NCBI GenBank assembly: GCA_021927905.1 | Contig: BLLK01000022.1 | Location: 1,860,001-1,924,000 of the forward strand | DNA length: 64,000 nucleotides | Direction of reading: 5' to 3' | Source: Chaetoceros tenuissimus | Lineage: Eukaryota; Bacillariophyta; Thalassiosirophyceae; Chaetocerotales; Chaetocerotaceae | Part shown: positions 1-64,000 of the stretch, in pieces | How the letters are laid out: each line of letters opens with the position of its first letter | Numbering within the stretch: position 1 is the stretch's first letter | Made by a program: the position numbers and the translations under genes | The notes under the pieces: model-generated | What the model was told of the DNA's origin: nothing | The model's input: the letters and a program-made list of their open reading frames with translations, nothing else | Database searches by the model: none

Positions 1-888
1 CATGCACTAAAATACATACCATTGTTAGCAAAAGAAGGTATGAAACATAATGTTGGCGGCGAAGAGAGTCGAGGAGGACTACTGACTACAGACCCGTCTT
101 GGGATGGTGGTGTATCATGGAATACACTACAACTTGCTTTGGGCATGAGTGGTGATGCTGATACTGCTACAAAAGATTTTGATAAAGGTATTGTGAGGGT
201 TTTGGAAACATTGAAGAAGGAGAAAGTTCTCAAGAAAGAAGACGTATCAGAACTCAATCTCATTTGGTACAGTGCTCGAAAAAATTGTCAACTGCGATTC
301 AAGTATATATTGCAATTGGATCCTGGAGCTATAAAAGGGTATACATATGGTGGAAAATCTTTCATGCATTGGTTGATTGATCACGGAGATCTGAATCGTC
401 TGAAAGCACTACTGAAAGTCACTTACGAAATGTACCCAGAACAAGCTGGATATTTATTCCAGAAGGATACCGATGGACAGCAGGCAGCAGTGGAAAGAGC
501 TATTCGGAAATATGGGGAAAAGGAGACAATGACAACTATCAATGCGATAATTTCACCAACACAACAATTCCCAATTCTTCACCATGCACTTATTGAAAGT
601 CCAAAACTTGATACGCTATTTACAGCTTGGTTTCCTTGGGCTTCTAACCTACGGGATCATAATAATAGAACCTTGATTCAGGCTATCTTGGCAGCAGGAG
701 GCAAGTCAGTGAAAGAGAATCCTTTAGCTTTTGCGTTCATGAGAGATGACCAGGTTTGTGAAAAGGACCCAATCACTACTCTTTATCCATTTGCAGCAGT
801 AGCAAGTGGCACAAATGGAGACTTGGAGAAAACTTTTTATCTGCTACGACGACAGCCTGGTGTACTCGATCGGAGTCAACGGAAGTGA
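1..888 (+). CDS. Ankyrin-like repeat protein, 3' part (5' end outside window)
   Basis: The frame is open from base 1 (reading HALKYIPLLAKEG) to the TGA at 886-888, so the true start lies upstream. The protein belongs to the same family as the two genes at 31174-32718 and 32949-34430. It shares the HNVGGE-RGGLL block, the DQAG/EQAG-FLFQKD block, an ankyrin-like block (PILHHALIESPKL, then a R-D-x-N-R-LIQ-ILAAGGK stretch) and the C-terminal TTLYPFAAVASG / FYLLRRQPGV block. Full-length relatives in the window are about 490-515 residues, so roughly the last 295 are present here. The basic lysine-rich tail of the other members is missing; this copy stops right after RSQRK. The molecular function is unknown to me. 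Ankyrin-like repeats suggest protein-protein contacts (inference). Confidence 0.8.
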   Translation, partial: HALKYIPLLAKEGMKHNVGGEESRGGLLTTDPSWDGGVSWNTLQLALGMSGDADTATKDFDKGIVRVLETLKKEKVLKKEDVSELNLIWYSARKNCQLRFKYILQLDPGAIKGYTYGGKSFMHWLIDHGDLNRLKALLKVTYEMYPEQAGYLFQKDTDGQQAAVERAIRKYGEKETMTTINAIISPTQQFPILHHALIESPKLDTLFTAWFPWASNLRDHNNRTLIQAILAAGGKSVKENPLAFAFMRDDQVCEKDPITTLYPFAAVASGTNGDLEKTFYLLRRQPGVLDRSQRK

Positions 889-1209
889 TATGTTGACCAC
901 AGTACAGTTGCTTGACAGACGAAAGTAGTCAAACAAACTCAATCTTTTCTCTTATTTCAAGTCAAATAGTAATGTGTAGAAACATGAAATGATAATATAT
1001 ACGTTCTGTAAATTTAAATTGCATCATCCATTCAATAAGCTTCATAGTGTCAGGTTTGAAACACATTTAATTGATATGTACACCTATATAATTTTATTCA
1101 TGACATATTTCATTCATTGCTGCAAACACTACTATTTCACTCTTTTTCGTTGAATATGTAATAAAAAGAAAAAATGGTTCGCAGAAGAAGCTAATGCAAA
1201 AGTAGTATA
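889..1209. other. AT-rich spacer between tandem copies
   Basis: No reading frame, RNA or repeat could be supported here. The stretch is AT-rich and separates the 3' end of the ankyrin-like gene from a duplicated piece of the same 3' end. Confidence 0.4.
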
Positions 1210-1444
1210 TAAAAATGCGCATGTCTTTGCATCAATGAGTGACGAACAGATTTGTGAAAAGGACCCAGTCACTACATTGTATCCGTTCGCAGCAGTAGCA
1301 AGTGGCGAAGATGCTGACTTGGAGAAGATATTTTATCTACTACGTCGACAGCCTAGTGTACTCGATCGGAGTGAAACTAGAAGTGCAGAGCAGGTTACAA
1401 AGACAGGTGGGAAGAAGAAAAGAAAGAGAGGTGACAGTAATTGA
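1210..1444 (+). pseudogene. Duplicated C-terminal fragment of the ankyrin-like family
   Basis: Homology to the family begins around base 1210 (frame reading NAHVFASMSDEQI) and continues through TTLYPFAAVASG and FYLLRRQPSVLDRS to a basic tail, KKKRKRG, ending at 1444. Only the last fifth of the family protein is present, with no repeats upstream. It looks like a tandem duplicate of the gene end, or a gene fragment. It keeps the lysine/arginine tail that the neighbouring upstream gene lacks. Use as an alternative 3' exon of the upstream gene cannot be excluded from sequence alone. The in-frame ATG at 1235 falls inside the conserved block and is probably not a real start. Confidence 0.55.
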
Positions 1445-1612
1445 ACAAATTCAAATTGTTCTACTCATTGTACTCAAATAGTAATATGTATAAATATGAA
1501 ATATAGCATACACATTCTAACTTGTTATACAAAGAGCGATAGAAAGACATCATCTTTTTCGTTTGATGTATCTCCACAGTATTCTTATTGAATTTCAAAC
1601 CCACGACCCTTT

Positions 1613-3578
1613 CTAATACCTAACGAAGAACTTCGGCTTGCGAAAGGTGATACAGCACCACAAAAGCTCAAGGCCACAAGCAGCTAGGTTCATCCATAAC
1701 GATATGACACAAATAGAAACTAGACCAAAGTTTTCAGCAAATCCTCGATTCAAACATACTTGCCAGAGTTCATTTGAAGTAATACTCCAACAAAGGTTTG
1801 ATGCAAATGGTCCTTCTAGACGAAAAAGAGGGATGTGACTTTGTCCCATGGAGTATGTAAATAACCCTTTGAATCCAGAAATTTTCCAAAGAGTCACAAG
1901 AGAGGGTGCAGCACCAATGTCTTCAGATACCCGATGCATATAATTGCCATAGTCTACACCATACTGATATTTAGCTCCTAAGACCATGTAAGATGGAGGT
2001 ACTTTGGGATCTCGTTTCAACAAATTCACTTTGGTTTTCATACGACATAGCCACCACATCACCTGAAGTTCTGACATTGGAGGAACTTGTGCGAAGTAAA
2101 GATTTCATTTAGTTAGTTGATATCATACAAACCAATAGAGTAATTTCACGCTATCATATTCTACAACTGATCTACTTACTTGCGCCTACATTTGGTCGAA
2201 CGAATCCTATAAAACCTAGACGTGGACGTTTCTTTCCAGTAATAAAGTGCTGTGAGGGAAGATAATCTTCCCTTAAATTGTAATTAGAAGATTGAGGATT
2301 CAACAATTGCGAAGATTCCTTTGGAAGTTCACCATCCATAGCCTCCTGACGATATTCCGCTTGAATCTTTTCATCTAGGAAAGGAAAGGACTGTTTATAC
2401 CCAGTAGCCATGATGATCAAATCAGCCTCATAAGTCCTACCATCGTCAAACCGTATAGTCTTGCCATCATTCTCAACCCCGACCACACTAGTCTTGTGAA
2501 AAGATTCAATTGGCCTTAGACCTTCTTCTCCATACACTTTCATCCAAAATCTACCAATTAAAGATTTCGATTTGATGGGTACATTCAAATGAGACATTGC
2601 TCCATGACTTTTATTAATGATATGATAACCACGTTTCACGGGTGTCGTTTCACATACCCACTGATTGAATCCAACACTACTCCCAGTCAAAAATAAAAAG
2701 AACCGAATGACAATGGTAGATAGAATCCAACGTAGTCTCAAAGCATGCACCCATGGATGTTCATACGAATGCTCAAACAAGTTTGTAATAAATACATCCA
2801 AAGGTCGATCTTCTGCCAAATTATGAGGAATGGACAAAAATCCTCTTCGCACATTGAGTGCTACAGATTTAGAATTTGGATTTTGGATCGCTCGAAGAGC
2901 AATGTCCATAGCCGTCTCACCCGATCCCAATATCAAAACACGTTTGTTGTCAAATATCGATGAATCTTTGTATTCTGAGGAATGGAGAATAGATCCTTTG
3001 AATGATGTTTCAAGAGAAACAATGTTTTGTGGTATATTTGGTACATTGTGTAAACCTGAACAAACCGCACAGACGTCATAATGTTCTGTAATAACTTCTG
3101 TTTCATTATTGATTGTCTGTTGATATTGGACAATGTATCCATTCTCATCGACATCGCCATCACTACTATCTTTGTCAAGTTCATTTGTTTTGAGTGAAAT
3201 CACTTTGCATCCAAATTTGAAACATTTCGAAACATGAAATTTCTCAGAATAAGCTTCAAGATACTTGACATAATCCTTTGCAGTTGGATGATTGGTATGA
3301 GTTATGGGATGACAACAATCTGCTTGTTCGGTGGGTACCATACGAAAATCAGAGAATGCAGTTATATACTTTGACGATACTAGACGTGTTCCATCGTATA
3401 CCTTGTTGATGAAGGTCCCTCCCACTCCAAGTCCAGATTTCGAAGGCTTCGGTTGAGCTTCTAGAACTGTAACTTCAAAGAGAGGATCAGTGGACTCTAA
3501 AAGATACTTTGCAGTTACGAGGCCACTTGCACCTGCTCCGATAACGACAGCTTTCTTTCGCTTAGGAGCTTCATTCAT
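1613..3578 (-). CDS. Flavin-containing monooxygenase (FMO-like), two exons
   Basis: Exon 1 is 3578-2180 and exon 2 is 2085-1613, with a 94-bp GT-AG intron (2179-2086, donor GTAAGT). The joined product is 623 residues and the splice reads through RPNVGA-IPPMSELQ. Near the N-terminus is a FAD-binding Rossmann motif VIGAGASG. The FMO-type fingerprint F-x-G-x3-H-x3-Y is present as FKGSILHSSEY, followed by a second, NADPH-type motif LGSGETAMD and the ATGY motif near the end of exon 1. Enzymes of this family use NADPH and O2 to oxygenate nitrogen, sulfur or ketone groups; the substrate cannot be read here. The C-terminal exon is rich in hydrophobic and aromatic residues and may be membrane-associated. 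It is divergent from the gene at 3964. Confidence 0.85.
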
Positions 3579-3963
3579 TGTTGATGGTCAGGGATGTAAA
3601 CAAGTCTCTTGTCTTATGAGTAAATATATAATACATGTCAACATGCAAGTACTTTTCTACTCTTTCTTTTCTTTGAAAAGATCCAATCCAAATCCTGTAT
3701 CCTGTCAAGCTAACTGATACGAACTGATGTATGTCAAAATTTGAAAAAGGTCTTTTCCATCGGATTTAAGTACGTACGACAACTTGAAAGATCTTTTGGA
3801 TCTTTTTGGGTCTCTCCTTTGACACCATTCAATCCGATGCATCACCTCAGAATTTCCTCTTCCATCCTTGTCCATCCATCAATTGATTGCATCATCATAC
3901 TTGATAGAGGCATCAAAGTCTCCTACAACTTGGAAAAACAGTGAGAACCTATCTCATCCAAAT
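3579..3963. promoter_or_regulatory. Bidirectional intergenic region
   Basis: This 385-bp gap separates two divergently transcribed genes (FMO-like to the left, fusion methyltransferase to the right) and must hold both promoters. I see no long frame that looks coding and no recognisable repeat. The functional assignment rests on position only. Confidence 0.4.
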
Positions 3964-6900
3964 ATGGATACAACTACTTCTACACTACAGGATTTCTGGA
4001 CGATGCTTCAAGATGGCAGAGTCAAGATCTATTTGACTGTTTTAGGTAAGCGAACTCATGCTATGATATGCGAACATTTTCATAACCAATCACTCACGAC
4101 TTTACTATTTTTCAAGCAATTGCTATTTGGAGATGTACACACATTTACTACAAATCTATAGATCAGGCTCATGCAAAACTTGACAAGAAAAGCAATACCA
4201 CTTCAAAAACTACTCTCCTCCAAAAGATTGTCCCATTTTCGCTATCTCTAGCCATTATCGGCATTACATGGTTTTACATCTTTCGCTTCATCTTGACAAA
4301 TCAATACACATCGGAAAGTTATTTCGATGATGCATACAAGGATGTACTCCGAAATCATTACTTTACATCGACTCAATTGTTGACTTGGGCAATCGTTTCC
4401 GTGATTTGGGTCTCATCTGATCATTTGACGAAACGATTTGATGATTTGGATACTACCAGTAGTGGAATTCCTTTTTTATTTTATGGGTTTTTAGGAGCCA
4501 TGGGGGCAAGTTTTGTTTTGTGGATTCCGAAACGATCGATTGAAAATGAGATTTTACGTGAGAAGTGTGAGAGGACAATGATTCCCATTGTATTTGCCAT
4601 GACTTCCATCTTGGCATTTTATTGTATTTTAAATATTGGGCCTTGTGCGAATGATGATGGTGATTTCTGTACAGAGGATAACGGATTTGGATCGTTTAGG
4701 GATTCTTTTCATTTTTATCTTCATGGGCTTCATTATGTTTTACTTTTACCAATTGCTGTGACATGTACCATTCTACCTGCGAAAAAACAACCAAAGCTTG
4801 ATGCTACCCTTCTATATGGCGCTCTAGGCTTGGTCATTTCCATCTGGCACATGTATCAAATGGCAAACGAAAGAGATGGTAGTGGTAGTCTTTATCAAGT
4901 ACTGGAGACAGATTGCCAAAAGTCCATTCACATTGACTTGATCTGTTGCAGTGTGTTAACCATCTATGCAATTTATCATGATTCTTTGACTGAGGATCAC
5001 TATGTGAAAGCTTTATCAAGGGCATCTATGGCAGCGCTAATGATGCCAATCATTTCACCAGCAGCTGTATTATCATTTCATCTATTTTCAAAACACTTTC
5101 CAGCTACACATATGTATTTGGTTGGAAAAGCTCAACGTTATCTTACAGCTATTCGAAACAAGACATCTGGAAAAGAAGAAAGCGGATGGTGTAACTTGGG
5201 TCTATGGACTGAGAATGTCAAAAGTCATGATGCAGCTTGTGAAAACCTCTCTTTAGCACTAGGCAAAGAGGCCGATTTGAACTCCGCCGATGGTGTTCTT
5301 TCCTGTGGTTGTGGGACAGGAAAAGAGATTGACTTCTTTTACTCTAAATTCAACTTGAAACACATCACTGGGGTCGACCCGAACATTCATATCGATGCTT
5401 CCTCCTTTGATATCCAGAATGTTCGAAAAGTACGAGCTTCTATAGAAGATTTGATTTCCGATTTAAAGTTCAGACCCAATCTATTCAATAAAATCCTTGC
5501 ATTGGATAACATTTACCACTATACCAATAAGAAAGGATTCCTTCAACACTGTGAAAAGATTTTACCCGGTGGTGGTAAACTTGCATTCACAGATATTATT
5601 TGGAAGCCTAATGGAGGATCATATTCTCCACCTTTGTATGCAAAGATACTATTATCTGCAATGGGTGTCAAATCCAAAGTAATGACAGAAGCAGAGTACA
5701 AGAATTATCTTGCAAGTGTAGGTTTTATCAATGTATCAGTCAAGCGAATTGGAAAAGATGTATATTCTGGCTGGAAAGGATATCTTCCTGATTTTCTCTT
5801 GCAGCATTTAGACTATTGTATGATTGTTGCAAACAAACCTGATAACAACAAACTCTCAAAAGACCTAAGGAAGAAAAAGGTTGCTGTAATTGGGTCTGGA
5901 ATGGCGGGTTGTGCGTCTGCATACGCGGTCTACACTGCATCTATTTGTAATGATATCGAAGTAACAATCTATGAATCTTCAGATCGACCTGGTCTTGCAG
6001 GAAATACGCGAAAGGTTGGCGATCAACTTGTCGATGGTGAGTAAATGTTTGACAGAGCTCTTCAATAATAATGAAAAGCTGCTTCTCATGTGCTTACAAT
6101 TGCTTTGCTAAATAGTCCCTGCAAGAATGGCGGCAATTGGATATTACAAAAAATATCTAGAACTTGTCAAAAGTCTAGGCATTGAGTACGAAGTGGTTTA
6201 CACAGACTGTATTTTCCACGGAGGAGATGGAAACGGTGGATACGTCAAGTATATTTACGAACGATCTGGAGTTTTAAACTTTTTCAAATCAATCTTCCAA
6301 GGTGGCATTGGAAACCTTTATCGCATAGCCTTGGCGTTTTCTTCGATTCCTCAGTCTATGGTGGATATCATAACATTGGATAAGGATCATTATTCTTTTG
6401 GTGACTGGCTCGGTAGCTATTTGAAGCCAACAAATACTTCTTTCAATCCCAACGCAGCGGAAGTAATCAATTCCAAAAGGGAACAAGAATGGTATTTTAC
6501 AAATTATGCAGGGCACAGAAACGGCTTCCTCTATATGGCCATGGGTTCCTTTGGATGGATGTTGTCCTGCAGTTACAAGCAATTACTGAATTGTCCAGCA
6601 AAGATTCTTTTACCGTACATTCACGATCTAGGCCTTACAAAATATATGGGTGTTTTCAAGAAAGCAAGTGTTGTTCGTATTCAACCATCCATCAAAGCTC
6701 TTGAACATGCATTATTGTATGGTATCAATATAGAATGTAATAGCTCAATATCCAATTTAGATGAAAGCAAAACAATAAATGGAATAAGGTATGACGCTGT
6801 CATTTGCGCGACAGAAGCAAGTGCAGTAAGCAAAGTCGTCAAGGGATGCAGTGATACATTTCAGAACTTTATCTATCATCCATCTATAATTTATTTGCAC

Positions 6901-7284
6901 AAAGACGAAGCCCTTTTACCAAGTCAGAAGGAAGATTGGCGAACTTGGGAAGTACGAATGGAACCAGAGGAGCAGGATGAACCTCAATTGACATTTTGGT
7001 TGAATCGCTATTATGATCATATACAATTTGAAGGAAATGTATTTCAGACATGGGCACCTTTAAATGACCCCGAGCCAAAGAAAATAATTGACAGATTCTA
7101 CATGAGTCGTGTAATTCATACAAATCGTTCCAAGGAATTGGTTGAGTGTATTCAAGATGAACAAGGGAAGAGAGGATTTTATTACGCTGGATCTTATGCC
7201 GTGTATGGTATGGGACTTTTAGAAGAAGCTGTCAAATCTGGTCAGTTGGCTGCTAAGGAGGCAGTTCAAGATCTTTGCTATTGA
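3964..7284 (+). CDS. Membrane / SAM-methyltransferase / FAD-oxidoreductase fusion protein, three exons
   Basis: Exons 3964-4045, 4117-6036 and 6116-7284 join in frame to 1,056 residues. The introns are 71 and 79 bp with GTAAG and GTGAGT donors. Residues about 45-320 hold some eight hydrophobic segments. A class-I SAM-methyltransferase domain follows, with motif I LSCGCGTGKEID near residue 420. A FAD/NAD Rossmann motif VAVIGSGMAG starts near residue 615; after it the second splice gives LVDVPARMAAIGYY, typical of the predicted NAD/FAD-binding amine-oxidase-like proteins often linked to cyclopropane fatty acid synthases. Plant cyclopropane synthases have the FAD part first and the methyltransferase second; here the order is reversed and a membrane domain is added. 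A role in modifying membrane lipid acyl chains is plausible but inferred. Without splicing at 6037 the frame stops at once (GGTGAGTAA), which supports the intron. Confidence 0.8.
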
Positions 7285-7564
7285 AAGAAAAGATTTCTTG
7301 TACTTATAAAGTGTTCAACGACTGGTTCAATTTTCATTCGCGCCGAGGTACCACCAACGTTATGGATCATGTAATGAATCTTCTACGGGGCAGTTACGAA
7401 ACTGATCGGGTTTTCATAAAATAGGCAGATACAATAATGATACAACAAAATGTTAATATCAATACATGTGAATGAATTAGAAACTTTTTCAAGCGCGGCT
7501 TTTGTTTAGCTTGATCCTTTGACGATTGAACGTTTTAACAAGAGTAAAGGACCTATGAATAGAA

Positions 7565-10500
7565 TCAGTATCCTCGCTTGATTATCTGACGGCTTTCATA
7601 AGACAAGATGAGCATCGTGATGAGCGGGCAGATCCTGCCAACGATTGGAACATCTTCCAGTTTCCGAAAGATTTCATTTTCTATAAAGAAATTTATTTGT
7701 GCCACGAAAGGCTGACAAAGTCCACTGCTATTCTCTTCATCGTCGAACAACAACATAGCATATTCTGAATCCAGGAATAATGAGGAATTCATACAATTCC
7801 AGCTCCCGCAAATCAATACACGATCATCCACAGTCATATATTTGTGATGAGCACAATGGTAACTTGTACCATTCTTCATCACATTATTCTCTTCATTCAT
7901 GACATATATCAGCCCCCATTTCAAATAGTCTCTTTTGACCCATTGCGAAAAATGGTCTTAAGAAAAATATATCACCTGTCTCCGATGAGTTAGTGAAAAG
8001 TTTCACCCTCACACCTCTTTCAATTGCTGCTGAAATCGCTTTCTCCATGGGAGGAAATAAAGCAAAATATCCATACACCAAATTAATTTCATTCGTGGCA
8101 CATTCTATAAGTTTCAAAACAGTTGAATAGATGATATCAATTCCATCTGTCCTTCCTGTTACATGATGAAGAGATATAAGCATAGCATTCGTTTCAGAAG
8201 CTCTCGGTCTATGAGTATTGGTGATAGATCGAATCATAGAACTACGGATAGGAGGCTTCCGTTTAGAGATCATAGACAATGATAAAGGGTGAGCAATTAT
8301 GGAAGCTGACAAGGGGTCCATTTCGTAGTATATCTTATCTAGATAAGTGATGTTTTGGAAGACCTCAAGAACATGAGTACCATTTTGCCATAGCTTATCC
8401 AACATTCTCTTTGCGGAATGCGTAAAGTTTCCTTCCAAAACTAAATCGGTATCTACATAAGTCCCCTCGTCAGTCATAAATGAATCCTCCATATTTCTTC
8501 CGCCAGCAATCATGTACATGTCATCGACCAAGAGAATCTTGCTATGAGATCCACATCTATACTTTGCATTCCCAACATCTTCGAGTAGAAACTTGACATC
8601 GATACCTTCTTCAGTGAGCATTTGTATTGCCATCAATTTATTATCTTCCCCGTCTGTAGAATTAAGAAGAAGACAATAATAGTAAAAATTGGCTCCATCT
8701 ACCATGACTTTCACATCGACTCCTAGTTCACGGTGCTTTCGAATTACCTCATTGATAAGTTCAATTGATTTTTCTCCGTGAAGACCCCATGTTAAAAGAA
8801 CAATACTTTTTGTAGCCTTTTCCACTAGATTCATTCTAGTCTCGAATGCTTCACTGTTTGAAAAAATTACTTTGGTCATATTCACTTTCTCATTATTGGC
8901 GTAGAAGGTATCTCCCGAATCGTTGCGCGAGTTCCTTTGTTCAAAGGCCTTCAAGAAATTCACGAAGTCAGAGAATTGTAATGAACATGGAGGAGATGAT
9001 AGTGCCCCACCATCTGTCAAAGTATCATCTGTGAGCTCCTTTCTAAGAGATTTTGTACGAAAGTTTAAAAAAGCTGCAAACAGTAATTCATCAACTGATG
9101 ATTTCGTGAGTTTTGAGACGACTTTTACCGCAATATTATTATAGGGGAAAGTCATTGGCCAACCAAATTTGGACATATGAATAAGAGCAGGTCTTGACGC
9201 ATAAATGTAGTTGCAGACAAGTACCAGAAATATAAATGTTCCAAAAATTGCAGCTGCAATGCAATATGCCTTTGGAATTTCTCCAATACTTGCTTTCTCG
9301 ATAGCATCAATTGATAATGTCTGCAGCTGAAATGTTATTGCAAGGACGACTTGTGATCCTATTACATGTAAGCTGTTTCCTCGACTGATCTCGGTTGGGG
9401 CAAACTGGTCCAACTCTTTCAACCAACATGTGAATGCTACTGCCCACATTTCACAGAAGAAATACCCTACAGTAGCACTAAAGAAGAACATTGTCACATA
9501 TGCAGATGAAGAATGCGCTTCAAAGAATTCCACTGCTACTCCTGCAAATGCAAAAAGCAATGCATTAATTAGAATCAGGAAGAACGATGAAGAGTAAAAT
9601 CTTAACGAATCGTTAGTTGGTTCTAGAACTAGCGCTTTCACAGAGGACAAAATTCCCCCAATAGGAATCCCGATAGCCCCAACCCATAGGCTATCTTCTT
9701 TGAGTCCAAAGTACTCGGTTGTCAAAATTGCCATTGTGGTCCCCAATATATTGATCAGTGCATGCAGGATGGTATTCAAGGAGAAATAGCGTGGAACTGA
9801 GCTCTCCCAAAGTAATTTGATTGATTGCCAAATTCCAGTGTTTGATTGATTGGTGCTATCAGATTTGGCAGCCAGAGCTATGACATCCTTGAAAGAAAGA
9901 AAGTAGAAAAGAAACGCAAGTGTACCTAGGAAATATGCTGTGATGGAGAATATCTCTTCATTATCTGGGAGAATTGCATGAATGACTGCTAAGCTGATAC
10001 TTGGAATTAAGAATCCAATAGTTTCGAAGAGTGTTCTTATGTTTGCAGTTTTCTTCGCAATATCATCTTTATCACAGGAGAATTGGACAAGAGATTGGTA
10101 GTTGACAAACCACGAAGATGTACCAATTCCACACATCCCAATTGATAAAGCCATCAAAATAGCATTCTTGAACGAAAAGAAAAGGAGATAGCCTCCAACC
10201 TGAAACCCAGTGGTAGTCAGCACAAATGTTACTGCTTTCAATTAAGATCCAAAGAACATATCAGGGAACCAGAGGTAAATTGAACCTGAGAAACCATCAC
10301 AGATGCAATAAATAAGGAAAAAAGTTCCTGCCATGCTGATGGAGTGATTTGATTTCAATGAATGCACAATAATGAACAACTCAAGAGAGAGGCGGAAGAT
10401 TCTGTATCCAGCATATGCAGAACATATTCGGTATGGATTCGTCTTGACTTTTGAAATGTTGCTAAACTTTTTAGTGGCCTCTCTACCAAGATTTACATCT

Positions 10501-10849
10501 AGACCAAGATCAATCACATCTGTACGCTGGGCAGTATTACTAAAGTTTGTGATAGCTTCTCCATCACAATTTACCTCTAGTCCAAGATCAATCACTTCAT
10601 CTTTTCGAAGATATTCCTGAGGATTTTCCAGATCGGACTCATTTTTACTGCTGTAACTTCTTTCACTCAGTTCTCTAACAAATTTGTTTCTTGTATCGGA
10701 AGTATCATCTAGACCAAGATCAACAACATCAGAATGTTCCCGAACCCTATTGTTTTTTGGAAAGTCGTCAGTCTTGAGATTGATTCCGGCCGACTTGGGC
10801 CATCATCTACGCCACTCAGCTTCGTAGCGGATGGTTTGTTTTGTACCAT
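7565..10849 (-). CDS. MFS-like transporter / phospholipase-D-like fusion, reading frame interrupted
   Basis: On the minus strand an N-terminal part carries three copies of a V/I-DLGL motif (about 10740-10500). A multi-span membrane part resembling a major-facilitator protein follows (about 10450-9130), then a phospholipase-D-like part with two HKD motifs: HSKILLVDD near 8545 and HHKYMTVDD near 7840. HKD enzymes act on phosphodiester bonds, for example in phospholipases and cardiolipin synthases. The frame is broken: an in-frame TAA lies at 10242-10244, though a 51-bp GT-AG intron could remove it. A shift is needed around 7895-7905, inside an ATATAT run between the last membrane-proximal block and the second HKD. 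The ATG at 10849 is in another frame from the DLGL repeats. Either the gene is decaying, it has very short introns, or there are assembly indels. It is convergent with the gene ending at 7284. Confidence 0.55.
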
Positions 10850-11284
10850 ACTGAAAGGATCTTGTCGTTAAGATTGTATCTTATTTTGAAGAATACGAGT
10901 AAGACCTTTCAAAAGATATGAGTAAGACCATTCAAAAGATATGGTGCTTGTATTTGATGTACTTCGAAGCAGCAGCACCTTTTGATGGATGAAATGAGAA
11001 GGTACTTTGAGAAGCCCAAGAAATTCCTAATGAGACAAAAACAATGACCTACCCAAAGCAAAACGGTTTTCTAACGACAATGACAATCTTTTTTGGCGAG
11101 AGACTAGCTATATGACAATGACGTCAGATGCAGTGCGCCGCTGGAGAAAAAAGATCAAGAAGCAAGAAGAACAAAGCTAATGTTATGAACAGAAACCTTC
11201 TTGCCTTCTTGCCTTCTTGGACTACGATCTACTTTTATATAACACACATACCTCTCGCATTCAATAATCCATCCTAACAACAAG
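10850..11284. promoter_or_regulatory. Bidirectional intergenic region with a CRE-like site
   Basis: The gap lies between the leftward MFS/PLD-like gene and the rightward VPS9 gene. It contains a perfect TGACGTCA palindrome at 11119-11126, about 160 bp before the ATG at 11285. A short near-repeat, GTAAGACC(A/T)TTCAAAAGATATG, occurs twice around 10891-10945. TGACGT-type sites bind bZIP factors in eukaryotes, and in diatoms related elements are known upstream of CO2/cAMP-responsive genes; use here is inference. Confidence 0.4.
11119..11126. promoter_or_regulatory. CRE-like palindrome TGACGTCA
   Basis: A perfect 8-bp bZIP-type palindrome about 160 bp upstream of the VPS9-domain gene. Chance occurrence in 64 kb is about one, so its value lies in its promoter position and in the same motif recurring upstream of 20034 and 31174. 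Confidence 0.35.
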
Positions 11285-12955
11285 ATGTCAAGCGCAGTCA
11301 AGACCGTGACGGAGGAGAGGAAACAAGAGTTGTTACTCGAGGCCCGAAGATCTCGTCTCAATTGGATCCAATCATCACAGCCTTACAAACACTTCCAGCC
11401 ATCTAGTCATGACCCACTTGAATTTCTAAAAGATGCACCCATTAGTCAGCATCTGCCAAGTGTCATCCCTATTCTTCGCTTACTTTTAAAAGACAAACCA
11501 TCCAATAGTTTCAAGACACAAATTCAACCCTGGGTCGACTCGATATCCATCAAACATCAAAAGCAACAATCGGAATCTCTTGTAGAGGCTTTAGACGATC
11601 ATGCATTTGCATTCTATTATCAAGATGTCACAGCCAGACTATCACTCCCTGAATCCATGGACCTCATACAGGGCATGAAACACTTTGTAAGATCCTTTCA
11701 TTCCACCGAATCTATAAAAGCAGCAGTGGACGCTGTGCAAAAATACATGACATCGGTATATGCTACAATTGCAACTCATACTGCCTGGAGAGGAGATAAT
11801 ACCCATGAAACTCGTATGATGCTTGAAACATTTATATATTCAAAGTGTAATGCACACTGCTATGAACTGATTCAAAAAGATATGCAAGAAACTGTGGAAT
11901 CTTTAGAGGATCGATTGGAGTTGTTGCAATTTGTACAGCCTGCACATTTAGATATTCAATTTATGCAAAATGATGAATGGAAGGATGTACTTGAAAAGCC
12001 AATTTCTTTACTGCAAAGTTTAGAACACCTATTTAGTCCTTGTCAAATGCTGAGATGTGTTTTGGAAATCTTTCGATGTGTCAATGCTGCTTTGAAAAGT
12101 AGATGGAAGGATATGACGCAAGATGGAGAAAGTGCCAAGATGCCTGGAGCTGATGATGTACTTCCTGCCTTGATTTTAGTTTTACTCGCTGCTAAACCGA
12201 AACAGATGGAATGTCATCTCAAGTTTTTAGAAGAATTTGCAACGCAGGAACAGTTGCGTGGTGAAGCAGGATATGCATTTACAAATTTGTTTAGTGCTGT
12301 GCAATTTATCAAAGAGCTTGATTTGAATCAGAATGGTGAAAGTGAAGCTGGTAGACCTACTCTAAACATTGATTCTGATCAGCTCAAACAAAAGCTGCAA
12401 GAGCATCAAGAAATTGTAAAGGAGAAGAATGCTATAAAAGAAGAAGAGGAAGAACAAGTTTCGGAAGAGAATAAGGATTCGAATACAAACATGGATGGAA
12501 ATAGTATAGAGGATTCACTCGTCAATTTGCCAGTTAGTGATTTGACAAAGGCTAGAATTAGAGGAGAAGATATTCAAGATTGGCTTACAAAATGGATCAC
12601 CGATCGTCTCAAAGAGGAACCGATACCAAAGGAAGCAATTTCGTCATCTCAAACAAATGATAATTCCAAGGTGGATTCAAGTGCTGCTGCCATAGCCGGA
12701 CTTCCTAGCGATTTCAAACGATCCTACCAATTTCTTTCCACAGATCCAGATTCTATTCGAATGTCTGATATTCCAAATCTATTAGATGAATACAGGTTGT
12801 TGGTAAAGACCACTGAAACGTTAATCGCTAGTCAGAGTGCGAAGGAAAATGAAAACAGGCGTTTATTGATGAAGCAAAAGAAACAAGAACTCAAAGATTC
12901 GTATACTGCCGCTTCATCGGATTTACAGGCTAGTGCTCAAGAGCTTCTAGACTGA
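11285..12955 (+). CDS. VPS9-domain protein, predicted Rab5-type guanine nucleotide exchange factor
   Basis: 556 residues in one exon, starting at ATG 11285. Residues about 284-345 match the VPS9 catalytic core. The block begins with PGADDVLPALILVLL, then has a conserved NL-like pair, LRGEAGYAFTNLFSAVQFI and surrounding helices, as in RABEX-5 and plant VPS9A. The Asp in ADDVLP and the Tyr/Asn in the GYAFTNL block correspond to the conserved exchange-factor residues. The upstream helical region resembles the helical bundle that precedes VPS9 domains. An acidic, glutamate-rich linker follows (about 375-410), and the protein ends in a Lys/Gln-rich probable coiled coil. The likely role is activation of a Rab5-family GTPase on endosomes (family knowledge). 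No ubiquitin-binding zinc finger is visible. Confidence 0.85.
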   Translation: MSSAVKTVTEERKQELLLEARRSRLNWIQSSQPYKHFQPSSHDPLEFLKDAPISQHLPSVIPILRLLLKDKPSNSFKTQIQPWVDSISIKHQKQQSESLVEALDDHAFAFYYQDVTARLSLPESMDLIQGMKHFVRSFHSTESIKAAVDAVQKYMTSVYATIATHTAWRGDNTHETRMMLETFIYSKCNAHCYELIQKDMQETVESLEDRLELLQFVQPAHLDIQFMQNDEWKDVLEKPISLLQSLEHLFSPCQMLRCVLEIFRCVNAALKSRWKDMTQDGESAKMPGADDVLPALILVLLAAKPKQMECHLKFLEEFATQEQLRGEAGYAFTNLFSAVQFIKELDLNQNGESEAGRPTLNIDSDQLKQKLQEHQEIVKEKNAIKEEEEEQVSEENKDSNTNMDGNSIEDSLVNLPVSDLTKARIRGEDIQDWLTKWITDRLKEEPIPKEAISSSQTNDNSKVDSSAAAIAGLPSDFKRSYQFLSTDPDSIRMSDIPNLLDEYRLLVKTTETLIASQSAKENENRRLLMKQKKQELKDSYTAASSDLQASAQELLD

Positions 12956-13245
12956 TAGTATGAGAGTAAATGCCTAGTAATGTAAATGTGTGTTAAGATT
13001 TTCTTTTCGGGCAATCAAGAAAGCAACTAAATTGCTGTAATTTAACTTTTGACAGACAAGAAGATTCTTTTTCGACTCGACTCACCATCCATGACCACAA
13101 GATCTCCTCTCTACCATCACACTCACCCAACCACCAAAACAAAACACAAAAGCCACACTATCAAACACAATCAGAATTTCAAGCCAGTCACCAGAGACGA
13201 GAGACATATTAAGGAAAGAAGTTGAAATATATCCAAGCTATCGAA
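12956..13245. other. Intergenic spacer
   Basis: A 290-bp gap between two genes on the same strand, with a CA/AC-rich stretch around 13110-13170 likely to be the leader of the downstream gene. Nothing else is recognisable. Confidence 0.3.
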
Positions 13246-14217
13246 ATGCCTGCTCAAGGGCTTCTTGGATCACAAGAACACTTCAGGTATTCAAAGTCGC
13301 CATTGTATTCTTACACTACCAGAGAGGACGGAGTAACTCATGATAATGACCTCGTTGACCATAAGCTATCTGAATCTATTTCACAAGAGAGGGAAATGGA
13401 GGCACTTGTTGCAAGTGAGAAAGCTATTTCAATGAACCAAACGGTTGATGATATAAAGATTGCAGGTCGTAAAATGAGTGAGGAGACTGGAACAAGCAAA
13501 AGTATCTTTGCCCCCATTAGTACTACAAAGAGCGCATCCAACAAGAATGACGAAAAGATAGCCGAAAGGCTCATTGGCCAAGGCAATTTCTCATTATTTG
13601 AAGTCGACAGTGGAAGTGATTATTTAACACAATCCCCAACCTTGGATATTCCTTTGCTTGGAAATCAGCAACGTCGCACAAATGGTATATTATACGCCAA
13701 GATTTTCGATGATGTAAGACGAAAATTTGCAAAAGTGGACCGGTATAATTCTAATCAGGAACATGTAGAGGATTCCATATTTCAGGCTAGTAGTTACACA
13801 CTTCTACAAGAATCATCTCATTATTCAGAGTTGCCTCAGCCTCTCAGACATGTAAAGAAACAAACTCGAAAAAGTTCTTTTCTATTGATACTCCAAGCGG
13901 TATTTTTCTTTTTCCTTTTGAAAACTCTATCTTACTTGAGAGACTTTTCTAGGATTCTGGAAAAAATTCAAGCACAGTGCTCCAAAGATGTATTTTCATC
14001 TTCTTATGATGCAAGCAATTCAGATTCGACTGACGAAAACTTCATAGTTTTGCTTCTAGTTGGGAGTATTTTTTTCTTGGTACTTTATACATATTGGAAA
14101 AGGCGGAGAACAAGCCAAAGAGCAATAGGAAATGAAGAGCTAAGGTACAACAACATGGCAAAATTGAGTTTTGGTATCTCTCTCTTCTTCGTATCTGCAA
14201 TAATTACTTATTTTTAA
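13246..14217 (+). CDS. Unknown protein with three C-terminal membrane segments
   Basis: 323 residues from the ATG at 13246; an in-frame TTG 24 bp upstream is less likely as a start. Residues 1-210 are hydrophilic and low in recognisable motifs. Three hydrophobic segments follow: about 213-233 (LLILQAVFFFFLL), about 264-282 (FIVLLLVGSIFFLVLY) and the extreme C-terminus (LSFGISLFFVSAIITYF). An RRR-rich loop follows the second. The long soluble N-terminus and hydrophobic end suggest an endomembrane protein with a cytosolic domain, but I do not recognise a family. The repeat-rich block begins about 220 bp downstream. Confidence 0.6.
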   Translation: MPAQGLLGSQEHFRYSKSPLYSYTTREDGVTHDNDLVDHKLSESISQEREMEALVASEKAISMNQTVDDIKIAGRKMSEETGTSKSIFAPISTTKSASNKNDEKIAERLIGQGNFSLFEVDSGSDYLTQSPTLDIPLLGNQQRRTNGILYAKIFDDVRRKFAKVDRYNSNQEHVEDSIFQASSYTLLQESSHYSELPQPLRHVKKQTRKSSFLLILQAVFFFFLLKTLSYLRDFSRILEKIQAQCSKDVFSSSYDASNSDSTDENFIVLLLVGSIFFLVLYTYWKRRRTSQRAIGNEELRYNNMAKLSFGISLFFVSAIITYF

Positions 14218-14440
14218 AAAAAGAAATGAGAAAGAAATGGAACCAAACTTACAGATCCAAACAATGATTAGTGAAAAGATAAATATTTTTATGCTTCTTC
14301 TCACGATATAGCTTCTTCTCCAGCAATAGAAGTAAAATTCCATTACCTCTTCTCCAGCCTCCAGCATAATAAAATTTCTACTTCAACTTTCATATGAAGT
14401 TGAAATCACAGACGGAGAAAAGATGTTGACCGAGAATTCT
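14218..14440. other. Spacer before the repeat block
   Basis: Host-type AT-rich sequence with a local near-palindrome (ACTTTCATATGAAGT, 14383-14402 region). No gene seen. Confidence 0.3.
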
Positions 14441-14828
14441 CCGGGTGACATATTTTAAGCAGCAATGTCGAATACAACTCTTAGTGTTATCTAGCTATTC
14501 TTAGGTCGATCGCCCATCGATTGTCCATAGGAGATAAACTCCTAGAGCTGGGGGGTACCAAGGTTCCACCCCCTGCTCAACCCATAAGAGGCAAGATAGC
14601 TAGCTAGCTCATGTATCATACTTGCAATTGCATTCGCTGGATAGGCGTTACTTATCAAGGATCCTAGATCCTTTCCAAGTCCCTGCGGGTAGTCATCACT
14701 TCTAACCGACGCGGGATAGAAGCCCCCTAAACGCTTGACCTTCTGAGATACTGTATCAGATACGAGTATCACCAATACGAGAATTGTTCAAGTAGACTCA
14801 ATTGCTAACTTAGCTACAAAACCGGGTG
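14441..14828. repeat. 374-bp repeat, copy R1, flanked by a 7-bp direct repeat
   Basis: The body, 14448-14821, matches 15054-15427 over its whole 374 bp with about two differences. R1 is bracketed by CCGGGTG on both sides (14441-14447 and 14822-14828), as expected of an inserted element with a target duplication of 5-7 bp. It contains an imperfect hairpin around a GGGGGG/CCCCC pair (about 14550-14580) and a GCTAGCTAGCTAG run. A 77-codon minus-strand frame inside it is probably fortuitous. It could be a solo LTR or another short non-coding element; the class is not settled. Confidence 0.6.
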
Positions 14829-14838
14829 GCGAGGGTGG

Positions 14839-15050
14839 GAAAAAAGGAGTAAAAGTTAGCACAAAAGAGGGCCTATCTGAAGTGCTATTCGAATACAAGC
14901 TTTTATGAGCAACACCTTATCATAAATTAGAATCACTTCAGCTTGGCTTGAGCAAACATACGGAGTATCTCTGCTTGCCTCACTTTACAGTTGCATGACG
15001 TCACAGCTCTGATAATTGCTAACCCTGTTGAACTAAAGAGTACATGAAGG
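14839..15050. repeat. 212-bp duplicated segment S, left copy
   Basis: Identical to 19578-19789 except for one base (ACAAAAG versus ACCAAAG). It carries a TGACGTCA palindrome at 14996-15003. The right-hand copy sits just upstream of the TPR gene at 20034, so S is probably host promoter DNA that has been duplicated around the insertion at 15051-19577, rather than a terminal repeat of the element. This is inference from flanks and position. Confidence 0.65.
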
Positions 15051-15053
15051 GTG

Positions 15054-15427
15054 ACATATTTTAAGCAGCAATGTCGAATACAACTCTTAGTGTTATCTAG
15101 CTATTCTTAGGTCGATCGCCCATCGATTGTCCATAGGAGATAAACTCCTAGAGCTGGGGGGTACCAAGGTTCCACCCCCTGCTCAACCCATAAGAGGCAA
15201 GATAGCTAGCTAGCTCATGTATCATACTTGCAATTGCATTCGCTGGATAGGCATTACTTATCAAGGATCCTAGATCCTTTCCAAGTCCCTGCGAGTAGTC
15301 ATCACTTCTAACCGACGCGGGATAGAAGCCCCCTAAACGCTTGACCTTCTGAGATACTGTATCAGATACGAGTATCACCAATACGAGAATTGTTCAAGTA
15401 GACTCAATTGCTAACTTAGCTACAAAA
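15054..15427. repeat. 374-bp repeat, copy R2
   Basis: Second copy of the R repeat, direct orientation, about two differences from R1. It sits at the left edge of the 4.5-kb insertion and is followed by CCCCCCC and TGGGATCGGATC, which is the place where a primer-binding site would lie if R were an LTR. That reading is tentative. Confidence 0.55.
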
Positions 15428-15629
15428 CCCCCCCTGGGATCGGATCAATGATAAGAAAGCAGTCTTCCTTGGACACTGAAATACAATGTGTTGCCATTGA
15501 GTATTCCAGAGGAAGAACCACCCACAACCTAGAAGAGCCAGCTCACTGAAGGATCTGGACGAGACCAAGGCAGAATAAAAGAGAACAGGACCGAGCTGCA
15601 GTACTGAATCAGACCCTATCGTAAAAGTT

Positions 15630-16240
15630 ATCGAGAAAAGTCAGTTCAGTACAATGACAAAATACCCGTCTAATATACATGAGTCCCTCTACTATACAAA
15701 ACCCCCTATAATATACAACCAATCCCATCTAAAATAAAATCACCCCATGACCAAAGCACCGTAGGCAACAAAACCCAGTGGGAAAAAGTATGCCTAGGTA
15801 AAAACCGAGCTGAGATCCTATTCTTAAAAGTATCACAGCCGACAAACCCAACTGACAAAATACCCCTCTAATATACACGAATCCCTCTACAATACATGAG
15901 CCCTATAATACAATGAATCCCATATAGTAATATCATCTGCGTAACCGAAGCACCTTAGACAACAAAACCCAGTCGGAAAAAGTATGCCCAGGTGAAATCC
16001 AAGCTGAGATCATATTCTTAAAAAGTATCACAGCCGAGTGTGCAGAAATGAGATACTAGCTGAACTTCCAAAAACGACGTATGCCAAGAAGTATCACAGC
16101 TGAGTGTGCGGAAATGAGATACTAGCTGAACTTCCGAAAATGGCGTATGTCTAGATGTTTAACCAAGCTGAGATCCTTTTCTTAAGAAGTAGCACAGCCG
16201 CGTGTGCAGAAATGAGATACTAGCTGAACTTCCGAAAACG
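15630..16240. repeat. Degenerate tandem repeats
   Basis: Two diverged units of roughly 190-200 bp share CCCTCTAATATACA-type blocks and AACAAAACCCAGT-GGAAAAAGTATGCC. They are followed by three shorter units sharing AGTATCACAGC-GAGTGTG and AATGAGATACTAGCTGAACTTCC (about 16020, 16085 and 16190). Unit lengths vary, so they look old. Confidence 0.55.
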
Positions 16241-17700
16241 TATGACAATGCCATAATGTCATTTCGAACTAAAACAGATTTGAAAGGCCAAGATCCGCAT
16301 TTCCATCGTCACCCTTGATCAGTTGAAACGCATACTTCAACGTTAGTCGTTAACCAGAGAGCTTCAGTGATCCGAATGAGCCTTTACCCAGCACAAATAG
16401 CTGAGACCAATGTTTGAGGCATAAATCAAGATGAAGAACTTTGTTACGACCACAGAATATATTTGTAGACATGGATTTCTGCCCAATTGTAAAGACTAAC
16501 ACAAGTAAAGAGTAGCCACTACAGGAAATCTCTTTGCACATTAGAAGTGTCAAATCTGCATCGTTTACAGGAGCCCCCAATGAGAGCACGAAGACACAAT
16601 CAGGACTTGATCTTGCAGACTTGGTAACTCATTACGCCCGAAAGAGCCACCAAAAGTGCATATGTGGACCTTAAAAGCACAGAAACTCTAGCAGAAATTG
16701 AATTGACGTTTAAGCATTCATGTGCGTCAGTAAAGGAAGATCCAAACCAAAGTTTAGTAAGGATCGACAACAGTAAACTCTCGTAACACAGACATCAGGG
16801 TGCCACTCGTCACCCAGCCAAAGTTAGACATGAACCTGGAAACGATACCAGCCACAGACAGGACTTGTGCAGCAGCAATAAGCAAACTTTCCCACATCAA
16901 TATCCTCGCCAGAGAGCTGCGCTGAACAGAATGAGTCGTGAGACTGTGAAACGTTTGGTAGCACATTTCCCTAATGGGCATTGACTATAAAAACCAAATG
17001 CAAACTCATCACAGGCTGGCAAGTTACAACTAAATATAACGAAGGACAACAACAATCCGGATTACAATTTTGGCATGTGGTACGACCTAGGCTGCTTTTC
17101 CTCCAAGAGTAAAGATGCAAGAGACTTTACCACTTTAAGAGTAAAGTCTTGAAAGATTCGGTTGCTTTTACTCAGCATAGATGAAAAGTAAAAGCCAACG
17201 ACTCCATCAACATTTGAACCGAAAAGCTCTGTTACGGCTAGGGAATATGTATGCCACGATTGTGAAGGCTATCGAAAGCCACTTGAAGAAAACTCTTCGC
17301 ATGTTAGAAATCCAAATTTGCATTGTTTCCAGAAGCGCAAAAGAGGAACATGGAGACTAATAGCTGATGATGTACCAAGATATCTATGTAAGCCCTGCAA
17401 ACATTTAGTGTTGAGAAGTATATGCGCGAGCCTTAAATGTGCCAAACATTAAGTATTTCAGTAGTAAGCATGATGGCAAAACTGCAACACTGATGGACCT
17501 GAATTATCCCGATCAGCAAGAATTCAAGATGGTTATTACGGAATCTCGAAGCAAGCCGATACTAGTTGATGGAGCCAGCAGCCTGAATAGGACTATAGGC
17601 CACTTAAGCAACGGAAGTAGCCAAAGATGATGGTTTTTCAGTAGAGGTGCTGTAAAACACGCCACTGTTGCTGGATTGTCAAGTAATGATATCCAAAATC

Positions 17701-18232
17701 GAGTTTGACTTGCACAAGATACATTGGTAGCGCCAGAAGTATTTCAATATTATGAAATGATATCAAGGAACTGAACGCTTTGGTAGCAAAACTGAGGGAC
17801 CTGAATTATCCTGATCAGCAAGAGTTCAAGATGATAGTAACGGAATCTCGAAGCAAGCCGATAATAGGTGACGGCTACTGCAACACTTATGGAACTGAAA
17901 GCGTTGGTAGCAAAACTACAACACTGATGGACCTGACTTATCCGGATCAGCACTAATTGAAATACCGAGTTTGACTTGCACAAGATACATTGGTAGCACC
18001 AGAAGTATTTCAATATTATGAAATGATATCAAGGAACTGAACGCTTTGGTAGCAAAACTGATGGACCTGAATTATCCTGATCGGCAAGAGTTCAAGATGA
18101 TAGTAACGGAATCTCGAAGCAAGCCGATAATAGGTGACGGCTACTGCAACACTTATGGAACTGAAAGCGTTGGTAGCAAAACTACAACACTGATGGACCT
18201 GACTTATCCGGATCAGCACTAATTGAAATACC
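17701..18232. repeat. 266-bp tandem duplication
   Basis: 17701-17966 and 17967-18232 are near-identical, head-to-tail, starting at GAGTTTGACTTGCACAAGAT. Differences are few (for example GCGCCAG versus GCACCAG). Shorter pieces of the same unit recur nearby (about 17500-17590 and 18240-18310), so the array was built in several steps. Confidence 0.75.
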
Positions 18233-19577
18233 CGATTCCGATGATGGTCATGAAATCTCGAAGCAAGCCGATACTAGTTGATGTTGACAGTAGTCTGAAT
18301 ATGACCATAGGCCACTTAAGCAACGGAAGGCAACAGAGATGATGACTCATCAGAAGAGGTGCTGTAGAACAAGTTACTGTTGCTAGACAGCGGAGCGATG
18401 ACATTCAATGTCAAGCAAAGATGTAGGACTCGCATAATCTACCAAAGCCATTCTGAATATCCATGACGAAATTAGGCTTGGCTAAAAAGTGATCAACTAA
18501 GGTCATCCATGATCAGAATCGAACCCAGTGAGCGCTCATAGCTCAGGTCTAAAAGTATTGATCATTACAGTCCCATCACAGTCTCATCATCACTCTACAC
18601 CGTGAAGCTGTGTAGAATCAAACATGCCCCCCACTGCGTACCAACCAAAGGGAGGAACCCATCCAGATGAGAAAGAGATAAAAGACAAGGAATCCGTACT
18701 TCAACCATCACTCTATAACAGCATTACTGAAAATCCTGTTACAACACAGCCAGTGGTATGTAAACAAAATCGACATCGGAGGTGCATATCCAATATCCCG
18801 ACATAAACGATAGTGAATACGACCAAAAGCGAAGACTTCCAGCAGGCAAATAATGGAGATAAACCAGCTCAACCTCCTAAATAGACATTGATCTCCATCA
18901 ATATGAAATAGCTTCTAAATGAAGCAATCATTACAACCAAAACCCAAACTAGCACTTAGACCAGATGTCCCCAAAGCTTTATCTTCCCCAAAATACAAAA
19001 CGTACACCTAATCTTCCCAAAAACATGAAAACACATAATCCTATGACCTCTATCCAACCGCTGATAGTATAACACTGATAATCACCAACACTGATAGTCA
19101 CCAACCCATTCGTGACGCACTTCACCAAACAGACACATAATACAAAACCATTACTCCAACAACATCAAAATCTACAGACCTTGAAATTACTCTCACCCGA
19201 AAATAGAACACTGATAGTCACCAACCCATCCGTGACGCACTTACATCTCAACACAAAACCTAACCGTAACCCCAACCTAAACATGAAACATAAAATACAA
19301 AAACCAACCCCAACCCGAAATATAAACATTATAAAATACAGAACCTAGAGTCATCCCAACCAACAGGCTCGTAAGGAATCACATTCTGATGCGTAGTGAA
19401 ACCAAAGGAACGCTGTAGTGCCACATATGTCTCCTCTCTCATCCAAGCAAAGCTAGATGAACTAGGGCACATATCTGTGAACAACATACCCCCCAACAAG
19501 TGACGAAAGAAAGGAGGAACCATAAGAGGAGAACTGTGGCGATGCATCGTAATAGGATGAGATGCAAGAAAGCAGAA

Positions 19578-19789
19578 GAAAAAAGGAGTAAAAGTTAGCA
19601 CCAAAGAGGGCCTATCTGAAGTGCTATTCGAATACAAGCTTTTATGAGCAACACCTTATCATAAATTAGAATCACTTCAGCTTGGCTTGAGCAAACATAC
19701 GGAGTATCTCTGCTTGCCTCACTTTACAGTTGCATGACGTCACAGCTCTGATAATTGCTAACCCTGTTGAACTAAAGAGTACATGAAGG
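19578..19789. repeat. 212-bp duplicated segment S, right copy, upstream of the TPR gene
   Basis: Matches 14839-15050 with one difference. It contains TGACGTCA at 19735-19742, about 290 bp before the ATG at 20034, so it may be part of that gene's native upstream region. Its left edge abuts the 4.5-kb insertion. Confidence 0.6.
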
Positions 19790-20033
19790 AAAAGTCTTCG
19801 AGAAGCCATATGGTGACAGACCTCTATTTTCTATCTTTTTCAAGACAAAATACACTTTCTGTTCCTTATTCTTTATGTTTATTCTGGTTGCAAGACGTCG
19901 TCATGAAGGAAAATCATTTAGCAACGTGGATACTTTTAACTTTTAACTCTTACTATCAAGCCTCTTCAAATCTGGTTCTAGCACCACACCCGTCTTCTGA
20001 GAATGGTTGCTGGTATTATTATATACTATCAAT

Positions 20034-22433
20034 ATGGTTGCTTTAACAGTATTATATAAGAAGATTATTGTAACTATAGACTCTTTACACCGGAATTTGC
20101 AACAAAGAATCGCATCATTCGTTGTTTCGGCAACAACAACGCCTCCAAATGAAAATACAGCCACTTCAACCTTGTGCAATGATAGTCGTCACAAGAATGA
20201 CCAGCATTTATCATTGCTGAAAAAATATTTGTTAGATATCTTGCACTCCACTGATCCAGATAAAATTGATGAGACGTATTCTGAGGTTGAGGAGCATGAT
20301 GAGCAGAAATATGCTTGCTTCAAAATCATTTTAGCTCAAATAACATCAAGTGTGGATGCTACTAGTATCATTACCAGAACAAGAACAAGAGGAGTCCAAG
20401 CTGAATATGACACACTTGTCAAACTCGTTTGCGAGACTGCATTGATTGTATCAAAACAGAATAAAGATGAAATGGCAAGCCGGCTCGTAGCGGGAATCCT
20501 TTCTTCCAATGATGCTGCTTACTACAAGAAGAAGAAGAACCACAACGACATGGACAAATTCGGACACAAATTCTTTGTGATACTAGATTCTGAACTTGAA
20601 TCTTTTCTCTACTTTCTTGCTGGATACTTATTCTACAAAAGATCTCTCTATACCGACTCACTTAAATATCTAAGTTTGAGCCTTGATATCTTTGATAATC
20701 GATCAACACTGCAAGGCGACTCCACTACTCACCAAGGAGGAGCACTAGGGAACAGCTCCTCCATTCAATGTGCTGCTGAAGCATTATATTATATTGGACT
20801 TTGTCTTCTCCAGGGTAATATGGAATCCTTTCAGTACACAGCCATCACTGCATTTGAGAGATCAATTTCTTTACGGAAAAAGACTGGGTACTATGCTGGC
20901 TTTTGTAATACTATGATGCTTTTGGGAAATGCTCTGGTTGAGAAAGGGATGCTGAACAAGGCTCTTGAGGTCTATTGGAATACACTTTTCATTTACCGTA
21001 AAGTTCCCGAAGCTGGCTCTAACCACACGGAATTTGAAGTCAAAACACATATCGCTAGTCTCCAAATCAGACGACAAAGCTATCATTCTGCCGAACAGCT
21101 TCTCATTCAAATCATATCAGAAGGAAGCAGTTCTGATTCTAATAGCAACCCCAAGAGTAAGATTCACGGTGCGACATTCCCCAACATACTACAAAGGAGA
21201 AGGGTAAAATCCATTTTCATAATGGAGGCAAAATTACTCCTAGCAAAAGTTTATCGGACAACTAAAAGATATGAAATGGCCCAGAATCTAATGAAAGACA
21301 TGTTTCAACCACTATCTTTTCGACAAATGTTTTCACCCCACAACATCACGACAAAAACCTTTTCGAAAATGTTCGAAAAAGTACTTTTAGAATTCGCAAT
21401 CATGTCACTCGAATCTCGGAATGTCAAGCCCTTGCAAAAGATGTTGAGCAACTGGATTGTATATGAAAAGGAAGAGCAAGACGAGTCAGTTATTGAGGAG
21501 AACACGAGATTGATATCGATGATGAATGAGGTCATTCTACGACTTTCCAACACATTATACCTCAGTGGGAAATACCAGCCATTTGTTATTCTTCAACATA
21601 TCATTGGTGATCTAATATCATCTATCAATGGTCCAACCAGATATATGGAAATGACTGCTAGAATAGAAGTGAAGGCGAATTTTAGAGCTGGGCTAGGGTA
21701 TAAAAAGCTAGGACTTTTCGAGAAAGCAATACACTGTTTCGATGCTGCAGTAGCTATAGCTATGGATATGTTCGGCGACTCCAACCTTCAAGTGATCAAA
21801 CTACTTCAAATCCTAGGTGAGACGCATATGCTGACCAAAAAGTACGACGAAGCTGTAAACATTTTTAAAGAAGTGGTAGACATTCTCAAAGTCCGAGACA
21901 ATCGAGAAATTGACAATATTGTGACCGCAATGTGTAATCTAGGAAAAGCCTACACTGCAATCCAAGATTATGACTCTGCCATATCTACATATATGGATGC
22001 CTTTTCTGAAAACAAAGCAATTGATGAACAAAGACACCCTCCGCAAGGTCCACATATCATTCCTTGTATCCATGAAGAAATGGGAAAGAACTTCTTTTGT
22101 AAGATGCAAAGTGATTCCCAAGCAGCAACGCATAATGAAAACGCGCGGATTGCTCTTCTTCACTTTCGTGAAGCAGATCGTTTATGGAAAATTCAAGGAA
22201 TTTCCAAGTCAATTCGATTCACAGATTACGCCAGAATAGGGAGTTATATCGCATGTAGTCATTGTAGACTTGGGGACAGGGAGTCTGCTTTCACTGCATA
22301 TTACAAAGCCATATCGTGGAATCGTCGTATGGGGAAATTAGACGATAGCAATCTCATTTCGGATGAAATTTCAGAGAGTGTGTTGTCAGAGTGTCAGCAA
22401 CGCTTCGTATACATGATTTCACCTGCTGCATGA
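20034..22433 (+). CDS. Tetratricopeptide-repeat protein (kinesin-light-chain-like)
   Basis: 799 residues from ATG 20034. Repeated helix pairs with TPR spacing are visible from about residue 210 on, for example AAEALYYIGLCLLQGN, FCNTMMLLGNALVEKGMLNKA, FRAGLGYKKLGLFEKAIHCF, VIKLLQILGETHMLTKKYDEA and ICNLGKAYT-type blocks. The spacing of about 40-42 residues in the C-terminal half resembles kinesin-light-chain TPRs. The N-terminal 130 residues are hydrophilic. A scaffold role is expected of the fold, but no partner can be named. The upstream flank is the duplicated 212-bp S segment with a CRE-like site, so the promoter may have been altered by the neighbouring insertion. Confidence 0.75.
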   Translation: MVALTVLYKKIIVTIDSLHRNLQQRIASFVVSATTTPPNENTATSTLCNDSRHKNDQHLSLLKKYLLDILHSTDPDKIDETYSEVEEHDEQKYACFKIILAQITSSVDATSIITRTRTRGVQAEYDTLVKLVCETALIVSKQNKDEMASRLVAGILSSNDAAYYKKKKNHNDMDKFGHKFFVILDSELESFLYFLAGYLFYKRSLYTDSLKYLSLSLDIFDNRSTLQGDSTTHQGGALGNSSSIQCAAEALYYIGLCLLQGNMESFQYTAITAFERSISLRKKTGYYAGFCNTMMLLGNALVEKGMLNKALEVYWNTLFIYRKVPEAGSNHTEFEVKTHIASLQIRRQSYHSAEQLLIQIISEGSSSDSNSNPKSKIHGATFPNILQRRRVKSIFIMEAKLLLAKVYRTTKRYEMAQNLMKDMFQPLSFRQMFSPHNITTKTFSKMFEKVLLEFAIMSLESRNVKPLQKMLSNWIVYEKEEQDESVIEENTRLISMMNEVILRLSNTLYLSGKYQPFVILQHIIGDLISSINGPTRYMEMTARIEVKANFRAGLGYKKLGLFEKAIHCFDAAVAIAMDMFGDSNLQVIKLLQILGETHMLTKKYDEAVNIFKEVVDILKVRDNREIDNIVTAMCNLGKAYTAIQDYDSAISTYMDAFSENKAIDEQRHPPQGPHIIPCIHEEMGKNFFCKMQSDSQAATHNENARIALLHFREADRLWKIQGISKSIRFTDYARIGSYIACSHCRLGDRESAFTAYYKAISWNRRMGKLDDSNLISDEISESVLSECQQRFVYMISPAA

Positions 22434-22867
22434 TATAGATTTAATATGATGGGTATGTACATATGAACATATACGCACATCATAGAATATAAATTGAAAT
22501 TGTTTATAAATTATTTATGCTCTATATGATTTTCATTTAAGATACCATCGTGAAACGAATCCGAACGACTGTCATTTCCTTTTTTGAATATTTGTTCTCC
22601 GTTTTCAAAAGTTGACGGTCGTCAAATTATAATAAAATAGTTGTGTTGACTCCTGAGAAGAGAAGAGGAGAAGAAAAGCACCGCAACGGATAGACTGAAT
22701 GTAGTACTTAATAGTACTGACTATTCACTATTTGGTATCCAAAAGCATTTGGTACAACTCTTCATCTAGCTTCTAGCTAAGTACTAGAAGCCACCAGTTG
22801 CAGTAAATACAGCAAAAGCCTCCTTCTCAAAAGAGGTGAAAAGAGAACGCATCAAGCGGTACACTTC
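22434..22867. other. Intergenic spacer and leader
   Basis: 434 bp between two rightward genes. TAGTACTTAATAGTACT (about 22700-22718) is a small inverted repeat. Nothing else is recognised. Confidence 0.3.
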
Positions 22868-25849
22868 ATGATGAGAAGATCGACACTGCCTCCTCTTCTA
22901 GCTCTAGCATTCTTGTCTTTGGCAATTGTGGTAGATGCAAATAAGACTTCGAGACTCGTTCTTCAACACACAGCTCTTTTGCATCAAGGAAATGTGGATG
23001 CTAAAAAAGAAGCAATGCATCCTTATACTGCATCTGTCTATACGGGTCTTGACAACATATCTGCTTCGAATACTGGCAATCATGAGAATAAAAGACATCT
23101 AAATGAATTATTGAATAATTTTCAAAAAAGTCGTGAATTCAGCCGCTTCGAACAGAAACGACGCAATCTCAAGTCTAATATGAAAGGGGGATCCTTCGAT
23201 GCATTTCAAACGGTACCTTTGTCCCAAGGAATAGGAACTCATTACGCTACAGTATGGGTCGGTACACCGCCTCAACCGCAGACTGTCATTGTAGACACAG
23301 GATCGCATCATACAGCATTTCCATGTAAACCATGTAACAACTGCGGAGATAAATATCATGCCAATCAATTCTTTGATCCGCAAAGTTCTTCGACTTTCAA
23401 ACCGCTATTTTGTGGACAGTGTACTGAAGAACTCAACAACAAATGTCATGCCAATCAGCAATGTACCGTATCGCAATCATATGCAGAAGGAAGCTCATGG
23501 TCAGCTACCGTTGTACAAGATACATTTACATGCGGATACAATCATCCAAAAGATTTGATATTGTCAAGTAATGAATATGACAAAGATCGCATTGAATCCC
23601 CATTCACTATTCCATTCAAATTTGCATGTCAGAATCATTTGACTGGTTTGTTCATCAATCAATTGGCAGATGGGATCATGGGTATGTCAGCGGAGGAAAA
23701 TACACTTACCAAACAATTGTACAATCAGAATAAAATTGAGCATAACATGTTTAGCATGTGTTTCAAGAGGGATGTTCATCATACAAAAGATGGAGTGACT
23801 GCGGGAATCATGACACTAGGAGGATTTGATGCGCGTTTGCACAAAAGTCCAATGGTATATGCAAGAGTGGAATTGAACAATCATCATGGATGGTTTACTG
23901 TTCATGTAAGAAAGATTTGGATGAGACAGAATGGAGGGTTAAGTGCGAAAGCTATGTTTGAAAAGGATGAAAATGGAACACCTCAAGAACCAAAACATTT
24001 TGTCATTAGCAATGATGAACGGATTTTGAAAGGAATGATTTTTGATAGTGGTTCGACTGATACCTATTTGCCGCGATCAATTGCTTCGGCATTCAGGAAC
24101 AAATGGAATGAACTTACAGGGCTTTCATATGCCAACAGAGATATGAAACTTTCAATAGAGCAAGTGATGAAGTTACCAACTGTCTTGGTACAATTGACTC
24201 CTAGAAAACAAGAGTATGACAACTCATCAGATGAAGATGACAAAGTTGGATTAGCTGGTTCCAAGTTGTCACCAGAGTCGCCTAGGGATATTATCATAGC
24301 AATCCCTCCTACTCACTATATGGAATATTCACCTTCGAAGGGAACGTATACGCCTCGAATCTATCTTACCGAGTCATCTGGAGGAACTCTCGGAGCAAAT
24401 GCAATGATGAATCACGATATTCTTTTCGATTGGGAAAATGAGCGCGTAGGTATTGCCGAGTCAAGTTGTGATTATGAACAGCTCGTCGAAGGAGAAGAAG
24501 TACTTGAAAACGAAGATGAAGGTACTGCTGATACAGCTGTTGAACAGGGAGTATCGCAAGATTGTAAGCTGAGTGAGAAAATGGTAGAGTTAGCTTGTAT
24601 TGAGACGGTCGATGTTTCCAAATGCTTAGGAGAAGAAACATCTTCTACAAGTTTGCCTGGAGTATCCAAAAATACAATGATTATCGAACAAGAAGGAACA
24701 AAGGGAGGCAAAGATTGTGTAACACGGGCAAAAGAAATTGCAAAAGAGGCCAATTTAAATATTGAAGAGGGGAAGATTTTGTGTGAAGATGGAGCCTGTG
24801 ATATTGTTATTCCATGTACTCTTTCGTGCAAGGAGGCATTCCAAAAGATTGGCAATACAAATAATAAACCAAAGGACGTTGATATGAAGAAAGCATGCCC
24901 AAGTTCAAGTTGGGGAGTTTGCGAACATACATGCGAACAAACAAGAATGATTTCAGAGCGAAAGAAAGATGGACAATGCCATGTCAATCATCGAGAGAAA
25001 AGAAAGTGTCATATTGACAATTGTGGATCCGATCCTTGTGTAGTTCCTTTTCTCGTCCATGCAATCATATTCTTAGCTGATGTGGATGAACATGATTGGA
25101 ACAAGAAGGACGAGGATATCTTTATAGAAAGTTTTGCAAAAGCTGTAAATTTGGAAAAGGAGGAAGGTGATGAGCTTTTTGCAGCTGGAGACATAAAGAT
25201 CACCAACATCCATAAATGGAGTGGAGAAGAGGATGAGGACTTATTCAGCAATGATAAGCCAAAAACTGGACTTGAGCTCGTGTTAGAGATTTCGATTTAC
25301 AACGAGAATGGCTTGGGTGAAAATGCTCAATGCAAAGAAAGTGATATCTATCCTCTTTCTCAAACTGCTTTAGATGTTCATATCGAAATTGGAAAAGGTA
25401 CATTTATGCCACTGGTCATCCAAACTATTCGAGAGCAGGGTAGAGAGTCCTTGGAAGATTCAGTGTTTGCTTCTTTGGTGGAGGAAGGAACAATGTCTGA
25501 TGAGAGCACAGTTGTAACATCTTGGACCATCAAGACTGAAGTATCCAATCTACTAGAAGATGCTCTGTCCACCGTCTCTAGCTATACTGGAAAAGACATC
25601 AAGATCAACATGAATATGCTGATTGGGGTAGCAATCCTAATGATTGCAATGTTTTGCTGCTGTGGAGCATGTTTTGATTCATTTTGCGCCAAGAGAAGAT
25701 ATCAGTTGGAGCAGGCTAAAAATGCAATCGTTCAAAGAATGGAAGAAAAAAGAGAAGAAAAGGAGCGAGGTGAATATGCCCAAGTGGACGGTATTGAAAT
25801 GGACAACATCGAAGCAGCACTTGAGGATTCGTTTGAAGATGACCCTTAA
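22868..25849 (+). CDS. Plasmepsin-V-like transmembrane aspartyl protease with thrombospondin-type module
   Basis: 993 residues in one exon. An N-terminal signal peptide (residues 1-24) is followed by a pepsin-type domain with catalytic DTGS near residue 143 and DSGS near residue 393. Directly after the first aspartate comes a cysteine-rich insert (FPCKPCNNCGDKYH, then C-G-x-C and a QSYAEGS block) that closely follows the nepenthesin-type insert of Plasmodium plasmepsin V. Around residues 679-720 a WGVC-x3-C / KRKC-x3-NC pattern looks like a thrombospondin type-1 module. A single membrane span (NMLIGVAILMIAMF) lies near residues 914-932, followed by a charged cytosolic tail. The whole suggests a type-I protease of the secretory pathway or cell surface. 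Substrates are unknown; protein-export cleavage as in plasmepsin V is a possibility, not a finding. It is convergent with the next gene, 16 bp apart. Confidence 0.85.
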   Translation: MMRRSTLPPLLALAFLSLAIVVDANKTSRLVLQHTALLHQGNVDAKKEAMHPYTASVYTGLDNISASNTGNHENKRHLNELLNNFQKSREFSRFEQKRRNLKSNMKGGSFDAFQTVPLSQGIGTHYATVWVGTPPQPQTVIVDTGSHHTAFPCKPCNNCGDKYHANQFFDPQSSSTFKPLFCGQCTEELNNKCHANQQCTVSQSYAEGSSWSATVVQDTFTCGYNHPKDLILSSNEYDKDRIESPFTIPFKFACQNHLTGLFINQLADGIMGMSAEENTLTKQLYNQNKIEHNMFSMCFKRDVHHTKDGVTAGIMTLGGFDARLHKSPMVYARVELNNHHGWFTVHVRKIWMRQNGGLSAKAMFEKDENGTPQEPKHFVISNDERILKGMIFDSGSTDTYLPRSIASAFRNKWNELTGLSYANRDMKLSIEQVMKLPTVLVQLTPRKQEYDNSSDEDDKVGLAGSKLSPESPRDIIIAIPPTHYMEYSPSKGTYTPRIYLTESSGGTLGANAMMNHDILFDWENERVGIAESSCDYEQLVEGEEVLENEDEGTADTAVEQGVSQDCKLSEKMVELACIETVDVSKCLGEETSSTSLPGVSKNTMIIEQEGTKGGKDCVTRAKEIAKEANLNIEEGKILCEDGACDIVIPCTLSCKEAFQKIGNTNNKPKDVDMKKACPSSSWGVCEHTCEQTRMISERKKDGQCHVNHREKRKCHIDNCGSDPCVVPFLVHAIIFLADVDEHDWNKKDEDIFIESFAKAVNLEKEEGDELFAAGDIKITNIHKWSGEEDEDLFSNDKPKTGLELVLEISIYNENGLGENAQCKESDIYPLSQTALDVHIEIGKGTFMPLVIQTIREQGRESLEDSVFASLVEEGTMSDESTVVTSWTIKTEVSNLLEDALSTVSSYTGKDIKINMNMLIGVAILMIAMFCCCGACFDSFCAKRRYQLEQAKNAIVQRMEEKREEKERGEYAQVDGIEMDNIEAALEDSFEDDP

Positions 25850-25865
25850 TTCAAAACAAGTTAAT

Positions 25866-26687
25866 TTACAAGAGACCCATGTCGACCAATGATAATATTC
25901 CAGAATCTTCTGTAATTTCTTGTACGTCAATTTTCTGTGTTTCCTTGTTATAAGTCTTTCTATAAACCTTTGCATCAGGCGATCCCTGAACAACAGATGC
26001 TGATTTTCCATTTACGACAAATGCAGCTTCTTCATCGATTCCAATCAATGTATATTCTGAAAATTCTTCCATGAGCATTTTATTAGAAGCTTCTGCTCTA
26101 AAGATATTATTATGTTGCATAACATCATAATGAGGCACACAGAGACCTTTCAAAATACCCAACGCATCAATTGATATGTAATCCCAATCTAATTTCTCCT
26201 CTTCTGTCAGGTTAGGATCAGGGTTGAGAAAGGTCATTGGGTTCATACTATCAGAGTTTCCCTTTTCGAACCAACAAATAGCACCTGCACTTCCACCGCA
26301 AACCACGGGTCCATCATCTCTCGCTGCTGCTTCACATAATATATCAGCCATACCAATATCTTGCCATCTTTTCATAGCATACAAGGTATTTCCTCCAGAA
26401 ACTTGAATCACATCAGCCTCATGTACCAATTTTTTCATTTCTTCTTTTGTAGGATATGTAATTTCTTCATTGGCTCTCGAATCTGGAACTTCACTCAAGT
26501 CTAATTTAGTAATTGGGCAATTCGTCCATCCCTTGGTTTGAGTTTCAAATACTTGCATGCTATCATAGGACGGTGTGCCGAGATATAACACGGATGGTGT
26601 CTGTGTTTGTGCCATTGCATAGACTTGGTTTGCAATCTTTGGGATTGCCATTGCTGCTCCCTTTCCTGTACATACTATTTGTACCAT
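25866..26687 (-). CDS. Peptidase E-like (family S51) alpha-aspartyl dipeptidase
   Basis: 273 residues. The nucleophile elbow GGSAGA (Ser about 133) sits after an upstream VSGGNT block, both hallmarks of S51 peptidases (dipeptidase E, cyanophycinase relatives). A conserved VPHYD motif, matching the catalytic-histidine region of the family, lies near residues 189-193. The length fits the cytosolic family (about 230-290). Members cleave dipeptides with N-terminal aspartate or related isoaspartyl bonds. There is no signal peptide. Its 3' end nearly touches that of the aspartyl protease gene. Confidence 0.85.
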   Translation of the reverse strand: MVQIVCTGKGAAMAIPKIANQVYAMAQTQTPSVLYLGTPSYDSMQVFETQTKGWTNCPITKLDLSEVPDSRANEEITYPTKEEMKKLVHEADVIQVSGGNTLYAMKRWQDIGMADILCEAAARDDGPVVCGGSAGAICWFEKGNSDSMNPMTFLNPDPNLTEEEKLDWDYISIDALGILKGLCVPHYDVMQHNNIFRAEASNKMLMEEFSEYTLIGIDEEAAFVVNGKSASVVQGSPDAKVYRKTYNKETQKIDVQEITEDSGILSLVDMGLL

Positions 26688-27160
26688 TTTATTGCAAATA
26701 TCAAGATGAAAAGTTAAAAATGAATGATGGTGAATAGGTTACTTGTGTACTGTAGATAGAATATAATTGTAGATGGTATCTAATGGTCAAGGGCGAGCGG
26801 CCAATAATGTAATCTGCAATCAAAGCCTTCGTTATAGTCATTGTAATTTGATACTATGTATACGTACACAAAACGTCATTGGTGTCACAACGTCACAATT
26901 TTCAAAATTTCGATTGTCGAAAACCAGGGTTAGTTTTGATGAATTACGAAACCCCTGAATTTTTTCGACAAATTTTCCCAATATCAGTGAATAAAATGCT
27001 AACGATTGGTTATTTTAAATTAACGATTGAAGTACTCTAATATAGCGTTTTAGTTTTTTCTGAAGCACCCAATTGTCGGTCGATCCAGGGTTCCTCACCC
27101 TTGATCAATGTGATCAATATATAGACAAAGTATTGACTGTATATGGTGGAATTTTTGGTG
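26688..27160. other. Intergenic region, AT-rich
   Basis: Holds the promoter side of the peptidase gene. No coding frame or repeat recognised. Confidence 0.3.
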
Positions 27161-27164
27161 CGGT

Positions 27165-27554
27165 TTGTTTGTTCTTCTAATTGTGATCCTAGCCTTATCT
27201 ACTCATCATGTAAATCTTGTCGAAAGTACCCTCACTATTCCTGCTAGGGCGCTTGGGGACATTGAAAGGGGTCATCACTGTGTGCATGATCAGGAAAATG
27301 ATGATGATGATGAAGACAGAGAACAATGGAATAAGGAAAAAATGATTAATGAGGAAAATGATAATAATAGAGAACAAGGGAATGAGGAAAGTGATGATAA
27401 TAACAGAGAACAAGAGAATGAGGAAAGAATGAATGATGAGGAAAATTATAATAATAGAGAACAAGGGAATGACGAAGCGCAAGCCGAGAACGTTGGGCTA
27501 GAAACAGGTACATACTCACAAAGCAGGCCTTTCAGCAATCTGTACTTTACGTGA
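27165..27554 (+). CDS. Short acidic low-complexity open frame, doubtful gene
   Basis: The frame opens with a TTG, not ATG, and encodes a hydrophobic stretch (FVLLIVILALS, signal-like) followed by Glu/Asp/Asn-rich repeats of the type NREQGNEE. The DNA is a degenerate minisatellite of GAG-GAAAATGATAATAATAG units. The frame ends at 27554 without a recognisable domain. It may be the remains of an exon; an upstream start could lie across an intron I cannot place. Confidence 0.25.
   Translation: MFVLLIVILALSTHHVNLVESTLTIPARALGDIERGHHCVHDQENDDDDEDREQWNKEKMINEENDNNREQGNEESDDNNREQENEERMNDEENYNNREQGNDEAQAENVGLETGTYSQSRPFSNLYFT
27290..27480. repeat. Degenerate purine-rich minisatellite
   Basis: Four or so imperfect units built on AATAATAGAGAACAAGGGAATGAGGAAA. 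The composition is strongly purine-biased on the plus strand. Confidence 0.6.
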
Positions 27555-27765
27555 TGGCATTTCTATTCGTTTACTTCGCACCAATACTTGGAATTTTAAT
27601 GAGAAGATTTAGAAAGGATCACGACATCACGACGAAGATCAAGAATGGCACTTCTGGTTAGGTGCATTACTAACTCCGCTTGGGGGTGTTTTCAATAGGA
27701 TCTTTGGAAATGATGTATTTGTGATGATAGCTGGTAGTCATGTAGCCTTCATCAATCTATAACAT
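27553..27765 (+). pseudogene. Possible fragment of a small membrane-channel gene
   Basis: Two short plus-strand pieces in different frames look protein-like and membrane-bound. One is MAFLFVYFAPILGILMRRF (27553 on). The other, FWLGALLTPLGGVFNRIFG and then FVMIAGSHVAFINL, ends at a TAA near 27762. The LGALLTPLG-x2-NR pattern is reminiscent of fluoride-channel (CrcB/FEX) halves, but the match is weak. There is a frame change between the pieces and no clear start. Read it as a doubtful gene relic. Confidence 0.2.
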
Positions 27766-28161
27766 AGCAACAACATCTACTTTTTAACAATAACAACATG
27801 AATTCAAGTTTAAAAATTGCGCAATGTCTAGCTTTGATGCAATTAAGTAAATTTTCATTGTAATTTATTTATTAGTGAATATTATAATTTGCTTCATATG
27901 GTGACTTGAAGTTGTTGCACTACACATTTTCTTGTTGGTTTGAAATGAAAAGAAAAGGTTTTCAAAAAAGGTATGTTGGCTTGGGATTTGACTAAAATGA
28001 TGAAATCTTTGACACTCCGGAACCCGGATTTAAAAGAAGAATGAGCAAGAAGCAAGAAGAAGCGAGAGGGTGTGATGGAACAGATGAAGCATATCTATTG
28101 AAATACATAATACCAAGCTTTGATCAATTAATCAAATATTTCTTGTTACATCACAGCAAAC
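27766..28161. other. Intergenic spacer
   Basis: AT-rich gap and probable leader of the TPR-MYND gene. Nothing recognised. Confidence 0.3.
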
Positions 28162-29799
28162 ATGTCATCACCTATGGATACTCTCTGTAAAGAAGCTGCA
28201 AAGCTCAAGCTCGAAGGAAACGATCTTTACAAGGCTAAAAAGTTCGAGGCGGCAGCATCTAAATATCGAGAAGCTATTGACAAAGACCAATGCAATGCGG
28301 TTTACTACACCAACCTCTGTGCTTGCCTCAATCAACTAAAGCTATATAAAGAAATGAATATCGTTGCGTCAAAATGTATCGCTTTTGATGAGAACTCTGT
28401 CAAGGGGCATTACTGGCTTGTCATGAGTCTCAAGAAGCAAAAGAAGTACAAAGATGCTTTTGTACAATGCGATTTATCGCGTGAAAAGTTTCCTGACAAT
28501 GCAGACATCAAGCTTTTACAAGGCGAGATTAGCATGAAGGTGAAGCGATGTGCTAATGAGAAATGTCCAGTTCCATTTGCCAGTCAAGTAGATTTATTCC
28601 AATGCAGTGCTTGCAAAGATACCAAAGATATCTTAGAAACCTCTGGCAAAGATACCTTTGTCACAGATACCTACTACTGTTCTCGAGACTGCCAAAAGAG
28701 TGATTGGCCCCGACATAGAAACATATGCCAAGTAACCTCCAAACAAGCTTTTTGCTCCCTCTGTAAAAACAATTTTGACTATGAAAAAAAGGTGCTGTGT
28801 GAGATTTGCAAAAATATTTTCTACTGTTCGGATAAGTGCAAAGAAGAGGACAAAGAACGGCATGAAAGAGTTCAATGTGGACCTGTTTCCAAGGAAATGG
28901 AATTATTTGAGAAATGGTATGAAAGTGACTATGCCGTTCCGGCATTGTCCGAATTAGCAACTCATGCAATGTCGAAAGAAGAATTCTTGAGCAAAGATCT
29001 TGAGTTTTTTATTTCAATCAACCTCCGTTTCTGTGGGAGATATTGCTCTTTTGTTCCGATCGAGCCGCCTAGGATTGTCTATAAATCTCATATGAACCCT
29101 GAGGAGAAGGAAAGCATGATGTTCATCAAAAAGAAAGTTGGATCATTGAACCTCTGCCATATACTTTGTGTGAAATTTTCACCAGGAGATGGGGGAGATA
29201 GAGCATTTGGCCAATTTCGTGTTCAAGCTTACAGCTCTGTTGGTAATTACCAGCGTTTGCCATTTGAAGAAGCAATGACTTCCAATTTCAATCATGTCAA
29301 TTGTAGAAAAAATCCAATTATACCTCCGACATGGAAGAATAATTATTCAGAGCATCTAGCACACTGGGCTGCAGAGGCAAAGGAGAATGGTGTCTTGATT
29401 GATTTCATTCTTGCCTCCCTTGAATATCAATCCGAAGCGTCCCAAAAATCGTCGGAAAAGTATACGATTATCATCGAGTTTGAATTCGGGGAACAATTTG
29501 GGGAAATAAAGCGACTACTATCTCACCAAATCATGGACATCTCAATCAACAAGGATTCGATTGATGCATATGATAGCAAAAATGCCTGTGACGAGAATCA
29601 TGTTGAATTCTCATTGGGAATGGTGTGCAAACATGGCTCAGGGTTTATGACTTTGCTTCCTATTCGAATTTCTATTGAACAAATAAATGAATTTCAGAGA
29701 AAGGACTACAATGATGAAGTAATCGAAAAACTTTGGCAGGATTTGTTGAAGGTTCCTTTTCCGGAGTGCCCACTAACTCCAGAGTATCCAGACATTTGA
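28162..29799 (+). CDS. TPR protein with two MYND-type zinc fingers
   Basis: 545 residues, ATG 28162. Residues about 8-120 form three TPR repeats (AKLKLEGNDLYKAKKFEAA and following), of the co-chaperone type. Two cysteine-histidine clusters follow: about 131-190 (C-x4-CP, C-x2-C, YYCSRDCQ, H-x3-C) and about 198-239 (C-x2-C, C-x2-C, FYCSDKCKEED, H-x4-QC). Both have MYND spacing; the first is stretched by an insertion. MYND fingers bind proline-rich peptides in partner proteins. The C-terminal 300 residues show no domain I know. It is probably an adaptor or chaperone-associated protein. No SET domain is visible, so methyltransferase activity is not supported. Confidence 0.8.
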   Translation: MSSPMDTLCKEAAKLKLEGNDLYKAKKFEAAASKYREAIDKDQCNAVYYTNLCACLNQLKLYKEMNIVASKCIAFDENSVKGHYWLVMSLKKQKKYKDAFVQCDLSREKFPDNADIKLLQGEISMKVKRCANEKCPVPFASQVDLFQCSACKDTKDILETSGKDTFVTDTYYCSRDCQKSDWPRHRNICQVTSKQAFCSLCKNNFDYEKKVLCEICKNIFYCSDKCKEEDKERHERVQCGPVSKEMELFEKWYESDYAVPALSELATHAMSKEEFLSKDLEFFISINLRFCGRYCSFVPIEPPRIVYKSHMNPEEKESMMFIKKKVGSLNLCHILCVKFSPGDGGDRAFGQFRVQAYSSVGNYQRLPFEEAMTSNFNHVNCRKNPIIPPTWKNNYSEHLAHWAAEAKENGVLIDFILASLEYQSEASQKSSEKYTIIIEFEFGEQFGEIKRLLSHQIMDISINKDSIDAYDSKNACDENHVEFSLGMVCKHGSGFMTLLPIRISIEQINEFQRKDYNDEVIEKLWQDLLKVPFPECPLTPEYPDI

Positions 29800-30152
29800 T
29801 GCAAGTTCAGAACATGATGCCTATTGAACATATGGGGGGAAAGAGTACATAACTGGGGATAGTTGTAGTGTACAAAATAGGTCTATTACATACAAATATT
29901 TACAAAAGAGAAATCGAGACGTGGGTGTAATACTAATGTAGTCCATAGATAATACATTCATAACTCTATTTCACATGTAATGTATGTATCTGCTAATCAT
30001 TGGAAGTTCTGAGTTTTTTCTTTTACATCTGTTTCTGAACAAAGAAGATAATACTTTGCCAAATGTGCCTTCGACAACATTGTCGTATGAATAAAGTGAA
30101 AATTCTTTACAAGTCTCAAATCGTTGAGTTTTACAATCACAAGTTCTTTTCT
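29800..30152. other. Convergent intergenic region
   Basis: 353 bp between convergent genes, AT-rich, presumably both 3' UTRs. Nothing recognised. Confidence 0.3.
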
Positions 30153-30877
30153 TTATAGGGGCGTACAGATCAAAATGTCATTTCTAGAATTCAAGTCCAC
30201 TCTCAATTCTTCATCCAAGTACAATGTATCAAACCATCCTTGGCCAACGGGTGGCAACGTGAATTGAAACTGTCCTAAATCAAGCTTGGCACTTTCAAAC
30301 ACAAAGTTTGTTCGTTGTGGTATATTCTCATCTGCTTCTACTTTCCCTACAACTCCAAAACTTCCACCCTTTTGAAATGGAATCATATTAGTCAGTACTC
30401 CATCAGATGTAATTGTTTGTGAAATATCTGCGGAAATGTTGAAATCAGAAAAGAAGTTGATTTCTTTTTCGGTAGTCCATACTCTATTAGAACAAATATT
30501 AGAGGTTTCAACAGTCAAAGAATAACAATTCGAAATACATGAATTACTTACAATAGCCATTCCTTTCGCAATAGTGGACTTGATGCTGTTTCTTGAAACG
30601 ATTGTAAAGTTTTGAGTTCATCAATGATGCTTTCTACTTCATTCCTCGCTACAGTATCTGCTTTACAAACTTGTAGTAGCTTAGACTTTAGTTCTTGTCG
30701 CTTTGCCTCATTTTGATTTTGAAGTGATGACTGATTGTTTCCGCCAAAGAAAGATGAGATGGAGTCGAAGATACTGCTTGCAGGTTTCGCCGATGCTGAG
30801 AAAGCAAAGGATTCATCAGCAACAAAGCAAAGAAACAAAATACATGCTAGTAAGAGAGGACTATGAGTAGAGAGCAT
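30153..30877 (-). CDS. Plastid lipid-associated protein (PAP/fibrillin family), two exons
   Basis: Exon 1 is 30877-30552 and exon 2 is 30483-30153, with a 68-bp GT-AG intron (donor GTAAGT). They join to 218 residues, the splice reading KEWLL-VWTTEKEINFF. The W-x-L-x-Y/W-TTEKEINFF block is characteristic of the PAP/fibrillin N-terminal strand. A later conserved region, QRTNFVFESAKLDLGQFQFTL, and the terminal LYLDEELRVDLNSRNDILI fit the rest of this lipocalin-like fold. The N-terminus is a signal peptide ending in ESFA-FSAS, the A-F cleavage motif that targets proteins to the diatom plastid. Fibrillins bind lipids in thylakoids and plastoglobules. Confidence 0.85.
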
Positions 30878-31173
30878 CGTATCCAGCCTTGCTTAGTTAT
30901 GGTATTAGATAGTATGATAAAGCAGAAGGAATATTGTACCGCTAGTTACTAGTTATATGAAGAGCGAAGCAATAACGGAGATAGTAGCATGAAGAATCAT
31001 TCTGCCAATGATGTGTGTGTTTCCTTATGACGTCATCCTCCGATCGATCTTTTCGCGCCAAAAAATGACAATTCCAATTTATTTCGAATTTTCTTCTTCT
31101 TTCGTTGATGCAAGGTACAATAGAATGGATCCGATAATGAATTCAAAAAGTGTATCTGATACTTAGATCTAAC
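30878..31173. promoter_or_regulatory. Bidirectional promoter region, fibrillin / ankyrin-like gene
   Basis: A gap of about 300 bp between divergent genes. It contains TGACGTCA at 31028-31035 and, 13 bp further on, the E2F-like box described separately. Both lie within about 150 bp of the ATG at 31174. Confidence 0.5.
31048..31069 (+). promoter_or_regulatory. E2F-like box TTTTCGCGCCAAAAAATGAC
   Basis: A 22-bp block identical to 32844-32865, about 105 bp before the ATG. Its core TTTCGCGCC matches the E2F/DP consensus. The surrounding bases are shared only between these two paralogous promoters in the window. Confidence 0.5.
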
Positions 31174-32718
31174 ATGTCATCGCTTGCTCAGCAAATTCTA
31201 GAGTTAAAATCTCAGCTGCAGTGCATCCAAGAGTATAAGGAGCAGTGGAATGATGACGAATGTCTTCAAGGCATCAAGATGATTATTCTGAACTTCAAGG
31301 AGGAACTAAGAGAAGTATTCGAGAAGAGCTACAATCATATTTCTAGAAAATTTGATAAATCGCGAAAAAGTGCTCAACGACTATCAGAGATTCGTCAATG
31401 GTATCTAGATTTTGATGATTACAACTCTCATGAACTAACTATTGAGACTCTATTGGAAACTCAAACACAATTGGAATCGATTCTAGGACTTGCCATCAGA
31501 CTTGAATATAATGACAAAGAATGTATGGCAAGAAAAATAATTGGTATAGTCCAAGACACCAAGAGGAAGTTAGTGAAAGTGATTGGAGAAAGTCTTCATC
31601 GACTTGGGCACAAGTTGAATTGTTCGATAAATACTGTTGAAAGAATGATCAATATGTTTCCTCTGGCTCTTTTTGAATCGAATAATTGGGGGCTACTTCC
31701 TATTGAAGCATCGTCAGTTGATTGCGAAAGTGTAAAATATGTCCCTGTGTTGGCAAAGGTGGGGCGAAGACATAATGTTGGTGGAGAAGGCAAACGAGGT
31801 GGCTTGCTAGTGAGAGTCAAATATGGGCAAGAGGAAGATGACGGGTATAATGAGGTGAATTTACTACATTTCTTGTCATTCCACACCGAATGCTACAGTG
31901 ATGATGAAACTAAACATGAAATGGACATTGAGTTTATGAATGCCCTGAAAGCTCTGAAGAAGGAAGGACTTTTGGTAAAAGAGGATATTCTTGATCAAGA
32001 TCTTCTATATTTGAGTGCGTGGAAAGAAAGTAAAGCGAGGTTTAAATTCTTCTTGCATTGGTTTCCTGATGCTATTAACAAGTACGTATGCTCTGTTGGT
32101 ATATCTCCCTTTATGCATTCATGCCTCGTACATAAACGCAGTATGATTAGCATTAAAGCTATTCTCGAAACAACTTTTGAATATTATCCTGATCAGGCAG
32201 GTTTTCTGTTTCAAAAGGATTACAAAGGGCAAACAGCATTTGAGAAAGGTCTTGAAATATATGGAGAAGAATGTATGTTGAATGCAATTCATGATATCAT
32301 CTCGCCAAATATGGACTTTCCTATCTTACATCATGCGGTTGTCGCTGCGCCAAAGTTTACATCTATCTTTGCAAATTGGTTTCCTTGGGCTTACCACGTA
32401 CGCGATTATAATGGCCGATCACTGATCCAGGTTATCTTGACAGCTGGAGGAAAATGTGTCAATGAAAACAGTATCATTTGTGCATCCATGAATGATGAGC
32501 AGATTCTTGAAAAGGACCCAGTCACTACCTTATATCCTTTCGCAACGATAGCAAGCGGGAAGGATGGTGATTTGCAAAAGTCCTTTTACTTGCTTCGACG
32601 TCAGCCAGGAGTAGTGAACGGCATGATTCCAACGAAGAGAAGAAATGAGAAGAGCCGGAACAAGAAGCGCAAGAGATTGGCAAAAGAGGATAGGGTTGGA
32701 TATAAGAACATTACCTAA
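31174..32718 (+). CDS. Ankyrin-like repeat protein, family copy 2
   Basis: 514 residues from ATG 31174; an in-frame GTG at 31150 is less likely. The N-terminal third is helical and coiled-coil-like (SLAQQILELKSQLQCIQEY, QTQLESIL, KIIGIVQDTKRKL). The middle carries ERMINMFP, the HNVGGE-KRGGLL block and the FLFQKD-KGQTAFEKGLE repeat. The ankyrin-like end has PILHHAVVAAPK and RDYNGRSLIQVILTAGGK, then TTLYPFA and FYLLRRQPGVVNG, and a Lys/Arg tail that could be a nuclear signal. It is followed 230 bp later by a close paralogue in the same direction. The family is recurrent in diatoms as far as I know, but no function is established. Confidence 0.8.
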   Translation: MSSLAQQILELKSQLQCIQEYKEQWNDDECLQGIKMIILNFKEELREVFEKSYNHISRKFDKSRKSAQRLSEIRQWYLDFDDYNSHELTIETLLETQTQLESILGLAIRLEYNDKECMARKIIGIVQDTKRKLVKVIGESLHRLGHKLNCSINTVERMINMFPLALFESNNWGLLPIEASSVDCESVKYVPVLAKVGRRHNVGGEGKRGGLLVRVKYGQEEDDGYNEVNLLHFLSFHTECYSDDETKHEMDIEFMNALKALKKEGLLVKEDILDQDLLYLSAWKESKARFKFFLHWFPDAINKYVCSVGISPFMHSCLVHKRSMISIKAILETTFEYYPDQAGFLFQKDYKGQTAFEKGLEIYGEECMLNAIHDIISPNMDFPILHHAVVAAPKFTSIFANWFPWAYHVRDYNGRSLIQVILTAGGKCVNENSIICASMNDEQILEKDPVTTLYPFATIASGKDGDLQKSFYLLRRQPGVVNGMIPTKRRNEKSRNKKRKRLAKEDRVGYKNIT

Positions 32719-32843
32719 CTGTATTATAAATTACATCTGAAAAGTTTATCTAGTTGCTATGGAACATGCAAATAGTAGACGCTACTCTAGGGTGTAATAT
32801 GCCTCAATAATATAGTGGTGTCTTTTTTCAAAAATGACTTTCC

Positions 32844-32865
32844 TCTTTTCGCGCCAAAAAATGAC
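32844..32865 (+). promoter_or_regulatory. E2F-like box, second copy
   Basis: Identical 22-bp block to 31048-31069, about 85 bp before the ATG at 32949. Its conservation between tandem paralogues may reflect shared regulation or simply duplication of the promoter; the flanking bases have diverged. Confidence 0.5.
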
Positions 32866-32948
32866 TTCTATTCGATTCGATTCTTGATTTGAAAAAAGGT
32901 AAAGAAAAGCACAGTGTATTTCAATTGACCTCAGAAAAAAGCTATACC

Positions 32949-34430
32949 ATGCCTTCTTTCACCTTGGAACTCTCGGAACTTGAATTACAACTCCAATGTA
33001 TCTATGACAGTATTGGACATTGGAGTGGCGAGAAAGGCTCTCTAACAAACATATTGATGATTGTTCAAAAGAGAATGAAACGATTGGCGGAAATCGCAGG
33101 AAAACGAATTCTTGAGCTTGATAGGAGTCAGCGAAGCAATCGAACTGTTCAAACGCTAGAAGAAATTTGTCGAGACGCGCTTGCTACTAGAACTGCTGGA
33201 TATGAAGACGACCATGATCTTGGAATCCTAAACGACATGCGATCACAGCTTGAACGTATTCGAAGCACGAAAAACATCTTTAGTAACAAGGATCGTAAAA
33301 ACGTTGTAGGCATAGTCCAGGATACGAAAGAGCGACTAGTTGCCTTAGTTGGGAGCACTCTCCATGTCATTTCTTTCTTTCAACCCAAGGTAACTGTTTT
33401 GGAAAGAATGATCAGAGCATTTCCAAAATCTCTGTCTACCCCACATAGAGAGACGAATCTTCTTCCTATTCAAACAGCTGCAATCTATAGTGAGGGTGCG
33501 AAGTATATTCCAGTACTAGCAAAGGTAGGACAAATTCATAATGTCGGCGGAGAAAATCAAAGAGGAGGTTTGCTCACAAGTTATCCGGATAATTGGGATT
33601 TTAAATTTGGGATTAGAAGGACATTGGAAGTTCTTTTATTTCATGCTGACGAAGAAGAAGATAAAGAGACGGAAGACATGAGATATGTGAGTGCCTTGAA
33701 AACATTGCAAGAAGAGAACCTTTTATTGAAAGAGGATGTACATAGATACGATCTACTTTACGCCAGTGGTTGGGAGCAAAGCAAGCTTCGATTCAAATTT
33801 ATCTTACAGTTGGATCCAGATGCACTCAATAAATTTTCTTTGTATATGCCTGGACATTTTATGCATGGTGCTATGAGTCGTGGAGCAGCTACAATGAGGG
33901 CTATTTTCGAATCAACTTTTGAATGTTACCCTGATCAGGCAGGTTTTCTGTTTCAAAAAGATCTCATAGGTCGAACAGTATTCCAGGAAGCTCTTGAAAA
34001 ACATGGAGAATACAATACCATGTCTGTGATACGCGATATCATCTCGCCGCATATGGATTTTCCTATTCTTCATCATGCACTCATTGCTGCACCAAAGTTT
34101 ACATCTATCTTCGCTAATTGGTTTCCAGAAGCATATTCCTTGCGTGATTCTTATGGGCGCTCATTGATCCAAGCTATCTTGGCAGCTGGAGGGAAGTGTG
34201 TGATTGAAAACAGTATCATTTTTGCATCCATAAGTCACGATCAAATTCAAGAAAGGGATCCAGTCACTACGTTATATCCTTTCGCAGCAGTAGCAAGCGG
34301 GGAGGATGGTGATTTGCAAAAGTCCTTTTACTTGCTTCGACGTCAGCCAGGAGTAGTGAACGGCATGATTCCAAAGAACAATACATCAAAAAAGAGAGGT
34401 AAGAAGCGCAAGAAGGGAAAAGCTGAATGA
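32949..34430 (+). CDS. Ankyrin-like repeat protein, family copy 3
   Basis: 493 residues from ATG 32949; an upstream in-frame TTG at 32889 lies in the leader. Same order of blocks as the preceding gene: coiled-coil-like N-terminus, NVVGIVQDTKERL, ERMIRAFPKSL, HNVGGENQRGGLL, FLFQKDLIGRTVFQEALE, PILHHALIAAPKFTSIFANWFP, RDSYGRSLIQAILAAGGK, TTLYPFAAVASGEDGDLQKS and FYLLRRQPGVVNGMIPK, with a basic KKRGKKRKKG tail. The C-terminal halves of copies 2 and 3 are more alike than their N-termini, including long runs of near-identical DNA around 32520-32630 and 34260-34370. This suggests gene conversion of the 3' part. Confidence 0.8.
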   Translation: MPSFTLELSELELQLQCIYDSIGHWSGEKGSLTNILMIVQKRMKRLAEIAGKRILELDRSQRSNRTVQTLEEICRDALATRTAGYEDDHDLGILNDMRSQLERIRSTKNIFSNKDRKNVVGIVQDTKERLVALVGSTLHVISFFQPKVTVLERMIRAFPKSLSTPHRETNLLPIQTAAIYSEGAKYIPVLAKVGQIHNVGGENQRGGLLTSYPDNWDFKFGIRRTLEVLLFHADEEEDKETEDMRYVSALKTLQEENLLLKEDVHRYDLLYASGWEQSKLRFKFILQLDPDALNKFSLYMPGHFMHGAMSRGAATMRAIFESTFECYPDQAGFLFQKDLIGRTVFQEALEKHGEYNTMSVIRDIISPHMDFPILHHALIAAPKFTSIFANWFPEAYSLRDSYGRSLIQAILAAGGKCVIENSIIFASISHDQIQERDPVTTLYPFAAVASGEDGDLQKSFYLLRRQPGVVNGMIPKNNTSKKRGKKRKKGKAE

Positions 34431-35224
34431 AAGGTAAAGGAAGGCATGTCGGAATTTGAACTTATGAATAGTCTCTGGACAATGATGGAAACCGTAAAAG
34501 GTACTACATGATGTACGTAAGGATCAACCGAAGTAAAATCGTTTGATATAAATTAGAACTTTACCATCTCTCTTCCTTCTTCATTTCAAGAATATATTTT
34601 TTTATGACCATATTGTAATATTTTCCTGCCATCATAATTCATATATTTTGAAAAAGGTTTGGGAGAGATGAAAAATATAATATTCTATTTGTGTTTGACT
34701 AAGTGAAAGTTTCACTTCTTTTTCTTTACACAAAGCTTCATTCAAAATAAATTGACTTTGTGTTTTATCATCTTTTTTCGAATCTGTCTCGAATAACCGT
34801 CAAAAACCGTAAAGCGGAGAATATCCTTGATACTGAAGAAGAAGCATCTTCTTGTTCAGTCACAGAATTGTCAAATCACCTAATTGGCCTGAAAGATCTC
34901 CACGGGACTCTGGACATTTCCAGATCAATCAACTGGTTGTATGTGTTGTGTTGCGTTGAATGAAAGATGAAGGGTATCACTGGAAAGAGAGAATAGGAAG
35001 GAATCCAGCTCTCGACTTGAATATGAATGATGCATTTGTAAAAAATAATCATATTGATCTCATCCATCTTAATCTAAGCGAAAGTAAGCTAATGCAAGAC
35101 GTATTGTTTTCTTTTTCCTGAAGTTTTAATCATTAAATATACAATAGATCGTATTCCATGAAATCTTTGGTCCATATGTAACGATCAAGATGAGAATAGC
35201 ATGTACTTATGAAGATATGAAGTT
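34431..35224. other. 794-bp intergenic region with one perfect inverted repeat
   Basis: AT-rich. The only structure seen is AAGTGAAAGTTTCACTT (34701-34717), two 8-bp perfect arms around one base. Short frames here do not look coding. Confidence 0.35.
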
Positions 35225-35872
35225 TCAAGCCTTTGCAACTGGCTTCTGCACTGTGATATTCACCGCAGAGTCTACAACTGGAGGCTCGGAAGCTACTACT
35301 TCTCTTTTGCATGGCTCACATTTATCATCGAAATCTTGTACCAATCGTTTATCTTTGCTAAATTTTTCAAACCATGAAGAAGCTCCTCCTTGTAGTACCT
35401 TGACGCAGATACCATTGGATTCTCCCATTTCGAGTACACCTTGATGGAATCTCTGAGCGCAGTGCAAGCTCTTCCTCTCAGAGTCTCGGCAGTAGAATAC
35501 TACGAAACATTTATGATTGGAAATTCCCGTGTTTCGTTGACGCCTCTGTTCTGTAGCTTCCCGAATGAGACATGTGATTTGCTCATTACCAAAGTCTCGT
35601 TCAGGGCAGAAGAGCGCTCCTCTGATCTGGCCTCCTTGAACTTCATCATCTCTTGTATCGATGACAATGGTAGGAAGGTAGTTCTCTAACAATCGTGTAG
35701 CAAGCTCTTGAATTGGTAAAAGTCCAATCTCAGACTCACGATAATGATGTTTGTGATGCAAGTGGTGGTTATGGTGATATGTAGGCTTATGGCAGGTCTT
35801 GCCGGACTTGATCAAATGATCTTTCATTGTCTTTCGTTTTATTTGTTGCTGATTTGCAAGCAAAGTTGTCAT
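35225..35872 (-). CDS. Rhodanese-like / Cdc25-like domain protein
   Basis: 215 residues. After a histidine-rich stretch near residues 33-43 comes a single rhodanese-type domain: VIDTRDDE (strand 1 with the usual D-x-R), IRGALFCPERDF, then the active-site loop YCRDSERKS, and a final VLQGGASSWFE motif equivalent to the L-x-GG-x-x-W of rhodaneses and arsenate-reductase/Cdc25 folds. The loop is C-x4-R, the six-residue size of sulfurtransferases rather than the longer loop of Cdc25 phosphatases. A thiosulfate or persulfide role is therefore likelier (inference). The start is uncertain; MKDHLIKS, 15 codons downstream, is an alternative. Confidence 0.7.
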   Translation of the reverse strand: MTTLLANQQQIKRKTMKDHLIKSGKTCHKPTYHHNHHLHHKHHYRESEIGLLPIQELATRLLENYLPTIVIDTRDDEVQGGQIRGALFCPERDFGNEQITCLIREATEQRRQRNTGISNHKCFVVFYCRDSERKSLHCAQRFHQGVLEMGESNGICVKVLQGGASSWFEKFSKDKRLVQDFDDKCEPCKREVVASEPPVVDSAVNITVQKPVAKA

Positions 35873-36159
35873 ACTTATTGTTTTGTAAAATGAATCTGTT
35901 GAAGTTCTATGTACATACCCTCGTTCGCACGAGAGTGTTGATGTTCTCCACTCTCACTTCCTCTCGAACATCTGGCAAGACTTTCTTGAAATTCCTTTTT
36001 ACTATTGCCCTCGATGACATCTGAAGTCGTACTGATGCTTATTTTAGGCCTTTTTCGATGCACCTGAAATCAAAAGATGAAGGCAAAATCTATAAAAATC
36101 GGTGTGTTTGTGGTATGGGAAGGAAGGAAACTATTCACGCTTCTCATTCATAATCCAAG

Positions 36160-37404
36160 ATGCAGATCTTTCCCATAATATATATTGCAATGATTTTAAA
36201 CTTACCAAAGGCAAAGAAAAACATGAAGTGGTACTTCACCGCTACTATGAATCAACTCAAGATTCCCGAGGCAAACATTCACTTTTCAGACGGTAAAAAT
36301 GGTTCGGATTTATCCATCAGTAGAAATTGGATGGAGCACATTGAAAATCAGAGTAAGATGCCAGGTGCATATGATGTACTGAGATGTGATCTTGTGAAAA
36401 CTAGAGATTCTGCTACTCCATCCTTCAAGGTCTGGGGACAAGATTATCATTTCAATCGTCTCGAAAGATCCTACAAGGAATTGGTCAAACATCACCTTTT
36501 GGATCCAATAGATGACGATGAAGACGCCAATCATGTAGCTGTCAAATTAAATGAGGTGAAAGTTGCACATGAACAAAGTGATGCAATTCTCAATTCTTTA
36601 CTCAAGAAAATGATGGATCATGAAGAAAGCCAAATCAAAGAGGAAGCTATTGGACACGATGTTATATGTGAAATTATTCGTGTTACGATCCTATGGACTC
36701 CTCAATTATCTAATCCTCAAGATTCTTCTCCTCAAAAGAGCAAGATAGTAGTGAGAGGCCATGCTTCGACCAGTGGACAAGTAATGGTTCCTACCGCTAT
36801 TCCTAAAATGATTACTGCAACGTTGGCATTACCAAATAATGTAGGATCACAAAGTAGTAGTGCAATCGAAGAGCTACCAGATCGACACGTATGCCCACAT
36901 GCCAAGATTTCTTCGTGGTCTAAGCAACGTAGATCCTTGGAGTCAAAGGAATCATTCAAACCAGAAGGGGTTGAAGAAGTCCTTCTCTTGGATGAAATCG
37001 ATGACAAAGAAAGAACAAAGTATGAAGTCCTTGAAGGATTGACATCCAACTTTTTTGCAATCTATAAAGATGGTACAATCCGTACTCCTGCTGATGGTGT
37101 CCTTTTGGGATATGTTCGACATTTGATCCTTGAAAGTGCAGAAGCGTGTGGATTAAAGGTAGACGAAAGACCTATTGATTTAGAAGACGGTGAGAAGGGA
37201 TTATGGGAAGAGACCTTCATTACTTCATCATCGCGCCTGATATATCCTATTGAAAAGATTTTGATACCAGACTATGAAAATACAGGTGAATCTACAGTTG
37301 GATTGGAATGGAATACATTCTGGGAATTAAAGAAGGCTGAAACAAAAGATTATAAGTGGTATCAGCTTCTATCTGAAATTCTAAAGAGCGCTGGATATGA
37401 ATAA
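36160..37404 (+). CDS. Class-IV aminotransferase-like protein, copy A
   Basis: 414 residues if the ATG at 36160 is used. Alignment with copy B starts at MKWYFTA (ATG 36223), so the first 21 codons may be non-coding or belong to an unplaced exon. The C-terminal half fits the fold-type IV PLP enzymes (aminodeoxychorismate lyase / branched-chain aminotransferase). It has a lysine in HAKISSW-x3-RR, LEGLTSNFFAIYKDGTIRTP with the PLP-contacting glutamate, and LWEETFITSSSRLIYPIEKI. The N-terminal half, with the GQDYHFNRLERSYKEL block, is shared with copy B at 38074. No targeting peptide is visible in this copy. The substrate is unknown. Confidence 0.75.
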   Translation: MQIFPIIYIAMILNLPKAKKNMKWYFTATMNQLKIPEANIHFSDGKNGSDLSISRNWMEHIENQSKMPGAYDVLRCDLVKTRDSATPSFKVWGQDYHFNRLERSYKELVKHHLLDPIDDDEDANHVAVKLNEVKVAHEQSDAILNSLLKKMMDHEESQIKEEAIGHDVICEIIRVTILWTPQLSNPQDSSPQKSKIVVRGHASTSGQVMVPTAIPKMITATLALPNNVGSQSSSAIEELPDRHVCPHAKISSWSKQRRSLESKESFKPEGVEEVLLLDEIDDKERTKYEVLEGLTSNFFAIYKDGTIRTPADGVLLGYVRHLILESAEACGLKVDERPIDLEDGEKGLWEETFITSSSRLIYPIEKILIPDYENTGESTVGLEWNTFWELKKAETKDYKWYQLLSEILKSAGYE

Positions 37405-37469
37405 GTAGGTCAACAAGATCTGTACTATTTTAAGTAAAAATATCGACATTACCGATTAATCTAAATATT

Positions 37470-37772
37470 CTATGCTGGAATGTGAAAAGTATTGATTGAA
37501 TTTACAGGGTCCAGCTTGATTTCTACAATAGAACCTCCTTGCTTTTTTACTATGTTTGCATCGATACCACTTGAGGTGCTTTCTGTTATGATGGAACCAT
37601 TGAATCTATGTGCCTCGTCTAATATTTGTTGCACTCGGTCAGGCTCTACAATAAAACTTTCCTCTCCATTTCCTTCCGTTATTTTCAGTGTAAAGTCCAC
37701 TAGTTCCAATTCTATCTTGGTGACACGATTCGGATTGCTTTCATCACCGGTGAACTCGTATTTTGTGGGCAT
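37470..37772 (-). CDS. Small unknown protein between the aminotransferase copies
   Basis: 100 residues, ATG at 37772. The sequence is well balanced, with alternating strand-like segments (TKIELELVDFTLKI, SIVEIKLDPVNSI) and no membrane span or signal peptide. I do not recognise a family. It lies on the opposite strand between two paralogues, its 5' end facing copy B, so the 300-bp gap 37773-38073 is a divergent promoter region. The composition looks coding, but a spurious frame cannot be excluded. Confidence 0.5.
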   Translation of the reverse strand: MPTKYEFTGDESNPNRVTKIELELVDFTLKITEGNGEESFIVEPDRVQQILDEAHRFNGSIITESTSSGIDANIVKKQGGSIVEIKLDPVNSINTFHIPA

Positions 37773-38073
37773 GCTTTAATCGTCTTCTCCCTATTTTGCC
37801 ACAGTTCTTTTCTTTGCGCTTTCTATTCCTATTGAGTCGGATAGTATGCTTCTTAGAGACGCACTAGTGTACTTAGGGTCGTTGTAATGTACCTAATAAT
37901 ATATAGGTAGGCTTCGATGGTTTGGAAAAAAAGAACGGAACGGAACGGAGATGTATATGTACCTTCTCGTCTGTACGTCGTATGTATTTGAACAACATCA
38001 ATATCCTCTCATTCGTTATTTATATTAGATATTACATTTTGCAATATTAAATACAATTTAATTTCATGATAAG
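37773..38073. promoter_or_regulatory. Divergent promoter region
   Basis: About 300 bp between divergent starts; it contains GGAACGGAACGGA and an AT-rich stretch before the ATG. No specific motif is claimed. Confidence 0.3.
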
Positions 38074-39363
38074 ATGATGAATCTTATAAGCTACGTATTA
38101 TTGCTATGCTCTTTACAGTTTGTGCAGAGTTTCATTGCTTTGTCTCCCTCGAAGACTGCCGTCCAGTCTCTTGAGAGCGTTGTTCAACAAAAACGTTTGT
38201 CAAGTGCTTTGAAAAGTCAACCAAAAGATTCCACTTCAACTGCGAAACCTAGAGAATCATGGAGTTGTACCATAGACATCCAACAGAAAGACAAGATCAA
38301 AGACTATTTGTTGAAGAAATTGGCAAATGGTCAACACTATGAAAAAGACGGGATGAAATACAGTCTCAACTCTCCGCGAGAATGGATGGAATCCATCGAA
38401 GCTGAAACTGGCGAGGGAGGCGCTTATACAGTTTTAAGAGCTGATGTTCAGAATCAAAACAATCAAAAGACTCGTATTTATAATCAAGATTTTCATCTTG
38501 AACGACTGGAAAGATCCTATCGTAAATTATTGGTTTCTCAACATATACAAGATGATTTAAATGATGATCATATACAAACTGCAATTCAAGATAGTAAAAA
38601 CATGATTCAAGCTTTGATGCAAAAGGCAGTGGAAGATTTGAAATTTGAACATTCACATGGAGTAGGTCATGTAATTGTTTTAATGATTACAATACTTTGG
38701 AGCAAAGATGAAGGGAATGCAATCAAAGTACAAAGCCATGCATTTTCTACAAACACACCTTCATTACCTCATGAATATAATCCAAAACCAATCACAGCAT
38801 TCATTGCTATTCCTGGGAATGATGAAGAGGTTTTACCGTCTCGTCATGATAACTACCCTGAAGCAAAGTTATCTTCGTGGTGCCGAGTCCGTCGACCATT
38901 AGAATTGAAATTCAAAACTGAAAATATTGGAGAAGTACTACTAACAAGAATAGATTCCAGTGGAGATGTAGAACTATTGGAAGGTCTCACTTCAAATCTT
39001 TTTGTTGTGTATAAAGATGGAAGCATAAGAACTTGTTCAACATTAGATGCACTTGATGGGTGTGCTCGCAATTTTGTGATTTCTGCAGCCAAGGAAATCG
39101 GCTTGAAAATCTCTCATGAGCCCATAACCATAAATGACGCAAAGAATGGTTTGTGGGGAGAAGTGTTTGTTACTTCTGCGATTAGGCTTGTTATTCCAGT
39201 TGGTAGCATCATGATTCCTGTATACGACGATGACGGTAACATCTCAATGGAAAATCTCTGGATGGAAGAACCACTTGAAACTCTCGACTGGAAGTCATCT
39301 GGAAGGAGGTGGCAGACAATATATTACAGAATTAAGAATCAAATAAACATGCAAATTAAATAA
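38074..39363 (+). CDS. Class-IV aminotransferase-like protein, copy B, plastid-type presequence
   Basis: 429 residues. Same domains as copy A: NQDFHLERLERSYRKLL, PEAKLSSW-x3-RR with the candidate PLP lysine, LLEGLTSNLFVVYKDGSIRT, LWGEVFVTSAIRLVIPVGSI. It differs by an N-terminal signal peptide (LISYVLLLCSLQFVQSFIAL), with a QSF-type cleavage site followed by a Ser/Thr/Lys-rich stretch, which fits a diatom plastid bipartite presequence. So one paralogue may act in the plastid and the other in the cytosol (inference). Expected chemistry is transamination or lyase action with PLP; the substrate is unknown. Confidence 0.75.
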   Translation: MMNLISYVLLLCSLQFVQSFIALSPSKTAVQSLESVVQQKRLSSALKSQPKDSTSTAKPRESWSCTIDIQQKDKIKDYLLKKLANGQHYEKDGMKYSLNSPREWMESIEAETGEGGAYTVLRADVQNQNNQKTRIYNQDFHLERLERSYRKLLVSQHIQDDLNDDHIQTAIQDSKNMIQALMQKAVEDLKFEHSHGVGHVIVLMITILWSKDEGNAIKVQSHAFSTNTPSLPHEYNPKPITAFIAIPGNDEEVLPSRHDNYPEAKLSSWCRVRRPLELKFKTENIGEVLLTRIDSSGDVELLEGLTSNLFVVYKDGSIRTCSTLDALDGCARNFVISAAKEIGLKISHEPITINDAKNGLWGEVFVTSAIRLVIPVGSIMIPVYDDDGNISMENLWMEEPLETLDWKSSGRRWQTIYYRIKNQINMQIK

Positions 39364-39421
39364 ATGAGAAGACACTTGTATAATTACTAATGTACAGGTT
39401 TTCTTTCTTTAGATTAGGTAT

Positions 39422-39868
39422 TTACTCCTCATCCTCTTGGAAAACAGCGTTAGCGATACGGTCAAGATCCTGCTGTCCAACGCGGCTCATCTTGCGTCCT
39501 CCATTCTCGCACTTCTCAGTTACCTTCATCTCCTCAAGCTGAATAAGTACGGAACGGATGATTCCTGCGTTTGCTCTCTTGAAGTGCTGGTGTCTAACTC
39601 CGTTCTTGAAAGCACATCCGTACCACTTACGAAGAGCTCCAACTCCAACTCCTGGGCGAAGGTATACCTTACGTGCGATGGAAGCAGCACGGATGTAGTA
39701 CCAGTCATCACCGTATGGAGCAAGCTCCTTGGTGGTGGAGGTCTTAACAAGGTCAGCCCAAACTGGGAGCTCGAACTTGTCAGAGTTCTTCAAGTGCTCA
39801 GCGTATGCAGCGATGAAAGCATCAGCAGCAACGTCACGTACGCAAATTCCTCTCTCTTCTTCAGCCAT
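39422..39868 (-). CDS. RPS19: 40S ribosomal protein eS19
   Basis: 148 residues, matching the usual length of eS19 (about 145). Diagnostic stretches are present: the VRDVAADAFIAAYAEHLK start, ELPVWADLVKT, YGDDWYYIRAASIARKVYLR, GVGALRKWYG and the QDLDRIANAV end. It is a component of the small ribosomal subunit head in the cytosol. Codon use is GC-richer than its neighbours (for example CTC, GTC, AAG), as expected of a highly expressed gene. Confidence 0.95.
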   Translation of the reverse strand: MAEEERGICVRDVAADAFIAAYAEHLKNSDKFELPVWADLVKTSTTKELAPYGDDWYYIRAASIARKVYLRPGVGVGALRKWYGCAFKNGVRHQHFKRANAGIIRSVLIQLEEMKVTEKCENGGRKMSRVGQQDLDRIANAVFQEDEE

Positions 39869-41230
39869 TTTAAAAACTATGATAGAAAAATGAGGTTAGA
39901 TACAATCACAAGAGTATTACGAAAAAAGAAACATTTTTGTCCCATTGTCAACATTGATTGTAAAAGAATCATCAATGAAGCATTAAGAAGTGACGAATCA
40001 CTTGGACGTGTTAATTAGGCATTACTGCACTAACCCTCTCAGCGTATGCACAAGGCATGTATGGCTGGTAATTTATATCTGGGAGATGAGCCAAAAGAGC
40101 TAATTCAATTGATCCTCCTCAAATAAAATTTCACGAAATTTCAATTCCTTGAAAATCTCAAAGCGCATAGCTGCGTCTCAACACTAGTTATGGATTTACT
40201 TCATTTTATAATTTCCCTTTGACAATCTTTAGTTGATTCAGACCTGATGGTCTCACCTTAATTCAAGTGTGCCACTAAACGGTGTGAGGTGAGGGGGAAG
40301 AGCGAGGTCAGATGCAAAGTAGTGAGAGGTTTTTTTCTAGTACATCGGTAAAGGTGGGGGTAAAATTATTTTTGACCCCTGTTCTGGTTCATACGTAAGT
40401 ATAAATCCGTAGTATGAATGAATCGAAGCAATGAAATCAAAGAGCCAGCTCAGCTTCCTCTGCCACGTCTCTGACGTCTTTACAATCAAAGTTGTATACG
40501 TCCTATCCTCAGCCATACCCATCATCATGTACAGAAAATGTTCTATATACTTTAAGTAATTCTATGAATTATAACTCAACCTTCTCGTCAGGTAAACTTT
40601 TCAAGATCTGCGTAAACCTGAAACCTGAAATATCAATATGAAAACATCCCTTTCTTTTCACGTCAATAAAATATTTTCGATCTTATGCTTCTATGAAAAA
40701 TGGTTCTAATGTAAAAGTAAGCGATGACGGCAAAAGCTTCTGAGTCAGAGTGTTGATGTGTTCATTGAAGTCATGTACAATGTATGTGTAACATCCACAA
40801 TTGAAATTGGACATTTTCTTCCGGCCTATTACTCATGATCAGAAATAGAAGAATAATAATAAGAGAACAAAAGACGTTTTTGTTGTCTAAAACGTTCGGA
40901 GATTGCAGGACGTCACCCTTGAAGGAACATCTTTGTGCACATCGTGGCCGCAAAGCAAATGCAAGCAGCAGTAATGCAGACGTGGGCTTACTAGCGCTCC
41001 TCCTCCTCATAATAAAACCATTCAATACACAGATACCATACACACATCAATACTGAACAATAGCATCCGACACTATCTCCATCTAAACCATTACCTTAAC
41101 ATATTAGTCTTTGTGTATAGACGCAAGAGAAACTCTTTAAAACAACTTAGCAAGCACAAGATTCATCACTGAACAAGAATACTTTCTAGTTACCTAGCAC
41201 TAACAAAATACGAACGCAAATATTTCAAAC
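39869..41230. other. 1.36-kb intergenic region
   Basis: The promoter side of both the eS19 gene and the bHLH-PAS gene. It contains a GTGTGAGGTGAGGGGG stretch (about 40280) and CA-rich leader sequence before 41231. No gene, RNA or repeat could be supported. Confidence 0.35.
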
Positions 41231-42924
41231 ATGACCGATCCTAGCCAACAGGAAACAAGCAACAAGGCCTCCAACAATGGAGCAAACACCGGCAACAACT
41301 CTGATGACTCCAACCAGTTCAGCATCGGCAACAATTCCTTTGGGTTCAACTTCGACAGCGATGAAGTCAATCCTTCCCCTGTGAACTCCGACGGAGGCAA
41401 CGAGGAGGACAATGGACAAGACTCCAAAAATAATGCCGCCTCCACCACTGACCAAGCAACTACTGATACATCCACAGCAAACACACAAAACAAGGCCAGG
41501 TCCGCTGAAACTACTTCCGCACCGGATAAGCCTAGTAAGTAACACATGTTGTGTCAGCCAGGAGTGTTAAGGTGACATCATTTTAATGAGACAGGAACCT
41601 GTCACACTTGGTGATGATTCACTCATTGCACCATCATGAATCACTGCTCACTTTATCTTTTTCATTTCATAGCATCAAAACAAGGAGTCAAGAGAAAACC
41701 AAGCATGGATACAAGTAATGGATATAAATCAGATGACGAATCAAGTCCTGCGCCGCCAATCAATGCTGCGCCATCGCAAGTCATCTCTTCTGCCAATCCT
41801 TCGGTTCTAACCTCTACCACTTCTTCCAGTGATGCCAAGCCTGATGAACATTCTTCCAAAAAGTTAAAGAAACTGGATGATGTCAAGCGAGAGGAAAGGA
41901 ACCAAAGAGAAAAGGAACGTAGTTATCGTATCACAAGTCAAATTAATGAACTCAGGACACTGCTTTCCGCGGGCGGTGTGATTGTTCCGAAAGGTACAAA
42001 GAATGCTGTATTGACTGAAGCAGCAAACTACATTCGTGATTTACAACAACGACAGTACAACTCGGAAATGTAAGTGCAGATGGGGTGTATTTTCATTCTT
42101 CTCCGCAATACCGTAATTTCACTCACTTTTCATAATTTACGTACTTTTACAGTCACCGACAGCAACTTATACAGCAGATGCAAATGATAGGTAGCGGCCA
42201 GCTAGGACAGCAAGCTGCAAATGCTATAAGGCACGTAGCAGCGCAAAATGGAGTCTGGTCCTTAGGTAACTTTGGTGGAATGCCGCCACGATCTGCAATG
42301 CGCTCTGGTACCGGAGAAGGAGTACCAAGTGCCGTTGGACAAACTACCAACATTTCCAATGCATCCAGTGATCAATCCAGTAACACTGGCTCTAACAATG
42401 GATCATCTTCGTCTTCACCTCCAGCAGCAAATTCTCAACTCATCAAGGATATTGAAGATCACGACTACCGCTTCGTCTTCAATTCATGCGCCATTGGAAT
42501 GGCAATTGCTTCCATGGGTGGAGCTTTCATTGATTGTAACCAACTGTTCATTCAACTCTCTGAATATAGCAAGCAAGAAATATGCGGACTGACTATATTC
42601 AATTTGACAGCACGAGATGATTTGCAAAACGCTTTTGATCTCATTAGTCAAATGATATCTCCGCCAGCCGATGCGGCTAACACGAACTTGGCACCATCCT
42701 GTGTGCTTCGTGGTAATATGAAGAGTAGGAACGATATAGGACTTAACATTACTTTGATCAAGGATGAACAGGGCATTGCAAAATGCTTCTGTGTGACTTT
42801 GATTAGGAACCCTTCTTCATGTTACGATACAAACCCAATACATGCAACCGCAGATATGATTCGATCACCAGAGGATCAAAAGAAACAAGAGAATATGGAG
42901 TCTCCGGCCTATACCGCTGGTTAG
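41231..42924 (+). CDS. bHLH-PAS transcription factor, three exons
   Basis: Exons 41231-41534, 41673-42069 and 42153-42924 (introns 138 and 83 bp, both with GTAAGT donors) join to 490 residues. The N-terminus is Asn/Ser/Asp-rich. Residues about 170-228 form a bHLH domain: basic region KREERNQREKERSYR, helix 1, a loop with VIVPKGTKNAVLTEA, and helix 2 ending AANYIRDLQQRQ. After a Gln/Ser-rich linker, residues about 338-450 are a single PAS domain (FNSCAIGMAIASMGGAFIDCN, then LSEYSKQEICGLTIFNLTARDD). Diatoms have a small set of bHLH-PAS proteins, including the circadian regulator RITMO1 of Phaeodactylum. This gene belongs to that class, but orthology is not claimed. Confidence 0.9.
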
Positions 42925-43375
42925 TGCATATAGATTCCAATACAAGATGATTTTGAAAGTAGAATATATGGGCATTCTTTCGTTGGGAATGAACAATGGA
43001 AGCAATGTCTAGAAAAATGGAAAAGAAACAATTTCAGAAAAGCAACCAAATGTAGCCTAGCTATCAAAAGAACTAGTATGGAGTATGCTTTCTCTGACTT
43101 GGTATTTTCCGTAACATCTATGGATTCTATCTTCGTTCAATTTAGGGGATTGAACATCGAAGTGCATATCATGACATCTCTTTGATTATATTTTTAAAAT
43201 ACGTTCTAGATCTGTTCATAATAAATAGTAAAATTGCAAATTTTGTGTCTATCGATAAGTAGTGATGATTCTCTAAAAGGGTGTTCGGGTTCAAATGCAA
43301 GTTGATGTCAAATGCTCATGTTTGCAATTTCAGTCACTTCCTTCCTTTCGAGACACAGAAGTTTTCAACCGTTCA
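42925..43375. other. Convergent intergenic region
   Basis: 451 bp, AT-rich, between convergent genes; nothing recognised. Confidence 0.3.
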
Positions 43376-43993
43376 TCATGGCCACCAAGTTCGTCCTAAA
43401 GGTGGCTTTTTTACTTCTATTGAATTACTTATAGGCGGCCATAGTTTCATAACCACATTTCCAATCACCAACTTTTTACTGATGCATCCATCATATCCAC
43501 GTTCATCCTGATCCGTCTCTACATAGATTTGACTAGGCTTTACATGTTCAATTTTATGCAAGGAACTTTTCGGACGTACTCGTTGACCACCTAAACCTAC
43601 AACCCTTGATATTTCAACTTGACCAAATTCTTTAGGACTATGAAATGCAACTATAGAACCAGGAAGTAATATCGGCGGCCGCCTATATATCGTCGTATTA
43701 CTTGTTGGTTTTCTACCCGTAGCCATTTCCATCTTGAAAATGTTTTGTATATTATTTTGTTCTGTAATTTTATCACTTGTGTCATTGACTAAATCATCTA
43801 CCGTAAGATCCACATTATGCTTATAATAAGGGAAGAAATCTCCCTTTTGAATGACTACAATGTCTCCCTTTTGTAAGGATGGGGACATGGAATCATTTTG
43901 GACTCTATGAAGAGAGAAGAATGTATCAATGTAATAGATTGCTGGTGGGATACAGAGTCCCAATGTTCTTGCTTTGGAAGTAAGCTTTGACAT
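43376..43993 (-). CDS. Mitochondrial inner-membrane-protease-like (S26 signal peptidase) protein with altered active site
   Basis: 205 residues. It carries the S26 serine box NDSMSPSL (Ser about 35), a GDIVVIQKGD strand, and the late WPP motif of IMP1/IMP2 proteins (KLWPPISNS). Where these proteases have the catalytic lysine in K-R-V-x-G-L-x-G-D, this protein reads ISRVVGLGGQ, with Ser at the lysine position (about 129). The D-S-N/F box region reads DERGYDGCISK instead of the usual D-N-x-x-S-x-D-S. An insertion (about residues 58-105) separates the boxes. It may use another base or be inactive. A hydrophobic N-terminal stretch (LGLCIPPAIYYI) could anchor it. Confidence 0.7.
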   Translation of the reverse strand: MSKLTSKARTLGLCIPPAIYYIDTFFSLHRVQNDSMSPSLQKGDIVVIQKGDFFPYYKHNVDLTVDDLVNDTSDKITEQNNIQNIFKMEMATGRKPTSNTTIYRRPPILLPGSIVAFHSPKEFGQVEISRVVGLGGQRVRPKSSLHKIEHVKPSQIYVETDQDERGYDGCISKKLVIGNVVMKLWPPISNSIEVKKPPLGRTWWP

Positions 43994-44491
43994 GCATAAG
44001 AAATATTTTTACAAATACTTAGCAGACCTCTGCTCTTCTATCGCTTTTACCTTTCAACTAACTTTTGAAGTGGGAATGTTTGCGTGAATGCTGATTCAAC
44101 TTGATTCAACTGCAACTTAATTTGTTTCTGATTTTACGTATTACAACAAGAAGGAAGATTGAAGAGAAAGATGAATGAAAAAGAGCGTCATCAGCATCAG
44201 GCCTCAAGGGATCTGTTGCAAGTAGCCAAATAGAAATTTCAATAGCCACGAAGAAGTATCCCATTTGAGAGAGGGGTGCAATCTCATCTAGAACTTGAGA
44301 TATGAAATGGAAGAAATTCAACGGACAGCGTATCACTAAAATAGCATTTATCAGCATTCGGCGAGATAATTTTCTCTCACTTTTTTATTTGACTTCATTT
44401 ACCTCTCTCCCTAATACAACCTTCACAATTCCTCTCTTCCGTTGGATATACTTTACTAAACCTTATATCCAAGTTAAACAAACAATATATC
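43994..44491. promoter_or_regulatory. Divergent promoter region
   Basis: 498 bp between divergent genes. Short frames overlap here but none looks coding. Promoters are inferred from position only. Confidence 0.3.
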
Positions 44492-46510
44492 ATGGAATTC
44501 ATTAGCTTATGTGGTCCAGTGGACGATAACCGAAAGAGTTCTGTGCCAAGTACAATATTTTGTGGCTTCACGGATGCCTTTGATTCCTTCCGTGAAGAGG
44601 AAAGAGAACAAGTCTCACAGCCAAATAGAAAAACTGAAGAACGTGATCGTGATGACAACTCTATAGCACTTGATGAATGCTATGATAATTCTGATGACTC
44701 GACTGTTGTCTCTGATTCTGGAGCATCTGTTCTTTCCATTGATTACGATGGGGCCGAAGAAGTGGTGAAGGAAGGAGATAAAGCTGATTTATCAGACATT
44801 GATGACCATGATGATGATTCGACAGTTACATCAGAGGTAGATCCAGCCCAAGATGAATTAAATGATCCTAAGAAAGTGAAAGAGGCCGAAGAGCAGGAGC
44901 AGAAGGCTCAAGAGTCTGCTATCCAAATGAAGAGAACACCGTCATATAGACAAGTGGAAAAACTTGAGTCAAATGACTCTTCGAAACTTGAAGAAAAGCT
45001 ATCCAATTCTGGAAAGGTTGCACAATCTATGAAACTATATGGCAATCCTTCTGCAGAGTCAAAACGAAAGAGTATGCTCAAAAACCTAAAGAATAATATT
45101 GCCAAACATGGAAGATATTCCGTTGAGGTTGGTGCTACTTTGAGAGACCTTGGTAGATTCCATGAGTCCTGTGGACAATATGATGTGTCACTTACCCTCT
45201 TTGAAGAAGCATTGGATATCTTTAGCACAAAGTACGGAGATCATGATAAGAGTGTTGTTGATATGCAGATATGCCTAGCAAGAGTACAAGACAGAATTGG
45301 AAATGATAGTATGGCTTTGAAATGGTACTCCAAGGCATTGTTCATGATTGTAGATTCTGCTGATGACACAGATCTCGATGCTTGCGATATTCGTGTTGCT
45401 GTTTCGAAAATTATTCAAGAAAAGGGTTTCCACAAAGAGGCAATCAAAGAGCTGAAAATGGCACTCAAGGGATACAGACAAACTCATGGAGATGAACATG
45501 TAACTGTTGCAGAGACGGTAGATCTTATTGCAGATTATTACACCGATAGTGGAAACCACGGCAAAGCAAACAACGTTCGTGGGGAACTTGTGAAACTCCG
45601 TGTTGCACTTCATGGCAACAAATCGTCTGAGGTCGCAGATGCTCTGAAAAAGTGGGCCATGTGTCATGAGGACCTCGATGATTTGAGTAATGCTCTCAAA
45701 ATCATGAAACAATCCTATGTCATGTTCCATGATGTAGAAGGATCTGATGGAATAAATGCTGAGGAAACTTTAGAACAAATTGGATTCTTATACAGCAAAA
45801 TGGGCCGTGCAGAAAAGGCCATCAAGGCTCACACTAGTGTTGCACTTACAAGAAAGAATAGGTATGGAGACCAAAGTGTAGAGCTTGCTGCATCGTACTT
45901 GATTTTAGGAAGAGCCTACATGGACGACAATAATCCTGAAAGAGGACTCAAGGCGCTCAATAGAGCAATGACTTGCTATGGAAAAGCAAATGAAGAAAAT
46001 AATAATCATATTGCTGAGCTCATGGAGACACTGCATACTATTGGAGAACTTCATTTGAAAACAAAGGATGCAAAGAAGGCAGTCAAAACATTTCAAAAGG
46101 AAAAATCTGTCAGAAAGAAGTACATGGAATATGATCAACTTGGAATTGCTGCTACTTATGCTTCACTTGGTGTTGCACATAGTAAATGTAAACAAGTTGA
46201 TGAAGCGAAAGAGGCTTTTATCGAAGCACTTCAAATCTACGATCGCCTCGATGGCAGAAAAACCTCATTTGCAGAAACACTCTATGCTTGTGGAAAGGCT
46301 TTCCAGGTTGGTGATGATGAAGATAGAGCATTTTTGTGCTACAAGGAAGCAGCTCAAATTTTCATGGCCAATGGGTACAATGATGATCACCTTCCAATGA
46401 AAGAAACCACAATGAGATTACTCGAGCTTGGTTTGAATGATTTAACTTCGCTCGTACCTTCGCTTCGATGCCAGCTTCTTGATGGAGAAAGTCAAAAGAT
46501 TGAATTCTAG
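44492..46510 (+). CDS. Kinesin-light-chain-like TPR protein
   Basis: 672 residues. Residues 1-190 are acidic and disordered (repeated DDSTVVSD / DDDSTVTSE). From about 200 on there are roughly ten TPR units of 42 residues with kinesin-light-chain spacing, for example VGATLRDLGRFHESCGQYDVSL, DMQICLARVQDRIGNDSMAL, TLEQIGFLYSKMGRAEKAI, LAASYLILGRAYMDDNNPERGL, IAATYASLGVAHSKCKQVDEA and FAETLYACGKAFQVGDDEDRA. These proteins are numerous in diatoms and act as scaffolds. No kinesin-binding coiled coil is seen, so a motor role is not implied. Confidence 0.8.
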   Translation: MEFISLCGPVDDNRKSSVPSTIFCGFTDAFDSFREEEREQVSQPNRKTEERDRDDNSIALDECYDNSDDSTVVSDSGASVLSIDYDGAEEVVKEGDKADLSDIDDHDDDSTVTSEVDPAQDELNDPKKVKEAEEQEQKAQESAIQMKRTPSYRQVEKLESNDSSKLEEKLSNSGKVAQSMKLYGNPSAESKRKSMLKNLKNNIAKHGRYSVEVGATLRDLGRFHESCGQYDVSLTLFEEALDIFSTKYGDHDKSVVDMQICLARVQDRIGNDSMALKWYSKALFMIVDSADDTDLDACDIRVAVSKIIQEKGFHKEAIKELKMALKGYRQTHGDEHVTVAETVDLIADYYTDSGNHGKANNVRGELVKLRVALHGNKSSEVADALKKWAMCHEDLDDLSNALKIMKQSYVMFHDVEGSDGINAEETLEQIGFLYSKMGRAEKAIKAHTSVALTRKNRYGDQSVELAASYLILGRAYMDDNNPERGLKALNRAMTCYGKANEENNNHIAELMETLHTIGELHLKTKDAKKAVKTFQKEKSVRKKYMEYDQLGIAATYASLGVAHSKCKQVDEAKEAFIEALQIYDRLDGRKTSFAETLYACGKAFQVGDDEDRAFLCYKEAAQIFMANGYNDDHLPMKETTMRLLELGLNDLTSLVPSLRCQLLDGESQKIEF

Positions 46511-46901
46511 TTTGCTACTTCTATTTCGACAAAGGGCTACTTTCATGAAAATGTATACAGATTAATGATTATAAATACCGTTTTCATTTTGATAAAAACT
46601 CAAGCATTTTGTGACGTTTATTATTTTATCAGCGATCTGACTTTCTGAACCTTTTCTCCCTCCCAATGTTTTTTTGAGAATGTTTATTAGGAGTCTGGTT
46701 CTACTTATTTTGACTTACTCTAGGAAAGGAACGGTAGGTTTCTCGCTGATTCAAAAAAAACATGACACTATCGCTTCACTTGACACCAAATGTGGAAATT
46801 GAACATACATACCCTGGGTCTTTTGGTTGAAATAATAAAAACATACAACTTACTTCCTTTGAACTTCCACTACAAACTTCAAACCAAATCCAGCTTCAAA
46901 A
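46511..46901. other. Intergenic spacer
   Basis: 391 bp, AT-rich, between two rightward genes; nothing recognised. Confidence 0.3.
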
Positions 46902-48056
46902 ATGTATTCGCCACTCATGAATTCTTTTAGTTCGAGAACAAACTCGCAAGAAAGTCTTGGGATGGAAAATTCACAAGAGAGTATTTTCCAATCGCAACGC
47001 GAGGCAGCACTTAAAAGGCGAAGACAGTATCTTCGCAATTCGATTGCATCCAAATCAAGTCTCGCTCTCTCACCAACAGAATCTCGTCAAAGTCTGAGCT
47101 ATGAAGGATTTCCTTCTTCCAAGAGTATACATGCCTTTGATGATTCTCCTTCAGCTCAACGACAGGAGATAGACAGTAAGATAATACAAGAAACGACTCC
47201 AATTAGAAACAACAATGCTCCAAATGATTTTCTCAAATATTTCAACTCGATTGACTGGGAAGACCCCAAGGCCATAAAGAAAATAATGATGCAACCTATT
47301 CCCAAAGAACTAGGAATTGTCAAGTGTAAAGTGAAGAGAAACAAAAAGAAGAACCAATATCGTCTGTACTTGGAAAACGAAACAGGAACGGATGACAAAT
47401 TTCTAATGTCTGCCAAAAAGCGTAAAAAGAAGGCAACCTCTAATTACCTCATTTCAATAAGTCGCAATGACCTCAACAAAGGGAGCGACAACATTATTGG
47501 AAAGCTACGTGCCAACTTTTCTGGAACCATCTTCCAAGTTTTTGGATCGGGAAGAAGTCCCAAAGATGTTGATGATTTTTACGATGAAAGGAATGAAGAG
47601 CCACTCCGTAAGGAATATGGAGTCATAATGTACGATAATTGCAATGAAAAACATTCGAATGGACCGCGAAGAATACAATTTTGTATTCCCAAAATTGATG
47701 CTAATGATCGAGTCATCCGTGAGTGGCAGCCTGAAACAATGGAAGAGTCAATGATTGAGAGTGTAAAGGCTTCCTCGATGGCTGCAATGCAAAATCTATA
47801 CTACATGAAAAGTCGTCAGCCGAGTTGGAATGAGGGTTTGAGTAGCTATGTATTGAATTTCAATAAGCGAGTCTCTCTTTCAAGCAAGAAGAATTTTCAG
47901 CTCATTACTCAAACTGAAAAAAGTGAAGCAGTGCTTCTTCAATTTGGACGTACCAAAGATGACGAGTTTATCATGGACGCTCAATGGCCATTTTCATTAT
48001 TTCAAGCTTTTGCTTGTTCTCTGAGCAGTTGCGATTCAAAGCTTGGAATTGATTGA
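46902..48056 (+). CDS. Tubby-like protein
   Basis: 384 residues. A serine-rich N-terminus (1-110) is followed by the Tubby C-terminal barrel. Hallmarks are LGIVKCKVKRNKKKNQYRLYLE, FLMSAKKRKKKATSNYLIS, KLRANFSGTIFQVF, then RRIQFCIPKID and the closing LNFNKRVSLSSKKNFQL, VLLQFGRTKDDEFIMD and WPFSLFQAFACSLSSCDSKLGID. Lysines in the K-K-R-K-K-K region correspond to the phosphoinositide-binding face. Tubby proteins bind PI(4,5)P2 at membranes and function in membrane-protein trafficking or signalling. There is no F-box, unlike plant Tubby-like proteins. Confidence 0.9.
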   Translation: MYSPLMNSFSSRTNSQESLGMENSQESIFQSQREAALKRRRQYLRNSIASKSSLALSPTESRQSLSYEGFPSSKSIHAFDDSPSAQRQEIDSKIIQETTPIRNNNAPNDFLKYFNSIDWEDPKAIKKIMMQPIPKELGIVKCKVKRNKKKNQYRLYLENETGTDDKFLMSAKKRKKKATSNYLISISRNDLNKGSDNIIGKLRANFSGTIFQVFGSGRSPKDVDDFYDERNEEPLRKEYGVIMYDNCNEKHSNGPRRIQFCIPKIDANDRVIREWQPETMEESMIESVKASSMAAMQNLYYMKSRQPSWNEGLSSYVLNFNKRVSLSSKKNFQLITQTEKSEAVLLQFGRTKDDEFIMDAQWPFSLFQAFACSLSSCDSKLGID

Positions 48057-48349
48057 ATCAAGCGCTTGATTGAATGAAGATAAAAGAAAGGAATTCAAAC
48101 TGTCCTTCTTGCACTTGGTTGCTTTACAGATTGTGTCCCTATGAGCTTGAGAAGTTGCTCGACAATTCTTTCCCACTGCCTTGTTTATTGCAACCCTAGC
48201 TAGTAAGGATGTACACCGTGAATGAAATTCGAGGCTGAATATAAATGAAACAGAAAGCAGGGCTGTAAAGATATGGAGTGGCAAAAGAATCCAAATATAT
48301 ACGTATAAAGATAACAAAAGAAACTTTGGTTGATTGGCAGTGAATGAAT

Positions 48350-49051
48350 TTAACTTGTTTCAATTTGCTCCATGAATTTATCTCGATTTTCATTCCACCA
48401 TTGCTCAAGATATTTAACGTCCCCGTCTGTTTCTGGATTACTCTTTGAAAAAACTTTGTATTTTATCGCCAGTTCCAAATTCTTTTCAATCACAGTCGAA
48501 TATGATCCAGTCTCCTTGTCTTCTTTTATAATACCTTCTTCATGTATTCTAGAAAGACCAATACATGCAGGTCCCCAGTTTTCTCCTCCAAATTCCGAAT
48601 GGCTCAAGACTCTTTGGTAAAGCTGAAATGCCTTCTCCAGATTCTGCTTCACTCCATATCCATGCTCATAATGATACGCTGCATAAACCATGGCATTCGG
48701 ATGCCCTCCTTCAATGGGATAATTAGTGTTTGCAGCTCTTTCAAACATTTCAACTGCCAATGCATGATCTCCAAGCTCAGTTGCAACTCGTGTAGCACCA
48801 ATGAATAAATGTGTTCCATTTTTGTCTCCAATATTTTGGGCATCTTGGATCCAGAAATTTCTCATTTTTTTTAGCTTTTCACATTCTCCCTTCTTATGTT
48901 GTTTCCAGTGTTTGCGTTGACATTCTACTCCACAGTATCGTACAACTTTGCAAAGACTACAGCGCTGAAGTTTTGTAGTTGTGGATTCGCCTGTATGACA
49001 TACCTGACAAGTATATGGCTTTAGATCTTCCAGATAGAATTCCAAGGACAT
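48350..49051 (-). CDS. MYND zinc-finger / Sel1-like repeat protein, complete copy
   Basis: 233 residues, ATG at 49051. Residues 15-56 form a MYND finger (C-x2-C, C-x2-C, RYCGVECQRKHW, H-x3-EC). Then come Sel1/TPR-like helices (HALAVEMFERAANTNYPIEGGHPNAM, YHYEHGYGVKQNLEKAFQLYQ, GLSRIHEEGI). The native end is QWWNENRDKFMEQIETS. The part from 48408 upward lies in the 2,615-bp segment repeated at 56975-59589; the last 58 bases of this CDS are unique to this copy. It is therefore the original gene end. The function is probably protein-protein contact. Confidence 0.85.
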   Translation of the reverse strand: MSLEFYLEDLKPYTCQVCHTGESTTTKLQRCSLCKVVRYCGVECQRKHWKQHKKGECEKLKKMRNFWIQDAQNIGDKNGTHLFIGATRVATELGDHALAVEMFERAANTNYPIEGGHPNAMVYAAYHYEHGYGVKQNLEKAFQLYQRVLSHSEFGGENWGPACIGLSRIHEEGIIKEDKETGSYSTVIEKNLELAIKYKVFSKSNPETDGDVKYLEQWWNENRDKFMEQIETS

Positions 49052-51022
49052 GGTGAGGTATCAAACTAGCTTTTCTTTTGGTGTGAATGTGGGCAGGTGA
49101 ATGCTTCACCATTAGAATGAAGGATGTGTGGTAAGTGGTAAGTGTGTGAATGATTTTTAGGATGTGTGGTAAGTAATAGTAAAACCAATGACGACGGAAA
49201 AGAGCTGTTTATAATAACGGTATATTACCTTAGTGACTTATACTCACAATTCCAAATGAAACATAGACGTTATTTAGATGAAGGAATCATTATTAGATCT
49301 CTTTCTAGTAGCCTTGTCGTCTGGTATCTCGCTAATTCTTATACAAGTACTCAGTCAACTTATGTACTAATGGTACTTTTTTTCTCCAAAGTTGGTCATT
49401 TTTATAGTGCTATGGTAATTTATTCAAAAAGAAACTCAAAGCGTGAAATCAGGAACTTGTGAAAGTGCTTCAGTATCTTTCTCCATCTCAACATGGCCAA
49501 TCTAGTACTTGATCCGCGAAGATACCGAATTCGATTTCCCTTTCCATCTTTTTCCAGTAGAATCAAGTCATCATCTCCACAATCCCTCCACAAGGCCCAC
49601 TGAACAATCGCAAAAGCAGAAAATAGACAAGTCCCAATCACAGTCCATATTCTCCAATCATTACGAATCTTGATAATACCAAAACTAACCAACTGAATCA
49701 AAGCTAACACATAAAATAACTTTCTCATCCATTTCTGATTCTTTTCTGTTAAACATAAGGATCCAAGCGGTGCACCTATGATAACAACGGGGCAACACGC
49801 CACTATTGCCTGATATACATCCATTGAAACTGCAGTACTCTTTTCACCTCCAGCTCCATCACTCAATGATGTAATTCGCAATAGTGTACCCGCTATACTC
49901 GTGACAGCCATAACGACAACTGATATAGCAACCAATTCATGATCTGCTCTTGAATGTTGACGGTTGAAATATTTGTAAAATGTACAACCATAAAAATATG
50001 TCATTATATCTGCCCCCGTTCCAACTTGTGCAGATAGCATCCCTCCTATGGTGCAAAATATAGCATTGGCCAATAACGATTTGACCTTTTCGCCACTGCT
50101 CGTAGTCTGTAAAGATGATGCACTCAAACTCTTCGTATCACTACAATGATCTACTCGATGCTCGTCGATTTCCAAAGATGATGCATCCTCTAATATACAG
50201 TTTTCATCACTGCTAGTAGTCTCGTTCTTGACGCGATCCAATGAAGCTAAAATGACTGCAAAAGAGGCTACCAATGTGGTATACATTACATTTACATAAT
50301 AAGAAGGAACCACAATATCCAACCCGAAGATAAGACCCAAGACAGAAAAGAACATTGACACCCCCAAAAGATTAGTATATTCCCCATTCCCCAAAATAGC
50401 ATGTTGCTTCGATTCTGAATGCTCCCTTGTCAAAATGGTGTAACTTGCACACGACATTCCAATACTCTGAATCCCCAATGCAAAATCTCTCCCTTGTTTC
50501 GGATCAAATGCCAATACCAAGACACTAATAGGAAAAGCTACTACTCCACCGCCTAATGGTGTCGCACCGGCAATGAGAGATCCTAATATCATCGCGATGG
50601 ATAAAGGGTAGTAGTTTGCAAAGGAAGAAAGGAGAATCTGATTCCGTGTTGTGATTTTGAGATAGAGGGGTAAGATAATCAGAGCTGGATAGAATTTGGT
50701 GAGGATTCTTGACAATATCATGGTCATTTTGGAGTCTGTCACGTTGAGTTACAATCTGTTCTCTCTGATTCGATCCAGAATGTATTATGTGATGTAATAT
50801 GCTCTGGTGTTGATAGTCGAACGAACTAACATGAAAAATGAAAAATGAGATGACGACTCGAGACGGACTCGACTCACATCATCAGCTTCATTTTTGTAGG
50901 CCCTTTTTTTAGGCTGTATGAGACTGATGACGTAAATCAACGGTAATTTACCGTAATTACATATGTTCATAATTCTATAAAAAGACGTTATTTAGACGGA
51001 TAGACCGTGGATCGCTGATCGC
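48408..51022. repeat. 2,615-bp duplicated segment H, left copy
   Basis: From AGATATTTAACG to GCTGATCGC, equal in length to 56975-59589 and without any difference I could find. It holds most of the MYND gene, the whole TSUP gene and its upstream region. On its right it abuts the retroelement directly. Confidence 0.9.
49420..50727 (-). CDS. TSUP (TauE/SafE-like) membrane transporter, left copy
   Basis: 435 residues from the ATG at 50727; an in-frame GTG five codons upstream is less likely. Two homologous halves are present: the first starts with SIAMILGSLIAGATPLGGGVVAFP, the second with ANAIFCTIGGMLSAQVGTGADIM. Both have the G-rich membrane hairpins of the TauE/SafE family, and about nine hydrophobic segments are visible. 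A serine/acid-rich loop lies between the halves. Bacterial relatives export sulfite or organosulfonates; in eukaryotes the substrate is generally unknown. An identical copy lies at 57987-59294. Here the sequence upstream of the shared segment is the retroelement rather than the kinase gene. Confidence 0.8.
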   Translation of the reverse strand: MTMILSRILTKFYPALIILPLYLKITTRNQILLSSFANYYPLSIAMILGSLIAGATPLGGGVVAFPISVLVLAFDPKQGRDFALGIQSIGMSCASYTILTREHSESKQHAILGNGEYTNLLGVSMFFSVLGLIFGLDIVVPSYYVNVMYTTLVASFAVILASLDRVKNETTSSDENCILEDASSLEIDEHRVDHCSDTKSLSASSLQTTSSGEKVKSLLANAIFCTIGGMLSAQVGTGADIMTYFYGCTFYKYFNRQHSRADHELVAISVVVMAVTSIAGTLLRITSLSDGAGGEKSTAVSMDVYQAIVACCPVVIIGAPLGSLCLTEKNQKWMRKLFYVLALIQLVSFGIIKIRNDWRIWTVIGTCLFSAFAIVQWALWRDCGDDDLILLEKDGKGNRIRYLRGSSTRLAMLRWRKILKHFHKFLISRFEFLFE

Positions 51023-51216
51023 GGCAAATGTGGAACGTCTCGTAGAGGGGTTAGACACCAGGTTATCATCCTTCCATGTACATCCACGTGTACCCCTCAA
51101 CGAGATATTCTTCATCACCAGCAACACTTGAATGTTGAAAGGAAACAACTACCTAATGGTTGTTCTCAGTTGTTTCTTAATTCACGCTTAGTAGATAAGA
51201 TAGAAAAATTAAAAAG
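51023..51216 (+). repeat. 194-bp terminal direct repeat of the retroelement, left
   Basis: Identical to 56773-56966 as far as I can read, in direct orientation. It begins GGCAAATGTGGAACG and ends GAAAAATTAAAAAG. It contains GTACA-TCCACG-TGTAC, a small inverted repeat. Confidence 0.85.
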
Positions 51217-51254
51217 GTGAATACCTGTTCATCACCGCAGCTCACACTTCTACC

Positions 51255-53297
51255 ATGGCTCATGCTGGACAAGGAGCCATTCCGGCAGCGCCCGCTGCGC
51301 CAACAACAACTTACTTCGATCTTTTCAGCGATGCTACGAACAACACTATGGATGGACATGTTCAGACCCTACTTGCTCCGTACATTGACTTCAATAACTT
51401 TACACCTGTCCAAGTAGAAGAAACTGCGTTATCTGGTAGACAAGGCCAACCAGCCGTGACATACTGCTTCATAGTATACCATGAAGATTCAGAGAAGATT
51501 CATGCCTACATCAACCCAGCAACCTACACTGCTTCTCCCATTAGAGCTACTCCTCATGACGGTGAAATTTTTATTCAAATTGGAGATTTGATGGAGCAAC
51601 AGTTCTCATTAGCGATTTGGCCTCGTTCCATGTATCATCAGTCCAATAACATGTTGGTGCCAACTGCGGCTCAACTGGACAACTTGATCGCGGCGGATCC
51701 CGATGACGAACTTTTCGGCCCATTTCAAGCCAATGACCCTAATGTTGAGCTTATCCGTACAAGGTATTGCTGCTTAGTGCCACATGCATATGTACCATTG
51801 GTAATAGATCGTCCACACACACCTAAGGAACTCTGGACTACTCTGAGAGGAGCCATCGTCACTGATCAATTGGAACAGCAATGTGAACCACTGATTAATT
51901 ATCTGAGAGCATGCATGAGTCGTCCTACACCTAATGATTTATCACATCTGGCTCTAGACTCTGAAGATCTACCTACTGTAGTAGCCTTGGATCCGGATTT
52001 GATTGCACATCGTAGAAGACTTCTGTATGAGGATTTTCCCCATTTTAACAACGCGGTTGGACACGCACAAGCTACGCTAGTGAGCCAAGGCATTCATGCC
52101 TTGACACAAGAAGTACATTTGGGAAGAATCGAGAGTCAACAGGAAAGAAATAGGGCAAGGAACAAGACTTTCCAGTCGGAGTATCCAGCGTCGTATGACA
52201 AACTTCTTACTTATGCACAAGTCCAAAATGGAAACTTATTGCAACCTGTTTGGAACCAGTTGGCTAGGTCTAAAAAGGGGGATCGGATCAGAATCCTCAG
52301 CCAGCACTTGGAACTCGCCAAACAGCAGTTGCATCTCACCTATGTGAAAGTTGATACCACTCCAGGGATCTTGGAGAAAATCTTGAATCTGCAATTCCAC
52401 TCAGCCTCCGCTGCAGGTGACTTTAAGGAATATTTTAATTCCTTCCTTCTTGATACCAGCAATTCCAGCGTAGTACAGCAAGCTACTTTGTACGAAACGT
52501 TACACTCGGGTGGAGCAGCACCTTCGGCTGCGGACCTTCAGCTCATCTCAGGTTTGGACATCAAGGCCTCCACGGATACTGTCAGCTATTTGCACCTGAT
52601 TCAGAAATATCTCATCTATCATCAGTGCCTCTGGGGAGGTGCACATCCGGTAACAACCAATCTTGCTACTTATTATCGTATGTTAAACCAGAAGCAGGTA
52701 GAGCTTCAGATGTATCAAGCGGGTTGTGAATTGAATGGCAGACTCCTCTTTTGGCCTCGGCTTCAGTTCAAACTGCAGACGGAGATAGATTATTGGTTCG
52801 ATATGGCTTCTTACCCAAATGTTCAGCCTGCAGATCTTCCCACTCTGAATACACATGGAGTTTTCCAAGCCATTCGTCTGCATCAGCAATGGGAGCCAGT
52901 CATGGGATCTCATTTTCTGGAGCAGTTGGGATTAACCAATGTAAATCCATCACCTTCACTTACTACTGGAGGATTGCAAGGACGTGATGACAGTGATAGC
53001 AGAGCCACACCTGGAGGAAACCGTACTATCACAAATCCTACCTTCAATGCCGACCTATTCAACCAATACAGAGAGGATAGATCCATGCGAGCTAGAGATG
53101 TAAGATCTAGATGGTTAGCAGCAGGATTAGAGTTGCCCAAATCCCGTGTAGACTCCAACAAGACGATGTGCCTTGCTTACCATGTGAAGGGTACCTGCAA
53201 TGAAGGTTGCAACTCTTCTTATGATCATGTCCCTTATTCTGCCAGCCAATATGCACCGATGGTGCAGTTGTGCTCGGAGCACTGGCCTCACCAGTGA
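51255..53297 (+). CDS. Gag-like protein of the DIRS-type element
   Basis: First long frame of the element, about 680 residues. It is mostly without recognisable domains and ends with a short Cys/His cluster that may be a nucleic-acid-binding finger. The gag assignment rests on its position before the polymerase frame. Confidence 0.65.
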   Translation: MAHAGQGAIPAAPAAPTTTYFDLFSDATNNTMDGHVQTLLAPYIDFNNFTPVQVEETALSGRQGQPAVTYCFIVYHEDSEKIHAYINPATYTASPIRATPHDGEIFIQIGDLMEQQFSLAIWPRSMYHQSNNMLVPTAAQLDNLIAADPDDELFGPFQANDPNVELIRTRYCCLVPHAYVPLVIDRPHTPKELWTTLRGAIVTDQLEQQCEPLINYLRACMSRPTPNDLSHLALDSEDLPTVVALDPDLIAHRRRLLYEDFPHFNNAVGHAQATLVSQGIHALTQEVHLGRIESQQERNRARNKTFQSEYPASYDKLLTYAQVQNGNLLQPVWNQLARSKKGDRIRILSQHLELAKQQLHLTYVKVDTTPGILEKILNLQFHSASAAGDFKEYFNSFLLDTSNSSVVQQATLYETLHSGGAAPSAADLQLISGLDIKASTDTVSYLHLIQKYLIYHQCLWGGAHPVTTNLATYYRMLNQKQVELQMYQAGCELNGRLLFWPRLQFKLQTEIDYWFDMASYPNVQPADLPTLNTHGVFQAIRLHQQWEPVMGSHFLEQLGLTNVNPSPSLTTGGLQGRDDSDSRATPGGNRTITNPTFNADLFNQYREDRSMRARDVRSRWLAAGLELPKSRVDSNKTMCLAYHVKGTCNEGCNSSYDHVPYSASQYAPMVQLCSEHWPHQ

Positions 53298-53315
53298 AAA
53301 CTTGGCTGGAAGGAA

Positions 53316-55790
53316 TTGAATAGTGTAGCGCCTAATTTAAGCCCAGTTACCCTTACTTCTATTCCTATTCCTTCGGTCTCGCCAACCAACCCCCTTCAAA
53401 CAAAACCCCCATCAAATAACGATGCAAAACGCATCAAGGTGAATGTGGAAACTAGTGTAAAAAACACTAAACTTCCACATCACCGTGATATTGGTAAGTT
53501 AATTGAATCGGATGCTGATTTGTTTAGGAAAGTGGGTTGGAGAAAGTTCATACAGATTAAAAGAGGCAGAGTCGACTTAGCAACTACAAATATAAATCAT
53601 CCTGCTGGTCATGTACTGAACCAGTACAGAAAGAGAGGAGTTCCAGTTCGTTTCAAAACCAAGCCGTGGAGCAAAGAACGTATTGATGAAGCGCTGCAAA
53701 GAGGCAGTCATCGGTCTTGCTTCGAGTATCTTGATTTTCTGGAGGAAGAGTTTGTGGATATGATGCAGAAAGGGCAGTGGATCATCCTGCCATTCGAAGA
53801 CGTTCAGTCATTGCCAAACCTACGCCTATCACCACCTGGAGTTGTTCCACAACGCGAGAGAAGACCTAGATGGATTGTCGATTATAGCTTCTACAATATA
53901 AATGAAGACACGTTGCCACTGGTCTTGGATTCCATGCAATTTGGTCATGCTTTGGATAGAATACTTCGCGAAATATTGCTTTCCAATCCCAATCATGGAC
54001 CAGTCCAGCTTATGAAGGTAGACTTATCCGATGGCTTTTATCGGTTGTGCCTCAACATTGACGATATACCCAAGCTGGGAGTGACCTTCCCTTCTGCAAC
54101 ACACAACAACCTTGTAGCCTTTCCACTAGTATTGCCAATGGGCTGGAAGAATTCTCCTCCAGCGTTCTGTACTGCCACTGAAACAATTGCTGACCTAGCC
54201 AATCGTTCACTACAAGCTGGAAGTCCTTCTGCAGCTCATCCACTTTCTAAACATGCTGCACCTATGGATGGCCCAATATCACCCCCAACTGCTACAGCTA
54301 CTGCGCTGCAGCCCCCATTTGTTTCAGCTACCACGCTGAATTCATCACTATCACAAACTGATATTCCTACTGTTAGAGATCCGTCTCTACCCTTCCCTAT
54401 GACATTACTACAGTATATCGATGTATTTGTTGATGACTTCATTGCCCTTGCACAAACTGGTAATCGAAATTACGTCCGAGACACATTGTTACACGCAATT
54501 GATACAGTGTTCCGTCCCAATGACTTCTATGACAGTGAATACAGACGCGAACCAGTGTCACTCAAAAAGTTGAGAAAGGGAGATTGCTCTTGGAGCACAA
54601 TCAAGCTAGTGCTTGGGTGGATCATAAATACAGTAGCAATGACCATTGAGCTTCCACAGCATCGTCAGGAAAGACTTGGCGCCATTCTATCGAGTATTCC
54701 CTCAACACAGAAACGCATAGGTGTCAAGAAATGGCATAAGCTTCTTGGTGAATTACGGTCTATGGCTTTAGCACTACCTGGTGCAAGATGTATGTTTGGA
54801 ATGATGCAAGAAGCGTTGCGATCGTTGGATAAGAGAAGTCGAATTTCATTGCGGAAGGGTGTACATCAATCGATTGCAGATTTTCAATGGATGCTCAAAG
54901 ACATTTCAAAGAGACCAACTCGTATTGCCGAGCTAGTGCCACTTTTACCATCAGCTTTAGGCTTTCATGATGCGTCAGGTGAAGGAGCAGGCGGTGTTTG
55001 GTTCCCTTCTCACACAATTGGAAGTCGTATGAAAAACAAAAACACATTGCATCCGTTACTGTGGAGATACAAGTGGCCTCAAGACATCATTGATGACTTG
55101 GTCACCGAAGACAATCCTCAAGGAAAGATTACAAATTCCGATTTAGAATTAGCTGGAGGATTACTACACTTGGATGTGATAGCACATTGTTTGGATGTTC
55201 GAGAAAGGACACTGGTCAGCAAGACGGATAATCTGGCTACTCTCTTCTGGGAAAGGAAAGGAAGTGCAACAAATGCAGCAGTAACACATCAACTCTTGAG
55301 ACTCTTTGGAATTCATCAGCGCTTTCATAGATACGTTCCTAGGCATGATTACATCTCCGGACCATCCAATCCTCTTGCTGATGACTCTTCTCGTTTATTC
55401 CATTTATCCAATTGCGAACTTCTCACTCACTTTAATTCCAAATTCAAACAGAAATACACCTTCAAAATTGTGCACCCGACACAAAAGCTGATTTCTGGCG
55501 TGATCTCGGCTTTGCGGAACAAGAAGTTCGACAAGGAGTTACTACTGGACGTTCCGCCGCCTCTGACACACACTGGGAAAAGTGGATTGAGTTCACAAGT
55601 GTCCTGGGCCAAGATCCCTTACTCCAAACCGTCGAGGACAAAGTACCGTACCTACAAGTCTTCCTCCACAGAGTACGACACGGATTCTATGCAGCCAACA
55701 AGAATCCAATACGCGCTCGATCAGCTGAAGATTACCTACGGAGCATTGGACAGACGTACCTTGAATTGGGTGAACAGGACCCAAGACTAA
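53316..55790 (+). CDS. Reverse transcriptase / RNase H of the DIRS-type element
   Basis: About 824 residues. It contains a reverse-transcriptase core (VDLSDGFYRL, PMGWKNSPPAF, and the catalytic VDDF block) and a downstream RNase-H-like region (FHDASGEGAGGVW, then DNLATLFW). The arrangement is typical of DIRS-like polymerases. Confidence 0.85.
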   Translation: MNSVAPNLSPVTLTSIPIPSVSPTNPLQTKPPSNNDAKRIKVNVETSVKNTKLPHHRDIGKLIESDADLFRKVGWRKFIQIKRGRVDLATTNINHPAGHVLNQYRKRGVPVRFKTKPWSKERIDEALQRGSHRSCFEYLDFLEEEFVDMMQKGQWIILPFEDVQSLPNLRLSPPGVVPQRERRPRWIVDYSFYNINEDTLPLVLDSMQFGHALDRILREILLSNPNHGPVQLMKVDLSDGFYRLCLNIDDIPKLGVTFPSATHNNLVAFPLVLPMGWKNSPPAFCTATETIADLANRSLQAGSPSAAHPLSKHAAPMDGPISPPTATATALQPPFVSATTLNSSLSQTDIPTVRDPSLPFPMTLLQYIDVFVDDFIALAQTGNRNYVRDTLLHAIDTVFRPNDFYDSEYRREPVSLKKLRKGDCSWSTIKLVLGWIINTVAMTIELPQHRQERLGAILSSIPSTQKRIGVKKWHKLLGELRSMALALPGARCMFGMMQEALRSLDKRSRISLRKGVHQSIADFQWMLKDISKRPTRIAELVPLLPSALGFHDASGEGAGGVWFPSHTIGSRMKNKNTLHPLLWRYKWPQDIIDDLVTEDNPQGKITNSDLELAGGLLHLDVIAHCLDVRERTLVSKTDNLATLFWERKGSATNAAVTHQLLRLFGIHQRFHRYVPRHDYISGPSNPLADDSSRLFHLSNCELLTHFNSKFKQKYTFKIVHPTQKLISGVISALRNKKFDKELLLDVPPPLTHTGKSGLSSQVSWAKIPYSKPSRTKYRTYKSSSTEYDTDSMQPTRIQYALDQLKITYGALDRRTLNWVNRTQD

Positions 55791-56605
55791 ATTGTCATGA
55801 TAACATTGATTTTCGTTTGGCAAGGATGATCAAGTCTTACAAGAAAAAGGACCCGCCTCCAAATAGAGTGAAGCCAGTTCCTCTTTCAGTCATCCGTCGA
55901 ATTGCACAAATTGCTTTCTCTGGCAACAGCTTCAATCAACATGCCACAGCCGACATGATAATCATTGCTTTCTTCTTTCTTCTTCGTCCTGGAGAATATT
56001 CTTACTCCAACACCGATAGTGATCCCTTTCTTCTTGCTGATGTTCAATTTTGGATTGGCCATCAGCGACTCAATACAATGACAGCTACACCCACACAACT
56101 CCGTCAAGCCACTTTTGTTTCATTAACATTCACTACGCAAAAGAATGGAGTTCGTGGAGAAGTCATTGGACTCTCATGCAGTGGAGAATTCTACCTCTGT
56201 CCAGTCAAAGCGCTGGCACGTAGAGTCATTCATTTGAAACAGCATAACGCTGCACCAAATACACCACTGTGTACATATTTTTGCCAAGAACGACAACGTC
56301 TTGTGCATGTTTGTCCATCTGATATAACAAACACTCTTCGCACAAATGTTGCTGCTCTTGGTCCCGCCCTTGGTTTCCTTCCATCCGATGTTAGCGCACG
56401 CTGCTTGCGAGCTGCTGGTGCAAATGCTCTGCTGTGCGCAAATGTCGATTCTGATGTCATCCGTCTTCTTGGACGCTGGAGATCTGATGAAATGCTACGA
56501 TACCTACATCTGCAAAATTCTCAACTTATGCAACACTTCAGTCAACGCATGCTGACTGGTGGCAATTTCACCTTAATTCCAAACCAAGAAGTCCCTCTCT
56601 TTTAA
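55766..56605 (+). CDS. Tyrosine recombinase of the DIRS-type element
   Basis: About 279 residues. The C-terminal catalytic part follows the DIRS/Ngaro pattern: an arginine box (SARCLRAAGANAL), LLGRWRSDEMLRYLH with the catalytic-tyrosine region, and no integrase-type DDE. Recombinases of this class integrate a circular DNA intermediate and normally leave no target duplication. Confidence 0.8.
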   Translation: MGEQDPRLNCHDNIDFRLARMIKSYKKKDPPPNRVKPVPLSVIRRIAQIAFSGNSFNQHATADMIIIAFFFLLRPGEYSYSNTDSDPFLLADVQFWIGHQRLNTMTATPTQLRQATFVSLTFTTQKNGVRGEVIGLSCSGEFYLCPVKALARRVIHLKQHNAAPNTPLCTYFCQERQRLVHVCPSDITNTLRTNVAALGPALGFLPSDVSARCLRAAGANALLCANVDSDVIRLLGRWRSDEMLRYLHLQNSQLMQHFSQRMLTGGNFTLIPNQEVPLF

Positions 56606-56772
56606 ACCCCACCCGTCTATGGCTTTGGTGGCAGGCAAGATGATTCTCAAATGCATCTTACCTTGGCGGCATGGTTGAGGTTTCCTAGTAAACATCAATT
56701 TTCGCCAATGCTCTTATAAATTAGCTATAGACACTAGAAGAGAAAGTGACGAATGGCAGTGGTGGTAACCAC
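56606..56772 (+). other. 3' untranslated part of the retroelement
   Basis: About 170 bp between the recombinase frame and the right terminal repeat, ending in the small palindrome GTGGTAACCAC just before the repeat. No host sequence is seen. Confidence 0.5.
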
Positions 56773-56966
56773 GGCAAATGTGGAACGTCTCGTAGAGGGG
56801 TTAGACACCAGGTTATCATCCTTCCATGTACATCCACGTGTACCCCTCAACGAGATATTCTTCATCACCAGCAACACTTGAATGTTGAAAGGAAACAACT
56901 ACCTAATGGTTGTTCTCAGTTGTTTCTTAATTCACGCTTAGTAGATAAGATAGAAAAATTAAAAAG
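56773..56966 (+). repeat. 194-bp terminal direct repeat of the retroelement, right
   Basis: Matches 51023-51216 along its whole length. Its outermost bases, read on the minus strand, supply the stop codon of the truncated MYND gene copy. Confidence 0.85.
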
Positions 56967-57618
56967 CCTCTCCCAGATATTTAACGTCCCCGTCTGTTTC
57001 TGGATTACTCTTTGAAAAAACTTTGTATTTTATCGCCAGTTCCAAATTCTTTTCAATCACAGTCGAATATGATCCAGTCTCCTTGTCTTCTTTTATAATA
57101 CCTTCTTCATGTATTCTAGAAAGACCAATACATGCAGGTCCCCAGTTTTCTCCTCCAAATTCCGAATGGCTCAAGACTCTTTGGTAAAGCTGAAATGCCT
57201 TCTCCAGATTCTGCTTCACTCCATATCCATGCTCATAATGATACGCTGCATAAACCATGGCATTCGGATGCCCTCCTTCAATGGGATAATTAGTGTTTGC
57301 AGCTCTTTCAAACATTTCAACTGCCAATGCATGATCTCCAAGCTCAGTTGCAACTCGTGTAGCACCAATGAATAAATGTGTTCCATTTTTGTCTCCAATA
57401 TTTTGGGCATCTTGGATCCAGAAATTTCTCATTTTTTTTAGCTTTTCACATTCTCCCTTCTTATGTTGTTTCCAGTGTTTGCGTTGACATTCTACTCCAC
57501 AGTATCGTACAACTTTGCAAAGACTACAGCGCTGAAGTTTTGTAGTTGTGGATTCGCCTGTATGACATACCTGACAAGTATATGGCTTTAGATCTTCCAG
57601 ATAGAATTCCAAGGACAT
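56959..57618 (-). pseudogene. MYND / Sel1-like protein, 3'-truncated duplicate ending in the retroelement
   Basis: 219 residues, identical to the copy at 48350-49051 up to KYL. It then continues GEAF and stops, these last codons being read from the 8-bp spacer and the end of the retroelement. The last 18 native residues are lost. The finger and most helices remain, so it could still be expressed as a shortened protein. Its upstream region is also duplicated and identical. Confidence 0.8.
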
Positions 57619-59589
57619 GGTGAGGTATCAAACTAGCTTTTCTTTTGGTGTGAATGTGGGCAGGTGAATGCTTCACCATTAGAATGAAGGATGTGTGGTA
57701 AGTGGTAAGTGTGTGAATGATTTTTAGGATGTGTGGTAAGTAATAGTAAAACCAATGACGACGGAAAAGAGCTGTTTATAATAACGGTATATTACCTTAG
57801 TGACTTATACTCACAATTCCAAATGAAACATAGACGTTATTTAGATGAAGGAATCATTATTAGATCTCTTTCTAGTAGCCTTGTCGTCTGGTATCTCGCT
57901 AATTCTTATACAAGTACTCAGTCAACTTATGTACTAATGGTACTTTTTTTCTCCAAAGTTGGTCATTTTTATAGTGCTATGGTAATTTATTCAAAAAGAA
58001 ACTCAAAGCGTGAAATCAGGAACTTGTGAAAGTGCTTCAGTATCTTTCTCCATCTCAACATGGCCAATCTAGTACTTGATCCGCGAAGATACCGAATTCG
58101 ATTTCCCTTTCCATCTTTTTCCAGTAGAATCAAGTCATCATCTCCACAATCCCTCCACAAGGCCCACTGAACAATCGCAAAAGCAGAAAATAGACAAGTC
58201 CCAATCACAGTCCATATTCTCCAATCATTACGAATCTTGATAATACCAAAACTAACCAACTGAATCAAAGCTAACACATAAAATAACTTTCTCATCCATT
58301 TCTGATTCTTTTCTGTTAAACATAAGGATCCAAGCGGTGCACCTATGATAACAACGGGGCAACACGCCACTATTGCCTGATATACATCCATTGAAACTGC
58401 AGTACTCTTTTCACCTCCAGCTCCATCACTCAATGATGTAATTCGCAATAGTGTACCCGCTATACTCGTGACAGCCATAACGACAACTGATATAGCAACC
58501 AATTCATGATCTGCTCTTGAATGTTGACGGTTGAAATATTTGTAAAATGTACAACCATAAAAATATGTCATTATATCTGCCCCCGTTCCAACTTGTGCAG
58601 ATAGCATCCCTCCTATGGTGCAAAATATAGCATTGGCCAATAACGATTTGACCTTTTCGCCACTGCTCGTAGTCTGTAAAGATGATGCACTCAAACTCTT
58701 CGTATCACTACAATGATCTACTCGATGCTCGTCGATTTCCAAAGATGATGCATCCTCTAATATACAGTTTTCATCACTGCTAGTAGTCTCGTTCTTGACG
58801 CGATCCAATGAAGCTAAAATGACTGCAAAAGAGGCTACCAATGTGGTATACATTACATTTACATAATAAGAAGGAACCACAATATCCAACCCGAAGATAA
58901 GACCCAAGACAGAAAAGAACATTGACACCCCCAAAAGATTAGTATATTCCCCATTCCCCAAAATAGCATGTTGCTTCGATTCTGAATGCTCCCTTGTCAA
59001 AATGGTGTAACTTGCACACGACATTCCAATACTCTGAATCCCCAATGCAAAATCTCTCCCTTGTTTCGGATCAAATGCCAATACCAAGACACTAATAGGA
59101 AAAGCTACTACTCCACCGCCTAATGGTGTCGCACCGGCAATGAGAGATCCTAATATCATCGCGATGGATAAAGGGTAGTAGTTTGCAAAGGAAGAAAGGA
59201 GAATCTGATTCCGTGTTGTGATTTTGAGATAGAGGGGTAAGATAATCAGAGCTGGATAGAATTTGGTGAGGATTCTTGACAATATCATGGTCATTTTGGA
59301 GTCTGTCACGTTGAGTTACAATCTGTTCTCTCTGATTCGATCCAGAATGTATTATGTGATGTAATATGCTCTGGTGTTGATAGTCGAACGAACTAACATG
59401 AAAAATGAAAAATGAGATGACGACTCGAGACGGACTCGACTCACATCATCAGCTTCATTTTTGTAGGCCCTTTTTTTAGGCTGTATGAGACTGATGACGT
59501 AAATCAACGGTAATTTACCGTAATTACATATGTTCATAATTCTATAAAAAGACGTTATTTAGACGGATAGACCGTGGATCGCTGATCGC
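56975..59589. repeat. 2,615-bp duplicated segment H, right copy
   Basis: Same length and sequence as 48408-51022 (offset 8,567). Its right edge continues into native DNA upstream of the kinase gene (GATCGC-TCTCAGCACACG), while its left edge abuts the retroelement. So the native left end belongs to the other copy and the native right end to this one. Confidence 0.9.
57987..59294 (-). CDS. TSUP (TauE/SafE-like) membrane transporter, right copy
   Basis: 435 residues, identical in sequence to the left copy. This one keeps its native upstream neighbour, the kinase gene at 59623, with which it shares a divergent promoter region of about 330 bp. If both copies are real, the cell carries two identical transporters with different far-upstream DNA. 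Confidence 0.8.
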   Translation of the reverse strand: MTMILSRILTKFYPALIILPLYLKITTRNQILLSSFANYYPLSIAMILGSLIAGATPLGGGVVAFPISVLVLAFDPKQGRDFALGIQSIGMSCASYTILTREHSESKQHAILGNGEYTNLLGVSMFFSVLGLIFGLDIVVPSYYVNVMYTTLVASFAVILASLDRVKNETTSSDENCILEDASSLEIDEHRVDHCSDTKSLSASSLQTTSSGEKVKSLLANAIFCTIGGMLSAQVGTGADIMTYFYGCTFYKYFNRQHSRADHELVAISVVVMAVTSIAGTLLRITSLSDGAGGEKSTAVSMDVYQAIVACCPVVIIGAPLGSLCLTEKNQKWMRKLFYVLALIQLVSFGIIKIRNDWRIWTVIGTCLFSAFAIVQWALWRDCGDDDLILLEKDGKGNRIRYLRGSSTRLAMLRWRKILKHFHKFLISRFEFLFE

Positions 59590-59622
59590 TCTCAGCACAC
59601 GTCTCCATTCCTACATTAAATC
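59310..59622. promoter_or_regulatory. Divergent promoter region, transporter / kinase
   Basis: Contains CGGTAATTTACCGTAATTAC, with a perfect GGTAAATTTACC-like inverted block (GGTAATTTACC), near 59508-59525, and GATGACGT near 59490. The same bases are present in the left H copy near 50940. The regulatory role is inferred from position. Confidence 0.35.
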
Positions 59623-61035
59623 ATGGCACTTTGTAATATTCTTGCATGTGAATTAGTAAAAGACCCTTTGATAGTACCATATTCATGTCCTTCATTTAAA
59701 TTAGAAAGGATCATTTCAATGTGGAATGTGTTGCTATCCTTATTGACGATGCAATCAACTGTTGCAGCTCTAGCTTTCTCCTCAGCTTCTTCACGTGTCA
59801 AGCTTCATGTAAGCACATCAATTAATGCAGAATCTTTAGAAAAGAGTATCATACTCGACAATGATGATTCTATTAATCACCATGTTGTACATGAACTAGA
59901 TAGACGAACCATCGTCCGTCAAGTTGCCAATACGTTTCTTGGAGCATACACTCTATGTACACCACAAGATACATTTGCCATTGACTCTAAAAATGAAAAC
60001 AGAAAAATATTTTACAGAAAAGATCTCCCCAACATGATTTATGAAAAAAAATTGGGGTTTGGTGCATTCAAAAAGGTATACTCGGTTTCCATAAACAATG
60101 GACAATACGCAATGGCTGTCGAAAAGCTCACGTCCAAAGGAGATGCAAGAGATGAAATTCGTGGAATCAAATTAGTACAAGAGATACAATCTACCCTTTC
60201 ATCATCATCAGATGCAAAATACTTTGAAAACATTCATGATTGGTGGATACAAACTCTACCAGTCAATGAATATAAAGTTGGTCAAAACGTGTTTTCCAAG
60301 GAGAATCTAGATAGTATACAATTGAAGGAAAAGATTCCCAAATCCTTTATAGGAAAGAATTGGTATTTGATTTCCACCAAAACATTGTACGATATGGACC
60401 TCAAGAAATTTTGCAAAAGATCAGAATTAAAGTACAAAATTGGTGAGAATCATAATGTTACAGAAGTGGATACGCTATGCAACATTGCACTAAATAAAGA
60501 GAATGCAGTTCGATTGCTTTATCAAGTTTGTCATGCTGGGCGAATATTACATGATCAATTTGGAATTGTTCATCGTGACATCAAACCCAAGAACATTATG
60601 TTGAAGGGTGGAAATATCGTCTTGATTGACTATGGCTTTGCAAGAAAGGCTGACACAGTCGATGGTAAACTTTGCATTGTAGAAAATGGAATTTTACGTG
60701 GAGAAGTAAAGTATGTGGAGGCCAATGATGTAGCTTTGTACCGAGGTTGTACCAATGGCGATACCTATGCTATGGGCAAAACAATGTATGAATTCTTCTT
60801 CTGTGAGTTTGATAATGGAACAGATACAAAGTCCGATCGCGTACTAATCAATGTTGAAAATGCAAAGCATGAAAATGAAGTCTTCCGGAAAATGCTTATG
60901 GAGACAACTCCAAAATACAGTAGGTTTGAAATGTCAATAGAAACACGAGGTATGATTTTAGAGGTATTAAGAGGGCTTTGTAACGGATCTCATCCGATTT
61001 CATTTAATCAAGCTGAAAGAAAAATATTGATTTGA
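59623..61035 (+). CDS. Protein-kinase-like protein with plastid-type presequence
   Basis: 470 residues from ATG 59623, or 438 from the in-frame ATG at 59719. The second start gives a clean signal peptide (MWNVLLSLLTMQSTVAALAF) with the ALAF cleavage motif of diatom plastid proteins, so it is likely the true one. The kinase domain has a glycine loop KLGFGAFKKVY, a degenerate lysine region (AMAVEKL), a catalytic loop VHRDIKPKNIM with intact HRD and N, and LIDYGFARK, that is DYG in place of DFG. An insertion of about 80 residues lies between the N-lobe and the catalytic loop. It is probably active; the substrate is unknown. Confidence 0.75.
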   Translation: MALCNILACELVKDPLIVPYSCPSFKLERIISMWNVLLSLLTMQSTVAALAFSSASSRVKLHVSTSINAESLEKSIILDNDDSINHHVVHELDRRTIVRQVANTFLGAYTLCTPQDTFAIDSKNENRKIFYRKDLPNMIYEKKLGFGAFKKVYSVSINNGQYAMAVEKLTSKGDARDEIRGIKLVQEIQSTLSSSSDAKYFENIHDWWIQTLPVNEYKVGQNVFSKENLDSIQLKEKIPKSFIGKNWYLISTKTLYDMDLKKFCKRSELKYKIGENHNVTEVDTLCNIALNKENAVRLLYQVCHAGRILHDQFGIVHRDIKPKNIMLKGGNIVLIDYGFARKADTVDGKLCIVENGILRGEVKYVEANDVALYRGCTNGDTYAMGKTMYEFFFCEFDNGTDTKSDRVLINVENAKHENEVFRKMLMETTPKYSRFEMSIETRGMILEVLRGLCNGSHPISFNQAERKILI

Positions 61036-61523
61036 TCACCATGTCTATGTTGCTAACTCAATAAGCATCAACTATCTAAACAATATCATCTATTGCGATG
61101 TATCATGCTCAAACTATGTTGATCTCATCTTGCTGGGTTACGGCTTGGTCGACTTTCAACCTTAGTTCTGTTCTATCCTTTTTACAACTCCACATGTAAA
61201 AATAATCATTTTTGAAAATTGTTTCGAATGAGAATGGTGGAATGAGAAAAAAATCGAAATCCAAGAGGAAATAAAAAAAATCAAATTTGTAGTGAATTAG
61301 CAAGATCAAAACCGTTCAGAAGCCAAAAAGATACAATTTAAAAACTTTGGAGTAAAAATGTCCCGAAACCAATACCGTATGGAATGCGGACATCAACAAA
61401 CTCGCCTCTGTCGTCGAACTATGTACTTGATGAATTGCTTTTGTCGAGAACCATCCAAAATTACTCAAATTTCACTAAAACAACAAAACAGAGCTTGCAT
61501 TATACAGTTTCCTTGCTTGCCCA
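61036..61523. other. Intergenic spacer
   Basis: 488 bp. A short frame at 61358 overlaps the sulfatase start but looks spurious. Nothing else is recognised. Confidence 0.3.
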
Positions 61524-63630
61524 ATGCGTCAAATTCAAAATCTTCAGAGATGTATTATCTCATTTCTTTTGATGCATGCATTGTATGGTGTTACTTCGAT
61601 CCTAACAGCACACGCACAAGAGGATGAGAAAAAGCCAAATCTTGTGGTCATCATGACGGATGAACACAATCTTCGCACACTTTCATGTTACCGTGACTAC
61701 TATCTCTCCAAATTTCCAAAGGACATCGTAGATGTTTGGGGAGACGGAATATTTGTGGATACCCCAAACATTGACTCACTTGCAAAGGATGGAGCTTTGT
61801 TTGTAAGTTCATTATTTATATATAACTGAGAAGTGTGTGTAACTTCATTCTTGTACTCACCTGTTTCATCTGCATCCCCAAAGACAAATTTCTACACAAG
61901 TGTACCTCAATGTACACCTGCAAGGGCATCATTTTTAAGTGGACTTTATCCTTTCAAAACTGGAGCTGTGGAGAATTGGGACGGTCTAGATGCAAACATC
62001 AAGACATGGGCAAATGTTTTACAAAATGAAGGATATGCTACAAGCTATATTGGCAAGTGGCATTTGGACGGTGACGAGAAAACTGGACCGACTGAAGACC
62101 TAAATTATGATCCATTGTTTTTCCCTGAATCGGGTGATGCAAGTCGAACATTTGGATTCAGTGATAACAAGTATCGCTACAGTCGCGGACATTTCAAAAT
62201 AATAAAGGAGACAGGTGATGGTACATTCAAAAAGGGCAATTACATTGTAGATATGGATGAAGGAGATAATATTGAAGAAGTCTACACGACCGACTTTTAT
62301 ACAAACAGAGCTATTGAATATATTCAATCAAAGGCTGATAGTGAAGAACCTTTCGCTCTCTTTTTGAGTCTAGCAGATCCTCATGGTACGTATGCTTAAC
62401 TATTTCTTGAGGGTATTGAAATGCAAATTTTGACTAATGACATCTCGTTTTCTCATAGGACCGAATCAAGTTAGAAGTCCCTATGATGCCATATACCATG
62501 ATTTCTCTTTTACAATGCCAAACACTACGGTCAATTATGTCTACTCTGACCCCCCTCCACCTGGTTTCTATGGCAAAGCTGGTAGAGACTATACAAGAAG
62601 GAATGGTATTGTTTATAAACCCAGAGGGCCTGAAGCAAGCCAAAAGTATTTAGAAAAATTTGCGGAGGATAAAGAATTCAAAAATACAATGAGAACCTAT
62701 TTTGGAATGGTGAAGCTCATCGATGACAAGATCGGTGATATGTTATCAACTATCAAATCACTTGGCATCGAACAAAACACTATAATTTGCTTTACGTCGG
62801 ATCATGGGGACCTCGCATTTGAGCATGGAAGAGAGAACAAAGAAGAGCCATTTATGACATCTGCAGGTGTTCCGATGATCATAAAATATCCAAACCATAT
62901 CAAACCAAACAAAGTGATTGAGACAGCATACTCGCAGGTAGACTTTGCACCAAGCATATTGGGAATCATGGGCTTAGCAGACCGAGCTGAAAGAATGAAT
63001 ATGATATTTGATGGGGTGGATGGTAGTAATGAGATTCTCAACCAAGAAGATGTCTCCAATGACAATTCAAAATATATCATTTCATACTTGAGTGATGGTC
63101 GATGGATACTTGCATTAAAGGCAGGTCGAAAGCTGATTCTCAATGGATTGAATAAGGGGGCAACCATGTATGATCTCAAAGTGGACCCCCAAGAACTCAC
63201 AAATTATATTTCTAAGAAGCCATTGGTTGTTACCTCCCTTTATCGCAAGATCCAATCTTGGCTTAGTTCAAGGAACTTTGTTGCCACGGATTCTACAAAG
63301 AGTTTTATCAATTCAGCTTCATATTGTCAAAATTCAGATAAACGCCTTCTCTTCGAAATGAGAAGGAAAAATCAAATAATCAATTGTAACTGGGTTTCTA
63401 AAAAGCCTTTTAAACGATGTATGAAAGGACAGGGTGTATATAAAGGTGCTATTGCAACTGCATGTCCAGAAGCATGCAAAACCGTTATGCCATGTTCTTG
63501 CGAAGATACAAAAATGCAGTTTAAGGTTGGTGAGACGTTCATGACATGTTCCGATATAACTGAATCTCAGTGTCTAGATATTCAAGGAATGAAGGAAACA
63601 TGCAGAAAAACATGCGGACAATGTAACTAA
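61524..63630 (+). CDS. Secreted sulfatase with C-terminal cysteine-rich ShK-like modules, three exons
   Basis: Exons 61524-61802, 61884-62385 and 62459-63630 (introns 81 and 73 bp) join to 650 residues. A signal peptide ends near ILTAHA-QED. PNLVVIMTDEHN supplies the first metal ligands. The sulfatase signature CTPARASFLSG has its Cys near residue 103, the residue converted to formylglycine in active enzymes. TSDHGDLAFEHGR supplies further metal ligands, and IGKWHL is the conserved G-K-W/H block. The C-terminus holds two Cys clusters (C-x-K...ACPEACK and C-SDITESQC...MKETCRKTCGQC) resembling ShK modules. It probably desulfates extracellular sulfated polysaccharides or a related substrate (inference). 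Confidence 0.9.
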
Positions 63631-63760
63631 TGATGAACTTAAATATGCAATCCATGTATAAATAACAAACGTATATATTATTACAAGATAATTCCTTTAC
63701 TATACATTCTGCAGCTATTCCATGAAAACCTTTACAGAATAGATCCGTGTTGACCCCCAC
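63631..63760. other. Convergent intergenic gap
   Basis: Short AT-rich gap between the sulfatase and the leftward partial gene. Confidence 0.3.
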
Positions 63761-64000
63761 TCAAAGTCTAAAAAAGTATCCAGTAGGCCAAACTAAGAAA
63801 TGCACCAAGACCATAGAGACGGTAAATCCGATTACAAGAGTCTCGCTACCTCCAGTTAGAGGACTGGAAGAAAAGTATGACACATGCCCTTCATCCCATT
63901 TCACTGGATTATCTTTCCCGATGCTATGATTGTAAAGCGTGACAAAAAGTGACGTGGAAGCAATGATAAAGATTGGATGGTATATATAAACTGCGTATGC
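63761..64000 (-). CDS. C-terminal end of an acyltransferase-3-like membrane protein (partial)
   Basis: The minus strand is open from the window edge at 64000 to a TGA at 63761-63763, 79 codons with no start in view. It reads AVYIYHPIFIIASTSLFVT, then a polar stretch, then ETLVIGFTVSMVLVHFLVW and a short tail. The Y-x-V/I-Y-x-x-HP motif followed by a final pair of membrane helices is how acyltransferase-3 (OafA-like) domains end. This family moves acyl groups onto sugars or lipids. The assignment is tentative because only two helices are visible. It is convergent with the sulfatase gene. Confidence 0.5.
   Translation of the reverse strand, partial: AYAVYIYHPIFIIASTSLFVTLYNHSIGKDNPVKWDEGHVSYFSSSPLTGGSETLVIGFTVSMVLVHFLVWPTGYFFRL

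Follow-up and report, generated by a model that had tools for sequence, protein, structure and literature searches.

A truncated tyrosine-recombinase retrotransposon flanked by identical 2.6-kb host segments in the diatom Chaetoceros tenuissimus

The analysis of a 64,000-nucleotide stretch of the Chaetoceros tenuissimus genome (hereafter the window; G+C content 39.4%) revealed a retroelement lying between two identical copies of a host segment, designated H, in the order left host (L), H copy 1, retroelement, H copy 2, right host (R). The left end of the element is a normal one, its right end is truncated, and the second H copy runs into R without interruption. This arrangement could be explained by a one-off event in which the left end was inserted normally, while the right end broke and was attached to an empty sister copy at a point 2.6 kb upstream, an explanation about which our own judgement is evenly balanced. 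As a whole, the structure resembles a mishap, either during insertion and repair or during assembly, and not an element of a novel kind.

Comparison of the window with itself by BLASTN aligned positions 48408-51022 with 56975-59589 over 2,615 bp at 100% identity and with no gaps. The 64-kb window contains no Ns. A preliminary description of this DNA had claimed the order of segments given above and two H copies of equal length free of differences; both claims were confirmed, as none of the 2,615 sites differs. According to open reading frames and Pfam, H includes a TauE/SafE-like gene and the greater part of a MYND/Sel1-repeat gene; the two lie on the minus strand.

We searched the genome (41,027,912 bases in 68 contigs, the longest one seen, C34, being 4,456,483 bases, versus 85 published scaffolds) for further copies of these sequences. 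Among the matches listed there was no third place for H in the 41.03-Mb genome when its first 493 bp were used as the query, and none for L with H (query 44000-51021). The search with R listed its own place, a 30-bp stretch overlapping H copy 1, and diverged sequences of 63-93% identity; one listing gave 71-93%, with the closest long match at 89%. A separate allele of the H locus was not found among the matches listed for H, for L with H or for R. We also considered H as a long terminal repeat and rejected this, since it holds host genes, has no third place among those listed and abuts an internal truncation of the element. Other repeats are present elsewhere in the window: positions 26757-27087 belong to a dispersed family of ~330 bp, for which the genome search gave more than 20 matches, and direct repeats of 381, 267 and 212 bp, nearly identical (~99%), are clustered at positions 14443-19789.

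Table 1. Features of the duplicated host segment and of the retroelement, in window coordinates
Feature	Position	Strand	Remarks
H copy 1	48408..51022	.	100% identity to copy 2
Tyrosine-recombinase retroelement	51022..56974	+	5,953 of the family's 6,107 bp; final 154 bp missing
A1 terminal repeat, 195 bp, normal left end	51022..51216	+	Self-comparison, alignment with other copies
Gag-like ORF, 680 aa	51255..53297	+	No Pfam match
Putative reverse transcriptase / RNase H ORF	53316..55790	+	RVT_1 weak; RNase H by eye
Tyrosine recombinase (YR) ORF, 389 aa stop to stop	55436..56605	+	phrog_1 integrase match
B1 internal repeat, 139 bp	56634..56772	+	Repeat comparison among copies
A2 internal repeat, 195 bp, identical to A1	56772..56966	+	Carries A1's private variant
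A2-B2 linker, first 8 of 23 bp; B2 absent	56967..56974	+	
Aberrant junction, broken element to H copy 2	56974..56975	.	1 bp microhomology, no Ns
H copy 2	56975..59589	.	100% identity to copy 1
Uninterrupted (empty) target site, H to R	59589..59590	.	Single C at insertion point

The element, whose family has split direct repeats (A1...B1-A2-B2), belongs to the tyrosine-recombinase retrotransposons. Its assignment to the tyrosine-recombinase elements, made already in the preliminary description, is supported by a database match of the YR frame together with the split direct repeats of full copies. This match, to the integrase family phrog_1 of PHROGs, is modest (E 5.4e-4, residues 283-364); Pfam gave no convincing match for the same frame, and a structure model built from the single sequence was too poor for use (mean pLDDT 37.6). 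The reverse transcriptase frame scored E 0.0057 against RVT_1, under the curated cut-off of Pfam, and inspection by eye found in it an FVDD motif, of the kind found in reverse transcriptases. A Cys/His cluster was seen, also by eye, toward the C-terminus of the Gag-like product. The YR and reverse transcriptase/RNase H frames overlap by ~350 nt (55436-55787) in different frames, and the same overlap is kept in a copy of 94% identity (L012). No Pfam match to a methyltransferase domain was obtained up to E 10, in a weak test where the reverse transcriptase itself barely scores; this leans toward Ngaro/VIPER rather than DIRS/PAT. A tblastn search confirmed no relatives in viral contigs.

The published genome report attributes 1.11% of the C. 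tenuissimus genome to 'Gypsy/DIRS1' elements (PMC8613185), and our literature search on diatom DIRS retrotransposons in Chaetoceros found nothing beyond this report. The genome search with the element listed 45 matches, comprising 15 close places (the window included) and diverged fragments. Full-length copies measure 6,107 bp (6,076 bp in L011) and consist of A1 (195 bp), the Gag-like, reverse transcriptase/RNase H and overlapping YR frames, B1 (139 bp), A2 (195 bp), a 23-bp linker and B2 (139 bp). Most of the close copies are young, because eight of them, that of the window included, differ pairwise at just 5 to 20 of 5,953 sites. L012, equal in length, differs from those eight at 331 to 338 sites, and L011 is ~95% identical. 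Four copies (L014, L015, L017 and L021) are shortened, either by internal deletions (element positions 4328 to B, 185 to 2203 and 72 to 4882) or, in one case, to an A-linker-B2 remnant, which resembles the product of recombination between A1 and A2.

Left flanks were queried for 13 of the 14 other places; the copy on C36 was excluded as it runs off its contig. Among the matches listed, none of the 13 flanks had a near-identical direct copy within 20 kb, and the duplication of H beside an element is a single case among the places queried. The flanks of L011 and L010 fall in dispersed repeats; that of L010 has an 83% inverted match 0.8 kb off, and that of L017 an 82% match 22 kb off. A 361-bp tandem pair (L009:7567-8293; 99.7% identical) lies ~0.1 kb beyond the left end of one copy and does not flank the element.

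The two junctions of the element with host DNA are different in nature. At the left one (51021/51022) the first ten bases are identical to those of nine other full-length copies, base 51022 (C) being common to H and the element. On the right the element ends 8 bp past A2, so that 15 bp of the linker and the 139-bp B2 are absent. The right side of A2 is retained at 13 of the 14 other close places (L004-L013, L015, L017 and L021), the fourteenth (L014 on C13) having lost A2 by internal deletion. Since B2 follows A2 in 13 out of 13 of those places and is missing here, the right boundary is a truncation and not the natural end of the element. The earlier claim that the element sits exactly between the H copies therefore holds for the left edge, which is a normal end, but not for the right edge, which stops 154 bp short of the natural terminus. 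At the break, the microhomology amounts to 1 bp (A), and filler is absent. The linker is crossed in the assembled full-length copies, indicating that it is no general stop for the assembly.

The boundary between H copy 2 and R has the form flank, one C, flank. The same form is found on C52, a 53-kb contig which carries the locus of the C39 copy (L005) without the element (L055), and because of this match H copy 2 with R reads as pre-insertion DNA. The left flank of L005 has a 99% copy on C52. Over 2,356 aligned columns C39 and C52 show 35 mismatches and 39 gap positions (~1.5%), and from this divergence C52 is probably an allele, not a paralogue, of the C39 locus. Filled C39 and empty C52 have a single C in common at the insertion point and nothing more. 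At this one locus the family inserts without target site duplication, which bears out the expectation voiced earlier for this type of element. A very long target duplication, one of the explanations put forward at the outset, lost ground, as duplication by the recombinase leaves the missing B2 unexplained. We rejected a 2.6-kb target duplication made by the recombinase in view of the truncated right end and of the lack of duplication at the one testable locus.

The repeats of the element indicate how many insertions took part. Both element position 54 (in A1) and position 5804 (in A2) are C in the window copy. At position 54 the other copies have A in all 22 A repeats found and C in none, a count which leaves out L012, L021 and L022, where the search word did not match. 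The agreement of A1 with A2 is not forced by the assembly, since the two differ within L010 (one difference) and within L011 and L012 (more). Most simply, both ends of the window element would come from one copy and hence from one insertion, which weakens every reading that relies on two insertions or on crossing-over between them.

We therefore favour a course of events that would start with a single insertion of the retrotransposon between H and R. Its left end would have been joined by the recombinase in the usual manner, and its right end lost within the A2-B2 linker. Using 1 bp of microhomology, the broken end may then have been attached 2,615 bp upstream, on a chromosome copy with the empty site; the simplest candidate for this copy is the sister chromatid. 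From that point, replication or joining would restore H and R and leave the empty site after the second H. We infer a cellular origin, a sister-chromatid partner and repair by end joining or microhomology-mediated break-induced replication; this is the most economical cellular route, and it would account for the observed junctions, truncation, identity of the H copies, empty-site sequence and variant shared by A1 and A2, although not for where the breaks lie. In favour of a cellular event are the lack of differences between the H copies (0 of 2,615), the seamless join and the passage of the assembly through the linker elsewhere. Tentatively, and with the greater probability against it, we also consider one-ended integration, where the recombinase would have attached a linear, incomplete cDNA to the chromosome by one end, and the other, free end would have initiated microhomology-mediated replication on the sister chromatid. 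If this is true, a single step by a YR retrotransposon sufficed to duplicate host genes in tandem at kilobase scale.

A strong alternative, which we place somewhat below an even chance, is a misjoin following one insertion: a contig of the filled allele ending inside the element would have been joined to a contig of the empty allele starting within H. The genome report (PMC8613185) describes strain NIES-3715 as diploid with a mean heterozygosity of 1.56%, and the assembly (41.0 Mb in 85 scaffolds, the longest of 4.46 Mb; 38.9% G+C; reads under DRA009158) as made from MinION and Illumina data with MaSuRCA 3.3.0 and then collapsed with HaploMerger2, with defaults for both. One PCR primer from that report has a single exact match in the genome searched here. 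There is published trouble with these tools, and a collapsed assembly of this kind is prone to false duplication. Filled C39 and empty C52 both remain in the collapsed assembly, C52 probably as a leftover allele. C36 stops within an element copy (L013, C36:384447-390835) at element position 1065, so the family can break an assembly. The boundary of H copy 2 with R is indistinguishable from an empty allele, and the duplication is a single case. On C44, two chlorophyll-binding-protein gene regions (L053/L054; 291500-293000 and 303400-304900) form a direct pair 11.9 kb apart that is 98.2% identical over ~1.5 kb, near allelic divergence; these may be alleles placed in tandem or a real duplication. 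An FCP fragment compared with the PDB at E 1e-20 had no match.

Against the misjoin, the identity of the H copies would require homozygosity over 2.6 kb. False haplotypic copies usually show allelic divergence, and their joins are often marked by Ns. At 1.56% about 41 differences would be expected between alleles of H; none was observed in 2,615 bp, whereas the one likely allele pair (C39/C52) diverges by ~1.5%. Unless homozygosity prevails here, the H copies are therefore something other than ordinary alleles. Local heterozygosity may depart from the mean, and a locally homozygous tract would also give no differences, in which case the identity of H is uninformative. A study of Phaeodactylum accessions found no support for loss of heterozygosity over time in culture (PMC10833087). 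The junction is seamless and free of Ns, and the break falls within a linker that was assembled through in other copies. A run of 100 Ns on C62 is either a gap or a withheld stretch, and because of this ambiguity the marking of joins by Ns is not established in this assembly.

Two further explanations appear highly improbable. The order left-H-element-H-right would result if two insertions of the same element, lying 2.6 kb apart on sisters or homologues, had crossed over unequally, or if an assembler had stepped through both. However, this predicts normal ends at both host junctions, while the element's natural end is missing from the right one; the private variant in A1 and A2 points to one copy; and a pair of insertions within 2.6 kb would be unlikely, given ~15 places in 41 Mb. 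This reading is viable only if the second insertion was truncated too and had the same variant. Both forms had been suggested in the preliminary description: crossing-over is now weakened by the truncated right end and the shared private variant, and so is stepping between haplotypes in its two-insertion form, where normal ends are expected at both junctions; an assembly error of another form, the misjoin described above, keeps a fair probability. Equally doubtful is an illegitimate exchange in which the linker break of the filled allele was joined to the empty homologue within H: it covers the truncation and the empty site, and mitotic recombination between homologues has reportedly been found in diatoms (Bulankova et al. 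2021), but the H copies would then be alleles, with ~41 differences expected and none seen.

If the structure is real, there are two copies of the TauE/SafE-like gene, and the second copy of the MYND/Sel1 gene has its last residues swapped for residues derived from the element. The failure of one end of a YR retrotransposon insertion could then duplicate neighbouring host genes, which would bear on the use of linear cDNA instead of the circular intermediate that published models assume. If it is not real, collapsed diploid diatom assemblies can hold seamless, identical false duplications beside young insertions.

Among known systems, PAT, Ngaro and VIPER are described with an A1-B1-A2-B2 split-repeat arrangement (PMC4157794, PMC6681497), and the models given for DIRS1 have a circular intermediate that recombines with the genome where a short sequence is identical, no target duplication being made (PMC3266345). 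Our element resembles Ngaro, PAT and VIPER (DIRS order) in its split direct repeats, in the putative Gag-RT-RH-YR order and in duplication-free insertion at a short shared sequence, here one C. Unlike these, the window copy has no B2, and a 2.6-kb duplication of host DNA borders it. When haplotypes are falsely duplicated in a collapsed diploid assembly, similar tandem copies of a locus arise, one filled and one empty, but here neither allelic divergence nor Ns at the join are present. In the small-fragment-driven DNA amplification described for yeast (PMC3521702) small DNA molecules likewise set the borders of tandem duplications. Their ends, as that account has it, act by homology and need Rad52, whereas in the window the left border is the normal junction of the recombinase and the right one has 1 bp of microhomology.
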